From the NCBI GenBank assembly GCA_021773795.1, contig JAJFJT010000003.1, forward strand, positions 124,001 through 188,000: a stretch of 64,000 nt of DNA. Reading direction: 5' to 3'. The first letter of the stretch is position 1. Every line of letters begins with the position of its first letter. Below are positions 1 to 64,000 of this stretch, in pieces. Below the pieces are notes generated by a model. That model saw nothing but the letters and a program-made list of their open reading frames with translations, was not told the origin of the DNA and did not search any database. Source of the DNA: Gammaproteobacteria bacterium. Its GTDB lineage: Bacteria; Pseudomonadota; Gammaproteobacteria; HK1. Position numbers and translations under genes: made by a program.

Positions 1-575
1 AATTTGGTGCCGTGGACTCCGTTGAAGAAGAACTCGTCCGACTGCCCCGATACATTGGTGACCAGTGGTGACGAATCCCCCGCATTGTAGTCGACCAGGA
101 GCGATACCCCATCAACGGTCAAATTGAAGTCGTCACTACCAGAGAAGTTGTCGAAGTTAATGTAGGTAAGGTCTATAGCTCGACTAAAGGAGAACAGCAG
201 TCCTTCATCGGGTTCTGATGAACCAACATCGCCGCCGTCCATCTGGGTTCCGTCACCGGATTGTGTGCTGTTCTTCACTCCGAGATTCTCACTGCTACTG
301 ACATACACACCGAAGCCCGATCCTGTTATCTGCGTCTGGCTGCTAATGGTACCGTTCCCATCGTTTGCTATCTCGAACGCGGTGATGGTGACACCGATAG
401 TGCCAACGGTCATGCCCACGGAGTTGTAGGCCGTGCTTTCCGTGACACCGAGATTGCTGGCGTTGAAATCAAAGATTTTGGTGGCGGATGCCGAACTGGC
501 TGCCAGGCACAGTACGAGACAGCCAATGGTCCGGGCAAAGACCGAAACTCGTGACGCGCGCGATGATAAAGACAT
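1..575 (-). CDS. Secreted protein, partial (PEP-CTERM-cargo-like), C-terminus outside window
   Basis: Open frame of 191 codons that runs off the left edge. The start is ATG at 575, preceded by a strong GGAGGA ribosome site at 583-588. The N-terminus is a clear Sec signal peptide: basic MSLSSRASR, a hydrophobic core near VFARTIGCLVLCLAA, then an SASA cleavage region around residue 32. The mature part is low in charge and rich in Gly, Ser, Thr, Asn and Asp with alternating beta-like segments (LTYINFDNFSGSDDFN). This is typical of PEP-CTERM-sorted extracellular proteins. The sorting tail itself would lie beyond base 1, so the class is inferred from composition and from the sigma-54 promoter layout upstream. 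Function unknown. Confidence 0.7.
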   Translation of the reverse strand, partial: MSLSSRASRVSVFARTIGCLVLCLAASSASATKIFDFNASNLGVTESTAYNSVGMTVGTIGVTITAFEIANDGNGTISSQTQITGSGFGVYVSSSENLGVKNSTQSGDGTQMDGGDVGSSEPDEGLLFSFSRAIDLTYINFDNFSGSDDFNLTVDGVSLLVDYNAGDSSPLVTNVSGQSDEFFFNGVHGTK

Positions 576-620
576 GCTGAATTCCTCCAGATTGGATGCT
601 TTTTCTTTCCTCTCGGAACC

Positions 621-638
621 AAGCAAGATTTGAGCCAA
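621..638 (-). promoter_or_regulatory. Sigma-54 (-24/-12) promoter of the secreted-protein gene
   Basis: Read on the minus strand the site is TTGGCTCAAATCTTGCTT. It has GG at -25/-24 and GC at -13/-12 with exactly 10 bases between them, as RpoN promoters require. The predicted transcript start is near 611, giving a 36-base leader that contains the GGAGGA ribosome site. Two copies of a 15-mer motif lie 74 and about 196 bases further upstream, where an enhancer-binding activator would sit. Confidence 0.7.
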
Positions 639-711
639 ATTAAAATAAGTCAGTTAAAACAAGATGTTGCAGGTGGTGTGATGCGCGGATGGGAAGAGCT
701 ATTTTGGGAGT

Positions 712-726
712 GTAAAAATTCCCGAC
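712..726 (-). promoter_or_regulatory. Proximal upstream activator motif, copy 1 of 4
   Basis: Minus-strand GTCGGGAATTTTTAC. It matches GTCAGnATTTTTTAC found at 834-848, 3076-3090 and 3258-3272. It lies 74 bases upstream of the -24 element, a usual distance for a sigma-54 enhancer site. The binding protein is not known; by analogy with PEP-CTERM systems it could be a PrsR-type regulator. Confidence 0.55.
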
Positions 727-833
727 GTTTTTTTCTTGATTATCCTGGGTCCGGAATGGTCCTGATCACTGGTATTTTCAGGAATGTCCCGTTAAGTCAA
801 TGAGTTATCGAAATTCTGGAGGGGGGGGAGGGC

Positions 834-848
834 GTAAAAAATCCTGAC
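834..848 (-). promoter_or_regulatory. Distal upstream activator motif, copy 2 of 4
   Basis: Minus-strand GTCAGGATTTTTTAC, in the same orientation as the copy at 712-726 and 122 bases further upstream of the same sigma-54 promoter. Apart from these motifs and the promoter, no gene is seen in 576-913. Confidence 0.55.
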
Positions 849-913
849 AAATAGCTCCCTGTGAAATAATTGAGAGGTACTTTCCGTCTGATCTGGAGAT
901 GGAATGGTGTTTG

Positions 914-1972
914 CTAGGAAAAGCGTCCGGCATTGACCAGAAAATGTACCCAGATGCTGGCGGCATAGCCTAGAGAGATGGCCCAGCTCCACTTGAGGTG
1001 AGCGAAGAAGGTGTAGATTCCGCGCGCCTGTCCCATCACCGCCACCCCGGCGGCGGAGCCGATGGAGAGCATGGAGCCGCCGACCCCGGCGGTGAGGGTG
1101 ACCAGTAGCCATTGTCCTTCGTTCATGTCCGGCATCATGGTGAGCACCGCGAACATCACCGGGATGTTGTCGATGAGTGCGGAGAGAAAACCCACGGCAA
1201 TATTAGCGGTGGTAGGGCCGAGATCCCCATACATGGATTCCGACAGCAGACCGAGGTAGCCCAGGGTTCCCAGGCCGCCCACGCAGAGGATGATGCCGTA
1301 GAAAAACATCAGGGTGTCCCACTCGGCATGCTCCAGTGAGCGGAAGATGTCGAAGCTATCCTGTTGTGTGCCCGTCGCGTGTTGCTGGCGTTTCAGGTGA
1401 TAACCGTAGAGTTTCAGGAAACCGAGCCCGGTCATCATGCCGAGTACTGCCGGCATATACAGGAAATGCTCCACGCTGACGGCCATAACGATGGCAAGTA
1501 CAAAGAGTCCAACAATGACCCCGGCGCCCGGTAGCAGATCTACATTTTCCCGAATTGGCTCCGGGCTCGTGCGGGGCTCCAGGAAGGACAGGAACAGGGC
1601 TGGAATCAGCCAGTATACCCGCCGTAGCGAGCCTCCCCGGCTCACGAGAGCCTTGCTGAGGACGAGGAATACCTGACGTTCCCCCATGGCATTAACGAAG
1701 GTCATGGCGGCGAGCAGGAAGAGGAATAGTTCGGTGTAATACTCGATACCCCGACGCAACACCTGTTCCGGGGTATGGGTGTCGCCGTGCTCCATATAAG
1801 CGATGGCAACCACCAACTAAATGATGCCGGCGGCGACGATGGCGGGTTTGGATTTACGTAATTGTAGTGATTCTTCGCCGATAGCGAGCAGGTAAGCCAA
1901 GGCAAACACGGCGAGGCCAACCAAACCAGCCCAGTGTTGGGTGAGACTGAGCACCTGGATATCAGAAATCAT
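914..1972 (-). pseudogene. nhaD: nhaD-type Na+/H+ antiporter, interrupted and internally deleted
   Basis: The C-terminal two thirds are clear NhaD: FFYGIILCVGGLGTLGYLGLL, then a segment with SALIDNIPVMFAVLTM, then TAGVGGSMLSIGSAAGVAVM. Translation from ATG 1972 gives MISDIQVLSLTQHWAGL, AYLLAIGEE and KSKPAIVAAGII. It then meets an in-frame TAG at 1817-1819, where NhaD proteins usually carry Trp after GII, so a TGG to TAG change is likely. A second lesion is an in-frame deletion. After SLRRVYWL the frame jumps straight to IPALFLSFLEP, so the usual block containing the conserved ADN-type and FSPFGD motifs (about 90-100 residues) is absent. Two independent lesions argue for a dead gene. The alternative is amber readthrough or sequencing error for the stop alone. 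Confidence 0.8.
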
Positions 1973-2058
1973 AGCGCTGGTTTGCTTCCTTTCTTGTTTT
2001 TAGCGGGGTGCCCGTGATAGCTATCCGGAATGGAGGCACCAAACTTTAGCTGGCTGGT

Positions 2059-3030
2059 TTACTCATCTGCTCGCCGATGATTGTCGCAGAGGTGCTCCAG
2101 CACAGCGCTCCAGGCCAGCGCAAGGTTTCGGCGATCATAACCACCGCCACCCAGCGCCAGCAAGCGTCCGTCACTGTGACGCTCCGCCACGGCGCAAAGG
2201 CGGCTTGTGGCATGGGCATGACAGGCCGGGGTATAGCGCAAATGGGTGATGGGATCGCCTGCGATGCTGTCCGCGCCGCACTGAAAGATGATGAATTGTG
2301 GTTGCATCTGTTCCAGAAATGCCTCGGCCTGCTCCCATGCAGCTATAAACTGTTCAGTTTCCGCTCCCGGTGCCATTGGAATATTTAATTTGGTTCCGAC
2401 GGCGGTCCCGCTGCCGGCTTCGTGGGAGTGGCCGCTACCTGGATACAGGTAATGGCCATCTTCGTGCAGGTCTACGATGATCACCCGTGGATCTCCCGCG
2501 TAGGTGTAATAGATGCCATCTCCATGGTGAGCGTCAATATCCACGTAAGCCACACGCTCGATTGCGTATAGGTCCAGCAGGGTCTGGATAGCGACGCCAC
2601 AGTCGTTGAAAACACAGAAGCCGGCGGCGCTGTCAGGGCGCGCGTGATGCAGGCCGGCGATAGGGACAAAGGCCCGCCGGCACGACCCCTCCATGATGCT
2701 CCCGACGGCGGCGAGCGTGGTGCCCACCACGCAGGCAGCGGCCTCGTAGATGCCAACAAAGGCTGGGGTGTCACCATGATCCAGATAACCCCTGCCGTCG
2801 CGGGATTGGCGCTTGACTCGCCGAATGTAGTCGGAGCCGTGAAAGCGGCTAATTTCTTCGTTGCTGGCGTTCGCAGGGGATTGCAGGGTTACGCGGATAT
2901 CGAGTTTACGTCTCTGGGCCTCTGCCCAAAAGGTGGCCATGCGGTCTGGGCCAAAGGGATGATCATCGCCAAATCCATAGCGGGCCAGTTCTTCACCCAG
3001 ATAGAGATACACCTTGTCCTTCATAGACAT
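2059..3030 (-). CDS. Histone deacetylase family protein (class II-like amidohydrolase)
   Basis: A 323-aa arginase-fold zinc deacetylase of the HDAC/AcuC/acetylpolyamine amidohydrolase superfamily. Visible active-site pieces in order are GLHHARPD (tandem His), FCVFND, the zinc-binding DIDAHHGDG, DLHEDG, QCGADSIAGDP (second zinc Asp) and LGGGGYDRR. Length fits the family. Likely substrates are acetyl-lysine or acetylated small molecules; the sequence does not distinguish them. It is transcribed alone on the minus strand, upstream of the broken nhaD with about 86 bases between them. Confidence 0.88.
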   Translation of the reverse strand: MSMKDKVYLYLGEELARYGFGDDHPFGPDRMATFWAEAQRRKLDIRVTLQSPANASNEEISRFHGSDYIRRVKRQSRDGRGYLDHGDTPAFVGIYEAAACVVGTTLAAVGSIMEGSCRRAFVPIAGLHHARPDSAAGFCVFNDCGVAIQTLLDLYAIERVAYVDIDAHHGDGIYYTYAGDPRVIIVDLHEDGHYLYPGSGHSHEAGSGTAVGTKLNIPMAPGAETEQFIAAWEQAEAFLEQMQPQFIIFQCGADSIAGDPITHLRYTPACHAHATSRLCAVAERHSDGRLLALGGGGYDRRNLALAWSAVLEHLCDNHRRADE

Positions 3031-3075
3031 CGACCGTGTTGACGGAGTTGGCTTAATGACGGGGAATGTTTCTGT

Positions 3076-3090
3076 GTCAGTATTTTTTAC
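3076..3090 (+). promoter_or_regulatory. Distal upstream activator motif, copy 3 of 4
   Basis: GTCAGTATTTTTTAC, identical over 15 bases to the copy at 3258-3272 and 182 bases from it. It has the same orientation relative to the downstream sigma-54 promoter as the pair at 712-848. Confidence 0.55.
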
Positions 3091-3257
3091 GCGATTAAAG
3101 GGTGGCGTCAGGCTGCCGATGATATAGGCAAGGATAGAGATTTTCCATAATGGCGGAAGCTAAACCTTGGCTAAGCGATTGAAAATAAAGGATATGGTAA
3201 CGACAGCACGGGTGTTTAGGAACAGAATGTTGTGAAGGGAATCGGATTGGATAAGCC

Positions 3258-3272
3258 GTCAGTATTTTTTAC
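3258..3272 (+). promoter_or_regulatory. Proximal upstream activator motif, copy 4 of 4
   Basis: GTCAGTATTTTTTAC, 64 bases upstream of the TGGCA element of the sigma-54-like promoter at 3336. Beyond these motifs I see nothing else in the gap 3031-3368. Confidence 0.55.
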
Positions 3273-3335
3273 ATTGGCGACTGGGTTGTGGGGCATGGGT
3301 TTGCTAATTGTCTATAGGCCTAGGTTTTTTGTACA

Positions 3336-3351
3336 TGGCATGGATTATGCT
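3336..3351 (+). promoter_or_regulatory. Sigma-54-like promoter of small orphan gene
   Basis: TGGCATGGATTATGCT has GG and GC elements 10 bases apart, as in RpoN promoters. The predicted start is near 3362. This leaves only 7 bases to an upstream ATG at 3369, so a start at 3426 or 3456 is more credible for the gene that follows. Confidence 0.5.
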
Positions 3352-3425
3352 GCGAGATAGGGCAGGGTATGAACGGGTCGGTCGGTGGTAAGTGCTTGGT
3401 TAAATCTGATGAGGGTCTTAGCAAG

Positions 3426-3680
3426 ATGAGTGTTTATAACGAAGGCAATCGTCCTATGAGCGAGAAATATCAGTATTTCATCCTTAAGGTCGCGTTGGTT
3501 GGCTCAGCTAAGGGTGAATATCTTGGCCCTTATGAGAGCGAGGAAGCGCGTGATCTTGCAGCCTGTGAGATGCGTGATAGCAAAGGTCGTGGGCGGCGAC
3601 GTGGTGTGTTCTGTTACCGGGTCAATATAAATAAAGGTCGGGTTGAGGAAATTGTTGGCTCTACCAAAGTGGCGGCCTGA
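3426..3680 (+). CDS. Small hypothetical protein (84 aa) with sigma-54 promoter
   Basis: I do not recognise a family. The product is soluble and charged. The likely conserved core starts at MSEKYQYF and contains GEYLGPYESEEARDLAACEM followed by a KGRGRRRG basic stretch and a GRVEEIVG end. Candidate starts are 3369 (almost no leader after the predicted transcript start), 3426 (GAGGG ten bases upstream) and 3456 (GAAGG ten bases upstream). I favour 3426 or 3456. No signal peptide or membrane segment is present. The gene shares its upstream control motifs with the secreted-protein gene at the left edge, so it may belong to the same regulon. Confidence 0.55.
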   Translation: MSVYNEGNRPMSEKYQYFILKVALVGSAKGEYLGPYESEEARDLAACEMRDSKGRGRRRGVFCYRVNINKGRVEEIVGSTKVAA

Positions 3681-3739
3681 ACTCCTCGCTCGCGGGCGGG
3701 TCTACTTGCCCGATTCTCTTCTTTGTTGGAGCACTGTGC

Positions 3740-4390
3740 GTGAAATATTGTCTATATAAAAGATCCTTGGCCATGATTGGAATGGTCTGTTTACTATTTG
3801 CCGGCAGCGGGGCTGCTGTGAGCGTGGCGGCTATGGAGCCTCCCGGGGAGGCTGATGCACGACAGTTTATTAGCCAGCTGGCGCACAAGGCGGGGGCGAC
3901 GCTGCAAAGCAGGGAGCTCAGTTTGGAGCAACGTGAGGCCTCGGTACATGCGCTGTTACGTGAGGGTTTTGCACTGGAATTTATTGCGCGGATTTCGCTG
4001 GGAAAACACTGGCGGCGGATTAAGCCTGAGCAGCGGGTGCTCTATACCGAACTTTTCTCTCAATTCCTCATTCGTGCATATGGCGCGCGTCTTGCCGGTT
4101 TTAGTCCCGAGCTATTTCATGTGGATAGTGCGGCGAGTCGGGGAGAGCAGGATATGCTGGTGAAGACCCGCCTCGATCAGCCGCAGGGGCCACCGTTACA
4201 GGCCAGTTGGCGGATTCGGTTGTTTGATGGAAAGCCCAAGATCGTGGACATAGTGGTCGAGGGTGTGAGCATGGCGCTCAATCAGCGGCAGGAATTTTCC
4301 GCGGTCATCCAGCGTAATGGCGTGGAAGGTTTGATGGAAATGCTGCGGGTCCGCGGCAGTGCAGGAAAACCCACTCTCCCGCCCGCGTAG
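3740..4390 (+). CDS. MlaC/Tgt2-like phospholipid-binding ABC transport auxiliary protein
   Basis: A 216-aa exported protein with GTG start (GGAG eight bases before). It has a hydrophobic signal segment (MIGMVCLLFAGSGAAVSVA) and a body typical of the MlaC/toluene-tolerance Ttg2D family: helix-rich FALEFIARISLGKHWRRIKPEQ, FSQFLIRAYGARL, then the strand segment WRIRLFDGKPKIVDIVVEGVS and NQRQEFSAVIQRNGVEGLMEML. Such proteins carry phospholipids, or sometimes hopanoids, across the periplasm. No mlaABDEF genes are nearby, so this copy stands alone. It converges on nadA, with stops 13 bases apart. Confidence 0.85.
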   Translation: MKYCLYKRSLAMIGMVCLLFAGSGAAVSVAAMEPPGEADARQFISQLAHKAGATLQSRELSLEQREASVHALLREGFALEFIARISLGKHWRRIKPEQRVLYTELFSQFLIRAYGARLAGFSPELFHVDSAASRGEQDMLVKTRLDQPQGPPLQASWRIRLFDGKPKIVDIVVEGVSMALNQRQEFSAVIQRNGVEGLMEMLRVRGSAGKPTLPPA

Positions 4391-4403
4391 ACGACCTTGG
4401 GAT

Positions 4404-5468
4404 TCACGCGTTACCGCGTAGCTTGCGATTGCGTTGTTGGGCAAAGTCCAGCATCCGGCTTAGGGAAAGTACCGCGCGCTCGCGGATGGTTTCCTCGATA
4501 AAAATTTCGTTTTCCCCCGTTTCCAGCACCCGCACCAGATTTTGCAGCCCGTTCATTGCCATCCAGGGGCAATGGGCACAGCTTTGGCAAGTAGCTCCAA
4601 AACCGGCATTGGGTGCCTCCATGAGTACCTTTCCGGGCGCTGCCTCGTGCATTTTATGAAAGATCCCACGATCCGTGGCGACGATGAATTTCACTGCATC
4701 CAGGGTTTTGACCGCCGCTATGAGAGCGCTGGTAGAACCGACTACATCGGCTTGTTCAACCACGTCAGCGGGGGATTCCGGGTGCACCAGCACGGCCGCG
4801 TCAGGATGCTCGGCGCGCAACGCGTGTAGCTCTTTGGCCTTGAAGCGCTCGTGCACCACGCAGGAGGCTTGCCAGAGCAACATGTCTGCACCGGTCATTT
4901 CCTCGATATAGCCGCCCAGATAACGGTCTGGCGCCCATAAAATGGGTTCCCCGAGGGCGGTCAGGTGCTCGACTATATCCAGCGCAATGCCAGAGGTGAC
5001 CACCCAGTCTGCCCGAGCCTTTACCGCCGCGCTGGTATTGGCATAGACCACCACGGTACGGTCAGGATGGGCGTCACAGAAGGCAATGAAATCTTCTGCG
5101 GGACAACCCTCATCTAGAGAACATGTGGCGTCCAGATCAGGCATGAAAACCCGTTTTTCAGGGCTTAGTATCTTCGCGGTTTCACCCATGAAGCGAACCC
5201 CGGCCACCACCACCGTGGAGGCCGAATGATCCCTGCCAAAGCGGGCCATCTCAAGGGAATCCGAAACATAACCACCGCTTTCATCCGCGAGCAACTGCAG
5301 GTCAGGATCGGTATAAAAATGGGCCACCAGCACGGCATCTTTTTCTGCCAGCAGTTTTTTGGCACGGGCGAATAGGGCATCCCGCTCCGGTGGGCTCAAC
5401 GGGGGTGCTTTTTGAGTGATGATGGTGTCGTCAGGAATTTCGACGGGGGGAGGCGTGGGTGCTTGCAT
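4404..5468 (-). CDS. nadA: Quinolinate synthase NadA
   Basis: A 354-aa enzyme of NAD biosynthesis that condenses iminoaspartate with dihydroxyacetone phosphate. The three cluster cysteines expected of NadA are in place: Cys116 in [13 protein letters not shown], Cys203 in [11 protein letters not shown], and the C-terminal [16 protein letters not shown] (residues 291-306). Substrate-binding segments [14 protein letters not shown] and [12 protein letters not shown] are also present. The gene is transcribed divergently from the sigma-54 activator. nadB and nadC are not nearby. Confidence 0.97.
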
Positions 5469-5618
5469 AAAGTTGCCTATCTCACTCGCAAACGGACACG
5501 AAGAGTTATCGGCGAAGACTGTGTTGTAACGGGGCTTGGAAGATAGTGTAAATCTCGTGGGGATTCAATTTATGAGCGCCATTTATTGCTCAGTGGGGGT
5601 GCCCCGGAAGTCGTGTTA

Positions 5619-5628
5619 TCGTTAACGA
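5619..5628. promoter_or_regulatory. Perfect 10-bp palindrome in the nadA / activator divergent region
   Basis: TCGTTAACGA lies 33 bases upstream of the chosen activator start at 5661. It could be an operator or simply chance; no family match is recognised. Confidence 0.25.
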
Positions 5629-5660
5629 CGTTTACATGTCAACTTTCAAGGTTCGCCGTA

Positions 5661-7196
5661 ATGACTGACCACATTAGCCAAACGCTTAGTGCACTCCAGG
5701 CCAACCTTGATCGGGTTAACCGGACTTGGGGGGTGGATAAGCACGAGCACTTCTTGCAATTCTTTGTGCGCATTGTACCGCCGCTGCTAAAGGCTGAGCG
5801 CTGTGCCGTATTTATCCTCGACAGTGATGGCAAGGGCGTACTTTCCAAGGCTGGAACGGGGATCGGAGAGAGTGAGATTGAGGCGCCACTGGAGGGCAGT
5901 ATTGTTGGCCGTGCAATTTCCGAGCGACGCTGCGTCATTGAAAATAACCTGGTGAAGTCGTTGGGATTTCACCGAGTGGCCGATGAGCGGACCGGTTTTG
6001 TCACCCGTAGCGTGCTCTGCGTTCCGATTCGTAGGGCCACAGATTCGCGGGTCAACGGTGCCATTGAGGTGCTTAACAAGGAAACTGACGGTGGTTTTGA
6101 TGAGGACGATGCCAATCTGCTGCAGGAGATTGCCAGTTTTCTCTCAATGGCTTTGGATAACATTCTCATCAACGGCGAAATCCTGAGTCTGTCGCATAAG
6201 CTGGACCAGGAGCTTGCCCGTGTTCGGCTGGCTGAAATATCCGGGGAACCGCTAATCACACGAAGCGAGGCTATGGCGCGTGTGGTGGCGGAGGCCCGCT
6301 TGGTCAGTGAGACCCCTGTGAATGTCGTTATCCAGGGCGAGAACGGGACTGGCAAAGAACTGTTGGCCCGGCTTATTCACGATGGTAGCGGGCGGCGGGA
6401 GCAGCCCTTCGTCGCGGTTAACTGTGCGGCGATTCCCGAGAATCTCATGGAAAGCGAATTCTTTGGCTATGAAAAAGGTGCTTTCACCGGGGCTACCTCA
6501 AATCGTCGAGGTCGCCTTTTGGAGGCGAGCGGAGGAACCTTGTTTCTTGACGAGATTGCCGATCTGCCGCTGAGCATGCAGCCGAAATTCTTGCGTGTAC
6601 TACAAGAGGGAGAGGGCTCGCCACTGGGAAGCAATCGGATAGAGCGTTACGACCTGCGCATTATTTGTGCCAGCAACAAGGAACTGCGGCAGGCGGTTGA
6701 TGAGGGAAAGTTTCGGGAAGATTTATATTATCGGCTATTTACTGTGGAACTCAGATTGCCCCCGTTGCGGGAGCGGCGCGAAGATATTGCCCCGCTATGC
6801 CAGACTTTTCTCAGCGAAGTATGTGAGCGTTTTGGAAAGCAGCTTGCAGGGTTCTCCAACGAGTTATTGTCGCTGTTCGAGGCTTGCCCCTGGCCTGGTA
6901 ACGTCCGTCAGCTGCAGCATGAGATAGAAAGACTGGTGGCCCTGACCCCGATGGAACAGGTATTACGTCCGGAAAATTGCTCTCCTGAATTACTGGCAAG
7001 CGTATCGATTCCCAGGCAAATGGGCGCTGAATTTCTGGATGGTGAGTTGGCCATTCCGATACGTGTCGAAGCCCTGGAGCGCGAACTTATCGAGCGGGCG
7101 ATGGTGGATACGGGAGGTAATAAAATGCAAGCTTCGGCACTGCTGGGCATTACTCGCCAAGGGCTCTACAAGAAGTTACGACGCTACAATTTATAG
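5661..7196 (+). CDS. Sigma-54-dependent transcriptional activator, GAF-AAA+-Fis
   Basis: A 511-aa enhancer-binding protein. An N-terminal GAF sensor (about residues 20-170) precedes the AAA+ ATPase: Walker A GENGTGKE (226-233), the sigma-54 contact loop GAFTGA (273-278), Walker B LFLDEI (294-299). A Fis-type helix-turn-helix closes the protein (NKMQASALLGITRQGLYKKL). The start at 5661 is preferred over an in-frame ATG at 5586 because AAGG lies just upstream and the family begins here. The layout resembles FhlA/NifA-like regulators. Its position immediately before the formate dehydrogenase operon suggests control of that operon, but I find no convincing -24/-12 site in the 96 bases between them. 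Confidence 0.93.
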   Translation: MTDHISQTLSALQANLDRVNRTWGVDKHEHFLQFFVRIVPPLLKAERCAVFILDSDGKGVLSKAGTGIGESEIEAPLEGSIVGRAISERRCVIENNLVKSLGFHRVADERTGFVTRSVLCVPIRRATDSRVNGAIEVLNKETDGGFDEDDANLLQEIASFLSMALDNILINGEILSLSHKLDQELARVRLAEISGEPLITRSEAMARVVAEARLVSETPVNVVIQGENGTGKELLARLIHDGSGRREQPFVAVNCAAIPENLMESEFFGYEKGAFTGATSNRRGRLLEASGGTLFLDEIADLPLSMQPKFLRVLQEGEGSPLGSNRIERYDLRIICASNKELRQAVDEGKFREDLYYRLFTVELRLPPLRERREDIAPLCQTFLSEVCERFGKQLAGFSNELLSLFEACPWPGNVRQLQHEIERLVALTPMEQVLRPENCSPELLASVSIPRQMGAEFLDGELAIPIRVEALERELIERAMVDTGGNKMQASALLGITRQGLYKKLRRYNL

Positions 7197-7292
7197 CGCA
7201 GGATACTGAAGTCCTTTACATCTGTATGTGAATAGCTATCATTACCGTTGGGTTGAAAGAAAAACTCATTCCTTTTGGAGAGCGCCAGGAAA

Positions 7293-7904
7293 GTGATTTC
7301 CACAGCGGTTCTAAAGTCAGGGATTTCCGAAGAAGAGCTTCTTCGGGCTCGTTTTTATAGCCTGCTCTCACGACTCCTCGCAGCACCCGCTTCAGCAAAG
7401 ACCCTCGCTTTTCTCCGCGATCTAGAGGGCGATGCAACCCCCATTGGCAGTGCCTTGGAAGACTTGGCGAGCGCCACCGTTACCGTCACTCAGGAAGCTG
7501 CGGAAGAAGAATACAACGTCCTGTTTCAGGGTTCTGGCGCAGGTGGCGAGTTGTCCCCTTATGCCTCCCACTACCTCACCGGCTTTGTTTACGAAAAGCC
7601 TTTGGCATCCTTGCGTGCCGATATGAAACTGCTGGGGATCGCACGTACCGGGGCCTTATGCGAGCCTGAAGACCACATTGCCACCCTCTGTGAAATTATG
7701 CATGGCCTGATTCACGGACTCTTCGATGGTGATTCTTTGCTGGAGGTTCAGAAGAAATTTTTCCACGACCACATGCAAGCGTGGGCCTCACAGTTTTTTA
7801 CAGATCTGGAAGAGGCGGATTCCGCCACCCTTTACAAGCCGATCGGAAGTATCGGTCGTGAATTTATGTTGATCGAAGCCAAAGCCTTCGAGATGGTGGC
7901 ATAA
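7293..7904 (+). CDS. TorD-family molybdo/tungsto-enzyme chaperone
   Basis: About 203 aa, all-helical TorD/DmsD family. Such proteins bind the Tat signal of a molybdopterin enzyme and hold it for cofactor loading. Recognisable parts are RARFYSLLSRLLAAP, EEEYNVLFQGSG, SPYASHYLTGFVYEKPL and EPEDHIATLCEIMHGLI. The frame is open from TTG 7275, but that codon has no ribosome site. GTG 7293 follows GGAG and AGGA and is preferred. It is the first gene of the fdh operon and presumably serves FdhA. Confidence 0.85.
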   Translation: MISTAVLKSGISEEELLRARFYSLLSRLLAAPASAKTLAFLRDLEGDATPIGSALEDLASATVTVTQEAAEEEYNVLFQGSGAGGELSPYASHYLTGFVYEKPLASLRADMKLLGIARTGALCEPEDHIATLCEIMHGLIHGLFDGDSLLEVQKKFFHDHMQAWASQFFTDLEEADSATLYKPIGSIGREFMLIEAKAFEMVA

Positions 7905-7952
7905 CAGGCAAGAAGAGTTTTTTCGAGTTCTACAACGGACGGAAGAAATCTT

Positions 7953-8159
7953 ATGAGCAGAAAAAAAGAAGCCAAATCACTTCCCCGGCGGGGATTCCTG
8001 AAAGTTGCCGGCCTTATTCCCGGCACCTTGGGCATAGCGGCAATTAGCCTGGCAACGGAATCTGCAAAGGCCGATGTTGAGACCCCTGCCACCGCCAAGG
8101 CGGCGGGCTATCGGGAAACGGAGCACATCCGTACCTACTATCAATCAGCTCGGTTCTAA
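7953..8159 (+). CDS. Small Tat-signal protein of the formate dehydrogenase operon
   Basis: A 68-aa protein consisting almost wholly of a twin-arginine signal (PRRGFLKVAGLIPGTLG) and a short polar tail ending TYYQSARF. Small Tat-signal proteins of this kind are known directly upstream of fdhA in many proteobacterial formate dehydrogenase loci (often labelled fdhX). Their role is unsettled. It sits 48 bases after the TorD gene and 15 bases before fdhA. Confidence 0.85.
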   Translation: MSRKKEAKSLPRRGFLKVAGLIPGTLGIAAISLATESAKADVETPATAKAAGYRETEHIRTYYQSARF

Positions 8160-8174
8160 ATAGAGGAAAATCCT

Positions 8175-11048
8175 ATGCTCACGAAAACGGGCAATTTATC
8201 CGCGAACGGCACCCGGCTGAGAAAAGCCTTGTCTGGCTCCATTGGCGGTGCCATCGATCGTCGCTCTTTCCTCAAGCGCTCTGGCCTGACGGCCGGTGGG
8301 GTTGCATTAGCGTCCACCTTGCCTCCGGGTGCGGTAAAACAGGTGGAAGCGCAACCGGCGGTGTCACAAAGCATTAAAAAAGTGACTTCGGTTTGCACCC
8401 ACTGCTCCGTTGGTTGTGGCGTCATTGGCGAGGTGGATAACGGCGTCTGGGTTGGGCAGGAGCCCGACTTCGATAACCCCTTCAACCTAGGCTCCCATTG
8501 CGCCAAGGGCGCTAGCGTTCGCGAACATGCTATTGGTGAACGGCGCCTCAGGTATCCAATGAAGTTGGTGGATGGCAAGTGGAAGCGCGTCAAGTGGGAC
8601 ACGGCGATCAACGAAATCGGTGACAAGATGCTCGAAATACGCAAGAGCTCTGGGCCAGACTCCGTGTATTGGCTTGGCTCCGCCAAGTTCAGTAATGAGC
8701 AGTCCTACCTGTTTCGCAAGTTTGCCGCGTTCTGGGGTACGAACAACGTCGATCATCAGGCGCGTATCTGTCATTCAACGACGGTCGCAGGTGTTGCCAA
8801 TACCTGGGGCTACGGTGCGATGACCAATTCCTTCAACGATATCCACAACGCGCGTGCCGTCCTTTTGATTGGGTCCAATCCAGCCGAGGCGCACCCGGTG
8901 GCGGTGCAGCATATTCTTAAGGCCAAAGAGCAGAATAACGCACCGCTGATCGTTTGCGATCCACGCTTTACGCGCACGGCAGCCCATGCCGATGAATACG
9001 TGCGCCTGCGTCCTGGCACCGATGTGGCAGTGATCTGGGGCATCCTCTGGCATGTCTTCGAAAATGGCTGGGAGGACAAGGAGTTTATCCGCCAGCGTGT
9101 CTACGGGATGGAAGACATCAAAGCCGAGGTGAAGAAATGGACCCCGGGGGAGACTGAACGTGTTACTGGAATTCCCGGCGCGCAGATGAAGCGCGTTGCT
9201 CGACTTATGGCGAATAATCGGCCGGGCACAGTGGTCTGGTGCATGGGTGGAACCCAGCATACCAATGGCAACAACAATACCCGTGCCTACTGTATCTTGC
9301 AGCTGGCCTTGGGAAATATGGGACGTTCAGGTGGTGGCACCAACATTTTCCGTGGTCATGACAACGTCCAGGGAGCGACAGATTTCTGTATTCTGTCCCA
9401 TAGTTTACCTGGCTACTACGGCCTGAAAACAGGATCGTGGAAGCACTGGGCTCGCGTATGGGATGTGAAACATAGTTATCTCAAGGGACGCTTCGCCTCG
9501 CAGAAGATCATGGAGTACAAAGGCATCCCGGTGTCCCGCTGGTTCGATGGCGTGTTAACACCCAAGGAGAAGATGGACCACCAGCCCGACAACGTTCGTG
9601 CCATGGTGTTTTGGGGACATGCGCCCAACTCTCAAACCCGCTTGCCAGATATGAAGAAGGCGATGGAAAAACTGGACGTCATGGTGATCATCGACCCCTA
9701 TCCGACGATGGCGGCAGTAATGAGTGACCGCAAGGATGGCGTTTATCTGTTACCCGCCGCGACGCAGTTCGAGACCTATGGATCCGTCACGGCATCCAAC
9801 CGGTCGCTGCAGTGGCGCGAGAAGATCATCGAGCCGATGTTTGAGTGCAAGCCCGACCACACCATTATGAGCTTGTTCGCCAAAAAACTTGGTTTTTCCA
9901 AAGAACTTTTTAAGCACATCAAGGTGAATGGCGAGGAACCGCTGGTCGAGGACATCACTCGTGAGTTCAACAAGGGTATGTGGACTATCGGTTACACCGG
10001 TCAGTCGCCGGAGCGCTTACGCAAACATATGAAAAACCGGCATACCTTTGACAGGACTACGTTGAAGGCCGATGGCGGCCCTTGCGATGGTGAATATTTC
10101 GGTTTGCCGTGGCCCTGCTGGGGGACGGCTGAGTTTGGCCATCCGGGCACCCCGATTCTCTATGATCCATCGAAGCCAGTGGCCGAGGGTGGGCTCAATT
10201 TCCGTGCCCGTTTTGGTATCGAGCGCAAGGGCGTGAACCTGCTGGCCGAAGGCTCTTATCCCGTGGGTAATGAACTCAAGGATGGTCATCCAGAGTTCTC
10301 GATGGCGATGCTTAAGAAACTTGGTTGGGATAAGGATCTGACGGCTGCCGAAAAGGCAATCATGGCCAAGGGCGTCGGTGACAAGAGCAACTGGAAGACC
10401 GATCTTTCCGGTGGCATTCAACGGGTTGCTATCAAACATGGCTCAGCCCCCTTCGGTAATGCCAAGGCCCGCGCCGTGGTGTGGACCTTTCCTGACCCAG
10501 TCCCTTTACATCGCGAACCGCTATATACACCGAGGCGCGATCTGCTACCGAAGTATCAGACTTTCAAGGATAGGCAGGCATACCGACTACCCACCTTATA
10601 TAAGTCGATCCAGGATAAGGATTTTTCAAAGAAATTTCCCATCATCCTTACTATGGGGCGGCTAGTCGAATATGAGGGCGGTGGTGGCGAGAGTCGCTCC
10701 AATCCGTGGCTGGCTGAGTTGCAGCAGGAAATGTTCTGTGAGCTAAACCCCCGCGACGCCAATAATCTGGGTATTCGCGACGGTCAGGATATCTGGGTCA
10801 AGAGTCCCGAGGGGGGCAAGGTTCTGGTTAAGGCCATGCTCACCCGCCGCGTGGCTCCGGGCGTTGCCTTCATGCCATTCCACTTCGGCGGACATTGGGA
10901 AGGCAAGAGCCAGAGGCATAAATATCCACAGGGTGCCGATCCCTATGTCCTCGGTGAAGCTTCGAACGTCTGTGGGACCTACGGCTACGACGTAGTGACC
11001 CAGATGCAGGAAACCAAGGCAACCCTATGCCGAATCGAGAGCGCGTAA
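8175..11048 (+). CDS. fdhA: Formate dehydrogenase catalytic (alpha) subunit, Cys type
   Basis: A 957-aa bis-MGD oxidoreductase that oxidises formate to CO2 on the periplasmic side. A twin-arginine signal is at residues 29-39 (RRSFLKRSGL). The N-terminal [4Fe-4S] site is C74-x2-C77-x3-C81 plus Cys109 (GSHCAKG). The metal ligand position reads ARICHSTTVAG with Cys199-His200, where Sec-type enzymes have U-His, so this is a cysteine enzyme read straight through. The dimolybdopterin-binding C-terminal domain is complete, ending near NVCGTYGYDVVTQ. The metal may be W rather than Mo given the adjacent tungstate importer. That is inference. Confidence 0.96.
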   Translation: MLTKTGNLSANGTRLRKALSGSIGGAIDRRSFLKRSGLTAGGVALASTLPPGAVKQVEAQPAVSQSIKKVTSVCTHCSVGCGVIGEVDNGVWVGQEPDFDNPFNLGSHCAKGASVREHAIGERRLRYPMKLVDGKWKRVKWDTAINEIGDKMLEIRKSSGPDSVYWLGSAKFSNEQSYLFRKFAAFWGTNNVDHQARICHSTTVAGVANTWGYGAMTNSFNDIHNARAVLLIGSNPAEAHPVAVQHILKAKEQNNAPLIVCDPRFTRTAAHADEYVRLRPGTDVAVIWGILWHVFENGWEDKEFIRQRVYGMEDIKAEVKKWTPGETERVTGIPGAQMKRVARLMANNRPGTVVWCMGGTQHTNGNNNTRAYCILQLALGNMGRSGGGTNIFRGHDNVQGATDFCILSHSLPGYYGLKTGSWKHWARVWDVKHSYLKGRFASQKIMEYKGIPVSRWFDGVLTPKEKMDHQPDNVRAMVFWGHAPNSQTRLPDMKKAMEKLDVMVIIDPYPTMAAVMSDRKDGVYLLPAATQFETYGSVTASNRSLQWREKIIEPMFECKPDHTIMSLFAKKLGFSKELFKHIKVNGEEPLVEDITREFNKGMWTIGYTGQSPERLRKHMKNRHTFDRTTLKADGGPCDGEYFGLPWPCWGTAEFGHPGTPILYDPSKPVAEGGLNFRARFGIERKGVNLLAEGSYPVGNELKDGHPEFSMAMLKKLGWDKDLTAAEKAIMAKGVGDKSNWKTDLSGGIQRVAIKHGSAPFGNAKARAVVWTFPDPVPLHREPLYTPRRDLLPKYQTFKDRQAYRLPTLYKSIQDKDFSKKFPIILTMGRLVEYEGGGGESRSNPWLAELQQEMFCELNPRDANNLGIRDGQDIWVKSPEGGKVLVKAMLTRRVAPGVAFMPFHFGGHWEGKSQRHKYPQGADPYVLGEASNVCGTYGYDVVTQMQETKATLCRIESA

Positions 11049-11059
11049 GGAGTTAGACC

Positions 11060-11650
11060 ATGGCACGAATGAAATTTCTGTGTGATGCGGAACGCTGTAT
11101 CGAATGTAATGGTTGCGTCACTGCGTGTAAGAATGAGAATGCCGTTCCGTGGGGCATCAACCGCCGTCGGGTGGTAACTATCAATGATGGTAAACCGGGC
11201 GAGAGATCCATTTCGGTAGCTTGCATGCACTGCTCGGACGCGCCATGCATGGCAGTCTGTCCGGTTGATTGCATCTACGAGACGGAAGAGGGGGTGGTTC
11301 TCCACTCAAAGGATCTGTGCATTGGTTGTGGATACTGCTTCTATGCCTGTCCCTTTGGTGCCCCGCAGTTCCCGCAGGCGGGTAACTACGGCAGCCGTGG
11401 CAAGATGGACAAATGCACCTTCTGCAACGGTGGTCCGGAAGAGGACAATTCCCAAGCCGAATTCCAAAAATATGGGCGAAATCGTCTTGCCGAGGGCAAA
11501 TTGCCTTTGTGTGCGGAGATGTGCTCGACCAAGGCACTACTGGCCGGCGATGGTAGCGAGGTAGCGGATATCTACCGTGAGCGGGTGGTTGCCAGAGGCT
11601 TTGGTTCAGGAGCCTGGGGCTGGGGAACAGCCTACGAGCGCAAATCGTAA
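11060..11650 (+). CDS. fdhB: Formate dehydrogenase iron-sulfur (beta) subunit
   Basis: A 196-aa ferredoxin-type subunit with four cysteine groups for four [4Fe-4S] clusters: CIECNGCVTACKNEN, CMHCSDAPCMAVCP, CIGCGYCFYACPFGAPQ and the split KCTFC ... CAEMCSTKALL. It carries electrons from FdhA to the membrane cytochrome. It has no signal peptide and no C-terminal anchor, so it probably crosses with FdhA on the Tat route. A clear terminator-like hairpin follows its stop. Confidence 0.96.
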   Translation: MARMKFLCDAERCIECNGCVTACKNENAVPWGINRRRVVTINDGKPGERSISVACMHCSDAPCMAVCPVDCIYETEEGVVLHSKDLCIGCGYCFYACPFGAPQFPQAGNYGSRGKMDKCTFCNGGPEEDNSQAEFQKYGRNRLAEGKLPLCAEMCSTKALLAGDGSEVADIYRERVVARGFGSGAWGWGTAYERKS

Positions 11651-11675
11651 GCGGACGTTGTAAATGAGCGCAAAA

Positions 11676-11718
11676 GGGGAGGCAATGTTTGTTTGCCACC
11701 CCGCTTTTTGTGCTTTTT
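11676..11718 (+). terminator. Intrinsic terminator between fdhB and fdhC
   Basis: Stem GGGGAGGCAA / TTGCCACCCC with a short loop (11676-11702), followed by GCTTTTTGTGCTTTTT. It lies inside the 180-base gap between fdhB and fdhC. It would reduce transcription into the cytochrome gene or mark a separate fdhC transcript. Confidence 0.7.
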
Positions 11719-11830
11719 AATATCCCGACCAGCTTCTAGCCATCCAAGTGTTGTGGATATTGTGCCATCGCGGCGCCCTATCGGTTCGGAGTAATGAACC
11801 GGCCTAAAGACTGAGGCAAGGAAACATGAC

Positions 11831-12829
11831 ATGAACCGGGCATCCCTTCACCGCGCTTTGAGTTGTCTGGGCATTGCTCTGCTGATGATCTTTGCGGTGG
11901 GGGTGGTTTTCCTGGGCTCACTCTCTCTTGATTCTCCAGCTATGGCACAAAGCCAGGGTAAGGCACCAGGCAATGCTCTGGGCAACGTCAGCGATCCTGA
12001 ATTTTGGCGGCAGGTACGCCGTGGCTCGGCTGGAACCGTTAGCATTCCCGACAAGAAAGCAGCTGTATTAGTGCAGTCGGGTGGTGAAAGCTGGAGGGTT
12101 AAGCGGAATGGCCCAATCTCCAGGTATGGGGCTTGGGGTTTGGTGGCGACCGTTATGCTTATGGTGGCTTTCTATCTGATCCGTGGCCGCATCCGGATTG
12201 AAAGTGGATTTTCTGGTCGCCTTATTCGTCGATTTAGCAATATCGAGGTTTTTACCCACTGGCTGACGGCCTTTGCCTTTATCATTCTAGCCATTACGGG
12301 CCTGAACGTGCTCTACGGCAAGTATGTTCTGTTGCCGGTCATTGGGCAGGAAAGTTTTGCGGTGATCGCTGGATGGGGGAAATTTGCCCACAATTACATC
12401 GCGTACGCTTTCATATTGGGCATCGTGATGGAGATTGTCCTGTGGCTGAAGGATAATCTTCCCGATCGCTACGATGCCGGCTGGCTTGCCCAGGGAGGAG
12501 GGCTATTCAAGAAAGGCGTGCATCCTCCAGCGGGAAAATTTAACACCGGTCAAAAAATGATCTTCTGGATGATCATTGTCGGCAGTGGCTTCAATATCTT
12601 CACAGGTCTAAACCTGCTATTTCCCTTCTACCTGATGGACCTGGAGCAGATGCAGTTAATGCTGATCCTTCATTCCATTTCTGGACTGCTTTTAATGTTC
12701 GTGATCATCGCCCATATCTATATTGGGACGGTTGGTACGGAAGGTGCAATTGACGCTATGCGCACCGGATACGTTGATGAAAACTGGCTGCTGCAACACC
12801 ACAGTGCCTGCGTTCCGAAAAAAGACTAA
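11831..12829 (+). CDS. fdhC: Formate dehydrogenase cytochrome b556 (gamma) subunit
   Basis: A 332-aa membrane subunit. It starts with a hydrophobic signal (LGIALLMIFAVGVVFLGSL) and a periplasmic stretch (residues 35-95), then four transmembrane helices of the FdnI/FdhC cytochrome b family. Candidate haem-ligand histidines are in EVFTHWLTAFAF, KFAHNYIAYAF and LILHSISGLLLMFVIIAHIYIGT. It passes electrons to quinone. The 180-base gap with a hairpin separates it from fdhB. Confidence 0.94.
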   Translation: MNRASLHRALSCLGIALLMIFAVGVVFLGSLSLDSPAMAQSQGKAPGNALGNVSDPEFWRQVRRGSAGTVSIPDKKAAVLVQSGGESWRVKRNGPISRYGAWGLVATVMLMVAFYLIRGRIRIESGFSGRLIRRFSNIEVFTHWLTAFAFIILAITGLNVLYGKYVLLPVIGQESFAVIAGWGKFAHNYIAYAFILGIVMEIVLWLKDNLPDRYDAGWLAQGGGLFKKGVHPPAGKFNTGQKMIFWMIIVGSGFNIFTGLNLLFPFYLMDLEQMQLMLILHSISGLLLMFVIIAHIYIGTVGTEGAIDAMRTGYVDENWLLQHHSACVPKKD

Positions 12830-12909
12830 GCCACCTAAGAGCTGAAGTTATCAGCCAAGTTCCGTCTGCCTGAATGGATGAGCTAGCCGCTCACACCCCA
12901 CACGGTTTC

Positions 12910-13032
12910 TTATAAACGGACACTCTCCAAAGTGTATTGTTTAGCCGTTGTCGTGTCGATGGTGGTAAAAATTAAGCCGACAGAGATAGCGATGAGGATG
13001 GCTGTCGCTATGCCCCGTAGTATTAATTTCAT
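12910..13032 (-). CDS. Small membrane peptide (40 aa) at the end of the DUF3305/DUF3306 unit
   Basis: Minus-strand reading frame starting ATG 13032 with GGAG seven bases before it. An in-frame ATG at 13038 is less well placed. The product begins MKLILRGIATAILIAISVGLIF, a single membrane helix, then a short tail TTIDTTTAKQYTLESVRL. I do not recognise a family. It follows the DUF3306 gene by 72 bases on the same strand and converges with fdhC, so it belongs to the formate dehydrogenase accessory unit by position. It could be a maturation or anchoring peptide. Confidence 0.55.
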   Translation of the reverse strand: MKLILRGIATAILIAISVGLIFTTIDTTTAKQYTLESVRL

Positions 13033-13104
13033 GGTCATGCTCCGTATTTATCGTCAGGTACATCCCCCGACGTAAAATGTTTTTAAGGCCGCATTGAATA
13101 ATTA

Positions 13105-13617
13105 TTACTCATTGGTTTTGTTTTGTTGTGCCGGCATCGGGGGGGAGATTGGTTTGGATGGGCCCTCGTTGTTTTCTACATCATCAATTTCCGGGGGGAG
13201 ATCGCTTACCTCCTGTCCCGCAGCGTCCCCGGTAGCGCTCTCTTCGTCTGACACACTGGCGTCTTTGGTCTCCGCTTCCTCATGGAGAGTGCTGAGAATC
13301 TCGGTTACCGCTGATGCTATTCCCTTGAAAATACTAAAGTCCTCATCGTAGTCGTTGAGGCCATCAAGATGGGCAAACTCGGGATCGCTGTGCCACAGCT
13401 TACGTAAGGCGGCACGGGTTAGTTCATCTGGCACGCCTTCGGCGAGAAAGGGGGTGAAGTCAGAGTCCTTACTCAGGTCTTCCACGGCAGGAAGAGATGC
13501 CACGCCCACATTGTTTTCATCTTCGCTTTCAGAGAGGCTCCCATCAGCTTCTTCTTTTTTTAACGTTTCTTCCGGGGGCTGTTGTTCCACAGGGGAAGGA
13601 GTGTCGTTAGCAGTCAT
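13105..13617 (-). CDS. DUF3306 domain protein
   Basis: A 170-aa, very acidic protein with long low-complexity arms and a central conserved block: VEDLSKDSDFTPFLAEGVP, ELTRAALRKLWHSDPEFAHLDGLNDYDEDFS. This block (RKLWHSDP...LDGLNDYDEDF) is typical of DUF3306 proteins, which accompany respiratory formate dehydrogenases. The role is unknown and probably in maturation. It is transcribed with DUF3305 upstream, but a MITE-like element now lies between them. Confidence 0.85.
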   Translation of the reverse strand: MTANDTPSPVEQQPPEETLKKEEADGSLSESEDENNVGVASLPAVEDLSKDSDFTPFLAEGVPDELTRAALRKLWHSDPEFAHLDGLNDYDEDFSIFKGIASAVTEILSTLHEEAETKDASVSDEESATGDAAGQEVSDLPPEIDDVENNEGPSKPISPPMPAQQNKTNE

Positions 13618-13638
13618 TATTATCCGTCCGTTGTGCTC

Positions 13639-13800
13639 AGGAAGCCTTGATCTATATCGTAAGCTTGTATATTGCGCCCAAAATTCCCATCTTTATCGTT
13701 GCTGCCCCTCGCAATAGATTGACTCACGTGTGGTCAGCGCATCAAAGCTGAACATTTTGAATCACAATCTACTTCGCCCAGAATAAATCAGAATTTCCTT
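13639..13800. repeat. MITE-like element, copy A
   Basis: About 162 bp with imperfect terminal inverted repeats: left end AGGAAGCCTTGATCTAT, right end GAATAAATCAGAATTTCCTT. The interior matches the element at 56010-56173 closely (for example TTTATCGTTGCTG, AATAGATTGACT, CATTTTGAATCACAATCTACTTCG). There is no coding capacity. Its right end supplies the stop codon and last few codons of the DUF3305 gene. Confidence 0.75.
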
Positions 13801-14306
13801 GATTTATTCCCGCGGGAGATGCCTCGCCCCTCTTCGTTAGATTTGTGCTTCTTGAACTTGCGTTTTACGAAGGGCACATCGACATGATAGGTATCGATAA
13901 AGGCTTGAATCCAGGCGATCACGATGTCAGGCATGGGTACCCCCTCAACAATTTCATCACCACTCTCGCCGTATCCCTCGGCCTCATACGGGCAAGCCGT
14001 TATATGAAAGGGAAGGAACTCCCGATCACCCTCTTCGTCAGGCCGCAAAACCACAAAGACCCTGGGCTGTGGTTGCGAAAGATTTACCCGGTAGCCATCC
14101 GTTTCTTTTTTGAAAAGCTCTAAATCAAGGGTGCCGGCATGGTAGTGGACCCAGTCCTCCCCATGCCGAAGTTTTTTCCACTTCCCGATCGGAGAAGACA
14201 CTCCTGGAATGACAGCAACGGGAAGCCAGCAATGGTCCTGCCAGGGGTTGTCCAGTTCGCGACGCTCAATGATGACGCCGAGGGAGAGGGTTTCGGTGGC
14301 AGCCAT
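13788..14306 (-). CDS. DUF3305 domain protein
   Basis: A 172-aa protein with the DUF3305 pattern: LGVIIERRELDNPWQDHCWLP, VAVIPG, HYHAGTLDLELFKKETDGYRVNL, QPRVFVVLRPDEE, and ITACPYEAEGYGESGDEIVEGVPMPD. DUF3305 and DUF3306 genes occur together in formate dehydrogenase loci. A cytoplasmic assembly role is plausible but unproven. The basic tail FVKRKFKKHKSNEEGRG ends in residues encoded by the inverted repeat of the adjacent MITE-like element, so the native C-terminus may have been altered. Confidence 0.85.
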   Translation of the reverse strand: MAATETLSLGVIIERRELDNPWQDHCWLPVAVIPGVSSPIGKWKKLRHGEDWVHYHAGTLDLELFKKETDGYRVNLSQPQPRVFVVLRPDEEGDREFLPFHITACPYEAEGYGESGDEIVEGVPMPDIVIAWIQAFIDTYHVDVPFVKRKFKKHKSNEEGRGISRGNKSRKF

Positions 14307-14626
14307 TAGTTGTTGATCCTGCCTGCTAGCGGGTGAGACTGGGCCGTGGTGAAAATGAGGGCGGCGTAGGCAATGTGTTTTAAAGAATAAAAGATCTGAC
14401 CTACCCCCTTCATGGATTCAGATGGCGCCAACCAGAAAAGTTCTCGGTGGCATCTTTTCCTTGTTTACTCATCGCCTGAGATCGGGACCTTCACATAACA
14501 CCGCAGAAAACCTACGGGCTGAGAACCCGGTAACAATCATGTTTCCATGTATATTATAGACACGCTTGTGGTGAATGTTCTTGCCCGGTGAAAAGCCCCT
14601 TAACTTTGTTCCCACTTAAACTGGAT
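14307..14626. promoter_or_regulatory. Divergent regulatory gap between DUF3305 and the 4Fe-4S protein
   Basis: 320 bases without a gene. It holds AGATCTGACCTACCCC near 14390, similar to part of the inverted repeat at 46915-46961, and a possible -10 TATTAT near 14555 facing the 4Fe-4S gene. No convincing -24/-12 element was found. Confidence 0.35.
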
Positions 14627-16693
14627 ATGGCTATGGAATTGAATGGCAAGGAAATACTGGTTTGTAACTGCGAAGGCAGCATGTCCGTCAACGGCAAGGC
14701 ACTGGCCAAGGCTTGCGCGGACAAATCGCTCTGTGTAAATACTCACCTGTGTCGTACTGAGTTAGGAGAGTTTCAGCGCGTCGCCAAAAAGAAAAAACCG
14801 ATGCTGGTTGCCTGCACGCAAGAGGCGCCTCTGTTCGTGGAAGTCCTTGATGAAATTGAGGGCGCACCCGAAATCCATTTCACTAATATCCGGGAACGCG
14901 CCGGCTGGTCTGAGCAGGGGGCCAAGGCAATACCGAAAATGGCTGCACTGCTGGCCGAGGCAGCCCTCGATATACCTCAGGCCATGTCTGTAGGACTGAA
15001 GTCAGGGGGTACCTTGCTGGTCATCGGCCGTGACGGTTCTGCCATCGATGCGGCAAAGCAGGTGGCCACCCAAATCCATGTTACGGTACTGCTAACAGAT
15101 GGAAATACCGCTGGACCAAAAGATATATTTCCGCCTTCCCTCATGGACGTACCTGTGTTCAAGGGAAACCCTACGGCCGCTGCCGGCTACCTGGGTGCCT
15201 TTAGCCTGAACTTGGAAGGATTCGCAGCAGTATCTCCTTCCTCCCGTGAGACGCTGAAATTTGGCCGAGGCAAGAAAGTTGAAGCTTACAAGTGTGATTT
15301 GATTCTGGACCTGCGTAAGGGTGAATCCCTTTTCCCGGCCCAGCGCGACGGTTACCGTAACCCTGACCCCGGCAATCCGGCTTTGGTACACAAAGCCCTG
15401 TTTGAATTGACGGACATGGTGGGGACCTTTGAGAAGCCCCGTTACGTGACTTTCGACGGGACGCTTTGTGCCCATTCTCGCAATGGTCTAAGCGGCTGTA
15501 CCCTTTGTATCGATGCCTGCCCAACGGGTGCCATCGTTCCTGACGGTGACCATGTAACCATCGATCCTTATATCTGCATGGGCCACGGAAGCTGTGCCAG
15601 CGTCTGTCCGACGGGTGCGGCCAGTTACGCTTTACCGTCGGCCGACGCCATGATCACCCGGGTTGGAACCTTGCTTGGCACCTACTTGAAGGCGGGTGGA
15701 AAAGCGCCAATCTTGCTGATACATGATGCCGAATTCGGTGAATCACTGATCGCGGCGATGGCGCGCACCGGGCATGGATTACCGGCCAATGTGCTCCCAT
15801 TTACAGTGAGCCAGACGACTCAGGTGGGGCTGGATTTTCTACTTGGCGCGATGGCCCACGGTGCTGGCCGCATTCTCCTGCTGTTGCCACCGGGAGAAAA
15901 GAGTGCGGTGGAAGGGCTGGCTACCCAGGTGAAACTGGCAGAAATCATCGTGGGAGGGCTTGGTTACGGCAGCAACCGTGTGGGCCTTATTGATGAGATG
16001 GACCCGGCGATAGTGGAAGCACTCTTATATGGTCTTGATGCCGTCACCATGCCTCATGGGAGCTTCCTGCCGTTGGGTGGAAAACGTGGGCTCCTGGGGC
16101 TCGCGCTGACAAATTTGCATCGTCACGCACCGGCGCCGGTGGATGCTCTTGACCTTCCGGTGGGTGCGCCCTTTGGTAACGTCGAGGTCAATACCGACGG
16201 CTGTACCCTTTGTCTGTCTTGCGTTGGCGCCTGTCCGAAAGGTGCGTTCAAAGATTCTCCCGATAAGCCGCGCTTGTCTTTTAGCGAATACGCTTGCATC
16301 CAGTGTGGCTTGTGTAAGGCCTCCTGTCCGGAAAAGGTCATTACCCTGGTGCCGCGCATAAACTTTAAGGCAGGTGCTGCTGATCGCCGAGTAATCAAGG
16401 AGGAGCCTGCCGTTGCGTGCATCCGCTGTGGCAAGGATTTTGGTGTGCGTTCCACTATCGATCGCATGATAGATAAGCTCAGGAATCATCCAGCCTTTGC
16501 CGGTGAGCAAGCCCTCAATGTGATCCGCATGTGCGATGATTGTCGCGTTATTTCCTTTATGGAAGCCGAAAACAATCCGATGGCTAGCAAAGAAAGGCCA
16601 TTTCCTCGTACCACTGATGACTATCTACGTGAACGCGAGGAGTTGAGGGAGCAGGCCAAGGAAGTGATTGAGGATCAGAAAAAGGATTCCTGA
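14627..16693 (+). CDS. Large 4Fe-4S binding protein of the formate dehydrogenase locus
   Basis: About 688 aa. An N-terminal region with LVCNCEGSMSVNG resembles heterodisulfide-reductase-like and NAD(P)-binding adaptor proteins. Four ferredoxin cysteine groups follow: CTLCIDACPTGAI, CMGHGSCASVCPTGA, CTLCLSCVGACPKGAF and CIQCGLCKASCPEKVI. A further CIRCGKDFGV / CDDCR pair near the C-terminus looks like a zinc or FeS site. Proteins of this build accompany DUF3305/3306 in formate dehydrogenase clusters and may insert sulfur or electrons during maturation. The frame is open from GTG 14588; ATG 14627 or 14633 is more likely. Confidence 0.82.
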   Translation: MAMELNGKEILVCNCEGSMSVNGKALAKACADKSLCVNTHLCRTELGEFQRVAKKKKPMLVACTQEAPLFVEVLDEIEGAPEIHFTNIRERAGWSEQGAKAIPKMAALLAEAALDIPQAMSVGLKSGGTLLVIGRDGSAIDAAKQVATQIHVTVLLTDGNTAGPKDIFPPSLMDVPVFKGNPTAAAGYLGAFSLNLEGFAAVSPSSRETLKFGRGKKVEAYKCDLILDLRKGESLFPAQRDGYRNPDPGNPALVHKALFELTDMVGTFEKPRYVTFDGTLCAHSRNGLSGCTLCIDACPTGAIVPDGDHVTIDPYICMGHGSCASVCPTGAASYALPSADAMITRVGTLLGTYLKAGGKAPILLIHDAEFGESLIAAMARTGHGLPANVLPFTVSQTTQVGLDFLLGAMAHGAGRILLLLPPGEKSAVEGLATQVKLAEIIVGGLGYGSNRVGLIDEMDPAIVEALLYGLDAVTMPHGSFLPLGGKRGLLGLALTNLHRHAPAPVDALDLPVGAPFGNVEVNTDGCTLCLSCVGACPKGAFKDSPDKPRLSFSEYACIQCGLCKASCPEKVITLVPRINFKAGAADRRVIKEEPAVACIRCGKDFGVRSTIDRMIDKLRNHPAFAGEQALNVIRMCDDCRVISFMEAENNPMASKERPFPRTTDDYLREREELREQAKEVIEDQKKDS

Positions 16694-16705
16694 TATCTGC
16701 CCGAG

Positions 16706-16725
16706 GTTCCCTATGGGGACTTTTT
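16706..16725 (+). terminator. Terminator after the 4Fe-4S gene, overlapping the tupA 3' end
   Basis: Stem GTTCCC / GGGGAC with a TAT loop, then TTTTT. It begins 13 bases after the plus-strand stop and overlaps the last codons of the convergent tupA. Confidence 0.55.
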
Positions 16726-17532
16726 GTCCGCCGGAAAGAAGGCCTGCTCCCCGTTAATGGTGAACGAGGCGATGGCCTTTTGGCCGTCGGGGCCGATCAG
16801 CCAGTCTATAAACTTTTGTCCCAACTCTGCCTTGACGTGGGGATGCCGGTTCTGGTTGACCAGGATGACGCCGTAAGGATTGAGCAATTTAGAACTACCT
16901 GCATTAAGTATCATGAGATCACCGCGGTTGGCAAAAGCAAGCCAGGTTCCGCGGTCGCTTAGGGTGTAGGCATTCATCACCGCCGCCGTATTTAGCACCG
17001 CGCCCATTCCTGCGCCGGCCTCACGGTACCAGGAGCCTGACGCGTTGCGGGGATCGATGCCGGCAACTTGCCATATGCCGAGCTCTTTTTTGTGGGTACC
17101 GCTGTCATCGCCACGCGACACAAACGGCATTTTGGTGTTGGCGATATGGGTGAAGGCGGTCGCGGCGCTGTTACCCATAGTGATACTGGCGGGATTGCTC
17201 TTAGGCCCAACGATAACAAAATTATTGTACATGAGGTCATGGCGTTTGACCCCGTGACCCTCTTTCACAAAGGCTTTCTCTGAAGCCAGATGGTGGACCA
17301 GCAGCACGTCGGCATCACCGCTGGTGGCCAGGCGGATGGCTTGGCCAGTACCGGCGGCGATCACCCGTACCTGGATGTGGGTCTTTTTCTCGAACAGCGG
17401 CAAGATGTGGGCAAATAACCCGGAGTTTTCGGTTGAGGTGGTTGAGGCGACGATGATGAAAGGATCTTCGGCTGTAGCGGGGATGGCCAGGGTCAGCAAT
17501 AGCACCAAGATGGGGAGTTTTAGCCTCATCAT
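16711..17532 (-). CDS. tupA: Tungstate ABC transporter substrate-binding protein TupA
   Basis: A 273-aa periplasmic binding protein with signal peptide (MMRLKLPILVLLLTLAIPATA). The ligand-binding start IIVASTTSTENSGLF carries the TTS-type motif of the TupA family. Further family features are AAGTGQAIRLATSGDADVLLVHH, FVSRGDDSGTHKKELGIW, and YTLSDRGTWLAF. TupA binds tungstate much more tightly than molybdate, whereas ModA differs in these loops. It is last in a four-gene unit and its ATG overlaps the tupC stop by 4 bases. Confidence 0.93.
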   Translation of the reverse strand: MMRLKLPILVLLLTLAIPATAEDPFIIVASTTSTENSGLFAHILPLFEKKTHIQVRVIAAGTGQAIRLATSGDADVLLVHHLASEKAFVKEGHGVKRHDLMYNNFVIVGPKSNPASITMGNSAATAFTHIANTKMPFVSRGDDSGTHKKELGIWQVAGIDPRNASGSWYREAGAGMGAVLNTAAVMNAYTLSDRGTWLAFANRGDLMILNAGSSKLLNPYGVILVNQNRHPHVKAELGQKFIDWLIGPDGQKAIASFTINGEQAFFPADKKSP

Positions 17533-18311
17533 TTCGTTGTTCCTTCTGATATCTGCTTACGATTGTCCTCTCCGCGTTTCCACCATAACAAGTCTCCAGC
17601 AATAAACTTTTGCGCCAAATCGTTTTCCGGTTTGGTGAAAAAGGCTGTGGCGGCGGATTTTTCCAGTAATCTGCCGCGGTGCAGAAACAGCAGCTCGTCG
17701 GCCAGGCGGCGGGCCTGTTCCAGGTCATGCGTGGTCATGACGATGCGGGTTCCGGCCTGATGAATGGTATTGATGAGTTCCTCTACGTCATGGGTGGCCG
17801 CCGGATCCAGGCTCGCCGTTGGCTCATCAAGGAACAAGACCTGTGGTCTTAATACCCATGCCCTGGCCAGCGCCAGTTTCTGCTGTTCTCCGAAGGAAAG
17901 CACTCGTGCCGAGTAGTTGGCGAGGCGGTTGAGGCCGGTCATCCTCAGGGCCTCCTCAATACGCTCGGGGCGTTCACGCCTCGGCACCTTGCGTAGTGAT
18001 AATGCATAGCCAATATTGGCCGCCACAGAGCGTCGTAGCATGACCGGGCGTTGGAAGACCATTGCCTGGAATGGTGCCGGGTCGTATCCATGGGCCCCAT
18101 GCCAGATAATTTTACCGGAGCTGGGGGCTATCAGGCTGTGACACAGCCGAAGGAAAAGGCTTTTTCCAGCGCCGTTAGGGCCGATAACGATAGTGCGTGC
18201 CCCTACCTCAAGACGGAATGACAGATCCTTGATTAGGCGCTTCCCCCCAGCTTCAAAGGATACCTGGCGAAACTCCAGGGGCAGGATGGATTTGGCCTCA
18301 TTCCTATCCAT
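17529..18311 (-). CDS. tupC: Tungstate ABC transporter ATP-binding protein TupC
   Basis: A 260-aa ABC ATPase with Walker A GPNGAGKS, Q-loop VFQRPVML, signature LSFGEQQKLALARAW, Walker B VLFLDEPTASLD and switch His in TTHDLEQARRLAD. The C-terminus is short, without the MOP/TOBE domain that ModC carries, as expected for Tup/Wtp-type ATPases. It overlaps tupB by 8 bases and tupA by 4, so the products are translationally coupled. Confidence 0.92.
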   Translation of the reverse strand: MDRNEAKSILPLEFRQVSFEAGGKRLIKDLSFRLEVGARTIVIGPNGAGKSLFLRLCHSLIAPSSGKIIWHGAHGYDPAPFQAMVFQRPVMLRRSVAANIGYALSLRKVPRRERPERIEEALRMTGLNRLANYSARVLSFGEQQKLALARAWVLRPQVLFLDEPTASLDPAATHDVEELINTIHQAGTRIVMTTHDLEQARRLADELLFLHRGRLLEKSAATAFFTKPENDLAQKFIAGDLLWWKRGEDNRKQISEGTTK

Positions 18312-19008
18312 GGTTTCTTCGGGCTGTTTCGCTGATCAAAAAGGAAGCGCCGTTGACCACCAGAGACAGGGTGATGAGGATGATACCGAGACCCAGTGCC
18401 AGCGCTAAATCCCCCTTGGAGACCTCAAGCGCGATAGCAGTGGTCATAACGCGCGTCACGTGATCAATATTGCCGCCGACAATCATTACCGCGCCGACCT
18501 CGGCGCTGGCACGGCCAAAACCGGCGAGTATTGCTGTCATCAGCGAGAAACGGCCATCCCACAGCAGCGCCATGATCCGCTGACCCGGCCCGGCACCGAG
18601 CGAGCAAAACTGTTCCTCGTATTCACGCCACAGGTCGTCGATGACCTGGCGAGTCAGAGCGGCGATGATGGGTGTCACCAGTATCAGCTGCGCGATGATC
18701 ATGGCGGTGGGGGTGAATAACAATCCAAACACCCCCAGCGGCCCGGCCCTGGACAAGGCCAGATAAACGGCCAGTCCGACTACCACCGGGGGCAGACCCA
18801 TCAGGGCGTTGATAAATACCACGATGGAAGCGCGCCCGGGAAAGCGGAACAGCGCAAGGGCGGCCCCAAGTGGCATGCCGATGAGCGCGGCTCCGCTTAC
18901 TGCAACCAAGCTAACCTTTAGCGATAGAAAAACGATTTCAGCAAGGTCGCTATCGAGCTGTAGAACCAGCGCCAACGCGGCCAATAGTGCCGAGCTAAAA
19001 TCGTTCAT
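18304..19008 (-). CDS. tupB: Tungstate ABC transporter permease TupB
   Basis: A 234-aa inner-membrane permease with about five helices. The binding-protein-dependent transport segment is near residues 141-180 (EYEEQFCSLGAGPGQRIMALLWDG), and the family pattern FGRASAEVGAVMIVGGNIDH is present. The N-terminal region SLKVSLVAVSGAALIGMPLG is typical of tungstate/molybdate permeases. Its start overlaps the DUF2478 stop by 4 bases. Confidence 0.92.
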   Translation of the reverse strand: MNDFSSALLAALALVLQLDSDLAEIVFLSLKVSLVAVSGAALIGMPLGAALALFRFPGRASIVVFINALMGLPPVVVGLAVYLALSRAGPLGVFGLLFTPTAMIIAQLILVTPIIAALTRQVIDDLWREYEEQFCSLGAGPGQRIMALLWDGRFSLMTAILAGFGRASAEVGAVMIVGGNIDHVTRVMTTAIALEVSKGDLALALGLGIILITLSLVVNGASFLISETARRNHG

Positions 19009-19550
19009 TGTCCAGACACACTAAACCACCATTCATGGAATGCTTTTTCCTCAAAGGGCAGTTTCGCCCCCAACCCGCCACTGCGCTGTTGCCAGATATC
19101 AAAGGTTGATTCCGGAACGGCAATAAGCAGGGGTATTCCAGTGGCGATGATCTCAAAAATCTCATGGGACAGCCCTTTCCCGGCCCGCTCCCGATCTCCG
19201 AATTTTTCTATTACTACTAAATCCGGATGGCTATTGATGGCCTTGCGGAGGATTGCCGTGGTCTCCGCAAGTGCAGAGACATCCAGCCCACAATCATGGT
19301 CGTTTTTCATGGGTCGCTTAATAGGGATACGGTGGCCCGTTGTGATATCAATGGCATCAATCCGTTTTCCAATGCCATCAGGACCAAGAGACTCCTCTTG
19401 AAGAATTCCCGCCACGCAGACTCCCGAACTAGCCAGCTTTCTTACAAATTGCGACAGCGCCCTTCGAACTGTTTTTCTGGGGACATAAACGCCCGCTGCA
19501 AAGGCCATTGCACCTGGCGTAGATTTTGATGTTGCGGCATGGTCGGGCAT
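19005..19550 (-). CDS. DUF2478 family protein, first gene of the tungstate operon
   Basis: A 181-aa protein of the DUF2478/THEP1-like nucleotide-binding group. Visible segments are LASSGVCVAGILQEES, AIDITTGHRIPI, DLVVIEKFGDRERAGKGLSHEIFEIIATGIPLLIAVPES and a Trp-rich tail. Members are found in molybdenum and tungsten gene neighbourhoods. The function is not established; metal-responsive NTPase or storage roles have been guessed. A classical Walker A is not obvious in this copy. A start at an internal Met (MAFAAGVYV) is also possible. Confidence 0.75.
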   Translation of the reverse strand: MPDHAATSKSTPGAMAFAAGVYVPRKTVRRALSQFVRKLASSGVCVAGILQEESLGPDGIGKRIDAIDITTGHRIPIKRPMKNDHDCGLDVSALAETTAILRKAINSHPDLVVIEKFGDRERAGKGLSHEIFEIIATGIPLLIAVPESTFDIWQQRSGGLGAKLPFEEKAFHEWWFSVSGQ

Positions 19551-19838
19551 GGTGCTTTTCCCAAATGCTTGCCAAGCGCTCGTGATGGTACATCTCGTTG
19601 AGGTGTTCGTTGCGACTCAGGCCATCATACGATTATCCCGGGATTTCCGAAAACAGCAGGTTTAGTGATTTGCTATATGGCTACAGTGTGCTTTTTGTAG
19701 CCACAAAGGGATGTCTCTGAACTACACTCTCTAACAGGGCCGCGATTGGTAATTTGCCGACGGGGTCGGCGAGGGCGGTTTTTCTCCCGGATACCCCTGG
19801 TGTTGAAGGTGGCATAGCACCTGGCCAGTCGCAGCTCG
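19551..19838. other. Intergenic gap before the tungstate operon
   Basis: 288 bases, upstream of the DUF2478 gene on the minus strand. I see no gene. A GCTATAT half-site near 19671 recalls ModE half-sites but lacks a partner, so I do not call an operator. The complementary-looking stretches GGCTACA / TGTAGCC at 19678-19701 could form a hairpin. Confidence 0.3.
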
Positions 19839-20423
19839 TTAATGGAGCGCAGATCGCCATGCCAGCTTCGCAATTACCTTAGCCTCATGCTCTGCCATTT
19901 CCGCCAACCGTACGTCGATCTCAGCTGCTGGAAAATAGTTCCGTGCCAGTTCCACAAACAGCACCCCATGTCCGGCTTCGCTTTTCCACAAGCGTTTATA
20001 AAAGGCCTTGAGGGCGGGTTCTTCCAAGGATTCCGCAACCAGGCGAAAGCGCTCCGCACCGCGGCTTTCTATGAGGGTGGCGAGTAGCAGTTGATCTAGA
20101 AAACGCTCATTGCGACCGTGGCGCAGGATGGATAACAGTTGGTTGACGTAGGGGTCCGGGCTATCCTTAACCAGCCGTAGCCCGCGGGCCTGCATGAGGT
20201 CGAAGACCTGGCGGAAGTGGCTTAACTCCTCCTGAGCCAAGGCAATAAGTGGCGATAATATCTTTTCCCGATCGGCGTACCGGACTATCAGGCTCATGGC
20301 GAGCGCCGAGGCCTTGCGCTCGCAGTTGGCGTGATCCTGCAAGAAGGCATCGAAATCCTTTGTCGCGGCTTTGGCCCAGCCCGGATCGGTGGCGACGGTG
20401 AGGGGAGCGCTTATATCAGACAC
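19839..20423 (-). CDS. miaE: tRNA-(ms2io6A37) hydroxylase MiaE
   Basis: A 194-aa di-iron ferritin-like hydroxylase that converts ms2i6A to ms2io6A at tRNA position 37. Iron-binding helices are visible: DHANCERKASALAMSL, AQEELSHFRQVFDLM, LLATLIESRGAERFRL and WKSEAGHGVLFVELA (Glu and ExxH motifs). Length fits the family. It is transcribed alone, back to back with the glycosyltransferase gene. Confidence 0.94.
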   Translation of the reverse strand: MSDISAPLTVATDPGWAKAATKDFDAFLQDHANCERKASALAMSLIVRYADREKILSPLIALAQEELSHFRQVFDLMQARGLRLVKDSPDPYVNQLLSILRHGRNERFLDQLLLATLIESRGAERFRLVAESLEEPALKAFYKRLWKSEAGHGVLFVELARNYFPAAEIDVRLAEMAEHEAKVIAKLAWRSALH

Positions 20424-20449
20424 AGATGATTCCTTTGGTAGCGGTACTT

Positions 20450-21736
20450 ATGACTCAAGTTCTTCCGGTTAGTACTTCAAGCTCACAGCCGGGCAGATGG
20501 GAACGCAAAGCTAAGGCCTATCTGCATAAACATCAACTGGTATCACGGCAACTGCAGGTATCCCCGCATGCGGAATTGGGCATGGTGGTGGTCATTCCCT
20601 GCTACGACGAGCCAGAACTTGAGCTTACTCTGGAATCACTGCGGGCCTGCAAGGCACCCCGGGTTGCAGTGGAGGTGTTGGTGGTAATCAATGCCGCTGA
20701 GGGTGCCGAGGCGGGGGTCGCGAAGCAAAATTATCTCTCCCTGCAGAGGGTGCAGGCTCTGGACGACTCACTGGGCGATCCCCGTTTTCGACTGCACCCG
20801 CTGTATTTCCCGAAATTGCCGCCAGAGCACTCTGGTGTGGGCTGTGCGCGCAAGCTGGGTATGGACGAGGCGGTGGCCCGTTTTGCGGAACTGGAGCGGC
20901 CTCAGGGGCTGATTTTGTCTCTGGATGCAGATTGCCGGGTGGCCAGCAATTATCTGCAGGCGGTAGAGGCGAATTTTGCCCGCCATCCAAAGTCTCCTGC
21001 CGCTGCGGTTTACTTTGAGCATCCGCTGGATGGCAGCCATGTCGGTATTATTTCCTATGAGCTGTTTCTCCGCTATTACGTCCATGCTCTGCGCTTTAGC
21101 GGCCACCCCCACGCCTTCCATACGGTAGGTTCTACCATTGCCGTCCGTGCCGAGGCCTACGTGAAGCAAGGGGGCATGAATCGTCGCCACGCCGGCGAGG
21201 ATTTCTACTTTCTCCAAAAACTCTTTGCCCTGGGCGATTTCAGTGAGGTGCGGGATACCGTGATCACACCCTCCGCCCGCCTTTCTACCCGGGTGCCCTT
21301 TGGCACCGGGCAGGCGGTGGGGCGGATGAAGGCGATTGGCCATATGGGCTATCCGGCCTTCGCGCCTGAGCTGTTTCGTGACTTGCAGTGCCTGTTTCGC
21401 CGCGTGGAGCAGTGCTGCGAACTGGAGTTTCAGCCCCTTCCAAGTTGTGCCGGATTGAGCCCGGTTTTGGCGGATTTTCTCCGGGGCCTTGGTTTTGACG
21501 ACAAGATGCTGGAAATCCGCCGCAATGCGGTTAGTCCGCGTACACTGCGCCAGCGCTTCTATAACTGGTTTAACCCCTTCCGGGTGTTAAAATTTGCCAA
21601 CTTTTCAACGGCCGCTGCTTATCCCAAAGTGGATGTGGTTCAGGCCGCGCATGACTTGCTGCAATGGCGTGGAATACACGCACCAGAGTATGGCTTGGAG
21701 CTGCTTCACGTATACAGGAAACTGGATTCGGAATGA
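20450..21736 (+). CDS. Glycosyltransferase family 2-like protein
   Basis: About 428 aa with a GT-A fold: MVVVIPCYDEPELELTLESL, then the nucleotide-sugar Asp motif LILSLDADCRV (DxD-like), FHTVGSTIAVRAEAYVKQGGMNRRHAGEDFYFLQKL (acceptor-site ED). No transmembrane helices are evident, so it is cytoplasmic or peripheral. Substrate unknown. ATG 20450 is preferred over an in-frame ATG at 20426, which has no ribosome site. A MITE-like element starts directly after the stop codon. Confidence 0.8.
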   Translation: MTQVLPVSTSSSQPGRWERKAKAYLHKHQLVSRQLQVSPHAELGMVVVIPCYDEPELELTLESLRACKAPRVAVEVLVVINAAEGAEAGVAKQNYLSLQRVQALDDSLGDPRFRLHPLYFPKLPPEHSGVGCARKLGMDEAVARFAELERPQGLILSLDADCRVASNYLQAVEANFARHPKSPAAAVYFEHPLDGSHVGIISYELFLRYYVHALRFSGHPHAFHTVGSTIAVRAEAYVKQGGMNRRHAGEDFYFLQKLFALGDFSEVRDTVITPSARLSTRVPFGTGQAVGRMKAIGHMGYPAFAPELFRDLQCLFRRVEQCCELEFQPLPSCAGLSPVLADFLRGLGFDDKMLEIRRNAVSPRTLRQRFYNWFNPFRVLKFANFSTAAAYPKVDVVQAAHDLLQWRGIHAPEYGLELLHVYRKLDSE

Positions 21737-21877
21737 GGGCACCTCTAAAAATGCAATTTTCGTCGCAATACTGCGTTTCTCGTAAAAAAGTTTCGCTCAC
21801 ATATCAAATATATGCTGCGCTCAACTTTTATACTCATGCCTTGTCTTGCATGGAAACTTGAATTTTTAGAGGCACCC
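21737..21877. repeat. MITE-like element, second family (single copy)
   Basis: 141 bp bounded by inverted repeats GGGCACCTCTAAAAATGC (left) and, read inward from the right, GGGTGCCTCTAAAAATTC. The interior is AT-rich and non-coding. It begins at the base after the glycosyltransferase stop and ends 8 bases before the next start codon, so it fills the whole gap. The right repeat contributes the only GAGG near the start of the FAH-family gene. Confidence 0.75.
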
Positions 21878-21885
21878 ATAACGAT

Positions 21886-22566
21886 ATGGCATACCAGCAT
21901 CGTTTTGTTGATGGCGAAGTGGTGAACTTGCCCGTGGGTAAGGTGGTCTGCGTGGGGCGCAATTACGCCGCCCATGCCCGGGAACTGGGTAATCCGGTGC
22001 CTGCCGAGCCGGTATTATTTATGAAGCCGGCAACTGCATTGGTAGACCTTGAAGCGCCGCTGCGGCTGCCCACGCATGGTATCGAATTGCACCATGAAGT
22101 AGAGCTGGCGGTGCTGATAGGGTCACGGCTTAGCCGTGCAAAAAAAGCCGAGACAGAGACAGCCATTGCCGGCTACGGTGTGGCCCTGGACCTCACTTTG
22201 CGGGATGTGCAGGCGCGTCTAAAGGCAGATGGACATTCCTGGGAGCTTGCCAAGGCCTTTGATGGCTCCTGTCCACTTTCTCCCTTTGCGTGCCCCAAGG
22301 ACGTCCCGGACCTCGGCGACTGCACCTTGCGTCTATGGGTGGACGGAAAGCTGCAGCAAGACGGCAATACCCGGGACATGATCGTAAAAGTCCCCGTTTT
22401 GCTTGCCTATATTTCAGAATTCTTCACCCTGGAGCCGGGTGACGTGGTGCTTACGGGTACCCCCGCCGGAGTCGGGCCGCTTAGCGGCGGGGAGGCGTTA
22501 GTGCTCGGTTTGGGCGAGAATCTGCATTTCCCTGCCTGTATGGCAACACCCAAGCATCAACCCTAA
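21886..22566 (+). CDS. Fumarylacetoacetate hydrolase (FAH) family protein
   Basis: A 226-aa enzyme of the FAH/acylpyruvase/oxaloacetate decarboxylase group. The catalytic metal site is shown by VGRNYAAHARELGN, LFMKPATAL, the acidic triad region ELHHEVELAVLIG, GVALDLTLRDVQARLK, and the C-terminal LEPGDVVLTGTPAGVGPL. Size resembles single-domain YcgM/FAHD1-like enzymes, which act on acylpyruvates or oxaloacetate. The ribosome site is unusual: only GAGG within the adjacent MITE repeat, about 12 bases away. Confidence 0.9.
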   Translation: MAYQHRFVDGEVVNLPVGKVVCVGRNYAAHARELGNPVPAEPVLFMKPATALVDLEAPLRLPTHGIELHHEVELAVLIGSRLSRAKKAETETAIAGYGVALDLTLRDVQARLKADGHSWELAKAFDGSCPLSPFACPKDVPDLGDCTLRLWVDGKLQQDGNTRDMIVKVPVLLAYISEFFTLEPGDVVLTGTPAGVGPLSGGEALVLGLGENLHFPACMATPKHQP

Positions 22567-22583
22567 ATTGAGGTAGAGAACGA

Positions 22584-23822
22584 GTGCAAGAGAATCAGAC
22601 AGCAGCAGCGATACCCATGCGTCGTGAATGTGTGAGGGCCCAAGTGGGTACCGTGGCCATTGGTGATGGCGCGCCTATCGTGGTTCAGTCCATGACCAAC
22701 ACCGACACCGTTGATATAGCCCGGACGGTGCAACAGGTAAAGGCCCTGGCGGATGCTGGCTCCGAGTTGGTACGTATTACCGTCAACACAGCAGAGGCCG
22801 CCGCAGTGGTGGCCGCAATCCGCGAGCGACTGGACATTCTTGGCTGCGAGGTGCCACTGGTAGGGGACTTCCATTACAACGGCCACCAGTTGCTTACCGA
22901 CTATCCGGAGTGTGCCAAGGCCCTGGCCAAATACCGCATTAATCCGGGCAATGTGGGTTTTGGTGGCAAGCGTGATAGCCGTTTTTCTACCATGATCGAG
23001 GTAGCACTGAGATATCAAAAGCCGGTGCGCATCGGAGTTAACTGGGGCAGCCTGGACCAGGCACTTATGGCGCGTCTGATGGATGAGAATGCGGCCAGTA
23101 CGCGGCCTCGTCCCGCGGATGTTGTAATGCGTGAGGCACTGGTGGTTTCCGCACTGGAAGGGGCCGAGCGCGCGCAAGAACTGGGCATGCGGCCACAGGA
23201 CATTATCCTCTCTTGCAAGGTAAGTGGCGTGCAGGATCTGATTGCGGTCTACCGGGAACTCGCGCGGCGCTGTATTTATCCGCTGCATCTTGGCCTCACC
23301 GAGGCCGGCATGGGACACAAGGGGGTGGTGGCCTCCACGGCCGCCATGAGCGTACTGCTCAACGAGGGGATCGGTGACACCATCCGTGTTTCCTTAACCC
23401 CCAAGCCCGGTGGCGATCGTACCGAGGAAGTGTTGGTTGCCCAGCAGATTCTGCAGGCCCTGGAATTACGTGCTTTCAGCCCTCAGGTGACCGCTTGTCC
23501 CGGTTGCGGGCGTACCACCAGCACCTTGTTCCAGGAGTTGGCGGACGACATTCAGGGTTTTCTGCGCCACAAAATGCCGTTTTGGCGACGCCTTTATCCC
23601 GGCGTAGAGAGCCTTTCAGTGGCGGTGATGGGTTGTATCGTGAATGGCCCGGGGGAGAGCAAACAGGCGGATATCGGCATCAGTCTGCCTGGTAGTGGTG
23701 AGAACCTGTCAGCCCCGGTCTTTGAAGATGGGAAAAAAACCATCACCCTGAGTGGTGAGGGTATCGCAGAGGCTTTTAAAGAGCGCCTGGAACAGTACGT
23801 GGAGCGGCGCTACGGTAAGTAG
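22584..23822 (+). CDS. ispG: 4-hydroxy-3-methylbut-2-enyl diphosphate synthase IspG
   Basis: A 412-aa enzyme of the MEP isoprenoid pathway with GTG start, GAGG upstream. The TIM-barrel part shows [37 protein letters not shown] and CKVSG. The C-terminal [4Fe-4S] domain has [11 protein letters not shown] and a third Cys in [12 protein letters not shown]. It follows the FAH gene by 17 bases and may be cotranscribed. Confidence 0.97.
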
Positions 23823-24884
23823 CTATTGCAATCGCTCCGATCCCATGGGCATTTCAGCCTTCAGCGATAGCGATGTCAGTTCACCAAGGTGGGAGTGAAA
23901 GGCATCCACACAATCCGGGTCGAACTGTTTGCCGCGTTGGGAGAGTAGATAGTCGACAGCACTCTGCTGTGACCAGGCCGCCTTGTAGGGACGCACTGAA
24001 ATTAACGCATCGTAGACATCGGCCACCGCCACAATGCGGGCGGCCAAGGGAATTTCCTCGCCACCGAGTCCTTCCGGATAGCCTTTGCCGTTATAGCTTT
24101 CATGGTGATGCAGGGCAACGGTCGCGCCCAGCTGCAGGCACTCCGAGGGGCTTTCGCGCAGTATCTCATAGCCGATGCGGGCATGGGTTTGCATCAGCTG
24201 TCGTTCGGAGGCATCCAGCTTTCCGGATTTCAGAAGTATCAGATCGGGAATCCCGACCTTGCCAATATCGTGCATCGGTGCCGCTTGCTCGATGGTGGCA
24301 CAGTCAGTTTTAGAGAGCCCCAGAGTCTCTGCCAGCACTCGTGAGTAGCGAGCCATCCGTAGCACGTGGTTGCCGGTGCCTTCATCGCGATATTCACCGG
24401 CACGAGCCAGGCGCAGCAGAATTTCATTTTCGTGTTCCCACAGGCGCCGGGCGGCGCTATGGGTCTCCATGGCCAAGCGAAGGTTTTCGGCCTCCAGGGC
24501 CTGCTGAAAGCGGCCCATATGCAACAGATTAGTGCAGCGGCTATGACATGCAACCGGATCTATCGGCCTGGAAAGAAAATCCGTTACCCCGGCCTCAAGG
24601 GCTCGGTAGCGGACAAAGCGCTCCCGCAATGAGGTCAATAACAGAATGGGGGTATGGCTATAGCTGGGCAAATGACGCAGGCGATGAGTAGTTTCTATGC
24701 CGTCCATGAAGGGTGTGTTGTAGTTACTGATCACCAAGTCGACGCTGTGTCGGTGTGCCCAGTTCAACGCCCGGTGCGGGCTTGTAAAGCTCTCTATGTG
24801 CACGGAACCAGGCAATCCTGCCAATACCTTGCGAAGCACCGTGAGCTGCTCTCGGCTCTCGTTAATGATCAATACGCGGGTCAT
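23823..24884 (-). CDS. Response regulator with HD-GYP output domain
   Basis: A 353-aa protein. The receiver domain (about 1-125) has VLIINESREQ and the phosphate-accepting Asp in DLVISNYNTPFMDG, followed by LTSLRE. A linker helix leads to an HD-GYP phosphodiesterase domain: RDEGTGNHVLRMARYS, MHDIGKVGIPDLIL, HARIGYEIL, ALHHHESYNGKGYPEGLGGEEIPLAARIVAVADVYDAL. It likely hydrolyses cyclic di-GMP. The start at 24884 has AAGG six bases before it and suits the receiver domain better than an upstream ATG at 24923. No partner kinase is nearby. Confidence 0.92.
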   Translation of the reverse strand: MTRVLIINESREQLTVLRKVLAGLPGSVHIESFTSPHRALNWAHRHSVDLVISNYNTPFMDGIETTHRLRHLPSYSHTPILLLTSLRERFVRYRALEAGVTDFLSRPIDPVACHSRCTNLLHMGRFQQALEAENLRLAMETHSAARRLWEHENEILLRLARAGEYRDEGTGNHVLRMARYSRVLAETLGLSKTDCATIEQAAPMHDIGKVGIPDLILLKSGKLDASERQLMQTHARIGYEILRESPSECLQLGATVALHHHESYNGKGYPEGLGGEEIPLAARIVAVADVYDALISVRPYKAAWSQQSAVDYLLSQRGKQFDPDCVDAFHSHLGELTSLSLKAEMPMGSERLQ

Positions 24885-25046
24885 GGATGCCTTCTTTATC
24901 TGCTGATTTACAAGGGCCGGCATCCATTCCAGTGTTTTTACAGGTTTGCTTTTTCATTGATCAGGCCTGTTAACCAATCTTAATTAATATTTTAAATAAA
25001 TTCTACATGCCACTGTTATAAAAGGATTTATATTCTGGTGAAAATT

Positions 25047-26081
25047 TCACGCTCTGGAGGGGGCGATAAATTTCTCCGCACGCGTGAGGGCTGAGATGCC
25101 GTTGTTTGGGCCGGTGCTCGTTTCACTGAGATAGCGGCGCCAGGCGCGTGCCCCAGGAGTGCCGTGGGTGAGTGGGAGAAGGGGTTGGATGAGATGACGC
25201 AGGGGGGTGCCAATCGTTAATTCCCGTTCGGCGTAGGGTAGGAAACGGTTGAGGATTTCCGCCCGACCAGGGCTGGGTGTATCGCTGCCAAAAAGTTTCT
25301 GGTCTATGGTGGCCATGAGATAGGGGTTGTTATAGGTGGCACGACCCAGCATCACGCCATCGGCCCAGCTGAGTGCATCCCAGGCTTCGTCCAGGGTGCT
25401 AATGCCGCCGTTGAGGATAATGTCCAACTCGGGAAAGTCCTGCTTGAGGCGGCGAACAATGTCGTAGCGGAGCGGCGGCACACTGCGGTTCTCCTTTGGA
25501 TTCAACCCCTTGAGCCATACTGTGCGGGCATGGATGATGAAGCGCTGACACCCTGCGTCGGCAACGGTACGGACAAATTCCACCAGGCCAGCATATGAAT
25601 AACTGCCCTCAATGCCGATGCGGGTCTTAACCGTGATGGGCAGATTGACCACTTTGCTCATGGCCGTTATACAGGCGGCGACTACCGTGGGCTCCGCCAT
25701 CAGGGCAGCGCCGAAGCAGCCAGCCTGCACCCGATCGCTGGGACAACCGACATTGATATTGACTTCATCATAGCCGGCGGCTTCCACGTGCCGCGCGGCT
25801 TCCGCCATAATGTCCGGGTCGCGACCACCCAATTGCAGCGCCACCGGGTTTTCATCGGGCTCATGCCGCAGCAGATAGGCGGTATCACCCCGGCACACGG
25901 CCTGGGCATTGAGCATCTCGGTATAGATGAGGGCGTGGCGGGTGATCTGGCGTAAAAAATAACGCGCGTGGCGATCGCTGTAGCCCATCATGGGAGCAAT
26001 ACTGAATCGGTGACTAGGAGTCTGTTGGGTTTGGGCGCCCGTAGCGAGGGGAAGCCATTTTGAGACTGATTTTTCAATCAT
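25047..26081 (-). CDS. dusA: tRNA-dihydrouridine(20/20a) synthase DusA
   Basis: A 344-aa FMN enzyme. It begins with the DusA pattern HRFSIAPMMGYSDRHARYFLR, then EMLNAQAVCRGD, PVALQLGG, DEVNINVGCPSDRVQAGCFGAALM (catalytic Cys), PITVKTRIGIE, and FIIHARTVWLKGLNPKENRSVPPLRYD, which marks DusA rather than DusB or DusC. Further FMN contacts are NGGISTLDEAW and GVMLGRATYNNPYL. Confidence 0.96.
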   Translation of the reverse strand: MIEKSVSKWLPLATGAQTQQTPSHRFSIAPMMGYSDRHARYFLRQITRHALIYTEMLNAQAVCRGDTAYLLRHEPDENPVALQLGGRDPDIMAEAARHVEAAGYDEVNINVGCPSDRVQAGCFGAALMAEPTVVAACITAMSKVVNLPITVKTRIGIEGSYSYAGLVEFVRTVADAGCQRFIIHARTVWLKGLNPKENRSVPPLRYDIVRRLKQDFPELDIILNGGISTLDEAWDALSWADGVMLGRATYNNPYLMATIDQKLFGSDTPSPGRAEILNRFLPYAERELTIGTPLRHLIQPLLPLTHGTPGARAWRRYLSETSTGPNNGISALTRAEKFIAPSRA

Positions 26082-26151
26082 TTGAGGATAATAGGAAGGT
26101 CGGGCGTTGTGGGGTAATTGTGCATCTTAACAAACCGGGGAGGGCCAGGCA

Positions 26152-26940
26152 GTGACACGATTGTTGTTGATCGACGGTCTTAATTTTATCCGCCGGATCT
26201 ATGCGGCGGTACCGGCGCGTACGGATGAGAGCGCACATTTTGTGGGCTTTCTGGAATCCATCCGGGGTTCCCTGCGCCGGGCCTTATCCGAGGCTGATGC
26301 TAGCCATGCGGCTTGTGTCATGGAAGGGGAGGAACATCCATGGCGACGAGCCATCCATGCCACTTATAAGAGCGGTCGTTCGCCGATGCCGGAGGCATTG
26401 AAGGCGGGACTGCCGGAATTGGCACAGCTCTTTCAAGAGGAGGGGGTGGCTACCCTGGAATTTCCCAGGGAGGAGGCCATGGATATTTTGGCAACGGTGG
26501 CGGCCAAGCTGGCTGCCAGTGGAAATCAGGCGCTAATCCTCAGTACCAACCGCCATCTCTGCCAACTGTTGCGACCGGGCATCGAGATCCGCGATCATTT
26601 CGCGCGCTGTGCTTTGGACGTCGCCTATGTGCATGAGCATTTGGGGGTTTGGCCGCAACAACTTGGTGTCTTTTATGCACTTGCCGGCGACACTGCAGCC
26701 CATATCCCCGGCGTGAAGGGAATCGGGCGGAAATCAGCACTGCAATTGATTGAGCAGTATGGTGATCTTGATACCCTTTTTGCTGCGGCCAGCGAGATTC
26801 CAGGAAGAGTTGGAAAGCTACTGGCCGGTGGCAGGGAGATGGCGGAAATGTCCCTAGCTCTGGTTAGCCCGCGTGAGCAGCTTGAGTTGGGGATTAATCT
26901 CCGCCAGCTGCGTTACCGCCCCTCCACAGAGAGGGATTAG
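26152..26940 (+). CDS. xni: Xni-like 5'-3' exonuclease / flap endonuclease
   Basis: A 262-aa protein with GTG start. It has the PIN-like FEN fold: LLLIDGLNFIRRIYAA, VMEGEEHPWRRAIHATYKSGRSPMPE, AMDILATVAAKLA and the helix-hairpin-helix region GVKGIGRKSALQLIEQYGDLDTLF. The second acidic cluster usual in polymerase-type 5' nucleases is partly missing, as in E. coli Xni (ExoIX). It probably removes flaps in DNA repair. Confidence 0.85.
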   Translation: MTRLLLIDGLNFIRRIYAAVPARTDESAHFVGFLESIRGSLRRALSEADASHAACVMEGEEHPWRRAIHATYKSGRSPMPEALKAGLPELAQLFQEEGVATLEFPREEAMDILATVAAKLAASGNQALILSTNRHLCQLLRPGIEIRDHFARCALDVAYVHEHLGVWPQQLGVFYALAGDTAAHIPGVKGIGRKSALQLIEQYGDLDTLFAAASEIPGRVGKLLAGGREMAEMSLALVSPREQLELGINLRQLRYRPSTERD

Positions 26941-26947
26941 AGCTTCC

Positions 26948-27709
26948 TTAAGAAGAGGGCTCTTTCCCCACGGCCTTTAGCAACGGCGTGATCAGATCCA
27001 TGGGCAGGGGGAAGATGATGGTGGAGGACTGATCGCCAGCGATTTGGGTCAGGGTTTGCAAATAACGTAATTGCATGGCTTGCGGTTGTTTTGAGAGGGA
27101 TTCAGCTGCCAGCACCAGCTTTTCGGCCGCCTGCATTTCACCTTCGGCGTGGATGATCTTGGCGCGTCGGTCACGCTCGGCCTCCGCCTGCTTGGCGATG
27201 GCGCGAATCATGCTTTCATCGAGATCCACGTGTTTGATTTCCACATTGCTCACCTTGATGCCCCAGCCGTCGGTTTGGGCGTCGAGGATATGCTGGATAT
27301 CGCTATTGAGTTTTTCCCGCTCCGAGAGCATTTCGTCAAGATCATGCTGGCCGAGGACTGAGCGCAGGGTGGTCTGGGCCAGTTGGCTGGTGGCGGCGTA
27401 GAAGTGTTCGACGTTGATGATCGCCTTTTGCGGGTCCATGACGCGGAAGTAGAGCACCGCATTGACCTTGACCGAGACGTTGTCCTTGCTGATCACGTCC
27501 TGAGTGGGTACGTCATGGACGATGGTACGCAGATCAACGCGCTCCATCTGCTGGATTATCGGCACCACGATGATGAGTCCCGGGCCTTTGACCTTCCAGA
27601 AGCGCCCAAGGGTGAAGATCACTCCGCGCTCGTATTCTCTCAGCACCCGGAGCATGGACAGCAGCAGGGCCAGGACGATGGCGGCAATTACCAGGTAGAT
27701 GACGTTCAT
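26948..27709 (-). CDS. Slipin / stomatin-like SPFH membrane protein
   Basis: A 253-aa protein: one N-terminal membrane segment ([18 protein letters not shown]), then the band-7/SPFH domain with [54 protein letters not shown], and a coiled C-terminal helix rich in [23 protein letters not shown]. Slipins are partnered with NfeD proteases, and the NfeD gene ends one base before this start. Together they probably organise membrane domains. Confidence 0.95.
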
Positions 27710-27710
27710 T

Positions 27711-29123
27711 TCAGCTCTCCTCGAGGGAATGCAAAGTTTTTGTTTGATCTAAGGGCTCAACCTGCAGGATAAGGCCGTCCATGGCCGTAACGCGGATGGC
27801 TTGTTGTGCGCTCAACGGTACCGTTGTTCTGGCCTGCCAGAGTTCACCGCGAATATGCACGATACCCCGGCTTTCAAAGGCGCCATTACTTTCTCCGATA
27901 GCGCCCACCATCTCCTCGGTGCCGCTGACCACCGGTCGTGTACGTGCCTTCAGGGCCAAACCGACTACCAGCATGAAGAAGGCGGCGGTGGTCAGGGCAA
28001 CACCAAAGATCAGCGGCAGGGAGATACCAAAGCCCGGCACCGTGGTATCCATGAGGATGATGGAGCCGGCGATAAAGGCGATGACGCCGCCGATACCGAG
28101 CGCCCCGAAGCTGGGCATGAACATTTCACTCACCATGAAGATGATGCCCAGTAACAGCAGTGCCAGTCCGGCGTAGTTGACCGGTAGTACCTGGAAGGCA
28201 TAGAGGGCCAGCAGCAGGCAGATACCGCCGATGACCCCGGGCAGCACCACACCGGGATTGGCGAGCTCGAAGAACAGCCCATAGACTCCCAGCAACATGA
28301 GAATGTAGGCCACGTTGGGATTGGTGATGACGGCGAGGAATTCGGTCCGCCAGTCGGCTTTGATCTCCAGTACAGATAGCGTTTTGCTGGCAAGTTTTAG
28401 TACGCCCGCGCTGGTGTTGAGCTCACGGCCATCACTCTTTGCCAGCAGTTCCGGGATGTCTATGGCAATGAAATCAATGACATTCTTTTCCAATGCCTCG
28501 GCGGCCGACAGATTGGCGGCCTCACGTACTGCCTGTTCCGCCCACTCAATATTGCGTCCGCGCAAGCGCGCGAGCCCGCGTATATAGGCGACGGCATCGT
28601 TAATCACCTTGCGCTCCATGGCGTCCGCTGGTTTGGCTGCCTCTACCTTCTTGTCCTTATCGCCATCTTTGGCAGATTTTGGTTTTTCCACGGGTTTGGG
28701 TAGTGTCGGCGGGCTGGGGATGCCGCCAATACGTACCGGAGTGGCGGAACCCAGATTGGTGGCCGGGGCCATGGCGGCTATGTGGGCCGCATACATGATG
28801 TAGGTGCCGGCACTGGCCGCCCGCGAGCCGTTGGGGGACACATAGGCAGCCACTGGAATGGGAGAGGCAAGGATGTCGCGAATGATTTCGCGCATGGCCG
28901 TATCAAGGCCGCCGGGGGTGTCGATACGCAGGATGATCAGCTTGGCATCAGCCTTGACGGCACCTTCAATGCCACGCTTCAGATAGTCGGCAGTGGCCGG
29001 TCCTATGGCGCCTTTAACCTCAAGGAGATGTGCTTCACCCGTGTCACCCACAACCACATCAGGTGCCGCCCTGAGCAGGGCGGCACCCAACAGTGCCATT
29101 AGCAGAAATAGCCATCGAGCCAT
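27711..29123 (-). CDS. NfeD-family membrane serine protease (long form)
   Basis: A 470-aa protein with signal peptide ([20 protein letters not shown]). The ClpP-like protease domain (about 30-230) has IDTPGGLD and the nucleophile Ser104 in [12 protein letters not shown], with a candidate catalytic Lys in [10 protein letters not shown] Lys/Asp-rich linker (about residues 145-165) follows. Four to five membrane helices (about 260-400) and a C-terminal OB-fold NfeD domain ([15 protein letters not shown]) end the protein. It is coupled with the slipin gene. Confidence 0.94.
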
Positions 29124-29191
29124 TCAACTACTCCGGTAGCTTGTCCTGCTACAAGCATAGTCCGAGGCAGGCTCTGGCGCGCGGGGGTGCT

Positions 29192-29208
29192 CTCCCGATA
29201 GTCGGGAG
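29192..29208. terminator. Hairpin downstream of acnA
   Basis: CTCCCGA TAG TCGGGAG, a perfect 7-bp stem. It lies between the acnA stop and the NfeD gene, both transcribed leftward. There is no U-tract on the acnA side, so it may act as a weak or Rho-assisted terminator. Confidence 0.4.
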
Positions 29209-29217
29209 CGCTTTGCC

Positions 29218-31878
29218 TCAGGCGGCTAGTTGCCTCAACACGTAGTGGAGGATGCCGCCGTGCTGGTAGTACTCCCATTCCTTGGGGGTATCGATGCGTA
29301 CCTGTGCGGTAAACTGCTTTTCCGTGCCGTCCTCGGTGCGTACACGGACGGTTACCTCGGTCGCGCCATCGCCAAAGCCTTTCAGATCATAGCTTTCAGT
29401 GCCTGTGAGTCCCAGGGACTGGGCATTTTCGCCATCGGGAAATTGCAGTGGCAGTACGCCCATGCCTACCAGATTAGAGCGGTGAATACGCTCGTAGCTC
29501 TCGGCGATAACCGTCTTGACGCCCAGCAGGCGGGTACCTTTGGCGGCCCAGTCGCGGGAGGAGCCACTGCCGTATTCCTTGCCGGCGAGAATTATCAGTG
29601 GGATCTGCTCCTGCTGGTAACGCATGGCGGCATCATAGATGCTCATCTGTTCGCCGGAGGGCTGATGCAGGGTCCAGCAACCTTCGGTGCCTGGTGCCAG
29701 CAGGTTGCGCAGGCGGATATTTGCGAAGGTGCCGCGCATCATCACCTCGTGATTGCCACGGCGGGAGCCGTAGGAGTTGAAATTGACCGGGTCAACGCCC
29801 TGGGCCACCAAATACTGGCCGGCCGGACTATCGGCCTTGATAGCACCGGCGGGAGAAATGTGGTCCGTGGTGATGCTGTCGCCAAGCAGGGCCAGTACGC
29901 GGCAGCTGCCGATCTGCTCGATTTCTCCGGCCTTGGCGGCCATACCCTGGAAGTAGGGCGGATTCTTGATGTAGGTGGAGCTGTCATCCCATTCAAAGCG
30001 GCCGCTGGTGGCCACCTCAATGCCAGCCCAGCGTTGATCTCCGTCAAAGATATGCGCGTAAGTCTGGCGAAACATTTCGGAGGTAACGTGGCTCATGGCC
30101 TCGCTCACCTCTTGTTGCGTCGGCCAGAGATCCTTCAGGAACACTTCGCTGCCATCCTCGGCAGTGCCAATGGCAGCCTGCGCCAGGTCGTGGCACATGG
30201 TGCCGGTGAGCGCATAGGCGACCACCAGCGGCGGAGAGGCGAGGAAATTCATTTTGATATCGGCATGAATCCGGCCCTCGAAGTTACGGTTGCCGGAAAG
30301 CACCGACGAGACCACCAGATCTCCTTCGTGGATGCCTTTGCCAACGGCCTCGGGCAATGGCCCGGAGTTGCCAATACAGGTCGTGCAGCCGTAGCCCACC
30401 ACATGAAATCCAAGGGCCGCCAGATCCTCCAGCAGGCCTGCCTTGCGCAGATATTCCGTTACCACCAGCGAGCCGGGGGCGAGGCTGGTTTTGACCCAGG
30501 GTTTCACCTGCAGGCCAAGACGGCGGGCCTTGCGGGCCACCAGGCCGGCGGCCATGAGTACCGCCGGATTGGAGGTGTTGGTGCAGGAGGTAATGGCGGC
30601 TACCACGATGGCGCCATCTTTCAACTCATGATTTGTACCGCTCAGCTTTACCGCGACGCTCTTGGATGGTGCGTCACCACGTAACTCCTTCACGGTTTGC
30701 TGCACCGTGGATGCGGCATCGGTCAGGCTAATGCGATCCTGGGGACGGCGGGGACCTGAGATGCTCGGCACTACATCGGCCAGATCCAGCTCCAGTACGT
30801 CGGTGTATTCTGCCTCACTATCACCTGCTTGCCGGAACAGGCCCTGGGCACGGGCGTAATCTTCCACCAGAGCCACCTGCTCGTCGGAGCGACCGCTAAG
30901 GCGCAGGTAGCGCAGGCTTTCCTCGTCTACCGGGAAGATGCCGCAGGTGGCGCCATATTCCGGCGCCATATTGGCGATGGTAGCCCGGTCTGCCAGGCTT
31001 AGTTGATCAAGCCCTTCACCGAAGAATTCGGCAAATTTCCCGACTACGCCCTTGGCGCGCAGCATCTCGACGATGATGAGCACCAGATCTGTAGCGGTGG
31101 TGCCTTCAGGCAGGCTGCCCTTGAGGCGGAAACCCACCACTTGAGGAATGAGCATGGTGACTGGCTGGCCAAGCATCGCGGCTTCTGCCTCAATACCACC
31201 CACACCCCAGCCAAGCACACCGATGCCATTGATCATGGTGGTGTGGGAATCAGTGCCCACCACGGTATCCGGATAGGCTTGGGTCATGTCGCCACCATCG
31301 GCTGCCCCAAACACCACGCGGGCGAGATATTCCAGATTGACCTGATGGACAATGCCGGTATCTGGTGGCACCACGCGGAAATTGGAAAAGGCACCCTGAC
31401 CCCAGCGCAGAAAACCATAGCGTTCCTGGTTGCGCTCGAATTCAATTTCAGCGTTTTTCTCAGCGGCATCGGCACTGCCGTAGTTATCCACCTGTACCGA
31501 GTGGTCGATAACCAGTTCGGCGGGTGCCAGCGGGTTGATGAGTGCCGGGTCACCGCCCAGTTCGCCCATGGCATCGCGCATGGCCGCCAGATCCACTACC
31601 GCGGGGACGCCAGTGAAATCCTGCAGAATCACCCGCGCCGGGGTGAAGGCGATCTCCCGGGACGGCTCTGCCTGCGCATCCCATCCCGCCAGCGCCTCCA
31701 CGTCCCCGGCGCTCACCGCCACGCCATCCTCATGGCGCAGCAGATTTTCCAGCAGGATTTTCAGGGAATAGGGGAGACGTCCCAGGTCAAATCGGTCGGC
31801 GAGGCTATCGAGGCGGAATATCTCGTAGTTTTTGTTCCCGGATTTCAGGGTGGAACGGGCATTGAAGCTGTTAGACAT
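29218..31878 (-). CDS. acnA: Aconitate hydratase A
   Basis: An 886-aa TCA enzyme (citrate to isocitrate) of the AcnA/IRP type. [4Fe-4S] cysteines are in [15 protein letters not shown] and [13 protein letters not shown]. Other signatures are [79 protein letters not shown] and [15 protein letters not shown]. Length is normal. The gene is transcribed away from the radical SAM gene and close to the other TCA genes. Confidence 0.97.
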
Positions 31879-32114
31879 GGAGGGGATCTCCGATTAGGCA
31901 AAAATGGGCGTGTACTCGGGAATCCCGAGCGAGATAAAAAGTGGAATTATAGCGGATTGGTGGGGGTGATTGGGTCCTCGGATTCAGGCGACAGGCTGGC
32001 CGAGCGGTCACGCCGTAGCCCTCGGTTGAAAAAATCACACGCTATAGATCTGGAGCTTGTCATGACGGGGTGGTAGTTTGGGATCTGCTGCCACAATGGA
32101 TGAGGGCAATCACG

Positions 32115-33884
32115 ATGGGTACTTCCCGCTTTCTGCTTGAGTTGATCAAACCATCACATTATGACGACGATGGTTATGTCATTCAGTGGTGGAAGGCATG
32201 GATTCCCTCGAATTCGCTGTCCAGTGTCTACGGACTGGCGCTCGATGCCATTGATCGCCATGTCCTGGGACCTGATGTGCACATTGAGGTCGAGGCTTAT
32301 GACGAGACCAACACGGTCATTCCAAGCAAGCGGATTATCCGCCGGTTCCAGGCCAATGATAATCAAGGAATCGTGTGTCTCGTGGGTGTGCAGACCAATC
32401 AATACCCACGGGCACTGGATATTGCCCGCGAGTTTCGCCAGGCCGGTATCCCGGTAGCGATTGGCGGTTTCCATGTCAGTGGCTGCATGGCTATGTTGCC
32501 GGAGCTGCCGCAAGAGTTGCAGGCAGCACTGGAAATGGGAATTACCTTATACGCAGGGGAGACTGAAGGGCGCCTGGATGATTTTCTGGCGGCTGCCCAT
32601 GAACATCGGTTGGAGCCCGTCTACAATCATCTGTCGGCCCTTCCCAGCCTGCAGACCCAACCCACCCCCTTCCTGCCGGAAAAAAATATTCGCCGATACG
32701 CTGGCGCTTTAGGCTGTTTCGATGCCGGCAGAGGCTGCCCATTTACCTGTAGTTTTTGCACGATTATCAACGTGCAGGGCCGCAAGTCCCGCTTTCGCGA
32801 CGCGGATGACATTGAACGGCTGATCCGTGCGCATGCTGCGCAGGGCGTCGAACGCTACTTTATTACCGACGACAACTTTGCCCGTAACAAAAACTGGGAA
32901 GCAGTCTTCGACCGCATAATCGATATGCGCGAACGAGAGGGATTTAATACCAATTTCATAATTCAGGTCGACACCCTGTGTCACAAGATCCCAAATTTCG
33001 TAACCAAGGCTTCGCGAGCCGGATGCAAGCGGGTATTTATCGGTTTGGAGAACATCAATCCGGATAGCCTGAAAACCGCATCCAAGGGGCAAAACCACAT
33101 TACCGAGTACCGAACCATGCTGCAGGCATGGCGTCAGGCGGGCGTCATCACGTATTGCGGATACATTCTCGGCTTTCCCACGGATACCCCGGAGAGCATC
33201 GAAAGGGATATACGCATCATCCAGCGTGAACTGCCGTTGGATATGCTGGAGTTCTTTATTCTCACTCCGTTGCCTGGTTCATTGGATCACCAGGCCTTGC
33301 ACCAGCAAGGCGTCTGGATGGATCCTGATATGAACAAGTATGACCTGGAACACGTCACCACGGCGCATCCGACGATGTCAGCCACGCAACTGGAGGAGGT
33401 TTACGACAACGCCTGGCATCTCTATTACTCTTGGGAACATATTGAAACGCTGTTCAAGCGTGGTGTGGCATCGGGTGTCAAGCCAGCCAGACTGGCATCA
33501 ATGATCTTCAGTTTCTATGGCAGTTACGTATACGAGAAACTCCATCCGCTACAAAGTGGCGTTTACCGGCGCAAGATCCGTACTCAGCGTCGTTACGGTC
33601 TGCCGCGTGAAAACCCCTTGGTGTTTTATCCTCGGCGGCTGTGGGAAATCTTAAGCAGTTACCTTCCGGGCTTCTGGTTTTTCTGGAAGCTGACAAAGAT
33701 GCGCAAACGCATCCAGCATGACCCGCGGTACCGCAACTACAGCGATGTGGCGCTCACCCAGGCAAAGACCGCTAACGCCGAGCATCTGGAACTGTTCGAA
33801 GTCACCGAAGCGGCGCGCAAGAACGTGGCCAAGGTTAAGGCACGCCAGGAGAGGGCTCGCAAAGCCAAGTCTAAAGCTGGGTGA
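32115..33884 (+). CDS. B12-binding-domain radical SAM protein
   Basis: About 589 aa. The N-terminal half resembles a cobalamin-binding Rossmann domain (IVCLVGVQTNQYPRALDIAREF, GIPVAIGGFHVSG) but lacks the DxHxxG motif, so B12 may not be bound base-off. The radical SAM centre is CPFTCSFC (Cys208, 212, 215), followed by FRDADDIERLI, FITDDNFARNK and GLENINPDSLK. The C-terminal part is rich in aromatic residues and ends in a Lys/Ala-rich tail. The start at 32115 has GAGGG upstream. Substrate unknown; no partner gene is adjacent. Confidence 0.83.
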   Translation: MGTSRFLLELIKPSHYDDDGYVIQWWKAWIPSNSLSSVYGLALDAIDRHVLGPDVHIEVEAYDETNTVIPSKRIIRRFQANDNQGIVCLVGVQTNQYPRALDIAREFRQAGIPVAIGGFHVSGCMAMLPELPQELQAALEMGITLYAGETEGRLDDFLAAAHEHRLEPVYNHLSALPSLQTQPTPFLPEKNIRRYAGALGCFDAGRGCPFTCSFCTIINVQGRKSRFRDADDIERLIRAHAAQGVERYFITDDNFARNKNWEAVFDRIIDMREREGFNTNFIIQVDTLCHKIPNFVTKASRAGCKRVFIGLENINPDSLKTASKGQNHITEYRTMLQAWRQAGVITYCGYILGFPTDTPESIERDIRIIQRELPLDMLEFFILTPLPGSLDHQALHQQGVWMDPDMNKYDLEHVTTAHPTMSATQLEEVYDNAWHLYYSWEHIETLFKRGVASGVKPARLASMIFSFYGSYVYEKLHPLQSGVYRRKIRTQRRYGLPRENPLVFYPRRLWEILSSYLPGFWFFWKLTKMRKRIQHDPRYRNYSDVALTQAKTANAEHLELFEVTEAARKNVAKVKARQERARKAKSKAG

Positions 33885-33950
33885 ACAAACACAAAGGTAG
33901 GAGTGGCTTACTCCGCTCGACGCTCGACGAAAAGGCACAAGACAAGACCT

Positions 33951-34022
33951 GACCCTGATGTGTGACCCTGATGTGGACCCTGATGTGCTGTGACCCTGAT
34001 GTGCTGCTGATGTGCTGATGTG
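33951..34022. repeat. Degenerate tandem repeat, unit GACCCTGATGTG
   Basis: Four copies of GACCCTGATGTG spaced by T or CTGT, followed by shorter CTGATGTG units. It looks like replication-slippage expansion of a REP-type sequence. It is not a CRISPR because the units are adjacent and lack spacers. Confidence 0.8.
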
Positions 34023-34035
34023 TAAGTTTTCAGAA

Positions 34036-34194
34036 ATGTACAACGAAAAAGCGCATTACTTTGGATTGATTCTCATTGCAACAGGAGTCCTTTTGCTTCT
34101 GTATTCCGGGCATTCATTCCTCTTGGATGCGCTACCTATTCTGTTCATCGCGTCTGGAAGCATACTCGTGGCGAAAGCTATTAAACGGGGGTGA
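34036..34194 (+). CDS. Possible small membrane protein (52 aa)
   Basis: A short frame starting MYNEKAHYFGLILIATG, with two hydrophobic stretches (LILIATGVLLLLYS and LLDALPILFIASGSILVA) and a basic end KAIKRG, as in small two-helix membrane proteins. There is no good ribosome site and no recognised family. It lies between the tandem repeat and a GGGGACACAATACTCAATTCC sequence of the kind seen near REP-associated transposase genes. It could be chance. Confidence 0.35.
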   Translation: MYNEKAHYFGLILIATGVLLLLYSGHSFLLDALPILFIASGSILVAKAIKRG

Positions 34195-34238
34195 GGAGTC
34201 GTAAAAATTAAGGGGACACAATACTCAATTCCTCCTCC

Positions 34239-35654
34239 CTAAAAATGAATAGCGCGCCCATCCACGGCCAACGCTGCTTCATGCAAAGTTTCGGCGAGGG
34301 TGGGGTGGGCGTGGATGGTGCGGGCGAGGTCTTCGGCGCTCGCGGAGAATTCCATGGCGGTGACCGCCTCAGCGACGAGTTCTGATGCCTGGGCACCGAA
34401 GATGTGGACGCCAAGGATTCGGTCGGTTTTGCTGTCGGCGAGAATTTTTACCATACCTTCGGTTTCTCCAGCGCCCTGGGCACGACCACTGGCCAGGTAG
34501 GGGAAATTACCCTTACGGTATTTGGTTCCTGCGGCCTTCAGTGATTCCTCGGTTTCGCCTACACACGCAAGTTCCGGGTGGGTGTAGATCACGCCGGGGA
34601 TGCAGTCGTGGTCGATTTTGCTCGCTTGCCCGGCGATGGCCTCAGCCACTGCCACCCCTTCTTCCGATGCCTTGTGGGCGAGCATGGGGCCGGCGGTGAT
34701 GTCGCCAATGGCGTAGATCCCGGGGATATTGCTCAGCCCCTGGGCATTCACCGGTATACGGCCAGTCTGGTCCCGTTCCAGGCCGATTTCCTCGGCTCCT
34801 AATTGATCGCTCAGGGGCCGACGACCCACTGCAACTACCAGGCGGTCAAAGTCGAGCTTCTGTTCGCCTTCGGCGTCGCTATAGGTCACGGTGACCTTTT
34901 TGCCCTTTTTGCGGGTGCCACTAACGCGCGCACCAAGGCGGATATCCAGCCCCTGGGCGTTAAGGCTTTTACGCAACCCTGCGGCTACTTGTTGGTCGGC
35001 GGCAGGCAGGAAGGTATCCAGGGCTTCAAGTAGTACTACCTCGGAACCCAGCCGGCTCCAGACGCTGCCGAGTTCGAGGCCAATGACGCCGGCACCGACG
35101 ATACCAAGACGTTTGGGAACCCGGTTAAACATGAGTGCCCCGGCGGAATCCACGATGGTGTCGCCGTTAAGTGGTGCCGAGGGGATTTCCACCGGGGTGG
35201 AGCCCGTAGCGATGATGATGTTTGCCGCCTGCAAGGTCTCTTTTTTGCCATCGGCAAGGCTGACTTCCACCTGATTTTTCGGAAGCAGGCGAGCGTGACC
35301 ACAGAGGCTTGCCACCTTGTTCTTGCGTAGCAGCCCGGCGATCCCCTGGCCAAGATTGCGGATGATGGTTTCGCGGCGCTTTTGCATGGTGGCGAGATCG
35401 AGCTTTGCCCCGCTGACGGTGATGCCGTGGGCGGCAAAGTTGTGCTTCAGGTTGTGGTAATGGTGGGAGCTTTCCAGCAGTGCCTTGGAGGGGATACAAC
35501 CCACGTTGAGGCAGGTACCGCCGAGGACTGCTTTGCCGGATTCATCCTGCCACTTATCTACACAGACGGTTTTGAGCCCAAGCTGTGCACAGCGGATGGC
35601 CGCCACGTAGCCGCCTGGTCCCGCGCCGATTACTACGACATCAAAGTTGTTCAC
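34239..35654 (-). CDS. lpdA: Dihydrolipoyl dehydrogenase (E3)
   Basis: A 471-aa flavoprotein. FAD-binding GAGPGGYVAAIRCAQLG, the redox disulfide GGTCLNVGCIPSKALL, NAD-binding GAGVIGLELGSVW, YAIGDITAGPMLAHKASEEG, and the C-terminal dimer-interface HAHPTLAETLHEAAL with catalytic His-Glu are all present. It follows sucB on the minus strand by 25 bases and serves 2-oxoglutarate dehydrogenase. Confidence 0.97.
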   Translation of the reverse strand: MNNFDVVVIGAGPGGYVAAIRCAQLGLKTVCVDKWQDESGKAVLGGTCLNVGCIPSKALLESSHHYHNLKHNFAAHGITVSGAKLDLATMQKRRETIIRNLGQGIAGLLRKNKVASLCGHARLLPKNQVEVSLADGKKETLQAANIIIATGSTPVEIPSAPLNGDTIVDSAGALMFNRVPKRLGIVGAGVIGLELGSVWSRLGSEVVLLEALDTFLPAADQQVAAGLRKSLNAQGLDIRLGARVSGTRKKGKKVTVTYSDAEGEQKLDFDRLVVAVGRRPLSDQLGAEEIGLERDQTGRIPVNAQGLSNIPGIYAIGDITAGPMLAHKASEEGVAVAEAIAGQASKIDHDCIPGVIYTHPELACVGETEESLKAAGTKYRKGNFPYLASGRAQGAGETEGMVKILADSKTDRILGVHIFGAQASELVAEAVTAMEFSASAEDLARTIHAHPTLAETLHEAALAVDGRAIHF

Positions 35655-35679
35655 GATTTTTCCCTTTGTGCGGAGCAGG

Positions 35680-36903
35680 CTAGACTTCTAGCAACATTCT
35701 GCCCGGATCTTCCAGCGCATCCTTGATAGCCACCAGGAATTGCACGGCCTCACGTCCGTCGACGATGCGGTGATCGTAGGACAGCGCCAAATACATCATC
35801 GGACGGATGATGATTTCGCCGTCTTCTACCATGGGGCGTTGCTGGATCTTGTGCATGCCGAGGATGCCGCTCTGGGGCGGGTTGAGGATGGGGGTGGAAA
35901 GTAAGGAGCCGAAGACGCCACCATTGGAAATGGTGAAGGTGCCGCCGGTCATGTCTTCGATGCTCAGCGTGCCGTCTTTAGCCTTGGCCCCGAAGGCGGC
36001 AATATTGCTTTCTATCTGGGCGAAGGAGAGCTGATCCGCATCACGCAGTACCGGCACTACCAGACCGCGTGGAGAGCCCACGGCGACACCGATATCGCAG
36101 TAGTCATGGTAGACCGTATCGGAGCCGTCGATATAGGCGTTGATCTCGGGGAATTTAGCCAGTGCCAGCGTGGCGGCACGCACGAAGAAGGACATGAAGC
36201 CGAGGCGGGCGCCGTGTGTTTTTTCGAATTGATCGCGATGGCGTGCGCGCAGTTCCATCACCGGTTGCATATTGATTTCGTTGAAGGTGGTGAGGATCGC
36301 GGCGTTTTGCTGGGCGCTTAGCAGGCGTTCGGCAATGCGTGAGCGCAGGCGGGTCATAGGTACCCGGCGATCCTGGCGTTCGCCTGGGGCGGTGGGGGCT
36401 ACCACCACGGGTGCTGGAGTGGGTGCTGCTGCTGGCGGCGGTGTCGGTGGGGTTGCCTTAGTAGCTGCTTGTTGTTCCATATGGGCCAGTACATCGCCCT
36501 TGGTAAGACGCCCGTCTTTTCCAGTGCCGCTGATGGCTGCCGGGTCGAGCCCATGTTCCTCAACCAGCTTGCGAACCGCCGGGCTGAGTCTGGGGGCTGA
36601 TTCTGCGCTGGCAGCGGGTGCGTCCACTGCGGCTGTTGTGGTCGGGGCCGGGCTAGCCGCGGCACCCTCGGTATCGAGGTGGGCAAGGGCTTCTTCGCTC
36701 AGTGCAGTGTCGCCATTTTGCTTAAGCAGTTCCGTGAGTACTCCCGACTCGGGTGCCGGTACTTCCAGCACTACTTTGTCAGTCTCCAGCTCGATGAGGA
36801 TTTCACCCTGGGTGACGGCATCTCCCGCTTGTTTCTTCCATTCGATCAGGGTGGCGTCGGGAACGGATTCTGATAGTGCGGGTACCTTTACGTCGATGAT
36901 CAC
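35680..36903 (-). CDS. sucB: Dihydrolipoamide succinyltransferase (E2) of 2-oxoglutarate dehydrogenase
   Basis: A 407-aa E2 protein. One lipoyl domain has the lipoylated Lys in [13 protein letters not shown], then an Ala/Pro linker, a peripheral-subunit binding domain ([32 protein letters not shown]), a second Ala/Pro linker and the catalytic domain ending [19 protein letters not shown] (His/Asp active site). The gene lies between sucA and lpdA. Confidence 0.97.
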
Positions 36904-36981
36904 GAGGTGCTTTTCCTTTTTGATTCGGAGTACACGGAGATGCGAAACACCGCATCCTTATTATGTGAGTTTCAGGAGGAT

Positions 36982-39771
36982 TCAGGCCCTTTTCTTGCCT
37001 ATGGCGGTGACCGTAGCAAGGCCAAGCGCCTCGTCTACCAAGGATTTTTGCTGAGCCAAGTGGACATTGAGTGAGCCGGCAGCCGGAGATGCGGAATAGG
37101 CACGTCCCACATAGCTCAGCGTGTGCTTCCGGTCTATGCAGCCGGCAAGGTGGCGGCTGGAGAGCATATGGAACCAGGCGCCCTGATTACGTGGCTCCTC
37201 TTGCGCCCAGAGGATCTCTTTGGCCCTGGGGTAACGTGCGAGCAGGGCATTGACCTGGTCTGTCGGGAAGGGGTAGAGCTGTTCAACGCGGGCAATGGCG
37301 ATGTGCTCCAGTTTGTGTTCCCTGCGTGCCTCCAGCAGATCGTAATAGACCTTGCCGGCACACAGTACCAGACGGGTGATTCCCGCTGGCTTGAGCGGAT
37401 CAATTTCGTCGATAACCAGCTGAAAGCCACCGCTGGTCAAATCCTCTGCAACGGACGTGGCCAGGCGATGACGGAGCAGGCTTTTGGGTGACATGACAAT
37501 CAGCGGATTACGTAACGGGCGGATCATCTGGCGGCGCAACAGATGGAATATTTGCGATGGGGTGCTGGGCACGCAAACCTGAATATTTTCCTCGGCACAG
37601 AGCTGGAGGTAGCGTTCCAGTCGGGCGGAGGAGTGTTCCGGCCCCTGGCCCTCGAAACCATGAGGTAACAACATGGTTAGTCCGCAGAAACGACCCCATT
37701 TCGCTTCGGATGAACTGAGGAACTGGTCGATAACCACCTGGGCATTGTTGGCGAAATCACCGAACTGGGCCTCCCAGATAACCAGACTTTCTGGTTCCGA
37801 TGAGCTGTAGCCGAATTCAAAGCCGAGCACCGCCTCCTCGGAAAGCAGGGAGTTGATGACCTGAAAATCAGGCTGACGGGAAAACAAATGCTGCAGTGGT
37901 TCGTGGGTACGCCCGGTTTTTTGGTCATAGAGGACCACGTGGCGATGAGAAAAAGTGCCGCGCCCACTGTCTTGTCCCGATAGTCGAATGGGATAGCCGT
38001 CTTCCAAAAGAGAGGCGTAGGCGAGATTTTCAGCAAAACCCCAATCCATGGGGCGCTTGCCCTTGGCCATATCACGGCGGTTACGGATCAGCCGGTTGAC
38101 CACGCGGTGGAGCTCAAATTCCTCGGGATACTCGGTGAGCTGCTGGCCCAGTGCCGCAAAACGTTTGGCAGAAATCGCGGTGTCACTCGTATCGGTCCAG
38201 TGGGCATCCAGATAAGGGGTCCAGTTGACCAATAGCTCTGGATCGGGATTGGCCATTAGTGGACGGGAGACTACCTGCTCGGCATCGAGGGCGGCGATAT
38301 ATTCCTCGCAGTAGCGATCAGCCTCACCATCCGTCAGGATGCCAGTTTCTTCGAGATGGTCTGCGTAGAGTTTGCGGACCGTGGTTATTTCATGGATCCG
38401 TTGATACATGAGTGGCTGGGTCACCAGCGGTTCGTCGGCCTCGTTGTGACCATGGCGGCGGAAGCACACCAGGTCGATAACCACATCGCGATTGAAGCGC
38501 TTGCGGTAATCCGCCGCAAGCCGGGTGACGAACAGCACGGCCTCTGGATCATTGCCATTGACATGAAAGATGGGGGCCTGCACCAGTTTGGCGATGTCGG
38601 TGCAATAGAGGGTGGAGCGAGAGTCTAGCGGATCGCTAGAGGTAAAGCCGATCTGGTTGTTGATAACGATGTGGATGGTGCCACCCGTGCTATAGCCCCG
38701 GGTTTCGGCGAGATTGAGGGTTTCGGTAACCACCCCCTGACCGGCAAAGGCCGCATCGCCATGAATCTGGACAGGTAGCACTTGATTGCGGGCCAGATCC
38801 TTGCGGCGCTCCTGGCGCGCGCGTACGGAGCCTTCGATGACGGGATTGATGATCTCGAGGTGCGAGGGATTAAAGGACAGCACGATATGTGTGGCGCCTC
38901 CAGGCGTTTCCACGTTGGAGGAAAAGCCCATGTGATATTTGACGTCACCGGAGCCATTTTGATTGGCTTTGGCCTTGCCCTCGAATTCTCCGAACAGCAG
39001 TTCCGGGCTCTTGCCAAAGATGTTGACCAGGACGTTTAGCCGGCCACGGTGGGCCATACCAATGATGACTTCCCTGACCCCTTGTTCGCCTGAGATCTGG
39101 ATCAGTTCATCCAGCATGGGGATCAGGCTTTCGCCACCTTCCAGGGAAAATCGCTTCTGGCCAACGTATTTTCGGTGCAGGTATTCCTCCAGCTTCACCC
39201 CGGCGGTGAGCTGACGCAGGATGTCTTTTTTCTTGCTGGCCGAGAAATCGGGGCGGGCGTGGCAAGATTCCAGCCGATCCTGAATCCATACTTTTTGCCG
39301 GCTGGAGCTGATGTACATGTACTCGGCACCGATGGAACCGCAGTAGGTATCTCGCAGATTAGCCAAGATTTCCCGCAGAGTGCCCTTGGGAATGCCTTTT
39401 ACCATGCCGGTGTAATAGGTGTGATCCAGATCCGCCTCAGTGAGGCCGTGGTACGCCGGATCCAGATCCCGGGCCGGAGCGCGCTCATAGATTTTCAGGG
39501 GATCGATGTCGGCAAGACGATGGCCCCGAAAACGGTAGGCGGCAATCAACTGGGTGACCGCAATCTGTTTTTGCGCCAGCACCGCTTCGTTGCGACTGGG
39601 GGGTGCGCTGGCTGGAATGGCCGCGACAGCGGCGGGGGCCGTCGGGCCCACTGCTTCCAGGCCATCAAAGTACTCTCGCCAGTTGGCTGGAACGCTCTGT
39701 GGATCCTCCAGATAGCTCTGGTACAAGTCTTCCAGAAACTCCGCATTACCGGTAAAAAGTAGCGAATCCAT
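36982..39771 (-). CDS. sucA: 2-oxoglutarate dehydrogenase E1 component
   Basis: A 929-aa thiamine diphosphate enzyme. Features are the N-terminal SLLFTGNAEFLEDLYQSYLEDPQSVP, GMAHRGRLNVLVNIFGKSPE, GDVKYHMGFS, GDAAFAGQGVVTETLNL, the TPP region NNQIGFTSSDPLDSRST, and HGFEGQGPEHSSARLERYLQL in the C-terminal half. First gene of sucA-sucB-lpdA and divergent from gltA across a 344-base gap. Confidence 0.98.
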   Translation of the reverse strand: MDSLLFTGNAEFLEDLYQSYLEDPQSVPANWREYFDGLEAVGPTAPAAVAAIPASAPPSRNEAVLAQKQIAVTQLIAAYRFRGHRLADIDPLKIYERAPARDLDPAYHGLTEADLDHTYYTGMVKGIPKGTLREILANLRDTYCGSIGAEYMYISSSRQKVWIQDRLESCHARPDFSASKKKDILRQLTAGVKLEEYLHRKYVGQKRFSLEGGESLIPMLDELIQISGEQGVREVIIGMAHRGRLNVLVNIFGKSPELLFGEFEGKAKANQNGSGDVKYHMGFSSNVETPGGATHIVLSFNPSHLEIINPVIEGSVRARQERRKDLARNQVLPVQIHGDAAFAGQGVVTETLNLAETRGYSTGGTIHIVINNQIGFTSSDPLDSRSTLYCTDIAKLVQAPIFHVNGNDPEAVLFVTRLAADYRKRFNRDVVIDLVCFRRHGHNEADEPLVTQPLMYQRIHEITTVRKLYADHLEETGILTDGEADRYCEEYIAALDAEQVVSRPLMANPDPELLVNWTPYLDAHWTDTSDTAISAKRFAALGQQLTEYPEEFELHRVVNRLIRNRRDMAKGKRPMDWGFAENLAYASLLEDGYPIRLSGQDSGRGTFSHRHVVLYDQKTGRTHEPLQHLFSRQPDFQVINSLLSEEAVLGFEFGYSSSEPESLVIWEAQFGDFANNAQVVIDQFLSSSEAKWGRFCGLTMLLPHGFEGQGPEHSSARLERYLQLCAEENIQVCVPSTPSQIFHLLRRQMIRPLRNPLIVMSPKSLLRHRLATSVAEDLTSGGFQLVIDEIDPLKPAGITRLVLCAGKVYYDLLEARREHKLEHIAIARVEQLYPFPTDQVNALLARYPRAKEILWAQEEPRNQGAWFHMLSSRHLAGCIDRKHTLSYVGRAYSASPAAGSLNVHLAQQKSLVDEALGLATVTAIGKKRA

Positions 39772-40115
39772 GAGTGGTGAGCGCTGGGTCCGTAGACCTG
39801 GCTTTTCCTCCTAGTGGGTCCTGTCTATGATAACAGGGCTTAATTACGCTGCTAAGCATTTGGTTTAGCAGCTAAAATGCTAAGTTTAGAAGATGAAACT
39901 TGAGGCGGTGTATAATGCGCCGCTTACTGGTTTAAGAAGATAAGAAATTGCCGCAGATATGGCAATATCCCTGTGCACTCTGTTCAACATTAATTTTGGC
40001 TGCAATTTGCGGGTGGAACGGCGTTGCTGTCAGCCACCGTCCCAGCTAACGAATTTTCGATCGCAATACTCGTCAGATTCAAGGCGAGCCGATAAATGAT
40101 TTTGAGGAATCCTGA
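39772..40115. promoter_or_regulatory. Divergent sucA / gltA control region
   Basis: 344 bases. It contains the palindrome TTTAGC-A-GCTAAA (near 39864-39876) and a -10-like TATAAT at 39911-39916 reading toward gltA. No good -35 is found at the right distance, so an activator may be needed. No gene is seen. Confidence 0.45.
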
Positions 40116-41417
40116 ATGCCAAAGAAGGACACGGTTACTATTACCGATAACTCTACGGGTAACGCCATCGAGTGTCCCATTCTCCGCGGGGTACACGGTG
40201 CACCGGTCATTGATATCCAGGGGGTATATAAGGAACTTGGATATTTCACCCACGATCCAGGCTTTACCACCACCTCTTCCTGCGAGAGCCGGATCACCTA
40301 CATTGACGGTGATGAGGGCGTGCTGCTCTATCGGGGCTATCCGATTGAGCAGCTAGCCGCAAAAAGCAGCTATCTGGAGGTGTGTTATCTGTTGCTCTAC
40401 GGGGAGCTGCCGACCCCAGGGCAATGGCAGGACTTTGAGGCCCGGGTTCGTAAACATAGCATGGTTCACGAGGACGGTCGCCATTTTCTGCGTGGCTATC
40501 GACGTGGCGCTCATCCCATGGGCATGCTGGTTGGCTTGACCGGTGCCATGTCGACTTTTTATCACGCTTCCCTGGATGTGGGTAACCCGGAGCACCGTGA
40601 TCGCTCGGCCTTGCGTGTTATCTCCAAGATGCCTACTTTGGCAGCCTTTATATACAAGCATCGTATTGGCCAGCCCTACGTCTATCCTAATAATAAGCTG
40701 AGTTTTGTAGAAAACTTTCTGAATATGATGTTCAGTGTCCCGGCTGAGGAATATGTACCGGATCCCGTGGCGGTGAAAGCACTCGAATTAATGCTTATTC
40801 TGCATGCTGATCACGAGCAGAATGCCAGCACCTCTACGGTGCGCCTGGCGGGCAGCTCCGGCGCCAACCCCTACGCTTGTATTGCTGGTGGTGTGGCCAC
40901 CCTCTGGGGCCCGGCTCACGGCGGGGCTAATGAGGCGGTGATCAAGATGCTTCATGCCATTGGTGATGCCAGCGAGATTCCGAAATACATCGCTCGCGCC
41001 AAGGACAAAAATGATTCCTTCCGTCTCATGGGCTTCGGGCATCGCGTGTACAAGAACTTCGATCCGCGTGCCAAGCTCATCCGCAAGGCCTGCTACGAGC
41101 TACTGGACAAGCTGGATGCCAGTGAGCAGCCGATATTCGAGATTGCTCTGAGTCTCGAAAAGATCGCTCTGGAAGATGAGTATTTTATTTCCCGCAAGCT
41201 TTACCCCAATGTCGATTTCTATTCCGGCATTATCCTCAGCGCACTGAAGATCCCGCTCAGCATGTTTACGGTGATGTTTGCCATGGGGCGTAGCGTCGGC
41301 TGGATCAGCCAGTGGATGGAGATGATGGCGGATGATAATCAGCGCATTGGTCGGCCTCGCCAGATCTATAAAGGCGCGGCAAAGCGCGATTATGTATCTA
41401 TGACGGAACGCAGCTAA
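40116..41417 (+). CDS. gltA: Citrate synthase (type II)
   Basis: A 433-aa enzyme of the hexameric, NADH-sensitive type. Features are [79 protein letters not shown] (catalytic His), [15 protein letters not shown] (second catalytic His) and DVNFY-like [10 protein letters not shown] with catalytic Asp. It precedes mdh by 23 bases. Confidence 0.98.
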
Positions 41418-41440
41418 GCTATTGAACTTGGAGACTTAAA

Positions 41441-42421
41441 ATGACTAAAGAGGCTGTACGTATAGCTGTAACCGGTGCCGCTGGACAGATTACCTATTCC
41501 CTGCTGTTTCGTATTGCCTCGGGTGAGATGTTGGGCCCTGACCAGCCAGTGATCCTGCATCTGGCCGAGATCACGCCGGCTCTGCCCGCCCTGAAAGGGG
41601 TGGTGATGGAACTCCAGGACTGTGCTTATCCGCTGCTCCAGGATGTCATTGTCACCGATGATCCCGAAGTTGCTTTCAAGGACGTGGAATATGCCATGCT
41701 GGTCGGCGCCCGTCCCCGTGGTAAGGGCATGGAGCGCAAGGATCTACTGACAGAAAATGGCAAAATATTCGGCCCTCAGGGGCGCGCCCTGGATGCTTTT
41801 GCCAAACGCAATGTGCGTGTGCTGGTGGTGGGCAATCCGGCCAATACCAACGCCCTGATTGCCATGGCGAATGCGCCATCGCTAAGCCCCAGTCAGTTCA
41901 CTGCCATGACGCGTCTGGATCACCACCGCGCCTGCGGTATGTTGGCCCTTCAGGCCAGTAGTGAAGTTTTAGCCGTCTCGCGTATGGCCATCTGGGGGAA
42001 TCACTCAAGTACCCAGTATCCGGATCTCAGTCACGCCTTGGTAGATGGCAAGCCGGCCTTAGAACTGGTGGAACAATCGTGGTTTGCAGAGACCTTTATT
42101 CCTGAGATTCAGACCCGTGGTGCAGCGGTAATCGAGGCCCGTGGTGCCTCCAGCGCCGCTTCTGCCGGCTTTGCCGCGTTGTCGCACATGAAAACCTGGG
42201 TTTCCGGTACGGCTACAGGTGACTGGACCAGCATGGCGGTGGCATCTGATGGCAGCTATGGCATTCCCGAGGGCCTGATCTACTCCTTCCCGGTGACTAC
42301 CCGCGATGGCGCCTGGAAGATCGTTCAGGACCTGGAAATCAGTGATTTTAGCCGCGAACGTCTGGAACTCACCCGTCGCGAGCTGGAAGAAGAACGAGAC
42401 GCTATTCGACACCTGCTCTGA
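41441..42421 (+). CDS. mdh: Malate dehydrogenase (MDH type 2)
   Basis: A 326-aa NAD enzyme. NAD-binding [26 protein letters not shown], substrate Args in [39 protein letters not shown] (Asp of the relay) and [15 protein letters not shown] (catalytic His). It belongs to the cytosolic-like group 2 form rather than the E. coli form. It forms an operon with gltA. Confidence 0.97.
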
Positions 42422-42443
42422 TCTGAATGTCAGGGGAGGGGCC

Positions 42444-43088
42444 TTGCATCTCCAGACAGAGTCCTTTTCCCTGACTGCCACGGCCCGCGTTTTCCTCTGG
42501 GTGGGCCTGTTCTCCCTGCTCGCTGCCTGTGATGGTGAACAACCTGCATTGCCACCACTCGCTGGCAATGCCCTTATCCTTGCCTTCGGTGACAGTCTGA
42601 CTTTTGGCACCGGCGCACCCCCGGAGCAGAGTTACCCGGCCCGACTGGCCGCGCTCAGCGGCAGGCAAGTCATCAATGCCGGGCGTCCGGGAGAAACCAG
42701 TGCCCAAGGTTTAAAACGCCTGCCGGATATACTCGACAAACATCAGCCACAACTCCTCATCCTGTGCCATGGCGGCAATGATCTGTTACGCAAACGGAAG
42801 CGGGCAAAGACCGAGGCCAATCTACGTGAAATGGTGCTGTTGGCTCGAGCACGTAGTGTTCCGGTCGTTTTGATCGGTGTCCCACGCCCCGGATTGTTTC
42901 TCAACGCGGCCGATCTTTACGCAAAACTTGCGACAGAATTGAATATCCCCATGGAGGCCGAAAGCCTGCCGGAACTCCTTGGAGATAACCGCTATAAATC
43001 AGATCTCATCCATCCCAACGCCGCTGGATACCAACGCTTTGCCGAGGCCATCCACGGTTTGCTAAGAGCCACTGGCGCACTACCCTAG
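42444..43088 (+). CDS. SGNH-family esterase, lipoprotein (arylesterase/TesA-like)
   Basis: About 214 aa. The TTG start at 42444 is chosen because AGGGGAGGG lies just upstream and gives a proper lipoprotein signal (FLWVGLFSLLAAC, lipobox LAAC near residue 26). The SGNH blocks are LAFGDSLTFGTG (catalytic Ser), a Gly in VINAGRPGETSAQG, HGGNDLLR (Asn) and the end DLIHPNAAGYQRFAE (Asp/His). It probably hydrolyses lysophospholipids or aryl esters at the membrane. It follows mdh by 22 bases. Confidence 0.87.
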   Translation: MHLQTESFSLTATARVFLWVGLFSLLAACDGEQPALPPLAGNALILAFGDSLTFGTGAPPEQSYPARLAALSGRQVINAGRPGETSAQGLKRLPDILDKHQPQLLILCHGGNDLLRKRKRAKTEANLREMVLLARARSVPVVLIGVPRPGLFLNAADLYAKLATELNIPMEAESLPELLGDNRYKSDLIHPNAAGYQRFAEAIHGLLRATGALP

Positions 43089-43146
43089 ATTCCCACCGAT
43101 CCTGATTCTACTGGCCGTGACCTTGTGGTAGGATTCGCTCCCTTCT

Positions 43147-43162
43147 GGAGAGGTGTCCGAGT
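43147..43162 (+). repeat. 16-base copy of the tRNA-Ser 5' end
   Basis: GGAGAGGTGTCCGAGT is identical to the first 16 bases of the tRNA at 43251-43341 and lies 104 bases upstream in the same orientation. What follows does not fold as a tRNA. It may be a remnant of a duplicated tRNA gene. Confidence 0.7.
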
Positions 43163-43250
43163 AGGATCTTCCTCTTATCGGCCAAGGGCCGTTTGGATTC
43201 CAGAGCGGTGGTTCTGGAAAGTGGGAGCTTAAAGCAGTAATCAGTACTTT

Positions 43251-43341
43251 GGAGAGGTGTCCGAGTGGTTGAAGGAGCACGCCTGGAAAGCGTGTATGGG
43301 CTAACCGCCCATCGAGGGTTCGAATCCCTCCCTCTCCGCCA
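43251..43341 (+). tRNA. tRNA-Ser (GGA)
   Basis: Acceptor GGAGAGG pairs with CCTCTCC, discriminator G, encoded CCA. The anticodon loop CTGGAAA gives anticodon GGA, reading UCC and UCU. The long variable arm (TATGGGCTAACCGCCCATC) is typical of class II tRNA-Ser. The T-loop GGTTCGAATCC is intact. Confidence 0.97.
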
Positions 43342-43581
43342 TACAATCAGGTCTCAGTCGATAATTTTCTGGGGATAACGCAAAAACGCAGTATAATCAG
43401 TAGTCTATAGGCGTATCCGCGATCTGTTCCTCCCCTGAACGCGGACCGAATATCCCCAACTTCCCCCAAAAATGGCGTTCTCTCAAACGCCCATTTAGCT
43501 AGTTTCGGCTTGGCCGAATCAGCGTTGAAAGCCCGACCAATGCCGCAAGTTATTTGTTCTCGCTTTTCAAAATAAACGGAC

Positions 43582-43609
43582 AAAAAAAGGGGGCGCCCAA
43601 GCGCCCCCA
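43582..43609 (-). terminator. Intrinsic terminator of the Rieske oxygenase gene
   Basis: Minus-strand stem GGGGGCGC-TTGG-GCGCCCCC followed by TTTTTTTG, 27 bases after the stop. This is a strong Rho-independent terminator. The stretch 43342-43581 between the tRNA and this hairpin shows no supportable gene. Confidence 0.9.
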
Positions 43610-43635
43610 CTTCACTTTTAGCTTAACGCCGCTGA

Positions 43636-45171
43636 TCAGCTATAGCTCTTCTCAAGCTCCGCATATTTGTCCTTAACAAACTGGACCCGCTCAGCGCCCT
43701 TCAGACTATTACTCTCGGCGGTGGTGGAGATAACCTTGCGCGCAGCATCACGTCGACGCTCCACCTCCTCAGCTAAGGTAGCACCTTCTTTGATCATCAG
43801 GATATTGCCTTGGCAGTAGAGGTTGGGGCCGGGGTTTTCCTCTAACCATGTCTTCCACGCGGCAGGACTGGCCTGTGGATTATCTCCCGTGATGGCATCA
43901 CGCAGCAGTTTTCGAAACAGAAAAACACCGCCGTCCGCCTTCATCGGGTTCTCCAGCGCGTGTACCGCGATGGGGCGTTGACTTACGGTGGCCTCGTAAT
44001 CACCAGGTGCCCATTGCGCCTCCTTGTAGCACTCGCGCGCCCGGTGATCGGGCTGCGGCTGCATAAACGGGGTTTTTTCGGTTCTGTTGTCCCAATAGCG
44101 TTGCAGCTCCGGGCGGCGGCGGGAAACCTGACCATCAAGGAAATCCATTGTCTCGAAGCCGATGAGGTGCCTCAAAGCTACATCAAGACCACGCGGGTCG
44201 ATGCCCGCTCCCACCATCCGCCAGCCAATCATCTTGCATGCCGTATCGTTCACCGGCACGGTCCAGCGGATCATGTGCAAACGGCTAAAGAGCTTACGCT
44301 TCGATCCATCTTCGAAGAGATAGGAGTGACAACTGATATTCGGCAACACTTGTTGGTTGACGCGAATGAATATCTTGCCTTCGTCGATGCGCCGGGAAGC
44401 TGTCCAGGCCATACCCCGGCCATCATCCACCGGGAAGAATTGTAGGTCAGGCCGCACCAGGTATGGGGCTGCGCCTGCCTCACCAAAGGTGGTGGATTGC
44501 TCGTGCCCTGGCACCACCGCGGTGGTATGTAGCGGAATGTGATGGTATTGGTCGGCAGAGTTATCCTGTACCTGCAGCCAGTTGGCGTCGTCGCGATTGC
44601 TGTAAGGAACCAGTTCGTCGCCATCCATCAGGGTAAAATCATCCTCCCATTCAGGGAATGGTGGCTCTTTCTCCGGCGGGCCCATGTAGGCGAAGACAAG
44701 CCCGTTGCGCTCAAAGGCCTTGTAGGCGGGTTGCCATACTCTGGCGGCAAGCTGTTCGCCCTCAGCTTCCTCACCCTTTGCTGAAGGTACCTCAAGACAC
44801 CGTCCATCCACGTCCCAGGTCCAGCCGTGGTAGCAGCACATAATGCCCTTTTCCTTCACCAGACCATATTCCAGCGAGGCGCCACGGTGGCAACAATGGG
44901 CGTGAAGCACGCCAACGTTACCGCTGTGATCGCGAAAAGCGACCAGTTCTTCACTCATGATTTCGATGAAGCGTGGGGTGTCAGTCAGCTCTTCAGACAT
45001 ACACACTGGATGCCAAAAATGGCGCATATACTCACCCAGCGGAGTCTCCGGACCGGTCTCGGTCAGTAACGGTTCATGCTTTGGAATAACCGTACTGTAA
45101 TAGCCGCCATAGGGAATCAGCTTGGGTTGCCCAGCGAGCTTGGCAGCGATATCTACTTTGTTTTCACTCAT
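43636..45171 (-). CDS. Rieske-type ring-hydroxylating oxygenase, large subunit
   Basis: About 511 aa. The N-terminal Rieske [2Fe-2S] centre is AHCCHRGASLEYG (Cys93/His95) with CCYHGWTWD (Cys112/His115). The mononuclear iron site is DNSADQYHHIPLH (Asp203, His210/211, His215). This is an oxygenase alpha subunit of the LigX/phthalate-dioxygenase type, longer than most. No reductase, ferredoxin or beta subunit is adjacent. The ATG at 45171 with GGAG is preferred over upstream starts. It lies 189 bases downstream of the GFA gene on the same strand and is probably in the same TetR-controlled unit. Substrate unknown. Confidence 0.88.
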   Translation of the reverse strand: MSENKVDIAAKLAGQPKLIPYGGYYSTVIPKHEPLLTETGPETPLGEYMRHFWHPVCMSEELTDTPRFIEIMSEELVAFRDHSGNVGVLHAHCCHRGASLEYGLVKEKGIMCCYHGWTWDVDGRCLEVPSAKGEEAEGEQLAARVWQPAYKAFERNGLVFAYMGPPEKEPPFPEWEDDFTLMDGDELVPYSNRDDANWLQVQDNSADQYHHIPLHTTAVVPGHEQSTTFGEAGAAPYLVRPDLQFFPVDDGRGMAWTASRRIDEGKIFIRVNQQVLPNISCHSYLFEDGSKRKLFSRLHMIRWTVPVNDTACKMIGWRMVGAGIDPRGLDVALRHLIGFETMDFLDGQVSRRRPELQRYWDNRTEKTPFMQPQPDHRARECYKEAQWAPGDYEATVSQRPIAVHALENPMKADGGVFLFRKLLRDAITGDNPQASPAAWKTWLEENPGPNLYCQGNILMIKEGATLAEEVERRRDAARKVISTTAESNSLKGAERVQFVKDKYAELEKSYS

Positions 45172-45360
45172 TGTTCTACTCTCCAAATACATGCGTGATA
45201 TTTTGTGCCTAAAAATCGAAGAGGGCTGGCTGGTAGCTGCCCTCATTCCACCTACCCTTGGGGGTGATGCACAGGCTCAAAGGGGCGGATCTCGTGCTCT
45301 GGCGGCGATACACCACCAGAGCCGAGAGTGTCATTCACTCTTTTGTTTTGTGTGCGGGGA

Positions 45361-45894
45361 TTAATTTTCCGAGAGGGGAGTCGGTACGTAATCCAACCCC
45401 AAGCGTTTGGCGCCTAAATCATCGTGGCCAACCCAACCTTCATACATCGGCAGATTCAATTTTCCCCAGAACTCACCTGGGAGGGTTGAGTCTTCCATGA
45501 AAACAATTCGTCCAGGTACAGGAACCTTGCTTTGGTCTTTTTTATCCACTGTTGGCATATGTACGAGGACCAAGCTGTCAAATCCTTCCACATCAACATA
45601 GATGGTGACTTGGCACCCACTGTGGTCCATGTGCTCCCGCCGACACAGAGGTTTGGTTTTGGTTGTGACTAGATGTTGGGCACCCTCTGTAATCACAAAG
45701 GCATCTTTGGTCACAACCAGGATATCGTGGATAGGGGCACCGGATACTTCCCTGCAATGATCGCAGGGACAAAGATGGCGTTCAATAAAGCCAGATAAAT
45801 CAATTTTGTATCTCAGAGAGGCCTGTGGTTTGCCATTGCCATCATTGTGACCAATAACTCCACCTTCAATTATTCCACTTAGTGAACCCATCAT
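45361..45894 (-). CDS. GFA-like (CENP-V fold) zinc protein
   Basis: About 177 aa. The central LCPCDHCREVSGAP and later CRREHMDHSGC resemble the zinc-binding cysteine groups of glutathione-dependent formaldehyde-activating (GFA) family proteins. The usual N-terminal Cys-x-Cys is replaced (GSLSGIIEGG), so the structural or catalytic zinc site may differ. The start ATG 45894 has GGGGAG six bases before it; the frame stays open upstream only because the promoter happens to be translatable. Its promoter carries the same operator as aioB. Enzymatic role unknown. Confidence 0.7.
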   Translation of the reverse strand: MMGSLSGIIEGGVIGHNDGNGKPQASLRYKIDLSGFIERHLCPCDHCREVSGAPIHDILVVTKDAFVITEGAQHLVTTKTKPLCRREHMDHSGCQVTIYVDVEGFDSLVLVHMPTVDKKDQSKVPVPGRIVFMEDSTLPGEFWGKLNLPMYEGWVGHDDLGAKRLGLDYVPTPLSEN

Positions 45895-46009
45895 AATTTC
45901 TCCCCTGGAAAGTTCGACACCAGTGCGTTGTCGGCTACGGGCCGAGTCTTGCAATGGACGCATAGCGGTATATATGACTATCGAATTGGTGTATCTATCA
46001 CCTGAAACA

Positions 46010-46038
46010 AGAGTAGAATGAATGTTCGTTCTAGTCAA
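46010..46038 (-). promoter_or_regulatory. Promoter with embedded TetR-type operator, GFA/Rieske unit
   Basis: Minus-strand -35 TTGACT (46038-46033), 17-base spacer, -10 TACTCT (46015-46010). The plus-strand palindrome TAGAATGAATGTTCGTTCTA (46014-46033) fills the spacer, so a bound dimer would block RNA polymerase. An almost identical module precedes aioB. The TetR gene starts 168 bases away on the other strand. Confidence 0.78.
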
Positions 46039-46205
46039 GGGGGTAAGGCGTGTACGTAAAATTGCTGATATTGCTCGCGTGGCGCTTATCTAAATGCAAG
46101 CAGGGCCTGCCGACTATCCAGTTAGCCAGAGTTGCCCTTACGAGTTGAATTCAGGCGGGTTACAATTCGCCACGCTAGTCGGTTTATAACCAAGACGAGA
46201 TAACA

Positions 46206-46856
46206 ATGCCTTACCTGACAAGAGAACCTCCAAATCCCGAGCCAGTCAATTGCCGTATTCTGACGGCAGCACTTGAGCTATTTGTGGCTAAGGGCTTTCA
46301 TAATATTTCTGTGCACGATATACAGAAACAAGCAAATGTAAGCATCGGATCGATATACAATCACTTTGGGGGAAAAGAGGGTATAGCGAAGGCGCTGTAT
46401 GACCGTTTACTTAATGAAATTGATATTTTGATTCAATCAGTGATGCATGATGAATCAAGCGCAAAGGCACGTTGCAATAAGATCATCAGCTTGCTGTTTG
46501 AACACACAGAATCACACCGCAACATAATTGCCTTTATTTTTCATCCCAAACACAATGATTTTCTACCCGGTGAATTACCCATCTGTAGTACGGTTCCTTT
46601 TAAATCTGTTCACGATATCCTCAAGCAAGGGATGAAAGATGGGGAAATCAGAACGAGCAATCTATGGGTTGCCGTCGCTACAGTGTTCGGTGGTGCCTAC
46701 CACATGATCCAGTTACGGCTGGACGGCATGATCAAAGTTCCACTACCTACATTACTTGACGAATTTCTGCAGCATACATGGCAGGGCATGAATACACCGA
46801 TAAAGAATTCTCGGAAAAAGAAGAGTGTCCGCTTGGTGAGTGCAAGTCGTAAATGA
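46206..46856 (+). CDS. TetR/AcrR-family transcriptional regulator
   Basis: A 216-aa protein. The N-terminal helix-turn-helix is about residues 17-63: RILTAALELFVAKGFHNISVHDIQKQANVSIGSIYNHFGGKEGIAKALY. The C-terminal ligand domain is helical (about 70-190) with aromatic and His residues in HRNIIAFIFHPKHNDFLPGE, possibly part of a binding pocket. It ends with a basic tail. It is divergent from the GFA gene, and its likely operator lies between them. It is the obvious candidate repressor for both this unit and the aio operon. Ligand unknown. Confidence 0.9.
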   Translation: MPYLTREPPNPEPVNCRILTAALELFVAKGFHNISVHDIQKQANVSIGSIYNHFGGKEGIAKALYDRLLNEIDILIQSVMHDESSAKARCNKIISLLFEHTESHRNIIAFIFHPKHNDFLPGELPICSTVPFKSVHDILKQGMKDGEIRTSNLWVAVATVFGGAYHMIQLRLDGMIKVPLPTLLDEFLQHTWQGMNTPIKNSRKKKSVRLVSASRK

Positions 46857-46914
46857 AAATGGTAATGGCGTAATACTAAAAGTTAAAACTTCCCAATAAA
46901 CCGGATGGGAAAAA

Positions 46915-46961
46915 TCAGATCTACATTACCTAAGTATGTTGGTTTCTTAATATAGATCTGA
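46915..46961. repeat. REP-like inverted repeat after the TetR gene
   Basis: TCAGATCTACATTA and TAATATAGATCTGA form a 13/14 inverted repeat with a 19-base loop. The AGATCTGACCTA part recurs near 14390. It may act as a terminator or belong to a REP family. Confidence 0.55.
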
Positions 46962-47047
46962 CCTAGAATTTTTGGATTGTTCAATCAGTGATAGAAGTCA
47001 TCGGTATGAGTTATTTCCTGACAATCCCGCTTCTGTCTGACACCTGA

Positions 47048-47194
47048 TTAAGCTGCCTTCTCCGCAGCCCCCTTTGTGGGCTTTGGTTGCCCATATAGAA
47101 ACATTTGATAAGGTTTTCTGCGCTTCATCCCACGACCCCGATGGGGCCGTTTCTGATTGTGGTCTGTGAGAAAGGCATCGAGGTTTTTCTGCAT
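47048..47194 (-). pseudogene. IS481-type transposase, C-terminal fragment
   Basis: A 48-codon remnant with NLDAFLTDHNQKRPHRGRGM and KRRKPYQMFLYGQPKPTKG, which matches the conserved C-terminus of IS481-family DDE transposases (LDAFL..YN..RPHQGRGMNGRTPY). The N-terminus is missing. The following TGACAATCCCGCTTCTGTCTGACA (47018-47041) may be part of the element's end. Confidence 0.65.
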
Positions 47195-47582
47195 CAGAAT
47201 TCACGATCGTTGTTACTGATGGTTGTTGTTACGACTGGCTTGTGATGCCAGAAGAACGGCAGCACGTCCTCATCGAGCACGTGGATCACTATGACCGGCA
47301 ACTTATTGGTGTAGAGCGGGCCCCCCATGCCCGGACACCACCAGAACTAACCTGGAGCCTCCTAAACGACAGCTCCTGGGCTACCCGGAAGAAACCTCGG
47401 GCGGGAAAGGCCAGGCAGTGAGCGAGGACGGCATCGCAGCTTGACTTAACGTCTACGCCAGCCAGTTTGGGCGGCGGAAGAGCAGGCCATGAGAAACAAG
47501 GCAGTCACCGTCGATGTTTTGGGCCGTACGTCCGTTACGATACAAGGGGGAATCATCAGGGAACTGTTGTTCCCCGGTGTCG
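47195..47582. other. Gap between IS481 remnant and aquaglyceroporin gene
   Basis: 388 bases. A 58-aa plus-strand frame at 47245-47421 (MPEERQHVLIEHVDHYDRQL...) is unrecognised and may be mobile-element debris. A GGGAAC-TGTT-GTTCCC hairpin (47559-47574) sits just past the aquaporin stop and may end the aio transcript, although it lacks a U-tract. Confidence 0.4.
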
Positions 47583-48449
47583 TCAGCTGCGAGGGATTCT
47601 TGACGCCAGCAGGCGTTGCAGTCCCCCTCCGATAACAGCACCCAGCATCGGGGCCAGGATGTAGACCGTGAACCAGCCGCCCCGCGGGCCCGGAATAGCA
47701 ATGTCGCCCCAGCCGAGAAAATAGGATACCAGCCGTGGCCCGAAATCCCGCGCGGGGTTGAGTGCTGCCTGGGTGAGGGGAGCCACTACGGAGATGATCG
47801 CAGCAACACCGACGCCGATCATTACTGCTGCAGCAGCATCTGGCGGACGGGCTGGATTGCGCGTGCTTGTCACCGTACCCACCAGGAATGCGAGCATGGC
47901 CGTACCGATCATTTCGGCGATAAATGCTCCGCGGAGCCCGACGATGCGCCAGGCTTGCTCATCGGTACCGAAGACGGAGGGATTTGGAAAATACTCGCCG
48001 AACACCATGGCGCTCAGCTCACTTCCCGGTCCGCCCCGCAGTAATCCGTGCTGGCGCTCGAGCTCGATAATGGCTTCGGCGAACATGGTATAGAGCAGGA
48101 TGGATGCACAGGCGGCCCCCGCCACCTGGGCCACCCAGTAGGGCACCACACGTGGTAGCGGAAAGCCGTCGAAGACTGCATTGGTGAGTGTGATAGCGGG
48201 ATTGATATGCGCGCCGGAGAGCGATGCCGCGGTGTAAATACCGAGACTAACGCCAAACGCCCACACCACGGCCACCTGCCACAGTCCACTCTGGGCGCCA
48301 GTCGCCACTGCCGCGTTTACCGCACCCACCCCGAAGAACACGAGCACGAAGGTGCCCGCAAACTCACCAAGCATGGCGGTCATCAGTCTCGGTTCCGCTC
48401 GGGTTTCCACGGCGACGGCGATACTTTCAGTGCTGTTTTCTTCGCTCAT
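47583..48449 (-). CDS. Aquaglyceroporin-type MIP channel of the aio operon
   Basis: About 288 aa, six membrane helices with both NPA boxes: SGAHINPAITLTNAVFDG and QAALNPARDFGPRLVSYFLGWG. The Asp after the second NPA (NPARD) and the long loop between helices (about residues 105-145) indicate the glycerol-conducting GlpF type. Such channels also pass As(OH)3. The ATG at 48449 overlaps the pentapeptide gene stop by 4 bases. Placement after arsenite oxidase suggests movement of arsenite; this is inference. Confidence 0.9.
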   Translation of the reverse strand: MSEENSTESIAVAVETRAEPRLMTAMLGEFAGTFVLVFFGVGAVNAAVATGAQSGLWQVAVVWAFGVSLGIYTAASLSGAHINPAITLTNAVFDGFPLPRVVPYWVAQVAGAACASILLYTMFAEAIIELERQHGLLRGGPGSELSAMVFGEYFPNPSVFGTDEQAWRIVGLRGAFIAEMIGTAMLAFLVGTVTSTRNPARPPDAAAAVMIGVGVAAIISVVAPLTQAALNPARDFGPRLVSYFLGWGDIAIPGPRGGWFTVYILAPMLGAVIGGGLQRLLASRIPRS

Positions 48450-49438
48450 TTTGTTTCCTGTTTCAATAGTATCGGCTCGCCCCGAGCTCCGTGTAGCAGC
48501 AGGCGTTCGAGTACAGTGCCCTCGAAATTTGCGCCGCTCAGACTCGACTGTTCGAGGCTTGCATCCAGAATCCGGGCGCCCCTGAAGTCTGCTCCGGTCA
48601 AGTTCGCGCCGGTCATCAGGGTGAGGGCAATGTGCGCACCGCGGAAGATGGCGCCATGCAGATCGGCGGCATAGGCCCGGGTCCATCCGAGCGAGGCTTT
48701 GGAGAAGTCGGCCCCTGCTGCCCGGGACCAGCTCATATCGGCATGCCCCAGATGCGCCCCGACCAATCGTGCGCCTTCCAGGTTTGCTTCACGCAGGATG
48801 ACACTTCGAAGGTTGGCACCTGTAAGATCGGCTCCGCTCAAATCGGCCCCGTTCATGCGCGCGCCACTCGGCCCAAAGTGGCCAAGCGCCGATGCACCAA
48901 GATCGGCGCCCGCAAGTCGGGCATCGACGAGCACGCTTTGCCGTAGATCGCTGCCGGCCAGAAACGCGCCTTCCAGCACGGCGCCGTTCAGGCGCGCCTT
49001 GGTGAGAATGGCACCGGCCATCATCGCTCCGGTGAGATCGGCCTCCTCGAGGCGGGCATTGCCGAGCCGTGCGAGGGTAAGATTGGCCCCCTTTAACAGC
49101 GCCTTGCGCAGATCGCCGCGGGTGATGTCGGCGTTGCCCAGATTCGCGCTGCTGAAATCGGCACCCTCCGCGCGCACCTCCCGCAGGTAGGCCTCGCGCA
49201 GATCGGCATTCCGCAGGTTTGCACCGCGTAAGTCGGCCCCGGTCAGGTTGGCCCCGGTCAGTTTGACACCCTGTAACTCGGCCCCCCGGAGATCGGCGTT
49301 ACGCAGATCATAGCCGGCGAGGTCCCCGTCAGGAGGTAGCTCGAACCCGTTGACAACTGGCGTCAGTGCCAGCAGGGCAAAGGCGACGAGCAAACGCATC
49401 GGGCACGATATCTTTGGCCGCTGCGCACTCATGGTCAT
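48446..49438 (-). CDS. Exported pentapeptide-repeat protein of the aio operon
   Basis: A 330-aa protein. A hydrophobic signal (MRLLVAFALLALTPVVNG) is followed by roughly fifty A(D/N)Lxx pentapeptides from residue 40 to the end (ANLTGADLRGANLRNADLRE and so on), predicting a long right-handed quadrilateral beta-helix. It has no other domain. Its start overlaps the aioA stop and its stop overlaps the channel start, both by 4 bases, so the three are translationally coupled. An exported pentapeptide protein beside a periplasmic oxidase may act as scaffold or accessory subunit. Function unknown. Translation may start at residue 14. Confidence 0.9.
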   Translation of the reverse strand: MTMSAQRPKISCPMRLLVAFALLALTPVVNGFELPPDGDLAGYDLRNADLRGAELQGVKLTGANLTGADLRGANLRNADLREAYLREVRAEGADFSSANLGNADITRGDLRKALLKGANLTLARLGNARLEEADLTGAMMAGAILTKARLNGAVLEGAFLAGSDLRQSVLVDARLAGADLGASALGHFGPSGARMNGADLSGADLTGANLRSVILREANLEGARLVGAHLGHADMSWSRAAGADFSKASLGWTRAYAADLHGAIFRGAHIALTLMTGANLTGADFRGARILDASLEQSSLSGANFEGTVLERLLLHGARGEPILLKQETK

Positions 49439-51927
49439 GACGCCACGTTTCGTGGCCGAAAGCTAACGTTCTTTACCTCATCCGGTGGTGGGCCGAGCCA
49501 TTTCACGTCCGCCCAGACCTGCTTGTAGCTCGGAATAGTGGTCTTGGGATCCACGTGATCCGAGACCAGATTACTGGCCGCGCCTCTGGGCTGACCAAAC
49601 AGCAAGAACGTGTGGCCGCGCTTCACGGCATCACTGGGATAGGCCATGGCCTCCACCGTGCCTACATCGTTGCTGAGCTCCACTCGATCGCCGGGGCCGA
49701 TACCAAGCTCAGCCGCATCGTGCGGATGCATCTCCAGGCACGGCATGGGATAGCGGTTCTGATAAAAGGCCAGGTGGCGGTGGTGGTAGAGGGTCTGCCA
49801 CATGTGATTGACTCGGCCGTTGTTGACCCAGAACCGATAGCGTTTCTTCTGGGCCTCCACCTTGGCGGCATAGCCGGGCCAGGGCTGCGGTGCATCAACG
49901 AAGCGTGCCTTTCCCGATGGCGTGAAAAAATGCCCGTCCTCGTGCATGCGCACGGTACCTACCGGCACCCGGTTCACCAGCCGCGTCGGTGTCTGGATGC
50001 CGTCGGTGCCCAGCTGTCGAAGGAGGTCGTAGGTGATGCCGGCATAGCCCTCCATAGGATCTGAATGGGTGCCCGTGAACTGGTAACGGGCGTGGATGAA
50101 GACGTCCTCATCGCTCTTCCAGTCGAAGTCCAGAAACCGGTTGGCGGTGAGTGGATTTCGATCTTCCAGGTAGAGTTCACGCAGGCGGCGGGCAAAGCGC
50201 GCCATAATCGCCCAATCCGGGATGGCCTCACCCGGGGGATCCATGAAACGCTCGTAGAGCCGCAGGCGCCGCTCACCATTGATGGACGTGAGATTCATTT
50301 CGCCCCACTGGGCGGCGGAGAGCACCAGGTGTGCGTGGCGGGTAGTAGCCGTGGGATAGATATCCTGGGCAATGAGGAACATGCCGCCTGCCTTGAGGGC
50401 GTCCACGATGGCGGGGATGCGTTGGGCAGCCGGGCGGCCCCGAGTCTTGGCCAGCGCCCGGCGCACCGGCTCGCCGCGCTCCACGAGACTGCGCTCCAGA
50501 GCTTCAGCTCGAAGCGTAGTGAGCACCGGATTGCAGCCACCCACCCAGTACGCCTTCGCCTCGCCGCGGCGGACTGCCTCGTCTACGTTGAGCGCCGGAC
50601 GTCCTCCCGGATACGGTGGGCGTACGTAAGCCTCTTGATGACCACCGAGCCGGCTGATGCCTGTGCCTGGCTTGCCCACGTTGCCTGTAAGTAGCCCCAG
50701 GCCCACGAGGGCGGCGATGTTCTGGTAGTTCTTGAGACCCCAGATCAATCCCTTCTCGTAGTGCAGCAAGGTACGCCTTCGCACCCCGGGTCTCTTCGGC
50801 TCAGCAATCCAGCGCGCCGCAGTTTCAATCTGTTCGCGCGTCACTCCGGTGACACGAACGGCGGCCTCAAGCATCTGTTCCAGCGGGCGATCCATTGCCA
50901 GGGTGGAACGTTGAAAGGCTTCAAAAGTCTGCCACTCGGTGCGCTCGCGCAGGAAGGCCACATCGTGCCAGTGATACTCGAGGACCAGGCGCCCGATGGC
51001 ATTTAGTAGTGCGATGTCCGCACCCGGCTCGATCTGCAGATGCAGTACACGGTCGCGGCCCGCTGCGGCCTCGGCGGTGGCAACGGTCATGGTGCGTCGG
51101 GGATCGACAATGATCATACGCCCGCGATCCACGGGCTCGTCACCGAAGGTGGCTCGCTTCAAGTCCATGCTGGCGCCGTTTAGGTTTGGCACCATGTGTT
51201 CCAGGAAGTAATTTGTCTGGGTCTCGTAGGGATTAGCGCCTACCACGAGGATGGTGTCGGCTAGTTGAGCGTCCAGGTAACTGTTCGTGAGCGGTACCAG
51301 TCCCGCGTCGCCGGCGGCATGCACTTCGCTGTTATAAGCGGGCCGGTTATGTATCGACGCGGTGCGGGTACCAACACCAGTGAAGAAGAAGCGTCCCACC
51401 GCCCAGTTATTCTCAAAGCCGCCGCCGCCGCCGCCGTGGTCGAAGAACTTCATACCCACGGCATCAGGGCCCCAACGATCGATAATTGCCTTCAGAACAC
51501 GAGCGCCGAGGTCCGTAGCCTCGTCCCAGCTCACCGGCTCCTGTCCTCGCCCCTGATCCAGCAATGGGCGTGTAAGCCGGACACGGGTCGTGCGATCCGG
51601 CGAGTACAGCGTCTGCGCGAGTCCCGCGCCACGCACCGAGGAGAGCCCCCTATTCACGACGCAGGCCCGGTCGGGAATGATCACCACGTTGTGGTGGCTG
51701 CCGTCATGATCCACCACTTGGGTGTGCATATTAGGTGCAATCCATTCACCACCCATGGGAGGTTGGGGTCGGGTGAAGTCTACGCCCAGGGCATTGCTGG
51801 CCGCCTGTGGCCCACCGCGGCGGCCTACAGGCCACTTGTAGACCTTGTATCCGCAGCCCACGATGCAGAACTGACACACCGTGGTAAAGCGACGGGCGTC
51901 CGTCGGCGGCAGGGGAGTATTACTCAT
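49435..51927 (-). CDS. aioA: Arsenite oxidase large subunit
   Basis: An 830-aa molybdopterin oxidoreductase. The [3Fe-4S] site is C18-x2-C21-x3-C25 (CQFCIVGCGYKVYKWP) with Ser96 in the fourth position (NRGLSSVRG), as in AioA. The residues that line the arsenite pocket in characterised AioA are in register: His193 and Glu201 (IHNRPAYNSE), Arg426 and His430 (SRLGGHQEAY). It lacks its own signal and should travel with AioB on the Tat route. It oxidises As(III) to As(V) in the periplasm. It follows aioB by 29 bases. No cytochrome c or moeA gene is present in the unit. Confidence 0.93.
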   Translation of the reverse strand: MSNTPLPPTDARRFTTVCQFCIVGCGYKVYKWPVGRRGGPQAASNALGVDFTRPQPPMGGEWIAPNMHTQVVDHDGSHHNVVIIPDRACVVNRGLSSVRGAGLAQTLYSPDRTTRVRLTRPLLDQGRGQEPVSWDEATDLGARVLKAIIDRWGPDAVGMKFFDHGGGGGGFENNWAVGRFFFTGVGTRTASIHNRPAYNSEVHAAGDAGLVPLTNSYLDAQLADTILVVGANPYETQTNYFLEHMVPNLNGASMDLKRATFGDEPVDRGRMIIVDPRRTMTVATAEAAAGRDRVLHLQIEPGADIALLNAIGRLVLEYHWHDVAFLRERTEWQTFEAFQRSTLAMDRPLEQMLEAAVRVTGVTREQIETAARWIAEPKRPGVRRRTLLHYEKGLIWGLKNYQNIAALVGLGLLTGNVGKPGTGISRLGGHQEAYVRPPYPGGRPALNVDEAVRRGEAKAYWVGGCNPVLTTLRAEALERSLVERGEPVRRALAKTRGRPAAQRIPAIVDALKAGGMFLIAQDIYPTATTRHAHLVLSAAQWGEMNLTSINGERRLRLYERFMDPPGEAIPDWAIMARFARRLRELYLEDRNPLTANRFLDFDWKSDEDVFIHARYQFTGTHSDPMEGYAGITYDLLRQLGTDGIQTPTRLVNRVPVGTVRMHEDGHFFTPSGKARFVDAPQPWPGYAAKVEAQKKRYRFWVNNGRVNHMWQTLYHHRHLAFYQNRYPMPCLEMHPHDAAELGIGPGDRVELSNDVGTVEAMAYPSDAVKRGHTFLLFGQPRGAASNLVSDHVDPKTTIPSYKQVWADVKWLGPPPDEVKNVSFRPRNVAS

Positions 51928-51956
51928 GAGTGCGCCATGTCCGTGGTGAGTGCCAG

Positions 51957-52481
51957 TTACAGGATGTTGGTATGCCGACCGTAGATAAGGCCATGTACGC
52001 CGACCGCCTGCACCCTGTCACCCTCGATACGGAGTGCGATGCGAGGCAGGGAGGAGCTCGCCTGACCGATGATCAGGCTTCCTCCCTTAGCAGGATCGAA
52101 GGTACTCCAGTGGCAGGGGCAGATAAGCATCCCCTGCTCGGCCTTGTAGCTAACCGGGCAGCCTTTATGGGTGCAAAGTATGGAAAATGCCACGATGCTC
52201 GAATCGTCCCCCAACCCATCGAGCGCTCCTTCTTGCAGGCGCATGAGCAGTGCTGGCGACGTGGGGCTGGGATAGGAAAAAGGGATCGTGGTGCCGGGCG
52301 TGAGGTCTGAGAGTCGTGCCACATCCAGCACCGGATAAGCCGTTACCGGTGTTGCTGTGTGACTTGGGTTGCTGGCGGCGAACACGGGGATACCGGCGGC
52401 ACCAGCCACGCAACCACTTGAAACCTTGAGGAAGTCACGCCGGTTTAGGGCGTGGCGTGTACGTCGGGATTCATTACCCAT
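51957..52481 (-). CDS. aioB: Arsenite oxidase Rieske subunit
   Basis: A 174-aa protein with Tat signal (NRRDFLKVSSGCVAGAAG). The Rieske [2Fe-2S] motif is CTHKGCPV (Cys103, His105, Cys108) and CPCHWSTFD (Cys121, Cys123, His124). Cys108 and Cys123 can form the stabilising disulfide. It is the first gene of aioB-aioA-pentapeptide-aquaporin, preceded by a leader of about 110 bases and the operator-bearing promoter at 52599-52627. Confidence 0.93.
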   Translation of the reverse strand: MGNESRRTRHALNRRDFLKVSSGCVAGAAGIPVFAASNPSHTATPVTAYPVLDVARLSDLTPGTTIPFSYPSPTSPALLMRLQEGALDGLGDDSSIVAFSILCTHKGCPVSYKAEQGMLICPCHWSTFDPAKGGSLIIGQASSSLPRIALRIEGDRVQAVGVHGLIYGRHTNIL

Positions 52482-52598
52482 TTAAATTTTTCTCCCTTGC
52501 CCGCCTTTGTTAAGGAGCATGTCGTTGATGAGCTCTCCGAATGAGCAAAGCACAATAATACACAGCACACAAAAGCTGTGCATTCCTCATCAGAAACG

Positions 52599-52627
52599 AG
52601 ACTAGAACGAATATTCATTCTAGTCAA
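52599..52627 (-). promoter_or_regulatory. Promoter with embedded TetR-type operator, aio operon
   Basis: Minus-strand -35 TTGACT (52627-52622), 17-base spacer, -10 TAGTCT (52604-52599). The plus-strand palindrome TAGAACGAATATTCATTCTA (52603-52622) occupies the spacer. It matches the module before the GFA gene at 46010-46038, and similarity extends past the -10 (GTTTC then TGA). It drives aioB. Confidence 0.8.
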
Positions 52628-53087
52628 GATTGATTCCACATGGCGGAAATAAATTTGATCCCGGCCCATATGGCCTGCTGGACACATGATTCGTTAGCGA
52701 AATTATCGGCTATCGCTACTAGATACGTATATAACCAATCATATGGTGTCTATGAGTATTCGCTGCTCATCCAAGCGAAGCGGGTACAAGCGACAGGCGA
52801 GGTATCAGTCTCAATCTCGTTTGGCGCGCGGTCATTAGAGTTACGGTTGGTGGCGAGAGCTCAGGATTTCTTAAGTATCGTGGGGACAACATCCCCGCTG
52901 TTTTTTTTCGCCCGCTTTGCTGCCTTCTTTTCCTTTGGTGTCAGTAAGGGTTGCTTTTTCGCTTCTTTATAGGGCCTGATGACTCCGGCTTGTGTTGATG
53001 GGCTGAAATGGGTGGCGTTGGAAAAGCGGATTCAACGGCATGAATTTTATATACTCACCATCCCATTGACGGTCATGTCGTGGATGG
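52628..53087. other. Gap between aio promoter and SRP RNA promoter
   Basis: About 460 bases. On the minus strand 52872-52975 reads PLLTPKEKKAAKRAKKN...ILKKS to a stop, but no ATG, GTG or TTG is available in frame, so it is probably the tail of a destroyed gene. A plus-strand frame at 52640-52972 has no family and no ribosome site. Nothing else is supported. Confidence 0.4.
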
Positions 53088-53115
53088 TTGTAGCTACCCA
53101 TGCAGTCGGTATAAT
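53088..53115 (+). promoter_or_regulatory. Promoter upstream of ffs
   Basis: TTGTAG, 16-base spacer, perfect TATAAT. It lies about 100 bases before the SRP RNA. A longer precursor or a second start closer to the RNA is possible. Confidence 0.5.
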
Positions 53116-53216
53116 GCGCCTCTTTCCGGCAGTGAAACGGTACCAATCTCCGTTTTCCAGTTGCCGCAGCCGCCCGCTCATCTGCCTTGGGAGTGAGCGT
53201 GCAAGCAAAGCTTTAT

Positions 53217-53332
53217 GGTGGTCCGCACTGGTCCCCTTGCATCGCCAAGCTGTTAACCCCGCCAGGCCTGGAAGGGAGCAACGGTCGCAGCCGTCGCGGG
53301 TGCCGGGGTGTGGCTGGTGTTGGACCGCCACC
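53217..53332 (+). ncRNA. ffs: Signal recognition particle 4.5S RNA
   Basis: The ends GGTGGTCC and GGACCGCCACC pair. The Ffh-binding core is GCCAGGCCTGGAAGGGAGCAAC with the conserved GGAAG-type tetraloop and bulges, closing against GTGCCGGGGTGTGGCTGG. Length of 116 nt matches the small bacterial form. It is followed by TTTATT and then dnaX, the usual gammaproteobacterial order. Confidence 0.95.
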
Positions 53333-53416
53333 TTTATTAAGTTGCTCTATTTTTTTCTGAATGTGAGCGCCTTCCCGCGTATAATTTCCCACCATGATCA
53401 GCCCGATATATAAACC

Positions 53417-55027
53417 ATGAGTTATCAGGTTCTGGCACGCAAATGGCGGCCCCGAAACTTTGCTGAATTAGTTGGCCAGGAGCACGTGACTCAAGCCCTG
53501 AGCAATGCCCTGAACAATGACAGGGTCCATCAGGCCTATCTATTTGCGGGTACTCGGGGGGTAGGGAAGACCACCATCGCCCGCATTCTGGTGAAGTGCC
53601 TGAACTGTGAGACCGGGGTGACCGCAACGCCCTGCGGCGTGTGTCAGACCTGCCGTGAGGTGGATGAGGGCCGTTATATGGACCTCATTGAGGTGGATGC
53701 CGCCTCACGGGCCAAGGTGGACGAGACCCGGGAGCTAATGGAGAATGTCCAGTACGCGCCAGTGCGGGGGCGCTATAAGGTATACCTCATCGATGAGGTG
53801 CACATGTTTTCCGGTCACAGCTTCAATGCTTTGCTGAAGACTCTGGAAGAGCCACCTCCCCACGTCAAATTCCTGCTGGCAACCACGGAACCCAAGAAAC
53901 TCCCGGTCACGGTGTTGTCCCGTTGTTTACAGTTTCAGCTGCGGCGCCTGCCGGCGAATCAGATGACGGCACATCTTTGCCACATCCTTGATACGGAAAA
54001 TGTCTCCGCAGAGGCTGCGGCAGTGGATCTTATTGCCGAGGCTGCGGACGGCAGCATGCGCGACGCTTTGAGCCTGATGGATCAGGCCATTGCTTATGGG
54101 GGCGGGGCACTGGAAGAAATCCAGATTCGGGCCATGCTCGGCATCGTTGGCAAGAAGCAGATCCATGCCCTGATTGAGCGGATTGTGGCAGCAGACGGGG
54201 TTGGTATGCTGGCAGCGGTGGAAGAGCTGGCGGCCGAGGTGCCGGATTTCTCCCAAGTGCTTTCCAGTATGAGCGCCGAATTGCAGCGTATCGCTATTTT
54301 GCAGCAGATTCCCGAGGCCTATCCTGAGGAGGGACAGCGAGAGGCGCTATTGGCACTTGCCGTGGGAACGGCAGCGGAGGATGTACAGCTCTATTACCAG
54401 ATTGCACTGGCCGGTCAGCGCGACCTGCTACTGATGGGTGAGCCGCGGCGGGGCTTTGAGATGGTGTTGCTGCGGATGCTGGCCTTTCGTCCAGAGGAAG
54501 GTGTTGTTATGGCCTCCTTGCCTGCAAAGTCTGCCATTTCAGCACCCAAGCTTACTACGGTAGCTGGGGGCCAGGAGACAGTCCCTCCAAAGCCTACACA
54601 GCCCGCTCTGAAAAACTCGCCGGAGGTGTCGTCCGGGGAGTCAGATTGGCAGGAGTTGTTGGAGAAATTAGAACTTAGGGGTATTACCCGGGAACTGGCG
54701 CTTAATTCAGTGCTTCTCCGTCGTGAGGGGATGGTATTTCATTTTTGTGTCGATCGCACTCATGCCCAGCTGCTCAATGATCGTAGCCAGCAGGCCCTTG
54801 AGGTGGCATTGAGTGCTCATTTCAAACAGGCGATGAAGGTCCATTTTGAGTCCGGCAATGCGGCGAACGCCAGCCCGGCAGGTCACAGCAGACAGGTGGC
54901 GGAGAGTCGTCAGGCATCGGCTGAGCAGGCGATACGGACGGATCCCAAGGTGCAGGCTCTGTGTGAGGCCTTTGATGCCGAAGTGGCTGAACAAAGTATT
55001 CGGGCACCAGAATCCCCGGAATCCTAA
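53417..55027 (+). CDS. dnaX: DNA polymerase III subunit gamma/tau
   Basis: A 536-aa clamp-loader subunit. Walker A GTRGVGKTT, the zinc cysteines in CLNCETGVTATPCGVCQTC, Walker B/DEVHMFS, sensor 1 ATTEPKKLP and SRCLQFQLRRLP. The C-terminal third is variable and shorter than E. coli tau (643 aa). I see no A-rich slippery site of the E. coli type, so a separate gamma form is not predicted. Confidence 0.97.
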   Translation: MSYQVLARKWRPRNFAELVGQEHVTQALSNALNNDRVHQAYLFAGTRGVGKTTIARILVKCLNCETGVTATPCGVCQTCREVDEGRYMDLIEVDAASRAKVDETRELMENVQYAPVRGRYKVYLIDEVHMFSGHSFNALLKTLEEPPPHVKFLLATTEPKKLPVTVLSRCLQFQLRRLPANQMTAHLCHILDTENVSAEAAAVDLIAEAADGSMRDALSLMDQAIAYGGGALEEIQIRAMLGIVGKKQIHALIERIVAADGVGMLAAVEELAAEVPDFSQVLSSMSAELQRIAILQQIPEAYPEEGQREALLALAVGTAAEDVQLYYQIALAGQRDLLLMGEPRRGFEMVLLRMLAFRPEEGVVMASLPAKSAISAPKLTTVAGGQETVPPKPTQPALKNSPEVSSGESDWQELLEKLELRGITRELALNSVLLRREGMVFHFCVDRTHAQLLNDRSQQALEVALSAHFKQAMKVHFESGNAANASPAGHSRQVAESRQASAEQAIRTDPKVQALCEAFDAEVAEQSIRAPESPES

Positions 55028-55056
55028 AGATTGAAAGATAAGGCAGGAGAGTGCAG

Positions 55057-55386
55057 ATGAAAGGTGGTTTGGGTATGGGACAAATGATGCGGCAGGCGCA
55101 GAAGGTGCAGGAGGCCCTGAAGCAAGCTCAGGAGGATATGGCGAAGCTGCTGGTCGAGGGTGAATCGGGGGGTGGCATGGTCAAGGTTCGCATGAATGGT
55201 CGGCATGACGTCCAGGGGGTGGAGATCGATCCCATACTGATAAATGACGAGCGTGAGATGCTGGAAGACTTGATTGCTGCCGCAGTAAACGACGCGGTGC
55301 GCAAGGTGGAAAGTGTCAGCCAGGAAAAGATGGCGGGCGTTACCGGTGGGTTGAACTTGCCTCCTGGCTTGAATCTCGGTTTATAG
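55057..55386 (+). CDS. ybaB: YbaB/EbfC nucleoid-associated protein
   Basis: A 109-aa DNA-binding protein: [20 protein letters not shown], then [20 protein letters not shown] and [19 protein letters not shown] 55057 is preferred over GTG 55051 because AGGAG lies seven bases before it. It sits between dnaX and recR as usual. Confidence 0.95.
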
Positions 55387-55402
55387 TCACGCGATTTCAG
55401 CG

Positions 55403-56005
55403 ATGAATGAAAGCCCCTTAATCGAACGTCTGATCAAGGCCTTGCAGTGCTTGCCGGGGGTTGGGCCGCGGAGCGGTCAGCGGATGGCCTTTCATCTGCT
55501 TGAACGCGGACGGGAGGAGGGCCGGCGGCTGGCCGGTGTGCTGGCAGAGGCGATGGAGAAAATTGGCCACTGTGAGCTGTGCCGGACCTTTAGCGAGCAG
55601 GATCTTTGCTCTGTTTGTGCCAATCTGCGTCGCGATCATAACCAGCTTTGTGTGGTGGAGAGCCCGGCAGATTTAATGGCCATTGAGCAGGGTACCGGCT
55701 ATCGGGGGCGGTACTTTGTACTTATGGGCAACCTGTCGCCATTAGACGGCATTGGGCCAGAGGAATTAGGTCTGGAAGTGTTGGCCCACAGGCTACGTGA
55801 AGAGCGTCCTGCCGAGGTCATCATTGCCACCAGTGCTACGGTTGAGGGTGAGGCGACTGCGCACTATCTGGGTGGGTTGATCCGGGAGCAGGGCCTCAAG
55901 GCAACCCGCATTGCACACGGTGTGCCCCTGGGCGGGGAATTGGAGTATGTGGACAGCGGGACACTGTCACATGCCTTTAGCGGGCGCCAGATACTGGTTG
56001 AGTAG
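55403..56005 (+). CDS. recR: Recombination mediator RecR
   Basis: A 200-aa protein. Helix-hairpin-helix [17 protein letters not shown], zinc finger [16 protein letters not shown], Toprim domain with [39 protein letters not shown] and the C-terminal THGVP-like region [23 protein letters not shown]. It works with RecO in RecF-pathway repair. It ends directly before a MITE-like element. Confidence 0.97.
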
Positions 56006-56009
56006 CCTT

Positions 56010-56173
56010 AGGGAAGCTCTGATCTATTCGTGAACTTGTCTCTTGCGTCCAAAATGCCCCCCTTTATCGTTGCTGTTCTTCGTAATAGATTGACTATTAC
56101 GTGCGATCAGCGCCTCAAAGCTGGCCATTTTGAATCACAATCTACTTCGACCAGAATAAATCAGAGCTTCCTT
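56010..56173. repeat. MITE-like element, copy B
   Basis: 164 bp with well-kept terminal inverted repeats: left AGGGAAGCTCTGATCTATTC, right (read inward) AAGGAAGCTCTGATTTATTC, 18 of 20 matching. The interior matches copy A at 13639-13800. It lies between the convergent recR and ccmE genes. Confidence 0.85.
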
Positions 56174-56216
56174 GGTTTGGACCCGGTATCAACTGGATTC
56201 GCAGGCCGTATCTGGA

Positions 56217-56666
56217 TCAGGGTTTTGCCTTAACTTGTCCACCTGAACGCGCCGTTTCCAATGCCTCGGCGACATCAGGAGGCATGTAATTCTCGTCGTG
56301 TTTGGCCAGCACCTCTTCCGCCACAAAGACACCATCTTTGCCAATCCGCCCGCGGGCAACGATGCCCTGGCCTTCGCGGAACAGGTCGGGGAGGATGCCG
56401 GTGTAGACAACCGCAATACGCTCGGCGGTGTCGGTGAGCTCAAAGTTGACTGTGACCCCCTGAGTCTCTCGCCGAACACTTCCTTCCACCACCAGGCCAC
56501 CGACGCGCACCGTATGATTGGCCGGCGCTTCTCCCGATTTAATCTGTGTTGGGCTGTAGAAGTAGAGCATATTCTCGCCGATGGCCTGGAGCACCAAAAC
56601 ACCCGCCAGGGCCACGCCAAGCAACATGACGGCAACGAAGATCATGCGTTGTCGCCGCGGTTTCAT
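56217..56666 (-). CDS. ccmE: Cytochrome c maturation haem chaperone CcmE
   Basis: A 149-aa protein. One N-terminal membrane anchor (MIFVAVMLLGVALAGVLVL), an OB-fold body (VRVGGLVVEGSVRRETQGVTVNFELTD, VVYTGILPDLFREGQGIVARG) and the haem-binding LAKHDENYMPP with covalent-haem His123 and Tyr127. Its ATG overlaps the ccmD stop. No ccmF, ccmG or ccmH follows here. Confidence 0.96.
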   Translation of the reverse strand: MKPRRQRMIFVAVMLLGVALAGVLVLQAIGENMLYFYSPTQIKSGEAPANHTVRVGGLVVEGSVRRETQGVTVNFELTDTAERIAVVYTGILPDLFREGQGIVARGRIGKDGVFVAEEVLAKHDENYMPPDVAEALETARSGGQVKAKP

Positions 56667-56842
56667 GGCTGGCTCACGCTATCGGCGTGGGTGTGTCGTA
56701 GGGCTAGCCTGCGTTTTAGCCCACGCAGTCGCCACGAGGGGGCAATCAGATCGTAGCTAAGTACGACGGTGGCCAAGCCATAGGCTCCCCAGACATACAG
56801 GGCATAGCCGCCCATATGAAAAAATTCTGCAAGGTTATTCAT
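56663..56842 (-). CDS. ccmD: Haem exporter small membrane protein CcmD
   Basis: A 59-aa protein: MNNLAEFFHMGGYALYVWGAYG followed by a membrane helix and the basic end LRGLKRRLALRH, the standard CcmD layout. It overlaps ccmC by 8 bases and ccmE by 4. Its product helps release holo-CcmE from the CcmABC complex. Confidence 0.93.
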   Translation of the reverse strand: MNNLAEFFHMGGYALYVWGAYGLATVVLSYDLIAPSWRLRGLKRRLALRHTHADSVSQP

Positions 56843-57575
56843 GATTTTTCAGCGCTTCCCTAATCCAGTTGCTATTGTGCTCACGCTCAAGCAGTTCCAC
56901 CCGTGCCCGCATCAGCAACGAGGTGGCGTAATAGAATTTGCAGGCCAGCGCCATGATCAATAGTGGCACCAGCATGCTGGTATGAATGGACGGTGCCCCC
57001 ATCTTCGAGACTGTCGCGCCCTGATGTAGCGTGTTCCACCACTCCACCGAGAAGTGGATGATGGGAATGTTAATGACCCCCACCAGTGCCAAAATGGCAC
57101 TTGCCCGACTTGCGGTGCGTTTGTCTTCACCAGCTGATTGTAGGGCGATGACCCCGAAATAGAGAAACAGCAGGATAAGCTCGGAGGTCAGGCGTGCATC
57201 CCACACCCACCAGGTGCCCCACATGGGTTTGCCCCACAATGAGCCGGTAGCGAGTGCGATGAAGGTGAAGGAGGCACCGATAGGGGCGCTGCAGGCCGCG
57301 ATGACCTCCGCGAGTTTGATGTGCCAGATCAGGCCTATGCCGCCGGCAGTAGCCATGACTACATAGATGAACAGGGACATCCACGCACTGGGCACGTGGA
57401 TGAAGATAATGCGGTAACTATCGCCCTGTTGGTAGTCGGCTGGCGCCAGCACTAATCCTCCGTAGAGACCGGCCAGCAGCAGTAGTCCGGTTAGGGTTGC
57501 GAGCCACGGTATGGCTTTCCCTGCAAAGCGATAAAAATAAGCAGGTGAGGCAAATCGATGGAACCAGTACCACAT
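56835..57575 (-). CDS. ccmC: Haem exporter permease CcmC
   Basis: A 246-aa membrane protein with six helices. The Trp-rich haem-handling segment is MWGTWWVWDARLTSELILLFLYFG. Flanking His ligands are in FIHVPSAWMSLFIY and EWWNTLHQGATVSK. It delivers haem to CcmE. Confidence 0.96.
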   Translation of the reverse strand: MWYWFHRFASPAYFYRFAGKAIPWLATLTGLLLLAGLYGGLVLAPADYQQGDSYRIIFIHVPSAWMSLFIYVVMATAGGIGLIWHIKLAEVIAACSAPIGASFTFIALATGSLWGKPMWGTWWVWDARLTSELILLFLYFGVIALQSAGEDKRTASRASAILALVGVINIPIIHFSVEWWNTLHQGATVSKMGAPSIHTSMLVPLLIMALACKFYYATSLLMRARVELLEREHNSNWIREALKNHE

Positions 57576-57588
57576 AAGTTGGTGACCG

Positions 57589-58272
57589 TTAGTGAATGCT
57601 GATTTTGAGGGCTGCCGCCGCAGCCAACGGAGCCAGGGAGCAGGACAGTAGCAGCAAGCCCCCGAGAAAGTACAGTTGACCGGTTACTGGCAGGCCATCA
57701 GCGGCGGCGGCCACGGCATTGGCCGAGAAAATGAGCACTGGCAGGTACAGGGGCAGTACCAGCAGCGATAGCAGGGCACCGCCTCGGCGCAAGCCAACGG
57801 TGAGGGCGACGCCGATCGCACCTACCAGGCTAAGTACTGGAGTGCCGAGGGCCAGAGTGAATAATAGCGTCGCCATAGCTGTTACGGGCAGGGCAAGGAA
57901 AACACCCAGCAACGGCGCGATGAGCAGCAGCGGAAGGCCACTAACCAGCCAGTGAGCCAATACCTTGGCCAGCACCAGTACGGTTGGTGGGCAGGGGCTT
58001 AGTAGCAATTGCTCCAGCGAGCCGTCTTCGAAATCCGAGCGGAACATGCGTTCCAGGGATAATAAGGTGGAGAGCAGGGCGGCAACCCAGATGATGCCCG
58101 GGGCGAGCGTTTGCAGAATCGCTTGAGAGGGGCTGACGGCCAACGGGAAAAGGGTCACTACGATGACAAAAAATAACAACGGATTGACCACTTCGCTGCG
58201 GCGCCGAAGGGCAAGTAGCAGGTCGCGGGTCAGTACGGCTATGAATGCCCTGGGGATGCCAAAGGTTCTCAT
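57589..58272 (-). CDS. ccmB: Haem exporter permease CcmB
   Basis: About 227 aa with six membrane helices. It starts with RDLLLALRRRSEVVNPLLFFVIVVTLFPLAV and contains FRSDFEDGSLEQLLLSP, typical of CcmB. ATG 58272 overlaps the ccmA stop by 4 bases, which settles the start. Confidence 0.96.
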   Translation of the reverse strand: MRTFGIPRAFIAVLTRDLLLALRRRSEVVNPLLFFVIVVTLFPLAVSPSQAILQTLAPGIIWVAALLSTLLSLERMFRSDFEDGSLEQLLLSPCPPTVLVLAKVLAHWLVSGLPLLLIAPLLGVFLALPVTAMATLLFTLALGTPVLSLVGAIGVALTVGLRRGGALLSLLVLPLYLPVLIFSANAVAAAADGLPVTGQLYFLGGLLLLSCSLAPLAAAAALKISIH

Positions 58273-58883
58273 GTGACGAGATGCAATTCTCGGTGGATGC
58301 CGGAATCCAAGGGAATAGAGTGATGGCTGGTGATGACCACGCAACCTCCCTTGTTAGCGTGCTGGTGAAGCATTTTTTCCATGGTCGCTATACTGGTTTG
58401 ATCCAATGCGGTAAATGGCTCGTCCAATACCCACAGCAGGGCGTCGTTTAGCAGTAGACGGGCGAGCGCCACTCGGCGGCGTTGTCCGGCGGATAAAACG
58501 TAGGCGGGAAGATGGGCTTGTGCGGTGAGTCCGAAGTGAGCCAGTGCCTGTTCCACGCCGAACTCCGGTGTTCTGGGCGAGAGCGCGAGTGAAAAACGAA
58601 GGTTTTCCGTTGCACTAAGCTCATGCTTTATGCCGTCATGATGGCCTATATGAATGACATCCTCTGAAAAAGTGGATTCATCATCTCTGATATCCTGGCC
58701 TTGCCAGAGGATTTTCCCGGTCGCCGGGTGGGTCAATCCACACACGGCACGGAGCAAAGTTGTTTTACCACAGCCATTGGCACCGTGGATTTGCAGCACC
58801 TCGCCAGCATCCAGATGGAGATTGAGGCCACTGAAAAGGATTCGATCACCTCGCTCGCAGCCAAGATCTACTGTTTGTAACAC
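58269..58883 (-). CDS. ccmA: Haem exporter ATP-binding protein CcmA
   Basis: A 204-aa ABC ATPase: CERGDRILFSGLNLHLDAGE, Walker A HGANGCGKTT, signature LSAGQRRRVALARLLL, Walker B LWVLDEPFTALD and switch His in VITSHHSIP. First gene of ccmABCDE. ATP hydrolysis drives release of haem-loaded CcmE. Confidence 0.96.
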   Translation of the reverse strand: MLQTVDLGCERGDRILFSGLNLHLDAGEVLQIHGANGCGKTTLLRAVCGLTHPATGKILWQGQDIRDDESTFSEDVIHIGHHDGIKHELSATENLRFSLALSPRTPEFGVEQALAHFGLTAQAHLPAYVLSAGQRRRVALARLLLNDALLWVLDEPFTALDQTSIATMEKMLHQHANKGGCVVITSHHSIPLDSGIHRELHLVT

Positions 58884-59126
58884 CCTCTAGAGATCCCTAT
58901 GTATGTGCGCGTGGGCGAAGAGCCAGAAATAAAACATCCATATTACCCGCGGCTTGGGTTGAGGAACAGGGAATGGGTTGATCGCGGGGGGCCTAGCAAG
59001 ATTTGTGCTACTGCCAAAAAAAGAAAACGCTCGGAGCAAAAAGGGGGAGGGATGCCGCCGAGCGCTGGAAAGGTTCCAGGGAGGAGTAGTTCCAAGTTCA
59101 ATCTAGCCTATGGGTATGGAAGTAAC

Positions 59127-59142
59127 TGTGATTCGGATCACA
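59127..59142. promoter_or_regulatory. CRP/Vfr-type palindrome
   Basis: TGTGATTCGGATCACA is an exact TGTGA-N6-TCACA site. It lies 244 bases upstream of ccmA (minus) and 433 bases upstream of the FHA gene (plus). A CRP-family activator is the natural candidate. Confidence 0.6.
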
Positions 59143-59488
59143 TAGAGCTCATTTTCAGCAATAGGTTCCCCCACATGTTGATAACATTGTGACCTTGTCG
59201 CCATAAATACAATTTTTTTGTTCCAAACCAGCCTGAAAATAGAGGTATTAAAGCTTGGAGAGGCTATCATCGCGACAAGTGTAATCTATGTTGTCACATG
59301 TAAATGGGGATAACTCCTTTATCCGTTTGGAAGGATTTCGTAACTTTCTTCGTGATGAACACCCAAATACGACAACTCTGTTAACGTTTTGATGGGCGAT
59401 TCTATCTTTAATAAATAAGATTATATTTAAGTTATAACCTGTTGATTTTAAATTAATAAGTAGCTGTTAATAACCTCTTTCATTAAGT

Positions 59489-59504
59489 TTGGCGCGAATC
59501 TTGT
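59489..59504 (+). promoter_or_regulatory. Near-consensus sigma-54 site before the FHA gene
   Basis: TTGGCGCGAATCTTGT has the -24 element and the 10-base spacing but T instead of C at -12. The predicted start near 59516 leaves a 59-base leader. The -12 change makes activity uncertain. Confidence 0.3.
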
Positions 59505-59574
59505 GTGTATTATCGCCGAGGGAGGGAGATTTTTAGCCAATTTGTAGGCTAACTTATTGAAAATGGTGTGAAAC

Positions 59575-60390
59575 ATGTGGGCTATCGAGAACCTTAAAGA
59601 TTTTGAACATGCTTTGAGTGCGCGCTCAAAAGTTCCTCCACAACATTTGAGCGACCTGATGGATTGCTCTGAATCCAAGGTTCAACGCGAGGCCAAGAGT
59701 GTAGGACATATCCTCAAACGTTTTGCCCAGGCGGTCGTGGGTAGTCTGGATAACACAGCGAAGATTGATAGTTTTCTGTTGGAGCTCGATCTCAAATGCA
59801 TATCCAATGATCATGATTGGCGGGCAATTTTTGAAGAAATACGTGGTCGAGATAGAGCGTTTGATGGCCACAAACGAATTTTGTTAGTGCAGTACATGCA
59901 ATACCTTAGTTTTCGTAAGGAACTGCTGGATTTTATCTGTCAGAAAAGAGCCGGGCTGGAGAAAACGACTTCCCACGCGCATTTAGACGCATTTCAGTCG
60001 CTGGACGAGCTTGGTCAGCAGCGAGGAGTAGCTACCAAGGTAGCGATTCCCAAGTCCTTTGGGCGGCTGCCCCTCGGCGAGCTGGTAGAGATCTCGCTCA
60101 AGAGCAAGGGCTGCCTTGATATACATCTTGCCGGACGGCGCTTCCGCCTATCCGGGGGGCGCCATCCCTGCCTTGTTACTGAAAGCGGAATTACCCATTT
60201 CCTGCTCCGGGGCCGCAATATTATTGGTAGACACCCGGAGAGTGGCATTGTCGTTGATCCTGATTTTTCGGATGTTTCACGGACTCACCTGCTCATTCAA
60301 TGGGGGGGCAGCGGCTTTGTTAGCGTGATGGATCTTTCTTCTCGTGGTACTTATCTGCCTGCCGAACTGATTCCCCCTCGCCAACGCTAG
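59575..60390 (+). CDS. FHA-domain protein
   Basis: A 271-aa protein. The C-terminal FHA domain (about 205-265) shows FLLRGRNIIGRHPESGIVVDPDFSDVSRTHLLIQW and MDLSSRGTYL, with Arg, Ser-Arg-x-His and the final Asn position replaced (SRGTYL rather than SNGTYV). The N-terminal 150 residues are helical and unrecognised (HLSDLMDCSESKVQREAKSVGHIL). It probably binds a phosphothreonine partner. No kinase or type VI genes are nearby. Confidence 0.82.
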   Translation: MWAIENLKDFEHALSARSKVPPQHLSDLMDCSESKVQREAKSVGHILKRFAQAVVGSLDNTAKIDSFLLELDLKCISNDHDWRAIFEEIRGRDRAFDGHKRILLVQYMQYLSFRKELLDFICQKRAGLEKTTSHAHLDAFQSLDELGQQRGVATKVAIPKSFGRLPLGELVEISLKSKGCLDIHLAGRRFRLSGGRHPCLVTESGITHFLLRGRNIIGRHPESGIVVDPDFSDVSRTHLLIQWGGSGFVSVMDLSSRGTYLPAELIPPRQR

Positions 60391-60393
60391 GAA

Positions 60394-60465
60394 TCTGGTG
60401 GATTTAGGACTGAGTTGCTACAGCCAATACGGCTTCCTTCACTACGAGAGCCTAAATCCGCCAGA
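60394..60465. repeat. Inverted repeat with 42-base loop
   Basis: TCTGGTGGATTTAGG and CCTAAATCCGCCAGA match 14 of 15 when paired. It fills half of the gap between the FHA gene and gor. It may be a REP-type element or a terminator. Confidence 0.6.
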
Positions 60466-60526
60466 CTTCAATAGCGCACACAAGACCATAAGTGTGGCTT
60501 CGAGTCAGCAAGAGGACATGAGATAA

Positions 60527-61876
60527 ATGGCAATACATTTTGATCTGCTAGCCATTGGCGCCGGTAGTGGTGGGCTTTCTGTCGTGGAGCGTGCTGCTGC
60601 TCATGGGGCCCGTTGCGCCATCGTGGAGCCGGATCGCCTCGGGGGAACCTGCGTTAATCGTGGCTGCGTACCAAAAAAGATCCTGTGGTACGGGGCATCG
60701 CTGGCCCATAGCCTGCGTGAAGCGGGAGACTACGGTTTCAGTCTGACTACCGGAAAATTTGATTGGCAGCGGCTAAAAACAGTTCGTGATGCCTATATTG
60801 GAGATATACGCGGGTGGTATGGGGATTCTCTGGCCGATGCCGGGATCGAGAAAATAACGGGCTCGGCGCGTATTACCAGCGCTCACACAGTGGCGGTAGG
60901 AAAGCAGTCCTATAGTGCCGAGCACATCGTCATTGCCAGCGGTAGTTCACCGTTTGTACCGGAAATTCCAGGATCAGAGCTGGGCATCACCTCCGATGGG
61001 TTTTTCGGGATAGATCGTTGCCCACAGCGAGTTGCCCTGGTTGGTGGTGGCTATATCGCAGTAGAAATCGCTTGTATGTTGAGAGCCTATGGGGCTGAAG
61101 TGACTCTAATACTGCGTGGATCGCAGCTGTTGAGGAACTTTGACAACATGTTGCGCGAAGTTTTACTAGAGGAAATGCTTGATAACGGTATTAACATCCT
61201 TTCGTCACTGCAGGTTCAGCGGGTCCGGGAGACTAAGGCTGGCGAAAAAAGCCTTTCGTGCAATACCGGGCTGGAACTGGGAGGCTTTGACCTGCTGTTG
61301 TGGGCTATGGGCCGCACCCCTAATACCGCTGGTTTGGGCTTGGATAGTGTGGGAGTGGAAGTGCGCGATGATGGTCACATTCTCACCGACGACTACCAGA
61401 ACACCAACGTCCCTGGAATTTACGCTATAGGCGATGTAACGGGCCGTTTTCCACTGACCCCGGTGGCGGTAGCGGCAGGTCGCCGGCTCGCTGATCGTTT
61501 GTTTGGCGGGATGCCTGATCGTCATCTGCAATATCAAAATATTCCTACCGTCGTATTCAGCCATCCTCCAGTGGGTTCTGTGGGGATGACCGAGGCCGAG
61601 GCCCGGGAACGCCACGGAAAGGCGGTTAAGATCTACCAGAGCCGATTTAGCCCAATGTATGCCGTACCTCTGAAGCATGGGCGAAAATCTGCCATGAAAC
61701 TGGTCACCGTAGGTACAGATGAGCGCATAGCGGGATGTCATGTTATCGGCCCCGGTGCCGATGAAATGTTACAGGGCTTTGCTGTTGCGCTCAGAATGGG
61801 CGCTACCAAGGCGGACTTCGATGATACCGTCGCAATTCATCCCACCAGCGCGGAAGAATTGGTCACCATGAAATAG
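60527..61876 (+). CDS. gor: Glutathione-disulfide reductase
   Basis: A 449-aa flavoenzyme. FAD site [18 protein letters not shown], redox disulfide [22 protein letters not shown] domain [47 protein letters not shown] and C-terminal [13 protein letters not shown] with catalytic His-Glu. It keeps cytosolic glutathione reduced. Confidence 0.96.
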
Positions 61877-61932
61877 TTGGTACGGGCAGAGCGAGTGATT
61901 AACTATATTTGATATAGACAGAGGGGACTGGT

Positions 61933-62457
61933 ATGAAACATTTTCTGCATTTTCTCACCGAGGATGACCACCATTTGCTGATGCCATCAATTAAACAGCT
62001 CCAGGTGGCCGAAGGTACAACCATTCTGCGTGAGGGTGAGGAACGGCATGCCATATTTCTCATTTTGCAGGGAGATGCCCGGGTAGAACGGACCCATGGA
62101 GACTTTAATATCGAGATATCACATCTTGAAGAGGGTGAAATCTTTGGTGAAATGAGTTTCATTGAGGGTTTCGTGGCCAGTGCCGACGTTGTTGCTGCAA
62201 GCACCATGAAACTGGCGGTGCTCGAGTCCGCTGTGGTTGAGAGGCTGGCGGTCAATGACCCAAGTTTCAGTGGCCGATTTTACCAGTCGCTTACGGAGAT
62301 TCTCTCCGCACGCTTGCGTGAAACCACCACACGGGGCATATCGGAATACACTTGGGGTGGCGGGATACGCCGGGTTCCGGAAAAGGAGGATGCCGATCAA
62401 CCGGAGTCGGCATGGACTGGTGGTAGCCCCTTGCGGGACAAGGCCTTCTCTGCCTAA
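61933..62457 (+). CDS. Stand-alone cyclic-nucleotide-binding-domain protein
   Basis: A 174-aa protein. A cNMP-binding jelly roll (about 1-125): FLHFLTEDDHHLLMPSIKQLQVAEGTTILREGEERHAIFLILQGDARV, then EEGEIFGEMSFIEGFVASADVVAAS where the phosphate-binding cassette sits. The usual RxSA arginine is replaced, so cAMP binding is doubtful. No helix-turn-helix follows; the tail is short and polar. Role unknown. It follows gor by 56 bases. Confidence 0.85.
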   Translation: MKHFLHFLTEDDHHLLMPSIKQLQVAEGTTILREGEERHAIFLILQGDARVERTHGDFNIEISHLEEGEIFGEMSFIEGFVASADVVAASTMKLAVLESAVVERLAVNDPSFSGRFYQSLTEILSARLRETTTRGISEYTWGGGIRRVPEKEDADQPESAWTGGSPLRDKAFSA

Positions 62458-62516
62458 GAAAACTCAGTTCTATTCGCGAACTCGCACCTTGAGCCCAGAG
62501 TAAATCAGGGCTTCGC
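62457..62516. repeat. MITE-like element, copy C (internally deleted)
   Basis: About 60 bp. The left part AACTCAGTTCTATTCGCGAA matches the left arm of copy B (GAAGCTCTGATCTATTCGTGAA) and the right part CAGAGTAAATCAGGGCTTC matches its right arm. The interior is missing. It lies between two convergent genes. Confidence 0.6.
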
Positions 62517-62893
62517 TAATTCACAAAACAGCGCTGATCGGCGAGGGCGCTGCGTAACTGTCCCAGACGTTGGTATAAGCCCTTCTTTTCCTCTGTGTCC
62601 AGGTAAGCACGCGAGGCGGAGTACCCCAGATAGTAAAAGGCTGGGGTAACGATGAGCCCAGCGGCCACCGCCGCTTGATTACGGGGATCGGCCCAATAGC
62701 TGGTGGAAGGGCCCTTTAGCCGGGTGTTTAGTACATTGGTTTCACGGTAGAGCTCCCGACAACCCTTCTGGGCATCTGCCAGTTCCTGGGCGGAAACACC
62801 TGGCGCAGTGATGGTTGCGAAGGCATGGACACTGGCTAGAGGCAGCAAGGTCATGAGGCTGCAGAGCAGGCTGGAAAACAGGATGCGGGACAT
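62516..62893 (-). CDS. Small exported hypothetical protein
   Basis: About 125 aa with signal peptide (ILFSSLLCSLMTLLPLASVHA). The mature part has two cysteines (KGCRELY and QRCFVN) and a hydrophobic segment AAVAAGLIVTPAFYYLGYSASRAYLD near the middle, so it may be membrane-attached. The start at 62893 has GGAGG nine bases upstream. I do not recognise a family. Confidence 0.65.
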   Translation of the reverse strand: MSRILFSSLLCSLMTLLPLASVHAFATITAPGVSAQELADAQKGCRELYRETNVLNTRLKGPSTSYWADPRNQAAVAAGLIVTPAFYYLGYSASRAYLDTEEKKGLYQRLGQLRSALADQRCFVN

Positions 62894-62989
62894 GAAATTT
62901 TTCCTCCAGGCAAAGCTTTGGCTTGTTAGGCAGCTTAGCGGCCAATTCGCCAAACAGTTTAGCTCGCATTGGAGCTGAAGCTCCGCCGC

Positions 62990-64000
62990 ATGTGTAATTT
63001 ATTCCGGGAATATCGTCTGATGCGCTTATTGCGCTGGATTTTCGTCAGCTTTCCTCTACTTCTAGTCTTGATAGCGACCCTGTTTTGGGGGCTGCTCCAT
63101 TCCATAGACCGCAAGGTATACCAACAGGCCCTTGAAATGCAGATTTCAAGGTTAACCGGAAGGGTGTTTCGAATTAAGGGAGCACTGAATATAGAGCTAT
63201 TACCCCGGCCGGCACTGGTGGCCGGTGGTGTGAATCTGGCCAATGCCTCATGGGGTAGTCGGAAACAGATGTTGAAATTGGGCCATCTGCGCATGGAGCT
63301 CGCGCTACGTCCGTTATTGGATGGGCGCATTTCTATCACCCGAGTTGCCGTCTCGGAACTGGATTTATTATTAGAAAAAAGCCCCGAGGGTTTGCCTAAC
63401 TGGCATTTCAACAGTGAGCAGACCGGTAGAGGACAGCAGTTGCTTGGAGATGGCTTTTCCCTGTGGGATATCCGGCAGGTACTTGCCCACAAGGCAAAAC
63501 TAACCATCAAATCAGGAAATGCTCGTGAGCCCGTATATGTCCGGTCAGAGGCATTACAACTTCAGGCGTTGAATCGCACGAGTCCATTGAACATCAATTT
63601 GAAAGGCGAGGCTTTGGGACGAAGTTTCATCTTCTCCGGGGCCATGGAAAATATGTCGCGGCTGCTTGCCAATGAGGCGGTGACTTTTCGAGGCAAGTTC
63701 ATCCATCAGAACTCGGAATTAAATCTTCAGGGGCATTGGGAACGGCCTCTTGATATGGAAAACCCACGCCTGACGCTGGCGGGTGGGGGGCCAGAGCTCG
63801 CAGAAATCATTCCGGATTTGCCAGCCTACATTGCTTCTCTTCCATATCAGTTTGGATTTTCGGCGAGAGCGGATGATTCACGATGGATATTGGATGGAAT
63901 TCGCCTGAGGGTTGGAAAAAACAGCGTGTCTGGCAACCTGACTATCAATCCAGCTAAGGCGCAAGGCCAGTTGGAGGCCTTAACTATGGCTGTGGAGGGC
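62990..64000 (+). CDS. AsmA-family protein, partial (C-terminus outside window)
   Basis: Open frame of 337 codons to the right edge. One N-terminal membrane helix (WIFVSFPLLLVLIATLFWGLL), then the AsmA pattern RLTGRVFRIKGALNIELLPRPALVAGGVNLANASWGS and LRMELALRPLLDGRISITRVAVSELDLLLEKS. AsmA-like proteins are periplasm-spanning bridges thought to move phospholipids to the outer membrane. ATG 63020 is an alternative start that keeps the anchor. Confidence 0.88.
   Translation, partial: MCNLFREYRLMRLLRWIFVSFPLLLVLIATLFWGLLHSIDRKVYQQALEMQISRLTGRVFRIKGALNIELLPRPALVAGGVNLANASWGSRKQMLKLGHLRMELALRPLLDGRISITRVAVSELDLLLEKSPEGLPNWHFNSEQTGRGQQLLGDGFSLWDIRQVLAHKAKLTIKSGNAREPVYVRSEALQLQALNRTSPLNINLKGEALGRSFIFSGAMENMSRLLANEAVTFRGKFIHQNSELNLQGHWERPLDMENPRLTLAGGGPELAEIIPDLPAYIASLPYQFGFSARADDSRWILDGIRLRVGKNSVSGNLTINPAKAQGQLEALTMAVEG

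Follow-up and report, generated by a model that had tools for sequence, protein, structure and literature searches.

An arsenite oxidase operon with conserved genes for a pentapeptide-repeat protein and a GlpF-type channel, and its candidate link to cobalamin-dependent methyl transfer

Main finding

The arsenite oxidase genes aioB and aioA are followed, in one clade of AioA proteins, by genes encoding an exported pentapeptide-repeat protein (PRP) and a GlpF-type channel (MIP). On balance, the four genes appear to form one functional module for arsenite disposal, and in most of the bacteria that carry it the arsenite would be derived from methylated arsenicals by way of an arsenic/C1 methyl-transfer island. 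Regardless of demethylation, a conserved operon that combines a periplasmic oxidase with a beta-helix protein and a candidate metalloid channel is an arrangement new to arsenic biology.

The operon

The operon aioB-aioA-PRP-MIP lies on the minus strand of the window (the whole stretch of 64,000 nucleotides that was analysed), and all four open reading frames are at the place given by the initial annotation (Table 1). Its description of one operon with two 4-bp stop/start overlaps was verified: both overlaps, aioA/PRP and PRP/MIP, are ATGA. The MIP start at 48449 matches the relatives, and the start of a longer frame at 48686 is not the true one. This is the single MIP gene of the window genome. 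The usual companions of aio genes, cytochrome c and moeA, were said to be missing, and indeed no genes for cytochrome c, moeA/glp or aioXSR adjoin the operon; no peroxidase genes are found beside it either. Matches to sigma-54 promoters, which precede AioR-controlled operons, occur upstream of aioB at chance level. Genes similar to ccmE, ccmC, ccmB and ccmA, involved in cytochrome c maturation, are found near the operon (window positions 56217-58883). Elsewhere in the window, formate-dehydrogenase-like genes are followed by a tungstate/molybdate-type ABC transporter (8175-12829 and 16711-19008).

Table 1. Operon genes and candidate regulatory features in the window
Feature	Coordinates	Strand	Evidence
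aioB, arsenite oxidase Rieske subunit, TAT-exported	51957..52481	-	TIGR02694, TAT_signal_seq, PDB 8r3a_B
aioA, arsenite oxidase molybdopterin subunit	49435..51927	-	TIGR02693, PDB 1g8k, pocket residues
PRP, exported pentapeptide-repeat beta-helix protein	48446..49438	-	PF00805, AlphaFold model, export signals of homologues
MIP, GlpF-type channel	47583..48449	-	PF00230, PDB GlpF, filter alignment
24-bp palindrome ACTAGAATGAATATTCGTTCTAGT, probable TetR-type operator, ~120 bp upstream of aioB	52601..52624		20-bp core search
Second palindrome copy, flanked by the TetR gene and the divergent GFA-like gene	46012..46035		20-bp core search
TetR-family regulator, candidate operon repressor	46206..46856	+	PF00440, 55 bits
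GFA-domain protein, likely co-regulated	45361..46038	-	PF04828, 37 bits
Rieske oxygenase, likely member of the same regulon	43636..45246	-	PF00355, 66.5 bits

Conservation of the cassette

When 84,980 species genomes were scanned with AioA, 43 loci were obtained. In the AioA clade, PRP comes after aioA at all 30 loci and MIP after PRP at 29; at the remaining one the contig ends first. The PRP/MIP pair is found beside none of the 41 other AioA/IdrA-type loci. Every locus whose AioA is at least 62% identical has the order aioA-PRP, with MIP next wherever the contig reaches. Neither PRP nor MIP was found at the Nitrospira and Chloroflexota loci (AioA identity 47-57%) or at the canonical AioA and IdrA-like loci of genomes and plasmids. 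The arrangement is far above chance, in statistics that ignore shared ancestry.

A tree built from 71 AioA-type proteins places the 30 cassette AioA in one clade with 100% support, and the sister of this clade is the canonical AioA of alpha-, beta- and gammaproteobacteria. The presence of the cassette fits a single origin on the tree, except for L005, where the contig stops inside PRP. The exact 4-bp overlaps are kept at 19 of 30 aioA/PRP and 17 of 29 PRP/MIP junctions. The protein distances are correlated among AioA, PRP and MIP (r from 0.63 to 0.76; AioA-MIP, r=0.74; AioA-PRP, r=0.76).

The initial annotation had named uniqueness to this genome as an objection to its interpretation. The 30 loci come from several classes and phyla, namely alpha-, beta- and gammaproteobacteria and Rokubacteria, although nearly all relatives are metagenome bins and some taxon labels, e.g. 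that of L037, may be wrong. The cassette is thus conserved across proteobacterial classes and Rokubacteria, and therefore the objection fails. Since the relatives are mostly metagenome bins, the gene absences reported below may be assembly gaps. As a whole, the earlier interpretation is supported in part: its core, a true arsenite oxidase in one operon with unusual companions, holds, whereas scaffolding of AioBA by PRP, stoichiometric synthesis and the direction of arsenite flow are conjectural. It had overlooked the arsenic/C1 island and the TetR-linked palindrome described below.

Arsenite oxidase

Both subunits score above the equivalog cut-offs, AioA with 983 bits against TIGR02693 (cut-off 359) and AioB with 141 bits against TIGR02694 (cut-off 96). 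In PDB, AioA matches 1g8k (E=7e-222), and the best match of AioB is 8r3a_B, itself an AioB. The AioB subunit has a TAT signal (TAT_signal_seq, 21.6 bits) and the Rieske motif CxH...CxxH, and the [3Fe-4S] cysteines C18, C21 and C25 are present in AioA. The arsenite-pocket residues His193, Glu201, Arg426 and His430, correctly listed as kept in the initial annotation, are invariant in all 30 AioA of the clade.

All AioA of the arsenite oxidase type retain Glu201, whereas IdrA-like relatives carry Ser or Asp, and thus position 201 separates the two groups. The identity of the enzyme as IdrA, or iodate reductase, was ruled out by the retained Glu201 together with a neighbourhood that has no cytochrome c peroxidases. 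IdrA-like oxidoreductases with Ser or Asp at this position do occur in genomes of the same genus (L079 in G111, L080 in G228). In the window genome, the cassette AioA is the only match at E 1e-100.

Judging by the pocket, arsenite is the likely substrate of AioBA. Another substrate, for instance antimonite or a trivalent methylarsenical, is improbable. It would agree with the two clade-diagnostic changes of the cassette AioA, D600 and H716, and with the fact that MIPs pass antimonite too, GlpF having first been found as an antimonite channel (PMC9454679). However, every residue of the arsenite oxidase pocket is invariant, and arsenic-specific genes are present in the neighbourhood.

Pentapeptide-repeat protein and channel

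The initial annotation had named a secreted pentapeptide-repeat protein and a GlpF-type channel, and both assignments hold. PRP matches PF00805 (Pentapeptide) with 204 bits and has the A(D/N)LXX repeats of a quadrilateral beta-helix. Its AlphaFold model (pLDDT 91.6, pTM 0.84) is a confident beta-helix broken by a loop near residues 181-193, with an N-terminal helix at 14-23. The homologues have a hydrophobic N-terminal export segment of the Sec type, with a lipobox-like signal in two of them. Residues R81 and R86 are invariant, E82 is nearly so, and G181 and P190 of the loop are conserved; these positions suggest a surface for a partner. A Foldseek search with the model retrieved generic pentapeptide-repeat folds only. 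The protein almost lacks cysteines, and therefore a cofactor is unlikely; our best guess is the role of a scaffold. Gyrase protection was rejected, as the scores are below the cut-offs for both MfpA (84 vs 360 bits) and Qnr (68 vs 240 bits), and PRP has an export signal, whereas gyrase-protecting proteins are cytoplasmic.

MIP matches PF00230 with 148 bits and GlpF in PDB with E=2e-45, and has two NPA motifs, in both of which Asn is invariant. The selectivity filter deduced from the alignment is W63-I219-A228-R234 in the window protein, and W-I-A-R occurs in all 26 full-length cassette MIPs. The glycerol filter W-G-F-R of E. coli GlpF, which is absent from the cassette MIPs, is found in most of the controls; these are plasmid-encoded proteins of the GlpF/PduF type, as none of the MIPs of the same class was similar enough. 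The W-I-A-R filter fits a metalloid channel and resembles the filter W-V-A-R of plant NIP group I (PMC1866351). One member of this group, NIP1;1, determines arsenite sensitivity according to the passage of PMC9454679 that cites Kamiya 2009. In periplasmic loop C (residues 123-173), which exceeds that of GlpF in length, 59% of positions are invariant, so that its conservation equals that of the pore. A long loop C resembling that of the cassette proteins is also seen in the control MIP of L169, from a Rubrobacter plasmid. MIP channels are bidirectional, and those of the GlpF type usually act in uptake, which weighs against a role in export.

Arsenic/C1 methyl-transfer island

The fetched flanks of 21 of the 30 cassette loci contain at least one cobalamin methyl-transfer gene, and those of the control loci contain none. 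An MTHFR-like gene is present in 24/30 cassette genomes and 0/12 controls; in 15 loci it immediately precedes aioB and has the same orientation. A second corrinoid protein, with 69-98% identity, occurs in 20/30 cassette genomes as compared with 0/288 other genomes of one class (E 1e-80).

The layout of the island was read from larger stretches of twenty genomes and consists of three blocks. The first is VirF-X260-MeTr-UROD-corrinoid-RACo-CobW-GntR; the second is MTHFR-like-aioB-aioA-PRP-MIP; and the third contains a PhsA-like molybdoenzyme, ferredoxin, arsR, arsD, arsA, a LIV-type ABC transporter, a second UROD, a second corrinoid protein and a membrane protein. At loci L113-L143 (genomes G370-G397) the island is large, with two URO-D/corrinoid pairs and conserved proteins X260, c7, c18 and c24. 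The island ArsD and ArsA score above their cut-offs (NF033727, 106.9 vs 90 bits; TIGR04291, 770 vs 650 bits). The genes arsD and arsA sit within the methyltransferase cluster several times, and elsewhere in some genomes. Roughly two thirds of the cassette genomes have ArsA matches, mostly two-domain proteins.

As arsenic-specific and methyl-transfer genes co-locate, demethylation of methylated arsenicals is the leading idea. Tentatively, at somewhat less than even chances, the cassette may belong to an undescribed cobalamin-dependent pathway. Arsenobetaine, dimethylarsenate or similar compounds would be demethylated, the methyl group would be passed to tetrahydrofolate, and the arsenite would be handed over via ArsD/ArsA and MIP to PRP-docked AioBA, where its oxidation would yield energy. 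It is also conceivable that the island chemistry could be methylating rather than demethylating. Bacteria are reported to break down arsenobetaine via dimethylarsinoylacetate (Jenkins 2003, cited in PMC12608789). In a literature search with partial coverage, no paper was found that names genes for arsenobetaine breakdown, that connects arsenite oxidase with corrinoid methyl transfer, or that contains both "arsenite oxidase" and "pentapeptide repeat".

An alternative that we regard as unlikely is that the cassette serves uptake and detoxification only. In this case the channel would balance arsenite, AioBA would oxidise environmental arsenite, PRP would be a stabilising subunit, and the C1 island would be a functionally unlinked fellow traveller. 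The cassette is indeed present without an MTHFR-like gene in the window genome and in both genomes of Rokubacteria, and GlpF is the main entry route of arsenite in E. coli (PMC9454679). However, an unlinked island explains poorly the position of arsD and arsA inside the methyltransferase cluster, that of the MTHFR-like gene directly before aioB, and the restriction of the corrinoid protein within the class.

Efflux pumps

ACR3 is encoded in 4/30 cassette genomes, as compared with 11/12 other Aio genomes. No true ArsB was found in the cassette genomes: the PF02040 matches are weak (at most 84 bits) and consistent with other ion transporters, and ArsB was thus rejected as the partner of ArsA. 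There is no arsenite permease among the neighbours of the stray arsDA pairs. In G370, G373, G380, G384 and other genomes, two-domain ArsA and ArsD are present without ACR3 or true ArsB.

One possibility, on the doubtful side, is that sink-driven export of arsenite replaces a pump, an AqpS-like channel with periplasmic oxidation acting in place of ArsB or ACR3. It is consistent with the 26 cassette genomes that have no ACR3, and with AqpS replacing ArsB in Sinorhizobium meliloti (PMC9454679). On the other hand, the baseline of ACR3 in a sample of the alphaproteobacterial class is itself only 56/240, from which 4/30 does not differ significantly. Therefore the absence of ACR3 is notable only in comparison with other arsenic oxidisers, and pump replacement deduced from this absence alone was rejected. 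Furthermore, the window genome itself has an ArsR-ACR3 pair, and sink-driven export leaves unexplained ArsA that has no known partner.

Candidate regulation in the window genome

The 20-bp core of the palindrome upstream of aioB occurs at just two places in the 2.56-Mb window genome (at most two mismatches). The listed TTG start of the GFA-domain protein overlaps the second copy, and translation therefore probably begins closer to 45900-45960. In the sister genome (L002) a similar palindrome was found 110 bp upstream of aioB, and the second copy has a counterpart at L002 positions 9200-9219. The TetR gene, which there follows MIP, and the GFA gene are both retained beside it. The simplest reading is that the TetR protein controls the aio operon, and the shared palindrome makes it likely that this operon and the TetR/GFA/Rieske-oxygenase locus constitute a two-operon regulon.

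No MTHFR-like gene, ArsA or corrinoid protein was found in the window genome; for the corrinoid protein, the only match is a MetH-sized frame. As this genome lacks these genes and encodes ACR3, the corrinoid demethylation reading is not directly applicable to it. Within the genus, oxidative demethylation of methylated arsenicals might instead be the task of the co-regulated Rieske oxygenase, with the GFA protein handling formaldehyde, and would so replace the corrinoid island. We consider this very unlikely. The palindrome common to both loci and the synteny of TetR and GFA in the sister genome are in agreement with it, as are weak matches in NCBIfam to Rieske enzymes that demethylate. However, the nearest PDB entries are of the phthalate-dioxygenase type, no such genes are found near other cassettes, and the oxygenase has two more paralogues in the window genome. 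Two are also present in a genome of the same genus where no cassette-type AioA was found, which weakens the link to oxidative demethylation.

Proposed mechanism

In the preferred reading, a disposal module supplied by the island, TAT-exported AioBA would oxidise arsenite to arsenate in the periplasm and feed the electrons to respiration. The MIP of the inner membrane would pass uncharged As(OH)3 downhill, presumably outwards. As channel transport is downhill only (PMC9454679), export would be driven by oxidation beyond the membrane; and since the charge of arsenate should keep it from passing the channel, the oxidation step in the periplasm would make the flow one-way. The exported rigid beta-helix of PRP most probably keeps AioBA close to the channel with its conserved loop C. 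In most bearers arsenite probably arises inside the cell by cobalamin-dependent demethylation of arsenicals. The candidate set for this step is the URO-D methyltransferase, corrinoid protein, RACo, pterin methyltransferase and MTHFR-like protein, together with ArsR, ArsD and ArsA. For the window genome, a pump would be provided by the ArsR-ACR3 pair, and TetR, by its predicted binding, would probably control the operon.

If the island demethylates, the return of methylated to inorganic arsenic becomes directly testable. Marine aioA surveys would then need re-reading, because the signal could partly reflect the use of organoarsenicals and not growth on environmental arsenite.

Comparison with known systems

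The cassette shares with canonical AioBA of Alcaligenes faecalis and Pseudorhizobium NT-26 both subunits, the cofactor-ligand and pocket residues, the gene order aioB-aioA and the TAT export of AioB. However, its AioA belongs to a separate clade that shares about 43-45% identity with the canonical AioAs of plasmids, and where the aio operons of NT-26 and Hydrogenophaga have cytochrome c, Glp/moeA and aioXSR genes, the cassette has PRP and MIP. The next nearest enzymes, AioBA of Nitrospira and Chloroflexota (53-57% identical), have no PRP, MIP or C1 genes, and ACR3 is nearly always present in the genome. Iodate reductase IdrAB belongs to the same AioA/IdrA superfamily and differs at Glu201; the IdrA-like gene on an Azonexus plasmid is situated beside two cytochrome c peroxidase genes, unlike the cassette.

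AqpS and other MIPs of ars operons (Sinorhizobium, Nitrobacter) are likewise channels tied to arsenic genes. Here, instead, the channel is of the GlpF type with the W-I-A-R filter and is encoded as part of an aio operon. The MIP gene of Nitrobacter hamburgensis belongs to a distinct ars operon, encoded on the opposite strand. The corrinoid parts of the island resemble the glycine-betaine system MtgBCD (PMC12478193). This system and CmuA/MtaA have in common with the island URO-D or B12-binding proteins, a pterin methyltransferase and an activator, RACo or RamA (PMC12478193). However, the island proteins are far below the MtaA/CmuA/MtgC cut-offs (URO-D, 23-31 bits vs 235 for TIGR01463), and their genes cluster with arsR, arsD, arsA and aio.
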